The notes below the pieces were generated by a model. The model ran no database searches, had not been told where the DNA came from, and worked only from the letters and a program-made list of their open reading frames with translations. Source: Candidatus Falkowbacteria bacterium CG1_02_41_21 (GTDB lineage: Bacteria; Patescibacteriota; Patescibacteriia; Patescibacteriales; UBA12465). Taken from it: a stretch of DNA of 11,980 nucleotides. The stretch's first letter is position 1; each line of letters starts with the position of its first letter. The position numbers and the translations under genes are program-made. Shown here piece by piece: positions 1 to 11,980 of the stretch. The stretch spans positions 1 to 11,980 of the forward strand of contig MNUV01000050.1 in the NCBI GenBank assembly GCA_001871235.1, in the 5' to 3' direction.

Positions 1-206
1 CAGAAAATCCCGGGCAAGAATCATTTTTTGGAAGACTGAAGGATGAGAATAAAACTGAATTTTTAGAAATGGAAACATTTACCCAATTAAAAAAACTGAT
101 CGCCAAGAGGATCAGATATTATAATAATAGACGACTTCATACTAGTATTGATTTGCAGTCGCCTAAAAAATATACGTTAGATTTTATTAAAAATTTTCCC
201 AAATAA
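1..206 (+). CDS. IS-type DDE transposase, C-terminal fragment (5' end outside window)
   Basis: An open frame entering at base 3 encodes the last 67 residues of an integrase-core (rve) transposase of the IS3/IS481 kind and ends at TAA 204-206. The opening residues ENPGQESFFGRLKDE match the block around the catalytic glutamate of the DDE triad (probably the codon at 18-20). The later YYNNRRLHTSIDLQSPKKY is the usual tail of these enzymes (YYN-RRLH-S--SP--Y). The first two catalytic aspartates would lie to the left of the window, so intactness cannot be judged. The family cuts and rejoins DNA at the element's ends. The neighbour is polA, 103 bases downstream in the same orientation, so the element sits just upstream of a core gene. 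Family assignment is confident; the exact IS family is not. Confidence 0.85.
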   Translation, partial: ENPGQESFFGRLKDENKTEFLEMETFTQLKKLIAKRIRYYNNRRLHTSIDLQSPKKYTLDFIKNFPK

Positions 207-244
207 TTTGCCAAATAATAGTATAGTATTTCTAGGGATTGACA
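207..244 (+). mobile_element. Possible right end of the insertion sequence
   Basis: The stretch after the transposase stop ends in CTAGGGATTGACA. Read inward from base 244 on the minus strand it begins TGTCAATCCCTAG, the TG...CA style of many IS3-type termini. The matching left end and any target-site duplication are outside the window, so the boundary at 244 is a guess. TTGACA at 239-244 could also serve as a -35 element, but no good -10 follows at normal spacing. Confidence 0.3.
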
Positions 245-309
245 TTATTTAAATTTTTCTCAACCCAAAATGACTTTGATTATTACCCCAAAAATGATAA
301 ACTGAGACT

Positions 310-3054
310 ATGACTAAAACCAATCAAAAACTGATTATCATCGACGGCAATGCCATTATTCACCGCAGTTTTCACGCCCTCCCGCCGACCATGACGACTA
401 AATCCGGCCAAGTGGTCAACGCCGTTTATGGCTTTACCCTGTTTTTGATAAAGGCCTTGAGCGACCTCAAACCTGATTATATTGTGCTAACATTAGACAA
501 AAAAGACAAAACCTTTCGCCATTTGGAATATAAGGAATACAAAGCCCAGAGGGTAAAGGCTCCCGACGAACTCTATGAACAGATTCCGCTCGTTAAAAAA
601 ATAGCCGAGGCTTTTGATATCCCGATTTATGACCTGTCCGGTTTTGAAGCCGATGATTTGATTGGAACCATTTCCCGCCAAGTCAATTCCGGCATCAAAA
701 AGATAATCATGACCGGCGACATGGACACTTTGCAATTAATCAACAACGACACTCAGGTCTATACCATGAGCCGCGGTATCACCGATAGCGTTCTATATGG
801 CGCCAAAGAAGTGGAAGACAGATACAACCTCAAACCAAATCAAATGATTGACTACAAAGCTTTAAGGGGCGACCCCAGCGATAATATTCCGGGGGTGAAG
901 GGCATTGGCGAGAAAACCGCTTCCGAGCTATTAAATAATTTCAAAACTCTAGACAAAGTCTACGAAGCCGTGGACAAAAGTAGCGGCAAAATCAAACCTC
1001 GAATTTGGGGGCTATTAAAGGAACATAAAAAAGAGGCGTATTTAAGCCAAAAACTGGCCACTATTGATCAAAACGCCCCCATTAAGTTTGGTTTGGAAGC
1101 TGCCCGCTGCCAAAAGCTGGATAAAGCCAAGATTATCGCCCTCTTTAGCGCTTTAGAGTTTAAATCTTTGGTGCCCCGGCTCAACAGTTTGGACAAATAT
1201 CTCGCTCCGGAGCCTAATAAAACCGCAGAAATTGAGAACCTGTTTACCATTTCCGACAAATTAGCCCGAGATGAGAAAAAATTCCAATATCAATTAATCA
1301 ACAGCAATTCGGATTTCAAATCTTTCTTGAAGATTCTATCCCAGCAAAAAATATTTGTTCTGGACACTGAGACCACTTCGCTTGATCCTCTGACGACCAC
1401 TCTCCTAGGCATCTCCTTTTCTTGGCAAGAAGGCGAGGCCTATTATCTGGACATCAACCAAAACTATCATTGGCTAAAAGAACTGGCTCCCATTCTGGCC
1501 GATGAGAAAATAAAAAAGTGCGGGCATAATATTAAATTTGATTTGAAGGTTCTAAACAACCAGGGGCTGGAAGCCAAAGGTATTTATTTTGATACCATGA
1601 TTGCCTCCTATCTGCTCAACCCGGAAAACCGCCAACATAATTTGGACGCCATCACCTTCGCCGAATTGGGCTGGGAAAAAATAAACCGCAAAGATTTGTT
1701 GGGAGAGAAATTTGCCGAACTGGATTTTTCCGGCGTATCTCCCAAAAAAATGGCCATCTATTCCGGCGAAGATGCCGACTTCACTTGGCGCTTAGTTAGT
1801 ATTCTAGAAAAAAAACTAAAGGCCGAAAAGCTTTGGGATCTTTTTCAAGACATTGAAGTTCCATTAATCCCTGTTCTGGCCAAAATGGAAAACACCGGCA
1901 TCTTGTTAAACAAAAAAATACTGAAACAAATGTCCGGAGAATTAAAAATCGAAATAAACAAACTAGAAAAAGATATTCATAAATTGGCCGGGACTAAATT
2001 CAACATCAAATCCACCAAACAATTGAAAGAAATATTATATGAAAAATTGGCCATCGCCACCAAAGGAATCAAAAAAACTAAAACCGGGCTCTCTACTGCG
2101 GCCGAACAATTGGAAAAATTGAAAGACGCTCATCCGATTATCCCCTTACTCCAAAATTATCGCGAGCTGACCAAGCTCCTCAGCACCTACGTGGAGGCCT
2201 TGCCGGGGTTAGTCAGCCAAAAGACCGGCCGGCTGCACACCAATTTTAACCAAACTATCACGGCCACCGGCCGGCTGTCATCAAACGACCCCAACCTGCA
2301 AAACATCCCTACCAAAACTGCCCTGGGCAAAAAAATTAGACAGGCTTTTATCGCCGAAAAAGGCTATGTTTTTGCCAGTTTGGATTATTCCCAAATTGAA
2401 CTGCGGCTCGTCGCCCACATGTCAGCTGACAAGAGGATGCTCCAAGCTTTTGCCCATAATGAAGATATCCATGCCATCACGGCGGCCGCCATTAACGAAG
2501 TGCCCCTAGACAAAGTCACTCTCGAAATGAGACGCGAAGCTAAGGCGGTTAATTTTGGCGTCATCTACGGCCAAGGTCCGCACGGCCTTAGCCAGGGCGC
2601 CGGAATCCCCTACCAAAAAGCGCAAGAATTCATCGCTAAATATTTTGTCACTTATGCCGGCATCAAAAAATATATCGCCACTAATTTAGAATTCGCCCAG
2701 AAGCATGGTTATGTGGAAACTCTTTTGGGACGACGGCGCAATTTGCCGGAAATAAATTCCACAATTATTATGATGCAGAAAAGCGCCGAGCGGATGGCTA
2801 TTAATATGCCCTTTCAAGGAACGGCAGCGGACATGATAAAATTAGCGATGATTAAAATTGCACAGTTGATTGCCAAAGAAAATGATATTAGAATGATTCT
2901 GCAGGTTCACGATGAATTGATTTTTGAAATTAAAGAAGAATCCGTGAAAAAATATATCGGTCAGATTAAAGACATTATGGAAAATATTATTAAATTGAAA
3001 GTCCCGATTATCGTTGATATTAAATACGGCACGAATTGGGGCGAGATGAAATAA
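310..3054 (+). CDS. polA: DNA polymerase I, full three-domain form
   Basis: Encodes 914 residues, near the usual length for DNA polymerase I, which fills gaps and removes RNA primers in replication and repair. Residues 1 to about 290 are the 5'-3' flap exonuclease (GDMDTLQL; GDPSDNIPGVKGIGEKTA). The 3'-5' proofreading domain looks active: D352 and E354 in LDTETTSLD, D411 in GHNIKFD, Y484 and D488 in YSGEDAD. The polymerase domain has motif A with D692 (SLDYSQIELR), the O helix R741/K745/F749/Y753 (NFGVIYG), and motif C with H867, D868 and E869 (QVHDELIFE). Phenylalanine at 749 is the E. coli-like state that disfavours dideoxynucleotides. The ATG at 310 is preceded only by a weak GAG. The gene stands alone, between an IS end and a convergent membrane gene. 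No defect is seen. Confidence 0.98.
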   Translation: MTKTNQKLIIIDGNAIIHRSFHALPPTMTTKSGQVVNAVYGFTLFLIKALSDLKPDYIVLTLDKKDKTFRHLEYKEYKAQRVKAPDELYEQIPLVKKIAEAFDIPIYDLSGFEADDLIGTISRQVNSGIKKIIMTGDMDTLQLINNDTQVYTMSRGITDSVLYGAKEVEDRYNLKPNQMIDYKALRGDPSDNIPGVKGIGEKTASELLNNFKTLDKVYEAVDKSSGKIKPRIWGLLKEHKKEAYLSQKLATIDQNAPIKFGLEAARCQKLDKAKIIALFSALEFKSLVPRLNSLDKYLAPEPNKTAEIENLFTISDKLARDEKKFQYQLINSNSDFKSFLKILSQQKIFVLDTETTSLDPLTTTLLGISFSWQEGEAYYLDINQNYHWLKELAPILADEKIKKCGHNIKFDLKVLNNQGLEAKGIYFDTMIASYLLNPENRQHNLDAITFAELGWEKINRKDLLGEKFAELDFSGVSPKKMAIYSGEDADFTWRLVSILEKKLKAEKLWDLFQDIEVPLIPVLAKMENTGILLNKKILKQMSGELKIEINKLEKDIHKLAGTKFNIKSTKQLKEILYEKLAIATKGIKKTKTGLSTAAEQLEKLKDAHPIIPLLQNYRELTKLLSTYVEALPGLVSQKTGRLHTNFNQTITATGRLSSNDPNLQNIPTKTALGKKIRQAFIAEKGYVFASLDYSQIELRLVAHMSADKRMLQAFAHNEDIHAITAAAINEVPLDKVTLEMRREAKAVNFGVIYGQGPHGLSQGAGIPYQKAQEFIAKYFVTYAGIKKYIATNLEFAQKHGYVETLLGRRRNLPEINSTIIMMQKSAERMAINMPFQGTAADMIKLAMIKIAQLIAKENDIRMILQVHDELIFEIKEESVKKYIGQIKDIMENIIKLKVPIIVDIKYGTNWGEMK

Positions 3055-3060
3055 AATAAA

Positions 3061-3094
3061 AAAGATGATTTATAATTAAATACAAACCATCTTT
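3061..3094. terminator. Weak hairpin between convergent genes
   Basis: AAAGATG-A-TTT (3061-3071) can pair with AAA-C-CATCTTT (3084-3094), giving a 10-bp stem with one A/C mismatch and a 12-nt loop. It lies between the polA stop and the end of the convergent membrane gene, whose stop codon it overlaps. A-rich sequence before the stem supplies a T tract on the minus strand; on the plus strand the 3' arm ends in only TTT. It could act as a weak shared terminator. Confidence 0.35.
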
Positions 3095-3686
3095 AGACAT
3101 AGTCGACTCCCAAAAAGATAAGAATCCCGATTACTAGGCAAACCAAGAGATGAACCGTGGAATAACAAATTAATAGAATTAAATTGTAAGCCAGGCCATA
3201 CAAAGGCGAGCCACCGACGAATGAGAAATAAAGCATGGCTGCCGTTAAAAAAATCAACAATACGTAGCCGGAGTATTCCAGTCTAGAATAAGGAAACTTA
3301 AAGTCATAAGTAATTTTATACAAATATCTTATTAAGTTAACCCAGATCGCCGGAAAGAGAATATTCCACCAGCCGGAAAGAGAATATTCAAGTCCAAAAT
3401 CGTCGAAGTTTATATTTTCCAGGCCGAGAGGCAAATTAATCGTCAAACTAGACAAGTCAGCCTCGGTCAGTTGTTTTAAATCACCGGCAATCAGATAAAA
3501 AATGGTATAAAACAGGGCAATCGGGGCTAAAATCAACAGAAAAATGATTAATTCGCTTGGGATTTGATAAAATACGAAAATTCTCAACTTTCTCCACTGG
3601 TATTCGGATATTACTCCCAATTTTACCAACCAGGGCGAAACAGCGAGAAATGACGCCAAGAAAAGGAACGAAATTATCGCTAACAT
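3093..3686 (-). CDS. Integral membrane protein of unknown function
   Basis: I do not recognise this 197-residue protein. It is strongly hydrophobic, with likely membrane helices at about residues 1-22, 43-67, 138-158 and 164-193, and a weaker one at 107-123. A polar stretch at about 68-105, rich in acidic residues (EADLSS, NFDDFG), probably forms a loop on one face. The first helix could also be an uncleaved signal anchor. No catalytic or transport motif is visible. The start is well supported: AAAGGAG lies 7 bases upstream of the ATG at 3686, the clearest ribosome binding site in the window. The gene is convergent with polA and divergent from murD, so it is probably transcribed alone from the 79-base gap. 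Lack of frame damage and normal base use suggest a real gene. Confidence 0.75.
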   Translation of the reverse strand: MLAIISFLFLASFLAVSPWLVKLGVISEYQWRKLRIFVFYQIPSELIIFLLILAPIALFYTIFYLIAGDLKQLTEADLSSLTINLPLGLENINFDDFGLEYSLSGWWNILFPAIWVNLIRYLYKITYDFKFPYSRLEYSGYVLLIFLTAAMLYFSFVGGSPLYGLAYNLILLICYSTVHLLVCLVIGILIFLGVDYV

Positions 3687-3693
3687 TATAAGT

Positions 3694-3700
3694 CTCCTTT
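3694..3700 (-). promoter_or_regulatory. Strong Shine-Dalgarno site for the membrane protein
   Basis: On the minus strand AAAGGAG is followed by 7 bases and then ATG (3686-3684). This is near-consensus and fixes the start. Other genes in the window lack such a site (holA, rpsT, rpsO and the NYN gene have none visible). Confidence 0.75.
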
Positions 3701-3711
3701 CGAATTTTAAA

Positions 3712-3765
3712 GATCAGTTAATAATTCAATCTATTATACTACCAATTAATCATAATTTTTTAAAT
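3712..3765. promoter_or_regulatory. Divergent promoter region, membrane gene / murD
   Basis: The gap between the two divergent starts is AT-rich. On the minus strand TATAAT (3738-3733) lies 46 bases before the membrane gene ATG. On the plus strand TATACT (3735-3740) lies 25 bases before the murD ATG. The two -10-like boxes overlap, so the two polymerases could compete. No convincing -35 box is seen for either, so these are candidates only. Confidence 0.3.
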
Positions 3766-5100
3766 ATGTCAATAGATATCAAAAAACAATTAGCCCAAAA
3801 AAGAATAGCCATCTTGGGATTGGGGATAGAAAATCAGGCTCTCTTGAAGTACTTATTAAAACAAAAAATAAAAAATCCGATTACCATTTGCGATGCCCGC
3901 TCGGTTAAAGAATTGGGGGGCAGATATATTGATCTGAAAGATTATAAACAGATTAAGCGGCGTCTGCAAAAAAAATTCAACCAAAAATTATATGATTTTG
4001 ATCTTTTGTTCCGTTCTCCCGGCTGGCCGATACTTTGTCCCGGCATCCAAGAAGCCTTAAAGCACGAAGCGGAACTAAACAGCGCCATGAATCTTTTTCT
4101 AACCCTATGCCCGACTAAAAACATTATTGGGGTTTCCGGTACTAAGGGCAAAGGCACCGCCGCCAGCCTGATTAACCAAATCCTGAAAACCGCCGGCAAA
4201 AAAGTTTGGCTGGGAGGCAACATCGGTATTGCGCCGTTTGCTTTCTTAGCAAAAATAAAACCCGCTGATTGGGTCGTCTTGGAATTATCCAGCTTTCAAT
4301 TGGAAGATTTAAAATCCAGCCCGAAATATTCCGTAATTACCAATATTTATAAAGAACATTTGGCCCCGGCCGATCCCCTCAATCCCAACTATCATAAAAG
4401 TTACAGATCTTATATCTTGGCTAAATTAAATCTCCTTAGATATCAAACTAAAACTGACTATTCTTTCCTCAATAAAAAATTCCAAAAATTATTTAGCCAG
4501 TACAAAAAATATTTAGGCCCCGGCCAAAAGATATACTACAATAGTTCTAAATTAACCAGCCGACTGGTCGGAAATTATAATCAAGAAAATATCGGAGCCG
4601 CTGTCGCTCTGGCCAAAACTCTAAAAATCTCTAACGCTATAATCAAAAAATCCATCGCCACTTTCGTTGGGCTGGAACATCGTCTGGAATTCGTGACCAA
4701 AAAAAACAACATCACTTATTACGATAATAGCTTCGCCACTACTCCCGAAAGCACCATTATGGATTTGCAATCTTTTAAAGAGCCGATTATATTGCTGGTA
4801 GGTGGAGCGGACAAAGGCGCTAATTTCAAACCGCTGGCTCAAGTCATTAAAAAAAAGGTGAAATTTACCCTCCTGCTCCAAGGTGCCGGCACCAAGAGAA
4901 TCCGAAACGAGTTGGTAAAGATAAAATACGGGGCCAAAAACATGGTTCTGGTTTCCAGTATGGACGAAGCTATCAACCAAGCGAAAAAACTGGCCCAACC
5001 GAATGACATCGTGCTACTATCCACGGCCTGCGCCAGCTTCGGGATGTTTAAAAACTACAAAGAACGAGGCAATCAATTCAAACATTATGTTCAGCAATAA
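3766..5100 (+). CDS. murD: UDP-N-acetylmuramoyl-L-alanine--D-glutamate ligase
   Basis: This 444-residue cytoplasmic Mur ligase adds D-glutamate to UDP-MurNAc-L-Ala in peptidoglycan precursor synthesis, using ATP. The N-terminal Rossmann-like domain begins with IAILGLGIENQALL (14-27). The ATP-binding loop is GVSGTKGKGTAAS (122-134), followed by LELSSFQL (172-179), a candidate carbamylated lysine K220 in LAKLNLL, and GNYNQENIGAA (269-279). The C-terminal domain carries DNSFATTPES (320-329), LVGGADKG (344-351) and the MurD-type ending STACASFGMFKNYKERG (419-435). The E. coli enzyme is 438 residues, so this is full length. No Shine-Dalgarno site is visible. It overlaps murI, which makes the D-glutamate it uses, so coupled translation and matched supply of substrate are likely. 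Confidence 0.97.
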   Translation: MSIDIKKQLAQKRIAILGLGIENQALLKYLLKQKIKNPITICDARSVKELGGRYIDLKDYKQIKRRLQKKFNQKLYDFDLLFRSPGWPILCPGIQEALKHEAELNSAMNLFLTLCPTKNIIGVSGTKGKGTAASLINQILKTAGKKVWLGGNIGIAPFAFLAKIKPADWVVLELSSFQLEDLKSSPKYSVITNIYKEHLAPADPLNPNYHKSYRSYILAKLNLLRYQTKTDYSFLNKKFQKLFSQYKKYLGPGQKIYYNSSKLTSRLVGNYNQENIGAAVALAKTLKISNAIIKKSIATFVGLEHRLEFVTKKNNITYYDNSFATTPESTIMDLQSFKEPIILLVGGADKGANFKPLAQVIKKKVKFTLLLQGAGTKRIRNELVKIKYGAKNMVLVSSMDEAINQAKKLAQPNDIVLLSTACASFGMFKNYKERGNQFKHYVQQ

Positions 5101-5911
5101 AAATATTATCGGGGTTTTTGATTCAGGCCTGGGGGGCTTGAGCGTCTTCAAGCATTTTTTAAAAACCCTTCCCCAATACAATTATATTTATCTGGGCGAT
5201 AATGCCCACGTCCCTTATGGCGGCAAATCAAAAGACGTTATTTATGAATACACTAAAGAGGCGATTGATTGGCTCTTTGCGCAAGGAACCAACCTGATTA
5301 TTATTGCCTGCAATACTGCTTCCGCCGAAGCACTCCGTCGCATTCAACAGGAATATCTGCCAAAAAAATATCCCGGCCAGAAAGTCTTGGGAGTTATTCG
5401 TCCGCTGGCCGAAGCTGCCGGCCAAAACAAAAAACTGCATAAAGTGGGCATTATCGGCACTCGAGCCACTATTGATTCCAATGTTTACCAAACTGAGATT
5501 AAAAAATTGAATAAAAAAATTAAGGTTTACCAAATCAGCGCTCCGCTCTTAGTCCCTCTGATAGAAGAGGGTTGGACTCATAAACCGGAGGCTAAAAATA
5601 TCTTGAAATCCTACCTCCAGCCGCTTAAAGTAAAAAATCTGGATGCCCTGATTCTGGGTTGCACCCACTATCCCTTTCTTCTGACTGAAACTAAAAAAAT
5701 CATGGGTAAACATTGCCTGGTCCCCAATACCGGTGATATAATTGCTCGGAGTCTAAAAAATTATCTAACCCGTCATCCCGAACTAAAGCTCAAACCGAGT
5801 GCTAGGCCGATTGTCAAATTCTACACCACCGATGATATCAAACAATTTAAAAAACTAGGAGAAAAATTCCTGGGACGACCGATTACCCGAATTGAAAAAA
5901 TAAAATTATAA
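5087..5911 (+). CDS. murI: Glutamate racemase
   Basis: This 274-residue enzyme converts L-glutamate to D-glutamate, the substrate of MurD encoded just upstream. It shows GVFDSGLGGLSVF (9-21, with D12 and S13), YLGDNAHVPYGGKS (35-48), the first catalytic cysteine C75 in IACNTAS, and the second, C192, in LGCTHYPF. Both cysteines of the two-base mechanism are present. I chose ATG 5087 because the family starts just before the GVFDSG block; an in-frame ATG at 5003 would add 28 residues that only read murD sequence in another frame. The 14-base overlap with murD points to translational coupling; no strong ribosome binding site precedes the ATG. The length matches the family (E. coli 285, many others about 265). 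Confidence 0.96.
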   Translation: MFSNKNIIGVFDSGLGGLSVFKHFLKTLPQYNYIYLGDNAHVPYGGKSKDVIYEYTKEAIDWLFAQGTNLIIIACNTASAEALRRIQQEYLPKKYPGQKVLGVIRPLAEAAGQNKKLHKVGIIGTRATIDSNVYQTEIKKLNKKIKVYQISAPLLVPLIEEGWTHKPEAKNILKSYLQPLKVKNLDALILGCTHYPFLLTETKKIMGKHCLVPNTGDIIARSLKNYLTRHPELKLKPSARPIVKFYTTDDIKQFKKLGEKFLGRPITRIEKIKL

Positions 5912-5912
5912 T

Positions 5913-6923
5913 ATGATTATCTTTTTTTACGGCGACAACAATTTTAAAGCCAAACAAAAAATCAATGAATTAAAAACCAAGTTCTTTCAGGAAATTGATC
6001 CGAACGAGCATAGTTTTAACGTGCTGGACGGAGTTATGGTTGATTTAACTGAGATTAGCCAAACCGTCAACACCGGGTCGCTGTTTACCAAAAAAAGACT
6101 AACCCTGATTGAAAATATTTTTGCCAACAAAAAAGTGAGCATCTTGGAAGAATTATTGAACTATCTGCAAAAGAATAATTTAGAGAAAAGCGATGACATT
6201 CTGGTACTCTACGAACCGAAACTTAAAAACCAGAAAGGTAAAATCGTGAAAGTCAGCCCTAACGGCGAAAAAGACAGTCCGTTAAACGCCAAAGAAAAAA
6301 AGCTGTTTGAGTTTTTAAGCCAACAAAAATTTACTCAAGAATTCAAACCTCTTACTCCTGCCGAGTTGTCCGGCTGGATCAAAACCGAAGTGGAGAAAAG
6401 AGGCGGGACAATCAAGTCCGCCGCCGTCACGGAGTTGATTAATTACAGCAACAATGACTTATGGCAAATCAATAATGAAATTGAGAAACTGATTAACTAT
6501 AAACCGGCAACCGAAATTGCCAGCAGCGATATTGAAAAAATTTGTTCGCCCGCGATTGATGATAACATTTTCGCCCTGACTGACGCCTTGGGAAATAAAA
6601 ACAAACCGCTCGCTTTAAAAATTTTAGAAGATCAGTACCACTTAGACGTCGCCAATGAATACCTCTTGGCGATGCTCCTGCGCCAATTTAAAATTATCCT
6701 GCAGCTTAAAGTATCCTTAAATAATGGTGAGAGTCCCAGCAAAATCGGACCGTCTTTGGGTCTGCATCCTTATGTCGCCCAAAAAAGCGCCAATCAAACC
6801 AAATATTTTACTTTAGCCCAATTAAGAAGAATAAGCAGCGAGTTGACCCATCTGGATTACTTGAACAAAACCGGCCAAACCGATTTCAGGACCGGGCTAA
6901 ATCTCTTAATCGCCAAAATGTAA
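5913..6923 (+). CDS. holA: DNA polymerase III delta subunit
   Basis: This 336-residue protein resembles the delta subunit of the clamp loader, which opens the sliding clamp and loads it on DNA. The N-terminus IIFFYGDNNFKAKQKI fits the family's opening strand and YGxxxF block. The middle part has the typical order: a Q/N-rich helical stretch (LWQINNEIEKL), ICSPAIDDNIFALTDAL, then a C-terminal helical collar domain with LLAMLLRQFKIILQLK and LGLHPYVAQKSANQ. Delta lacks a functional ATP site, and no P-loop is seen. The start is one base after the murI stop codon, so it is almost certainly co-transcribed with murD and murI. Sequence conservation in this family is low, so the call rests on pattern, size and location. 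Grouping with peptidoglycan genes is a genomic, not a functional, link. Confidence 0.9.
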   Translation: MIIFFYGDNNFKAKQKINELKTKFFQEIDPNEHSFNVLDGVMVDLTEISQTVNTGSLFTKKRLTLIENIFANKKVSILEELLNYLQKNNLEKSDDILVLYEPKLKNQKGKIVKVSPNGEKDSPLNAKEKKLFEFLSQQKFTQEFKPLTPAELSGWIKTEVEKRGGTIKSAAVTELINYSNNDLWQINNEIEKLINYKPATEIASSDIEKICSPAIDDNIFALTDALGNKNKPLALKILEDQYHLDVANEYLLAMLLRQFKIILQLKVSLNNGESPSKIGPSLGLHPYVAQKSANQTKYFTLAQLRRISSELTHLDYLNKTGQTDFRTGLNLLIAKM

Positions 6924-6942
6924 GGATAAGTCGGGAAAACTA

Positions 6943-6971
6943 TTGCTTTTTTATTTTGATTATTATATATT
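6943..6971 (+). promoter_or_regulatory. Sigma70-type promoter for the tRNA cluster
   Basis: TTGCTT (6943-6948) and TATATT (6966-6971) are separated by exactly 17 bases. Transcription would begin near 6978, about 37 bases before tRNA-Ile, as expected for a tRNA operon with a short 5' leader. Confidence 0.5.
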
Positions 6972-6976
6972 ATTGA

Positions 6977-7003
6977 AGAGCTCTAAGGCTCTCCTGTTTT
7001 TTT
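6977..7003 (+). terminator. Terminator-like hairpin after holA
   Basis: AGAGC (6977-6981) and GCTCT (6988-6992) can form a 5-bp stem with a 6-base loop, followed after four bases by seven Ts (6997-7003). The stem is short, so strength is doubtful. It would end the murD-murI-holA transcript just before the tRNAs. It also falls at the very start of a transcript from the candidate tRNA promoter, so it might instead be part of a leader removed by processing. Confidence 0.35.
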
Positions 7004-7014
7004 ATCTGAAATTA

Positions 7015-7088
7015 GGGCAATTAGCTCAGTTGGTTAGAGCGCAACACTGATAATGTTGAGGTCGGAGGTTCGAATCCTCCATTGCCCA
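7015..7088 (+). tRNA. tRNA-Ile (anticodon GAU)
   Basis: The full cloverleaf can be folded by eye. The acceptor is GGGCAAT/ATTGCCC, the D stem GCTC/GAGC, the anticodon arm CAACA-CTGATAA-TGTTG with GAT at 7049-7051, and the T arm GGAGG-TTCGAAT-CCTCC, with discriminator A. The 3' CCA is not encoded (ACT follows), so a CCA-adding enzyme is needed. It is first in the tRNA cluster. Confidence 0.96.
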
Positions 7089-7099
7089 CTTGAAATTAT

Positions 7100-7172
7100 C
7101 GCGGGGTAGAGCAGTTGGCAGCTCGCCGGGCCCATAACCCGGAGGTCGTCGGTTCGAATCCGACCCCCGCAA
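7100..7172 (+). tRNA. Initiator tRNA-fMet (anticodon CAU) with C33
   Basis: The acceptor CGCGGGG/CCCCGCA leaves a C1/A72 mismatch, a mark of bacterial initiators needed for formylation. The anticodon stem CCGGG/CCCGG has the three G-C pairs typical of initiators. The anticodon CAT is at 7133-7135 and the T arm is GTCGG-TTCGAAT-CCGAC. The anticodon loop is CCCATAA, so position 33 (base 7132) is C where bacterial tRNAs almost always have U. CCA is not encoded. It lies 11 bases after tRNA-Ile and 5 before tRNA-Phe, so the three are probably one transcript. Confidence 0.96.
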
Positions 7173-7177
7173 CAAGA

Positions 7178-7495
7178 GCCTCGGTAGCTCAGTGGTAGAG
7201 CAAAGGACTGGATTTTCGGTCCGCCTATTGGAAACACTAGGATGTCAATCGGGTGAATTCGGGGAAGCCCTACTTTTTTATTAAAAAAGGGTAATCCCGA
7301 GCCAAGCCTCAATTGGGATAAAGGATTGGGGAAGGTGTAGAGACTAGCAGGTGAGCCCAACAATAATCCTGCACTAGCGCCCGACTCCGCCCTTAACGAG
7401 AGTTAACCGGAGAAGAGATAGTCCAATCCCTGGAGAAATCTGGGCACCAAAAATGGAAAATCCTTGTGTCGTCAGTTCAATTCTGACCCGGGGCA
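7178..7495 (+). tRNA. tRNA-Phe (anticodon GAA) interrupted by a group I intron
   Basis: The 5' exon (7178-7209) runs from the acceptor strand GCCTCGG through the D arm GCTC/GAGC to AAGGA-CT. The 3' exon (7456-7495) starts GAAAA-TCCTT and continues through the T arm GTCAG-TTCAATT-CTGAC to CCGGGGC and discriminator A. Joined, they give the anticodon arm AAGGA-CTGAAAA-TCCTT, the standard tRNA-Phe loop with GAA, and a closed acceptor stem with one U-G pair. The intron falls between U33 and G34, directly before the anticodon. The variable loop is short (GTGTC), which rules out tRNA-Ser(GGA), the reading suggested if the uninterrupted 5' half is read straight on. CCA is not encoded. The gene yields functional tRNA only after splicing. 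Confidence 0.93.
7210..7455 (+). ncRNA. Group I self-splicing intron in tRNA-Phe
   Basis: This 246-nt intron shows the group I hallmarks. P1 pairs 5' exon GGACU plus G7210 with CGGTCC (7217-7222), putting the splice-site U7209 opposite G7218 as the required U-G wobble. P10 is clear: the 3' exon start GAAAATCC (7456-7463) is perfectly complementary to GGATTTTC (7210-7217). The last intron base is G7455 (omega-G). The R element contains GAGACTA (7340-7346) and the S element AGATAGTCC (7416-7424), which pair as P7 through GACTA/TAGTC. P/Q-like segments (GAATTCGGGGAAGCCC; AATCCCGAGCCAAGCC) can form P4 through TCGGG/CCCGA, with a P5 hairpin between. The intron has no reading frame of its own. Subgroup was not determined; size and tRNA location fit IC3-like introns. 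Confidence 0.92.
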
Positions 7496-7505
7496 CAAAA
7501 TACAC

Positions 7506-7557
7506 AAAAAATTGAACCCATGCTATAATTATACTGTTATCAAGGGTTCAATTTTTT
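7506..7557. terminator. 14-bp perfect inverted repeat after tRNA-Phe
   Basis: AAAAAATTGAACCC (7506-7519) and GGGTTCAATTTTTT (7544-7557) are perfect complements around a 24-base loop. The T-ended 3' arm makes a terminator-like hairpin for transcripts leaving the tRNA block, ending two bases before the ATG of the next gene. The loop is longer than usual for an intrinsic terminator, and an operator or RNA-processing role is possible. Confidence 0.6.
7521..7529 (+). promoter_or_regulatory. Extended -10 promoter inside the inverted-repeat loop
   Basis: TGCTATAAT is a consensus extended -10 (TG-N-TATAAT). Transcription would begin near 7536, after the left arm of the inverted repeat, so this transcript cannot form the hairpin while a read-through transcript from the tRNAs can. 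No -35 box is needed for extended -10 promoters, and none is seen. Confidence 0.45.
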
Positions 7558-7559
7558 AT

Positions 7560-8246
7560 ATGCGTTCTGACAAAATACTAGCTTTAAAACTTAGAGAGAA
7601 TGGAAAAACTTATAGCCAGATAAGTTCTATTTTGGATATCCCCAAAAGCACTCTAAGCACATGGCTGAAAGATGTCGTCTTGTCCGAAAAAGCTAAAGAT
7701 AAAATTCAAAAAAGAGTTACCTCCACCTCTATTTATAAATTGATAACCAGGAACAAACAAAGAACTATTATAGCGCGAGCGAAACATAAACAAATATATC
7801 AATTAGCAAAAAAGGAGGCTCCAAAATTCCTTAGCGATGCATTATTTATTTGTGGCACATCATTATATTGGGCAGAGGGGTATAAACAGGGGGCCATGGG
7901 AAGTAAATGGAAAAGCATTGATTTTACCAATGCCGACCCCCAGATGATTAAATTAATGATAAAATTTTTTACTAAATTCTTGGGACTTGAAAAATCGCAA
8001 ATCCGGATACAAATCATGCTTCATGATTCCAAAAATTCAGAGCGAGCAATAAATTTTTGGCACAAATTAACTGGCATACCGAGACAAAACTTTTTCAAAA
8101 CCTGTTGTTCCATCAGCCAAGCCAGTTTACAAAAAAGAAATAGAAAGCTACAATATGGTACAATACATTTAAGGATTAATGATGTTATCAAATTCTTCCG
8201 TTTAATGGGCTGGATTGAAGGCTTAAAAGAAAAATTCAACGTATAA
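7560..8246 (+). CDS. HTH plus LAGLIDADG-like protein, putative homing endonuclease
   Basis: Encodes 228 residues. Residues about 7-38 form a helix-turn-helix (LKLRENGKTYSQISSILDIP, then KSTLSTWLK), followed by a basic helical linker. Residues 92-109 (SDALFICGTSLYWAEGYK) resemble a LAGLIDADG helix, with E106 in the acidic position. FTNADPQMIKLMIKFFTKFLG (122-142) and the terminal GWIEGL (217-222) are also like small LAGLIDADG proteins. The family includes homing endonucleases and DNA-binding regulators such as WhiA, so nuclease activity is an inference. I chose ATG 7560 because the frame upstream reads through the tRNA-Phe 3' exon and inverted repeat. No Shine-Dalgarno site is visible. The stop codon abuts tRNA-Pro with no gap. 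Its place beside an intron-bearing tRNA suggests mobility or intron spread, but it lies outside the intron. Confidence 0.7.
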   Translation: MRSDKILALKLRENGKTYSQISSILDIPKSTLSTWLKDVVLSEKAKDKIQKRVTSTSIYKLITRNKQRTIIARAKHKQIYQLAKKEAPKFLSDALFICGTSLYWAEGYKQGAMGSKWKSIDFTNADPQMIKLMIKFFTKFLGLEKSQIRIQIMLHDSKNSERAINFWHKLTGIPRQNFFKTCCSISQASLQKRNRKLQYGTIHLRINDVIKFFRLMGWIEGLKEKFNV

Positions 8247-8319
8247 CGGGGTGTGGCCCAGTTGGTAAGGCGTCTGGTTTGGGACCAGAAGATCGTGGGT
8301 TCAAGTCCCGCCACCCCGA
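8247..8319 (+). tRNA. tRNA-Pro (anticodon UGG)
   Basis: The acceptor is CGGGGTG/CACCCCG, the anticodon arm TCTGG-TTTGGGA-CCAGA with TGG at 8280-8282, and the T arm GTGGG-TTCAAGT-CCCGC, with discriminator A. CCA is not encoded. It starts on the base after the stop codon of the HTH/LAGLIDADG-like gene, so it is either co-transcribed with that gene and cut out by RNase P, or is read from the tRNA promoter upstream. Confidence 0.96.
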
Positions 8320-8341
8320 CAAGCAAAACAGACGACGAAAC

Positions 8342-8370
8342 TTGATTTTTGTTTGTTATTATGTTACAAT
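8342..8370 (+). promoter_or_regulatory. Promoter for rpsT and downstream genes
   Basis: TTGATT (8342-8347) and TACAAT (8365-8370) are spaced by 17 bases, with an extended TG (8362-8363) before the -10. The start site would be near 8377, about 30 bases before the rpsT ATG. Confidence 0.6.
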
Positions 8371-8406
8371 TTTTTTACTTTTAATTAACCTATATTTATA
8401 CCTACT

Positions 8407-8667
8407 ATGCCTAATCAACGAGCGGCCAAAAAAGATTTACGCAAAAACGTAAAAAGAAAGAAGATCAACAACAGCATCAAAGCAAATACCAAGAAATTGG
8501 TAAAAGATATCATCAAGAATATTGAATCCAAGGAAATTAAAGCCAAGGTTGGCATCAACAGCGCCATTCAAGCCATTGATAAGATGGTGAAGAAAGGCAT
8601 CATCAAAGCCAATACCGCTTCCCACCAGAAATCAAAATTACAAAAGAAAGCTAACAAATCTAAATAA
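8407..8667 (+). CDS. rpsT: 30S ribosomal protein S20
   Basis: This 86-residue, very lysine-rich helical protein binds 16S rRNA in the small subunit. The opening MPNQRAAKKDLRKN resembles the family's M-N-S-A-KR pattern, and the middle (SAIQAIDKMVKKGIIKANTA, 53-72) matches the conserved A---ID---KGIIH-N-A block. The length is typical (E. coli 87). No Shine-Dalgarno site precedes the ATG. It follows a good promoter and lies ahead of rpsO, so the two S-protein genes are probably co-transcribed. Confidence 0.94.
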   Translation: MPNQRAAKKDLRKNVKRKKINNSIKANTKKLVKDIIKNIESKEIKAKVGINSAIQAIDKMVKKGIIKANTASHQKSKLQKKANKSK

Positions 8668-8732
8668 ATTAATAATATTGCCCATTCTTGGCTATGGCCC
8701 AAACCATACCTCGGATTGGGAATGACCAGTCT

Positions 8733-9104
8733 ATGTTAGACAAAAAAAACAAGGAAAAATTAATTAAAAAGTTTCGGACTCATGACAATGATACTGGATC
8801 CCCTCAAGTTCAAATCGCTATTCTAACAGCCGAAATTGAACAATTATCCAAGCACTTGAAAGCCCACAAACACGACTATTCTTCTCGTCGTGGTCTGCTG
8901 AAAAAAGTAGCCGAAAGACGTCGTCTATTAAAATATTTACAAAAAGAAGACGCTCCGGCCTTTGCCGAATTAGCCGCTAAATTAAAATTAAAGATTGCCC
9001 AAAAACTGCAAGAAGAGGAAGAGGCTAAGGCTATTCTGGAAAAAAAGTTTGATGAAGTTTTAGGTGAAGACGAACCGGAAGCTGACGTGGTTGAAGAAAA
9101 ATAA
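8733..9104 (+). CDS. rpsO: 30S ribosomal protein S15 with acidic C-terminal extension
   Basis: S15 binds 16S rRNA early in assembly of the small subunit. The core is clear: [14 protein letters not shown], then [32 protein letters not shown] and [10 protein letters not shown] chose ATG 8733 because the family begins right at this helix; an in-frame ATG at 8694 or TTG at 8688 would add 13 or 15 residues not typical of S15. The protein is 123 residues, about 35 longer than E. coli S15 (89). The extra C-terminus is glutamate-rich ([13 protein letters not shown], then [13 protein letters not shown]), a helical segment followed by an acidic tail unlike a usual rRNA-binding region. The next gene starts six bases after the stop. 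Confidence 0.95.
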
Positions 9105-9110
9105 TTATTT

Positions 9111-9605
9111 ATGATAAAACATAAAGAACAAAGAGTCGGCGTCTTGGTAGATGTTTCCAACATGTACCATAGCGCCAAAAATTTATACGGCAAGAAGGTT
9201 AATTTCAGAGAAATTTTGACTCAGGCTGTCGCTGATCGAAAATTGATTCGAGCCACGGCCTATGTCATTAAGACTGAAAATAATGACGAAATGTCATTTT
9301 TTGAAGCTTTAAGCCAACAAGGGTTTGAAGTCAAAATGAAAGACCTCCAAATTTTTGCCGGCGGAGCTAAAAAAGGCGATTGGGATGTCGGCATCACCAT
9401 TGATGCCATTAAACTGGGCGATAAACTGGATGTTATTATTCTAGTTTCCGGTGATGGCGACTACTTGCCGGTTGTTTCCTACTTACAGAATAACAAAGGC
9501 TGTCTGGTAGAAATTATGGCCTTCCGAAAGACCGCTTCCTCCAGATTGGTGGAAGAATCCGATGACTTCACTGATTTGGGCGCCAGCAAAAAATTCTTAA
9601 TCTAA
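9111..9605 (+). CDS. NYN-domain (LabA/DUF88-like) putative ribonuclease
   Basis: This 164-residue protein belongs to the NYN/PIN-like fold, a family of metal-dependent nucleases acting mainly on RNA. The acidic active-site set is present: D14 and N17 in VLVDVSNMY, D90 and D92 in KKGDWDVG, and D115 and D117 in LVSGDGDYLPVV. The last motif is the strongest family mark. The protein is a single domain with no extra C-terminal OST-HTH part. It lies six bases after rpsO and probably shares its transcript, so a role in RNA turnover or ribosome quality is possible, though that is inferred only from location. The cyanobacterial homologue LabA affects circadian expression, but this cannot be carried over. 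A bidirectional terminator follows. Confidence 0.9.
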   Translation: MIKHKEQRVGVLVDVSNMYHSAKNLYGKKVNFREILTQAVADRKLIRATAYVIKTENNDEMSFFEALSQQGFEVKMKDLQIFAGGAKKGDWDVGITIDAIKLGDKLDVIILVSGDGDYLPVVSYLQNNKGCLVEIMAFRKTASSRLVEESDDFTDLGASKKFLI

Positions 9606-9624
9606 ACCAACAAGAATATACAGC

Positions 9625-9655
9625 AAAAAAGATCTGATAGACTCAGGTCTTTTTT
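9625..9655. terminator. Bidirectional intrinsic terminator, NYN gene / DGR reverse transcriptase
   Basis: AAAAAAGATCTGA (9625-9637) pairs with TCAGGTCTTTTTT (9643-9655) over 13 bp with one U-G pair and loop TAGAC. T tracts on both strands suit termination from either side. It lies between the convergent NYN gene and reverse transcriptase gene, 3 bases past the latter's stop. Confidence 0.85.
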
Positions 9656-9658
9656 GTT

Positions 9659-10663
9659 TTACTGCTCTGGAAAATTAATCCAATAATTATTTACCAATTC
9701 TCGTTTAAGATTACTGGCATCACCATGTTTTAACATTCCCAGATAAGAAGCTAGGCTCGCCGGCTTTGGACTATTTTTTATTTTGGTCATCATTCTCCTT
9801 TTAGTTTTAGTTCGCAGAACCTTATGCTCGGAAAAATTTACCCAACCCAAAAAATCAACCTCGCGCTCTATGGTTTTTAAATAAATTTTTCGCGGGTGAA
9901 TTTGCAGTTTTAATTTATCATTTAAAAATCTGTCTATTTTTGCCAAAATACCCAGCAACTCATCTCTGTCGGCCGACAGAAAGACGAAATCATCGGCATA
10001 ACGAATATAATATTTGGCTTTGACTTGATGTTTTACATATTGATCAAAAGAGTTCATATAAATATTAACCAACAATTGCGAGGTCAAATTACCGAGCGGC
10101 AAACCACGGCCGGGAGCGGACTCATAACTGCTAATAATATTATTTAATAAAGACAAAATTTTCTCATCCGCAATATATTCCCGCAGAATTTCTGATAAAA
10201 TTTGATGATTAATATTATCAAAAAACTTCCTAATATCACATTGTAAAATCCAACAAGTTTTAGTATGGTTATGGCTAACCCGCCCCATCATTTTATTAAA
10301 CGCCATAATTGCCCGATGAGTGCCTTTGTCTAAACGACAAGAATAGGAATGAGCGATAAAAATTCTATCAAAGAATGGATATAATTGGCGATAAATGGCA
10401 TGATGAGCCAAGCGATCGCGAACCGATGCTTTATGAATATGGCGCAATTTTGGATCAGAGATATAAAAATCTTGATAAGGTCCATGGCGGTAAGCATCAT
10501 TGGCAAGTTCGCTATTAAGCTGTAAGATGTTATCAGCCAAGGAGAGGGAAAATTCAATGACATCTTTTTTCTTGGTCTTATCCACAATAAACTCTTGCCA
10601 GGCCACTAATAAATTTCCGGTCGCAATAATATCTAAATAATTAATATTTAATTTTTTCTTCAT
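9659..10663 (-). CDS. DGR reverse transcriptase
   Basis: Encodes 334 residues with the RT motifs in order: SVRDRLAHHAIYRQLYPFFD (80-99), WILQCDIRKFFDNI (138-151, catalytic D143), GLPLGNLTSQLLVNIYMN (187-204), YIRYADDFVFL (219-229, catalytic D224 and D225) and VDFLGW (269-274). The SQ pair at 195-196 in motif 4 is the mark of DGR reverse transcriptases; group II intron RTs have SP there. No maturase or endonuclease domain is attached. It would copy TR RNA into mutated cDNA. I chose ATG 10663; a TTG at 10711 would add 16 residues that read through a run of G. Eight Gs lie 18-25 bases upstream, and a five-codon frame (ATG 10678) stops overlapping the start codon. The 3' end runs into a shared terminator. 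The catalytic residues are intact. Confidence 0.95.
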   Translation of the reverse strand: MKKKLNINYLDIIATGNLLVAWQEFIVDKTKKKDVIEFSLSLADNILQLNSELANDAYRHGPYQDFYISDPKLRHIHKASVRDRLAHHAIYRQLYPFFDRIFIAHSYSCRLDKGTHRAIMAFNKMMGRVSHNHTKTCWILQCDIRKFFDNINHQILSEILREYIADEKILSLLNNIISSYESAPGRGLPLGNLTSQLLVNIYMNSFDQYVKHQVKAKYYIRYADDFVFLSADRDELLGILAKIDRFLNDKLKLQIHPRKIYLKTIEREVDFLGWVNFSEHKVLRTKTKRRMMTKIKNSPKPASLASYLGMLKHGDASNLKRELVNNYWINFPEQ

Positions 10664-10680
10664 AAATATATAGCCATAAA

Positions 10681-10688
10681 CCCCCCCC
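10681..10688. repeat. C8 homopolymer between divergent RT and avd starts
   Basis: Eight consecutive Cs (eight Gs on the minus strand) lie in the 42-base gap between the RT ATG and the proposed avd start. Such runs are prone to slippage. The run is in the 5' leader of RT and just before the first recognisable avd codons, so a length change could alter translation of either gene. Confidence 0.7.
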
Positions 10689-10705
10689 TTGGAAACTTTT
10701 CCATT

Positions 10706-11023
10706 TTGCAAAAACTAACCGAAACTTATCTTCTCTGGCATGGCTTTTCGCTGCAATTGCCCCGCTTAGTGCGCTATAATTTGGGGATTAAAATTGATAA
10801 TCTATTTACGGAAATACTGGAAATAATTCTGACGGCTAAATATGCCGCCAAAGAAAATAAACTGTCTTTTATTGATAAGGCCGCCATCAAATTGGACTCA
10901 TTAAAATTTTTTCTACAAATTCTCTGGCAAACCAAATCTCTGGAAAATAAAAAATATTTGCAACTATCGGAAGCGCTTAATGAAATTGGGAAAATAATCG
11001 GCGGTTGGAAAAAATTATTCTAA
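10706..11023 (+). CDS. avd: Avd-like four-helix-bundle DGR accessory protein
   Basis: Encodes about 105 residues, nearly all predicted helix, with the Avd pattern of four helices: KLTETYLLWHGFSLQLP, RLVRYNLGIKIDNLFTEILE, KAAIKLDSLKFFLQILWQ and LQLSEALNEIGKIIGGWKK. The RYNLGxKI block and the GKIIGGW ending are typical. The protein is basic (10 K in the last half), fitting nucleic-acid binding. Avd forms a barrel-shaped pentamer that binds the RT and template RNA in Bordetella phage BPP-1. The start is uncertain: there is no ATG near, so TTG 10706 is proposed. The frame stays open upstream to 10652, and related proteins often have a few residues before KL. It is divergent from RT and antisense to the TR transcript, unlike the usual same-strand order. 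Its stop overlaps the TR terminator. Confidence 0.85.
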   Translation: MQKLTETYLLWHGFSLQLPRLVRYNLGIKIDNLFTEILEIILTAKYAAKENKLSFIDKAAIKLDSLKFFLQILWQTKSLENKKYLQLSEALNEIGKIIGGWKKLF

Positions 11024-11047
11024 AAAACCCGCCTCACTTGAAGCGGG
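11022..11047 (-). terminator. Terminator-like hairpin 3' of the template repeat
   Basis: Read on the minus strand, CCCGCTTC-AAGT-GAGGCGGG (11047-11028) forms an 8-bp stem with one U-G pair, followed by six Ts (11027-11022). It begins 14 bases after the TR ends and would give the TR RNA a defined 3' end, before the RT gene. On the plus strand the same bases lack a T tract, so it does not serve avd. It may also be the structured spacer that DGR RNAs carry after TR. Confidence 0.75.
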
Positions 11048-11061
11048 AAAACAAATTACTA

Positions 11062-11195
11062 GCGGACACCGAGGAAACGACAACGGGCAGTCCAATCATT
11101 GTCAAAGTAGTTGAGGTTGAGCTTGCGATCGTTGTCATTGACATCAAGATAAGGAACCTGACGATTGTCATTGGAATTGCGCCAAACGGAGCCAA
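11062..11195 (-). repeat. DGR template repeat (TR)
   Basis: This 134-bp non-coding copy is 118/134 identical, without gaps, to 11557-11690. On the minus strand it reads as if coding W-R-N-S-N-D-N-R-Q-V-P-Y-L-D-V-N-D-N-D-R-K-L-N-L-N and on to FLGVR and a TAG stop. It is rich in AAT/AAC codons (about 28 adenines), which are the sites that mutate. It lies between the target gene and avd, and its 5' edge (TTGGCTCCG, 11195) matches the VR edge. Differences lie in an interior zone; both ends are identical. Confidence 0.95.
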
Positions 11196-11202
11196 CAAAA
11201 AT

Positions 11203-11322
11203 CGCTTTCAGCCATCAGGAGCACCGCCCCTTCAATACTGTCGGGGTTGAATTTTATTCGGGATATTTAAATCCACCAGCTGAAAGCGCCAAGTATTCTA
11301 TTTTTTGAAAACAACACTTGGC
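11203..11322 (-). ncRNA. Inverted-repeat-rich segment directly upstream of the TR (possible DGR RNA 5' domain)
   Basis: On the minus strand two inverted repeats meet end to end. GCCAAGT/ACTTGGC (11322-11316 with 11294-11288) encloses 21 bases. CGCTTTCAGC/GCTGAAAGCG (11288-11279 with 11212-11203) is a perfect 10-bp pair enclosing 66 bases, seven bases before the TR. The 66-base loop holds GGAT/ATCC and a choice between CCCC/GGGG and TTCAA/TTGAA pairings. This looks like folded RNA forming the 5' part of the TR transcript; no promoter is evident, so transcription is inferred. Confidence 0.5.
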
Positions 11323-11450
11323 ACACTAATTAACTGGATTCAATTAATCATTCCGACCAAAATATTATTTTAGAATTCGGCCGCTTGAAGCCATAACCGC
11401 AAGCAGTGTCGCCTACTATCCACCAGTTATCTTAACATATTTTTGGGAAT
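11323..11450. other. Gene-free spacer between TR upstream element and VR terminator
   Basis: With neighbouring elements this lies in a gap of about 355 bases between TR and VR that holds no credible gene. It is AT-rich, with TAAAAT and AATATT boxes on the minus strand but no -35/-10 pair at proper spacing. CTGGTGGAT recurs at 11420-11428 and 11270-11278 as a direct repeat, meaning unknown. A promoter for TR RNA should be here if the RNA is made separately from the target mRNA. Confidence 0.4.
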
Positions 11451-11480
11451 AAAAAAATCCCGCTTCATTGCTGAAACGGG
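11451..11480 (-). terminator. Intrinsic terminator 3' of the DGR target gene
   Basis: On the minus strand CCCGTTTCA-GCAA-TGAAGCGGG (11480-11459) is a 9-bp stem with one U-G pair, capped by a GNRA-type tetraloop, followed by ATTTTTTT. It closely resembles the hairpin after the TR (shared TTTTCCCG start, TTCA, CGGG). It is 70 bases past the target stop codon. It may also act as the target hairpin that aids retrohoming in BPP-1, though here it is much farther from the VR. Confidence 0.85.
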
Positions 11481-11550
11481 AAAATGTATTTTTAAGAGCC
11501 AAGAGCTCAAGGGTTCAAGTGCCAGAGCAAAGCGTCCAAGTGGCAAAGAG
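11481..11550 (-). other. 3' flank of the target gene containing a copy of the VR edge
   Basis: These 70 bases separate the target stop codon from its terminator; the TR has no counterpart. GAGCCAAGAGC at 11496-11506 repeats exactly the 11 bases that span the 5' edge of the VR (11684-11694). CACTTG occurs twice and AGAGC four times. It may be a remnant of earlier recombination; no gene is seen. Confidence 0.4.
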
Positions 11551-11980
11551 CTACTTGCGGACACCGAGGAAACGACAACAGGCCCACCAATCATCGCCAA
11601 AGTAGCTGAGGTCGAGCTCGCGATCGTCGTCATTGACATCAAGATAAGGAACCTGACGAAAGCCAATGAAAGTGCGCCAAACGGAGCCAAGAGCGATAAT
11701 AGGGAATTGTTTTTGGAGTTCTGGGTGAGTGGCGCCAAGAGCTAATAGTTCCATTAAAGTGGCGGGGCGGCAACCATCACTATCCATTTTCTTGATAGCG
11801 TTTTCACTACCGATGTTACGATCAAAATGAAATAGCCTGCCGGAGATATCAACTTTTTTTCCAATCATTTCCGGAGAAATGGGGAAATTTTTGGCGGTAA
11901 CATCGCTGTTTTTCCAATCATAGTTGCCGTCAGCGATAGCTTGTTCCACGGTTTTGGTGTAATCAACGGTGAGCTTAACG
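11551..11980 (-). CDS. DGR target protein with C-type-lectin-like variable C-terminus (5' end outside window)
   Basis: The frame is open from the window edge (VKLTVDYTKTVEQ..., from 11979) to TAG 11551-11553; at least 142 residues are visible, and an internal GTG at 11949 is not needed as a start. The conserved part includes DGCRPATLMELLALG and QFPIIALGSVWR, followed by the variable region and the constant end CRFLGVRK. This layout matches DGR targets of the C-lectin/formylglycine-enzyme-like fold, which display variable residues on a binding surface. Residues set by the VR include T, F, I, G, F near the start, then D, E, D, S, G, D and W, C near the end. The visible part shows no signal or membrane anchor, so location and ligand are unknown. 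RT, TR and target share a strand. Confidence 0.88.
   Translation of the reverse strand, partial: VKLTVDYTKTVEQAIADGNYDWKNSDVTAKNFPISPEMIGKKVDISGRLFHFDRNIGSENAIKKMDSDGCRPATLMELLALGATHPELQKQFPIIALGSVWRTFIGFRQVPYLDVNDDDRELDLSYFGDDWWACCRFLGVRK
11557..11690 (-). repeat. DGR variable repeat (VR)
   Basis: This is the mutated copy of the TR, forming the last codons of the target gene. Sixteen of 134 positions differ from the TR; twelve are at TR adenines (A to G 7, A to T 4, A to C 1) and four are not. Every A-site change alters the amino acid. The last 23 bases in gene direction (GTTGTCGTTTCC... to CCGC) are identical to TR, as expected of the homing-initiation region. Confidence 0.95.

Follow-up and report, generated by a model that had tools for sequence, protein, structure and literature searches.

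A Patescibacteria diversity-generating retroelement with one template repeat, three lectin-like targets and a predicted free-standing template RNA

Introduction

The biochemistry of diversity-generating retroelements (DGRs) rests largely on one phage element. Excerpts from two accounts of that element place its template RNA in an operon of avd, TR and brt that includes a 3' spacer (PMC12875486, PMC3240598). An 11,980-nt stretch of Candidatus Falkowbacteria bacterium CG1_02_41_21 (GCA_001871235.1, contig MNUV01000050.1, positions 1 to 11,980; hereafter the window) raises the question of whether a DGR is present, whether it has been active recently, and how its template RNA is built. With a probability of roughly 0.78, we read the locus as a recently active chromosomal DGR of Patescibacteria type in which one TR serves three lectin-like targets, and from which we infer a free-standing template RNA.

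Results

DGR-type reverse transcriptase and Avd-like protein

The reverse transcriptase (RT) gene occupies 9659–10711 on the minus strand, where the open reading frame begins at a TTG at 10711 and a likelier ATG at ~10663 gives a protein of 334 aa. The SQ motif is a signature of DGR RTs, and inspection of the translation reveals GLPLGNLTSQ together with YADD, in agreement with the initial sequence-only reading of the locus and with profile searches (Pfam RVT_1, E 1.2e-28; PHROG reverse transcriptase, E 1.2e-98). The best PDB sequence match is 8ub7_A, 'Reverse transcriptase' (E 3.6e-39), which we take to be the BPP-1 complex. SQ is also given as a DGR signature in a section heading of DiGReF (PMC3521204). 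A second RT in the same genome reads through a stop.

The avd-like gene lies between the TR and the RT gene on the plus strand (10706–11023, start codon uncertain). Its earlier identification is borne out by Pfam bAvd (E 2.2e-12, above cut-off) and PHROG Avd (E 6.2e-13); the NCBIfam Avd model scored 61.7 bits, under its 80-bit cut-off, and a search for related solved structures returned no sequence match at E 0.01. Both the RT and the avd reading frames are open in the window.

One TR and three adenine-diversified VRs

Two gap-free 134-bp repeats had been reported, and TR (11195–11062) and VR (11690–11557) do align without gaps on the minus strand, with 12 of 16 differences at TR adenines and all 12 of these non-synonymous, exactly as first described. 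The repeat extends to 139 nt on that strand (TR, 11057–11195; VR1, 11552–11690), over which 17 differences include the same 12 at A. Where the initial reading had the window VR alone, the single TR is the template for at least three VRs of the genome, two of which belong to full-length targets encoded on other contigs. Adenines account for 12/17, 15/17 and 16/20 of the differences between the three VRs and the TR (hypergeometric P 3.9e-6, 3.4e-10 and 1.2e-9, the first with 30 A in 139 nt), and this test rules out a chance repeat. None of the 30 TR adenines occupies a third codon position, and all 43 adenine changes pooled over the three VRs alter the protein.

Comparison across loci drew on 82 scanned loci, comprising 80 kept of 350, these 80 being mostly Patescibacteria MAGs by their record titles, plus the window and L118. 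In 67 of the 82, the RT strand yielded a TR/VR pair with at least 55% A, the best pair being chosen by A count. Among the 15 loci with no counted pair, 12 stretches start no more than 900 nt from the RT, L053 carries its TR on the other strand, and L068 and L095 have full context and no qualifying pair. Pooled over the 67 loci, 1,146 of 1,256 differences fall at A, a share raised by selecting the best pair by A count. The orthologous cassette of Falkowbacteria locus L033 has 23 of 25 differences at TR adenines. By A-specificity the window VR stands fourth from the bottom among the 67 pairs, and its non-A differences number 4 of 16 over 134 bp and 5 of 17 over the full VR1; we therefore regard it as an older copy, or the TR as having drifted.

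Lectin-like targets with recently diversified VRs

The element had been called complete, and RT, Avd-like protein, TR and VR are indeed all present; the exception is the window target gene (11551–11979, minus strand), whose N-terminus is truncated by the contig end at 11980. A terminator-like hairpin of this gene, followed by a T tract, lies at 11458–11481 (minus strand). In the three targets (C41, C2 and C9, of which the C2 and C9 genes are full length) the VR is 3'-terminal in an open gene. Target proteins here are 186–192 aa long and free of an ATPase. Database protein P0009 (192 aa) is identical to the window target at all positions compared (97 scaffold and 45 VR residues).

No Pfam domain was found in the first member of the target family, one weak SHOCT-like match appeared in 1 of 53 members, and a PDB sequence search with the target gave no match. 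When modelled on the C9 paralogue, the target C-terminal domain resembles C-type lectins, with the structural comparison placing it in that fold; none of the listed matches to the C9 paralogue was labelled as a DGR target. A lectin-like model fits a binding protein, and lends support to the earlier proposal that a binding protein is what this DGR diversifies.

The target alignment comprised 51 of 85 database homologues and two of the genome's own genes. Four close protein pairs differ at 1–3 scaffold positions and at 15–17 of 45 VR positions, as in one pair with 2/144 scaffold versus 15/45 VR differences. Four pairs with no scaffold differences show 0–2 VR differences, and C41/P0004, P0004/P0006 and P0006/P0009 show 8–10 scaffold but 0–1 VR differences. 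Since near-identical scaffolds bear very different VRs, diversification is recent, and the four close pairs, a comparison akin to the population check suggested with the initial reading, uphold the suggestion that the DGR recently was active.

An antisense avd and a TR with predicted signals of its own

Inspection of the window reveals the order target, promoter-like box, leader, TR, hairpin, antisense avd and RT. The avd strand is opposite to that of RT, TR and target, a feature that the sequence-only reading missed. The arrangement recurs in 76 of 82 loci; avd went undetected in five, of which all but L095 start no more than 150 nt from the RT. In L053 the RT is turned round, yet leader and TR stay together.

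An extended -10 promoter-like box, TGTTAAGAT, stands at 11429–11437 (minus strand) ahead of the predicted start site of the template-RNA gene at ~11422. Across 65 loci such a box falls in the -155 to -125 bin in 37, with 13 in the overlapping next bin and 0–5 in other bins. A generic promoter scan of 10600–11980 returned one site versus 2.9 in shuffles, and the extended -10 box was not listed. At the other end, an intrinsic-terminator-like hairpin with a T tract lies just 3' of the TR (11022–11047, minus strand; the hairpin itself 11047–11028). A hairpin plus T tract follows the TR on its own strand in 56 of 67 loci, against 3 of 67 on the opposite strand and a background of 4.8%, with a median of 10 nt between TR and hairpin and the antisense avd adjoining. 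The strict hairpin test failed in 11 of the 67, including L033, the nearest relative. The hairpin after the TR resembles the one after the target gene. Judged from these sequence signals, the TR has the appearance of an RNA gene in its own right, ~400 nt long, with a predicted start, a predicted end and predicted independence.

A covarying leader precedes the TR

Between the predicted start and the TR lies a structured 5' leader of 227 nt (11196–11422, minus strand). Its core (11199–11306, minus strand) matches covariance model R1 at 82.2 bits and contains helix P1 (11289–11278 paired with 11213–11202, minus strand). In the 30 training leaders, 95.7% of core cells are paired compared to 74.7% in shuffled alignments, and double-change cells number 183 versus 51, with none of 500 shuffles as high and slid structures far lower. 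The full leader behaves likewise: pairing reaches 94.9% versus 68.8%, double-change cells 471 versus 132, and 43 of 49 pairs carry compensatory changes. These full-leader values come from 34 sequences out of 43 leaders of 205–245 nt, themselves drawn from 53 with an accepted -10 box, nine having been dropped by judgement with no fixed rule. Alifold on the untrimmed 67-leader alignment returned few helices, and trimming improved the result.

R1 was trained on every second of 59 leaders, with the window, L033, L118, L108, L054, L102, L111 and L055 set aside. On held-out loci with a detected TR outside training, 36 of 37 match beside the TR, the leader boundaries having been set on an alignment that included all 67 leaders, held-out ones too. 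The leader core ends roughly 0–15 nt from the TR start in aligned loci, with TR starts set by BLAST. At the working threshold L118, L143 and L144 gave no match; with filters off, L118 scored 18.0 bits at the right place. Among 380 genomes of the class, some of which are source genomes of training loci, R1 matches in 113, and 104 of these 113 contain the RT, versus 142 of the 380 overall. The window genome has one match, in line with a single TR. R1 matched 1 of 14 viral contigs and found nothing above 12.3 bits in five phage DGR records.

A predicted long-range helix spans the TR

The second structural element is a predicted helix, P0, that would pair the leader with sequence at the TR 3' end. 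By hand count its 5' strand lies at 11293–11304 (11304–11297 and 11295–11293) and its 3' strand at 11048–11059 (11055–11048, and 11059–11057 inside the TR end), both on the minus strand. Across 65 loci, L118 and L055 excluded, own pairs beat permuted pairs in a wide test of 24 x 32 nt (z -7.5, 0/5000), and a narrower stretch, chosen afterwards, gave z -9.5 (0/5000). Two reversed and four displaced controls ranged between z -2.7 and +0.4; the composition-matched control itself departed from zero (z -2.7, 19/5000). In the narrow test the own partner beats the mean of the others in 53 of 65 loci. It ranks best in 10 of 65 (median rank 9), the wide test giving 5 of 65 and a median rank of 13. The window itself scored -4.9 versus -2.6 in the narrow test (rank 3, with 0 the best), and its duplex in the wide test (-5.0) was weaker than the permuted mean (-5.9).

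Discussion

At the level of sequence, the genome shows an RT, an Avd-like protein, a TR, three adenine-diversified VRs, an antisense avd, a covarying leader beside the TR and, immediately 3' of the TR, a hairpin followed by a T tract. We propose that a dedicated promoter drives transcription of the TR, starting at ~11422 and ending at ~11022, which would yield a free-standing template RNA of ~400 nt. P1 would sit just 5' of the TR and P0 would join the leader to nucleotides just 3' of it, such that the fold would mark both template ends. The 5' leader, a counterpart in function of the BPP-1 3' spacer, would most likely be where RT and Avd act; cDNA synthesis may start near the P0/TR junction, and the mutagenised cDNA would replace VRs in trans at three loci. 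That Patescibacteria DGRs use such a stand-alone RNA in the manner of telomerase RNA, with a leader that recruits RT and Avd and with P1 and P0 fixing the cDNA ends, is a proposal to which we give even odds.

The leader could instead belong to an ordinary DGR, merely replacing the avd 3' end that stops reverse transcription in BPP-1, with priming as in BPP-1. P1, just upstream of the TR, could likewise stop reverse transcription. BPP-1, however, also has a 144-nt TR-brt spacer for recruitment and priming, whereas the short interval to the hairpin and the adjoining avd take up that position here, and we think this reading unlikely.

Structured 5' leaders are often regulatory, and the leader might be a cis-regulatory element, a sensor or attenuator that sets the level of template RNA, and not a platform for RT and Avd. 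P0 ends beside the terminator-like hairpin, where alternative pairing could control termination. One would nevertheless look for a switch ahead of a coding gene, and here it is the TR that follows. That the leader core ends near the TR start and that P0 spans the TR point instead to template definition, which leaves the regulatory reading somewhat less probable again.

A different concern is that the cassette was once active and is now silent in this lineage. The five non-A differences of VR1, the stop in the genome's second RT, the four identical-scaffold pairs with almost unchanged VRs, and the three pairs whose scaffolds have diverged further than their VRs would all suit a relic. The open RT and avd frames, the protein-altering effect of every adenine change, and the four pairs with near-identical scaffolds and some 15–17 VR differences argue against it, making a relic improbable. 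Gene duplication with drift, and no DGR at all, is scarcely credible: duplicated 3' ends do occur and the two hairpins are alike, but in each of the three VRs the differences cluster at the adenines of a single copy, beside an RT and Avd.

Our preferred reading, a recently active DGR with a free-standing template RNA, can be set against known systems. Excerpts from Roux 2021 (PMC8144416) describe a 'DGR clade 2' whose RTs are confined to Patescibacteria and whose targets typically have no recognised domains. The window shares its adenine bias, cellular setting, Patescibacteria host and targets lacking recognised domains and, judged by host taxonomy and RT relatives, probably belongs to it. The term 'avd' is absent from the main text of that paper, and those excerpts make no mention of template-RNA structure. 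CPR targets with an AAA ATPase, as recounted in part of PMC10907252, are C-type-lectin-like as here, whereas the present targets have no ATPase. DiGReF, in 2012, already argued that the mRNA for the RT and the template RNA could be separate transcripts (PMC3521204). A 2019 survey, as excerpted, lists 122 cassette patterns, defined by how TR, VR and RT are ordered and oriented (PMC6642488); those patterns cover TR, VR and RT, while here avd is inverted throughout the lineage and the TR comes with a leader, a promoter-like box and a terminator-like hairpin of its own.

Rfam family RT-16 (RF03019) matches 11196–11321, the 126 nt directly upstream of the TR, including the AUAAAAU-CA stretch, at 45.6 bits (E 7.2e-6), below its curated 50-bit gathering threshold. 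Weaker matches in G033 (37.5 bits) and G021 (24.9 bits) both fall on leaders found by R1. RT-16 exceeded its cut-off in 0 of 39 family genomes. At E 1 it matched 6 of the 39, and the matches in the window and in two others lay on leaders; 16 family loci searched at E 0.5 were without a match, as were ten loci scoring 106–110 bits with R1. We rejected RT-16 as the whole answer, given that it is under threshold in the window, exceeds its cut-off in none of the 39 family genomes and is missing from both sets of loci; it is probably a sub-branch of this template RNA, a candidate RNA family that Rfam covers weakly.

BPP-1 (NC_005357) shares with the window an RT, Avd, TR, a VR near the target 3' end and adenine mutagenesis, according to excerpts from PMC12875486 and PMC3240598, which also assign bRT-Avd recruitment and priming to the spacer between TR and brt; the latter source, in part, describes a hairpin/cruciform downstream of VR. 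In BPP-1, target, avd, TR, spacer and brt lie on one strand and avd abuts the TR, in contrast to the window with its antisense avd between TR and RT and its hairpin shortly after the TR. R1 found nothing significant in BPP-1 (7.8 bits). Neither the leader nor the antisense avd is described in the portions of the DGR literature examined, and either may be in print elsewhere. The cassette is another DGR of known type; its template-RNA architecture, unless already published, is new. What this cellular lineage appears to use is a compact RNA, transcribed separately and headed by a structured 5' leader. R1 serves as a model for finding its templates independently of the RT, and this defined RNA offers a testbed for the choice of template ends and primer by DGR RTs. 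If that is true, BPP-1 with its 3' spacer would represent only one of two or more designs for a DGR template RNA.

Cassette organization and adenine-specific divergence

The window is an entire contig (C41, 11,980 b) from a 635,779-b genome that is 85.6% complete. Its minus strand presents, in order, the target gene with variable repeat VR1 (11552..11690), a terminator-like hairpin, a structured leader (11196..11422), the template repeat (TR, 11057..11195) and a hairpin with a T tract, beyond which lie avd, the gene of an Avd-like accessory protein, on the plus strand and then the RT gene on the minus strand. The avd and RT starts stand back to back, less than 60 bp apart, at 10661-10711, where a run of C occurs; this is possibly a divergent promoter region shared by both genes. 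A transposase-like ORF fragment, named by eye, occupies 3-206 at the contig start. The nearest named relative by RT (locus L033, 86% identical) is a Candidatus Falkowbacteria MAG, and S15-like (named by eye) and NYN genes adjoin the cassette in both.

The sequence-only reading had counted 16 TR/VR1 differences over 134 positions, 12 of them at TR adenines, and re-counting returned the same numbers; the full 139-nt repeat has 17 differences, 12 at TR adenines. Used as a DNA query against the genome, TR identified four places: itself, VR1, C2:788-926 (17 differences from TR, 15 at A) and C9:7215-7353 (20 differences, 16 at A), the last two inside complete target genes of 189 and 186 aa, respectively. 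Hypergeometric P values for the adenine bias are 3.9e-6 for VR1, 3.4e-10 for the C2 repeat and 1.2e-9 for the C9 repeat. All 30 TR adenines occupy codon position 1 (10) or 2 (20), 23 are altered in at least one VR, and the 43 changes at TR adenines over the three VRs are without exception non-synonymous. The L033 cassette has 23 of 25 TR/VR differences at TR adenines. One non-adenine difference near the repeat 3' end (window 11061 / VR 11556) pairs T in TR with A in all three VRs; the aligned L033 site has C in TR and A in VR, giving A in 4/4 VRs compared. We take this difference to resemble the IMH/IMH* difference in the DGR of Bordetella phage BPP-1.

Evidence for recent diversification

The targets have 85 database relatives, and the 16 closest protein pairs listed were compared between the scaffold and the 45-residue VR. 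Four of these pairs differ at 1-3 scaffold positions but at 15-17 of 45 in the VR: P0071/P0076 (scaffold 1/122, VR 16/45), the C2 target/P0008 (2/144, 15/45), P0008/P0011 (2/144, 16/45) and P0004/P0005 (3/147, 17/45). This is the trace that recent mutagenic homing would be expected to leave in protein sequences. Four further pairs have identical scaffolds, with VR differences of 1 (C2/P0011), 2 (C9/P0001), 0 (C41/P0009, C41 being the window target) and 1 (C41/P0006). Three pairs (P0004/P0006, P0006/P0009, C41/P0004) present the opposite pattern: their scaffolds differ at 8-10 positions and their VRs at 0-1. Because several of the proteins lie on short contigs, some sequences may be assembly chimeras.

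A structured leader and a 3' hairpin flank the template

A hairpin followed by T stands directly 3' of TR on the TR strand at 56 of the 67 loci, beginning a median of 10 nt past TR; the corresponding figures are 3/67 for the opposite strand and 4.8% for background stretches. The window hairpin reads CCCGCTTCAAGTGAGGCGGG-TTTTTT; the strict hairpin test after TR failed in 11/67 loci, L033 included.

Comparison across loci reveals a conserved chain of motifs upstream of TR, where Rfam family RT-16 matches 11196-11321 at 45.6 bits, under the family threshold. A covariance model of the leader core (R1), built from 30 leaders, contains 23 pairs, 19 with compensatory changes, and shuffled alignments and slid structures score far below its structure. 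Applied to 78 sources outside the training set, R1 gave 57 matches in 56 sources (E 1 or better), these sources being partly redundant (L014/L033, L015/L046 and L016/L082 are each apparently one contig). Among held-out loci with a known TR, the match lies beside TR in 36 of 37; the best unfiltered match of the single miss, L118, reaches 18.0 bits at the right place. The window match scores 82.2 bits (E 4.6e-16). A second, weaker match on L052 (12845-12992, minus strand, 39 bits) lies far from the TR of that locus and perhaps belongs to a second DGR of the same contig.

The leader reaches ~118 nt beyond its core. The alignment of 34 full leaders (A3) holds 49 pairs, 43 with compensatory changes, and 94.9% of its cells are paired versus 68.8% after shuffling. 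Tandem hairpins at A3 columns 22-43 and 77-109 resemble each other in a GGTTACGGCTT-like loop motif, pointing to duplication of a module; the window's second hairpin has lost the motif. At the leader 5' edge, an extended -10 box (TGTTAAGAT in the window) falls inside one 30-nt bin in 37/65 loci, and a generic promoter scan of the window region did not list this box. Compared with 100 shuffled versions, the predicted 401-nt window RNA has a more stable fold (z -3.3). In two more distant DGRs with antisense avd (L143, L144), a GGTTACGGCT-like stretch precedes TR, perhaps part of a sister RNA, and R1 has no match.

Predicted long-range pairing across the template

An A-rich stretch preceding the leader core is complementary to nucleotides just past TR, forming the predicted long-range helix P0. 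In a wide test of 65 loci, own pairs scored -7.78 versus -5.88 when permuted (z -7.5, 0/5000); a narrower stretch, picked afterwards, gave -6.20 versus -4.27 (z -9.5, 0/5000) in the same number of loci. Reversed and displaced controls ranged from z -2.7 to +0.4. In the narrow test, the own partner beats the mean of the others in 53/65 loci and is best of all in 10/65, making P0 pairing a trend over loci and not a rule. The window P0 comprises 8 + 3 base pairs (-4.9 versus a mean of -2.6 with partners from other loci); its duplex is unremarkable in the wide stretch.

Conservation of the layout and spread in the class

Eighty-two loci were scanned (80 relatives kept of 350, the window and L118). 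In 76 of them avd runs opposite to RT; L053 alone has both on one strand, and five loci yielded no avd. Where a TR was detected (67 loci), scoring by a fixed interval placed avd between TR and RT in 64; the other three, L087, L090 and L098, fall outside that interval owing to the extent of the stop-to-stop frame. In L053 (Doudnabacteria), RT is inverted relative to target, TR and avd, and leader and TR still adjoin.

Across 380 class genomes, the leader is present in 113 (E 0.001), RT in 142 (E 1e-40) and both in 104 (Fisher P 2e-49). Among the RT matches listed, at least 93 of 149 leader matches have an RT within 2 kb and the remaining 56 have none; all 93 pairs share a strand with RT downstream, 485-577 nt apart (5-95%). 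A leader without any RT match at E 1e-40 was seen in nine genomes. At G013:C19:3871-3977 (L134), a leader match without RT is followed by a 451-aa ORF beginning at the expected TR place, perhaps a decayed cassette. A leader and a target-like gene stand at a contig end in G033:C21 (L120, L135), a genome where RT was not found at E 1e-30.

Four RT loci come from MAGs labelled Bacilli, Planctomycetota, Spirochaetia and Zetaproteobacteria (L034, L046, L056, L057), three of them with the leader (L034, L046, L057). L046 is apparently G020:C1, whose genome belongs to the same family as that of the window, which makes at least its label look wrong; misbinning or transfer may explain the other three.

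Further DGR loci and target paralogues

A second DGR RT lies near ftsW/mraY-like genes (named by eye) in three genomes: as a contig-edge fragment whose match reads through one TGA (L113, G000:C22:9-497, in the window's genome), as a match containing TAG (L117, G004:C46) and as an RT with its own TR, 23/23 differences at A (L118, G005:C3). Taken together, they suggest that the genus ancestrally had a second DGR locus, which is now partly in decay. Distant target paralogues at G000:C56:3119-3562 (36% identity) and G000:C32:6184-6609 (32%) have signal-peptide-like N-termini, judged by eye, and the DNA search of the genome gave no match to the window TR in either; the target family therefore also has apparently exported members.

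Proposed mechanism and comparison with known systems

The cassette combines DGR components and diversified repeats with a covarying leader in a conserved layout. In the scheme we propose, the template RNA would be transcribed separately, with P1 (the helix just 5' of TR) and P0 as template boundaries. The leader may serve as a platform for RT-Avd, cDNA would start near the P0/TR junction, and transfer from TR to the three VRs would proceed in trans. That RT and TR can be transcribed separately was argued in 2012 (PMC3521204).

In BPP-1, bRT-Avd is recruited by the spacer 3' of TR, which also does the priming (PMC12875486); the window TR strand, in contrast, leaves scant room for a 3' spacer before the hairpin. 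BPP-1 mtd, avd, TR and brt all share one strand, whereas the window avd is antisense. Phages BalMu-1, ACA1 and VP58.5 and viral contigs L146 and L147 likewise differ from the window in carrying avd on the RT strand, while viral contigs L142-L144 (RT 54, 46 and 44% identical) have antisense avd, as in the window. Patescibacteria DGRs and their RT clade are already known (PMC8144416). Neither the leader nor P0 nor the antisense avd was found described in the literature searched, whose coverage of likely relevant papers is incomplete. As far as this analysis shows, the cassette itself is therefore a DGR of an already known type, and its novelty lies in the template-RNA architecture.
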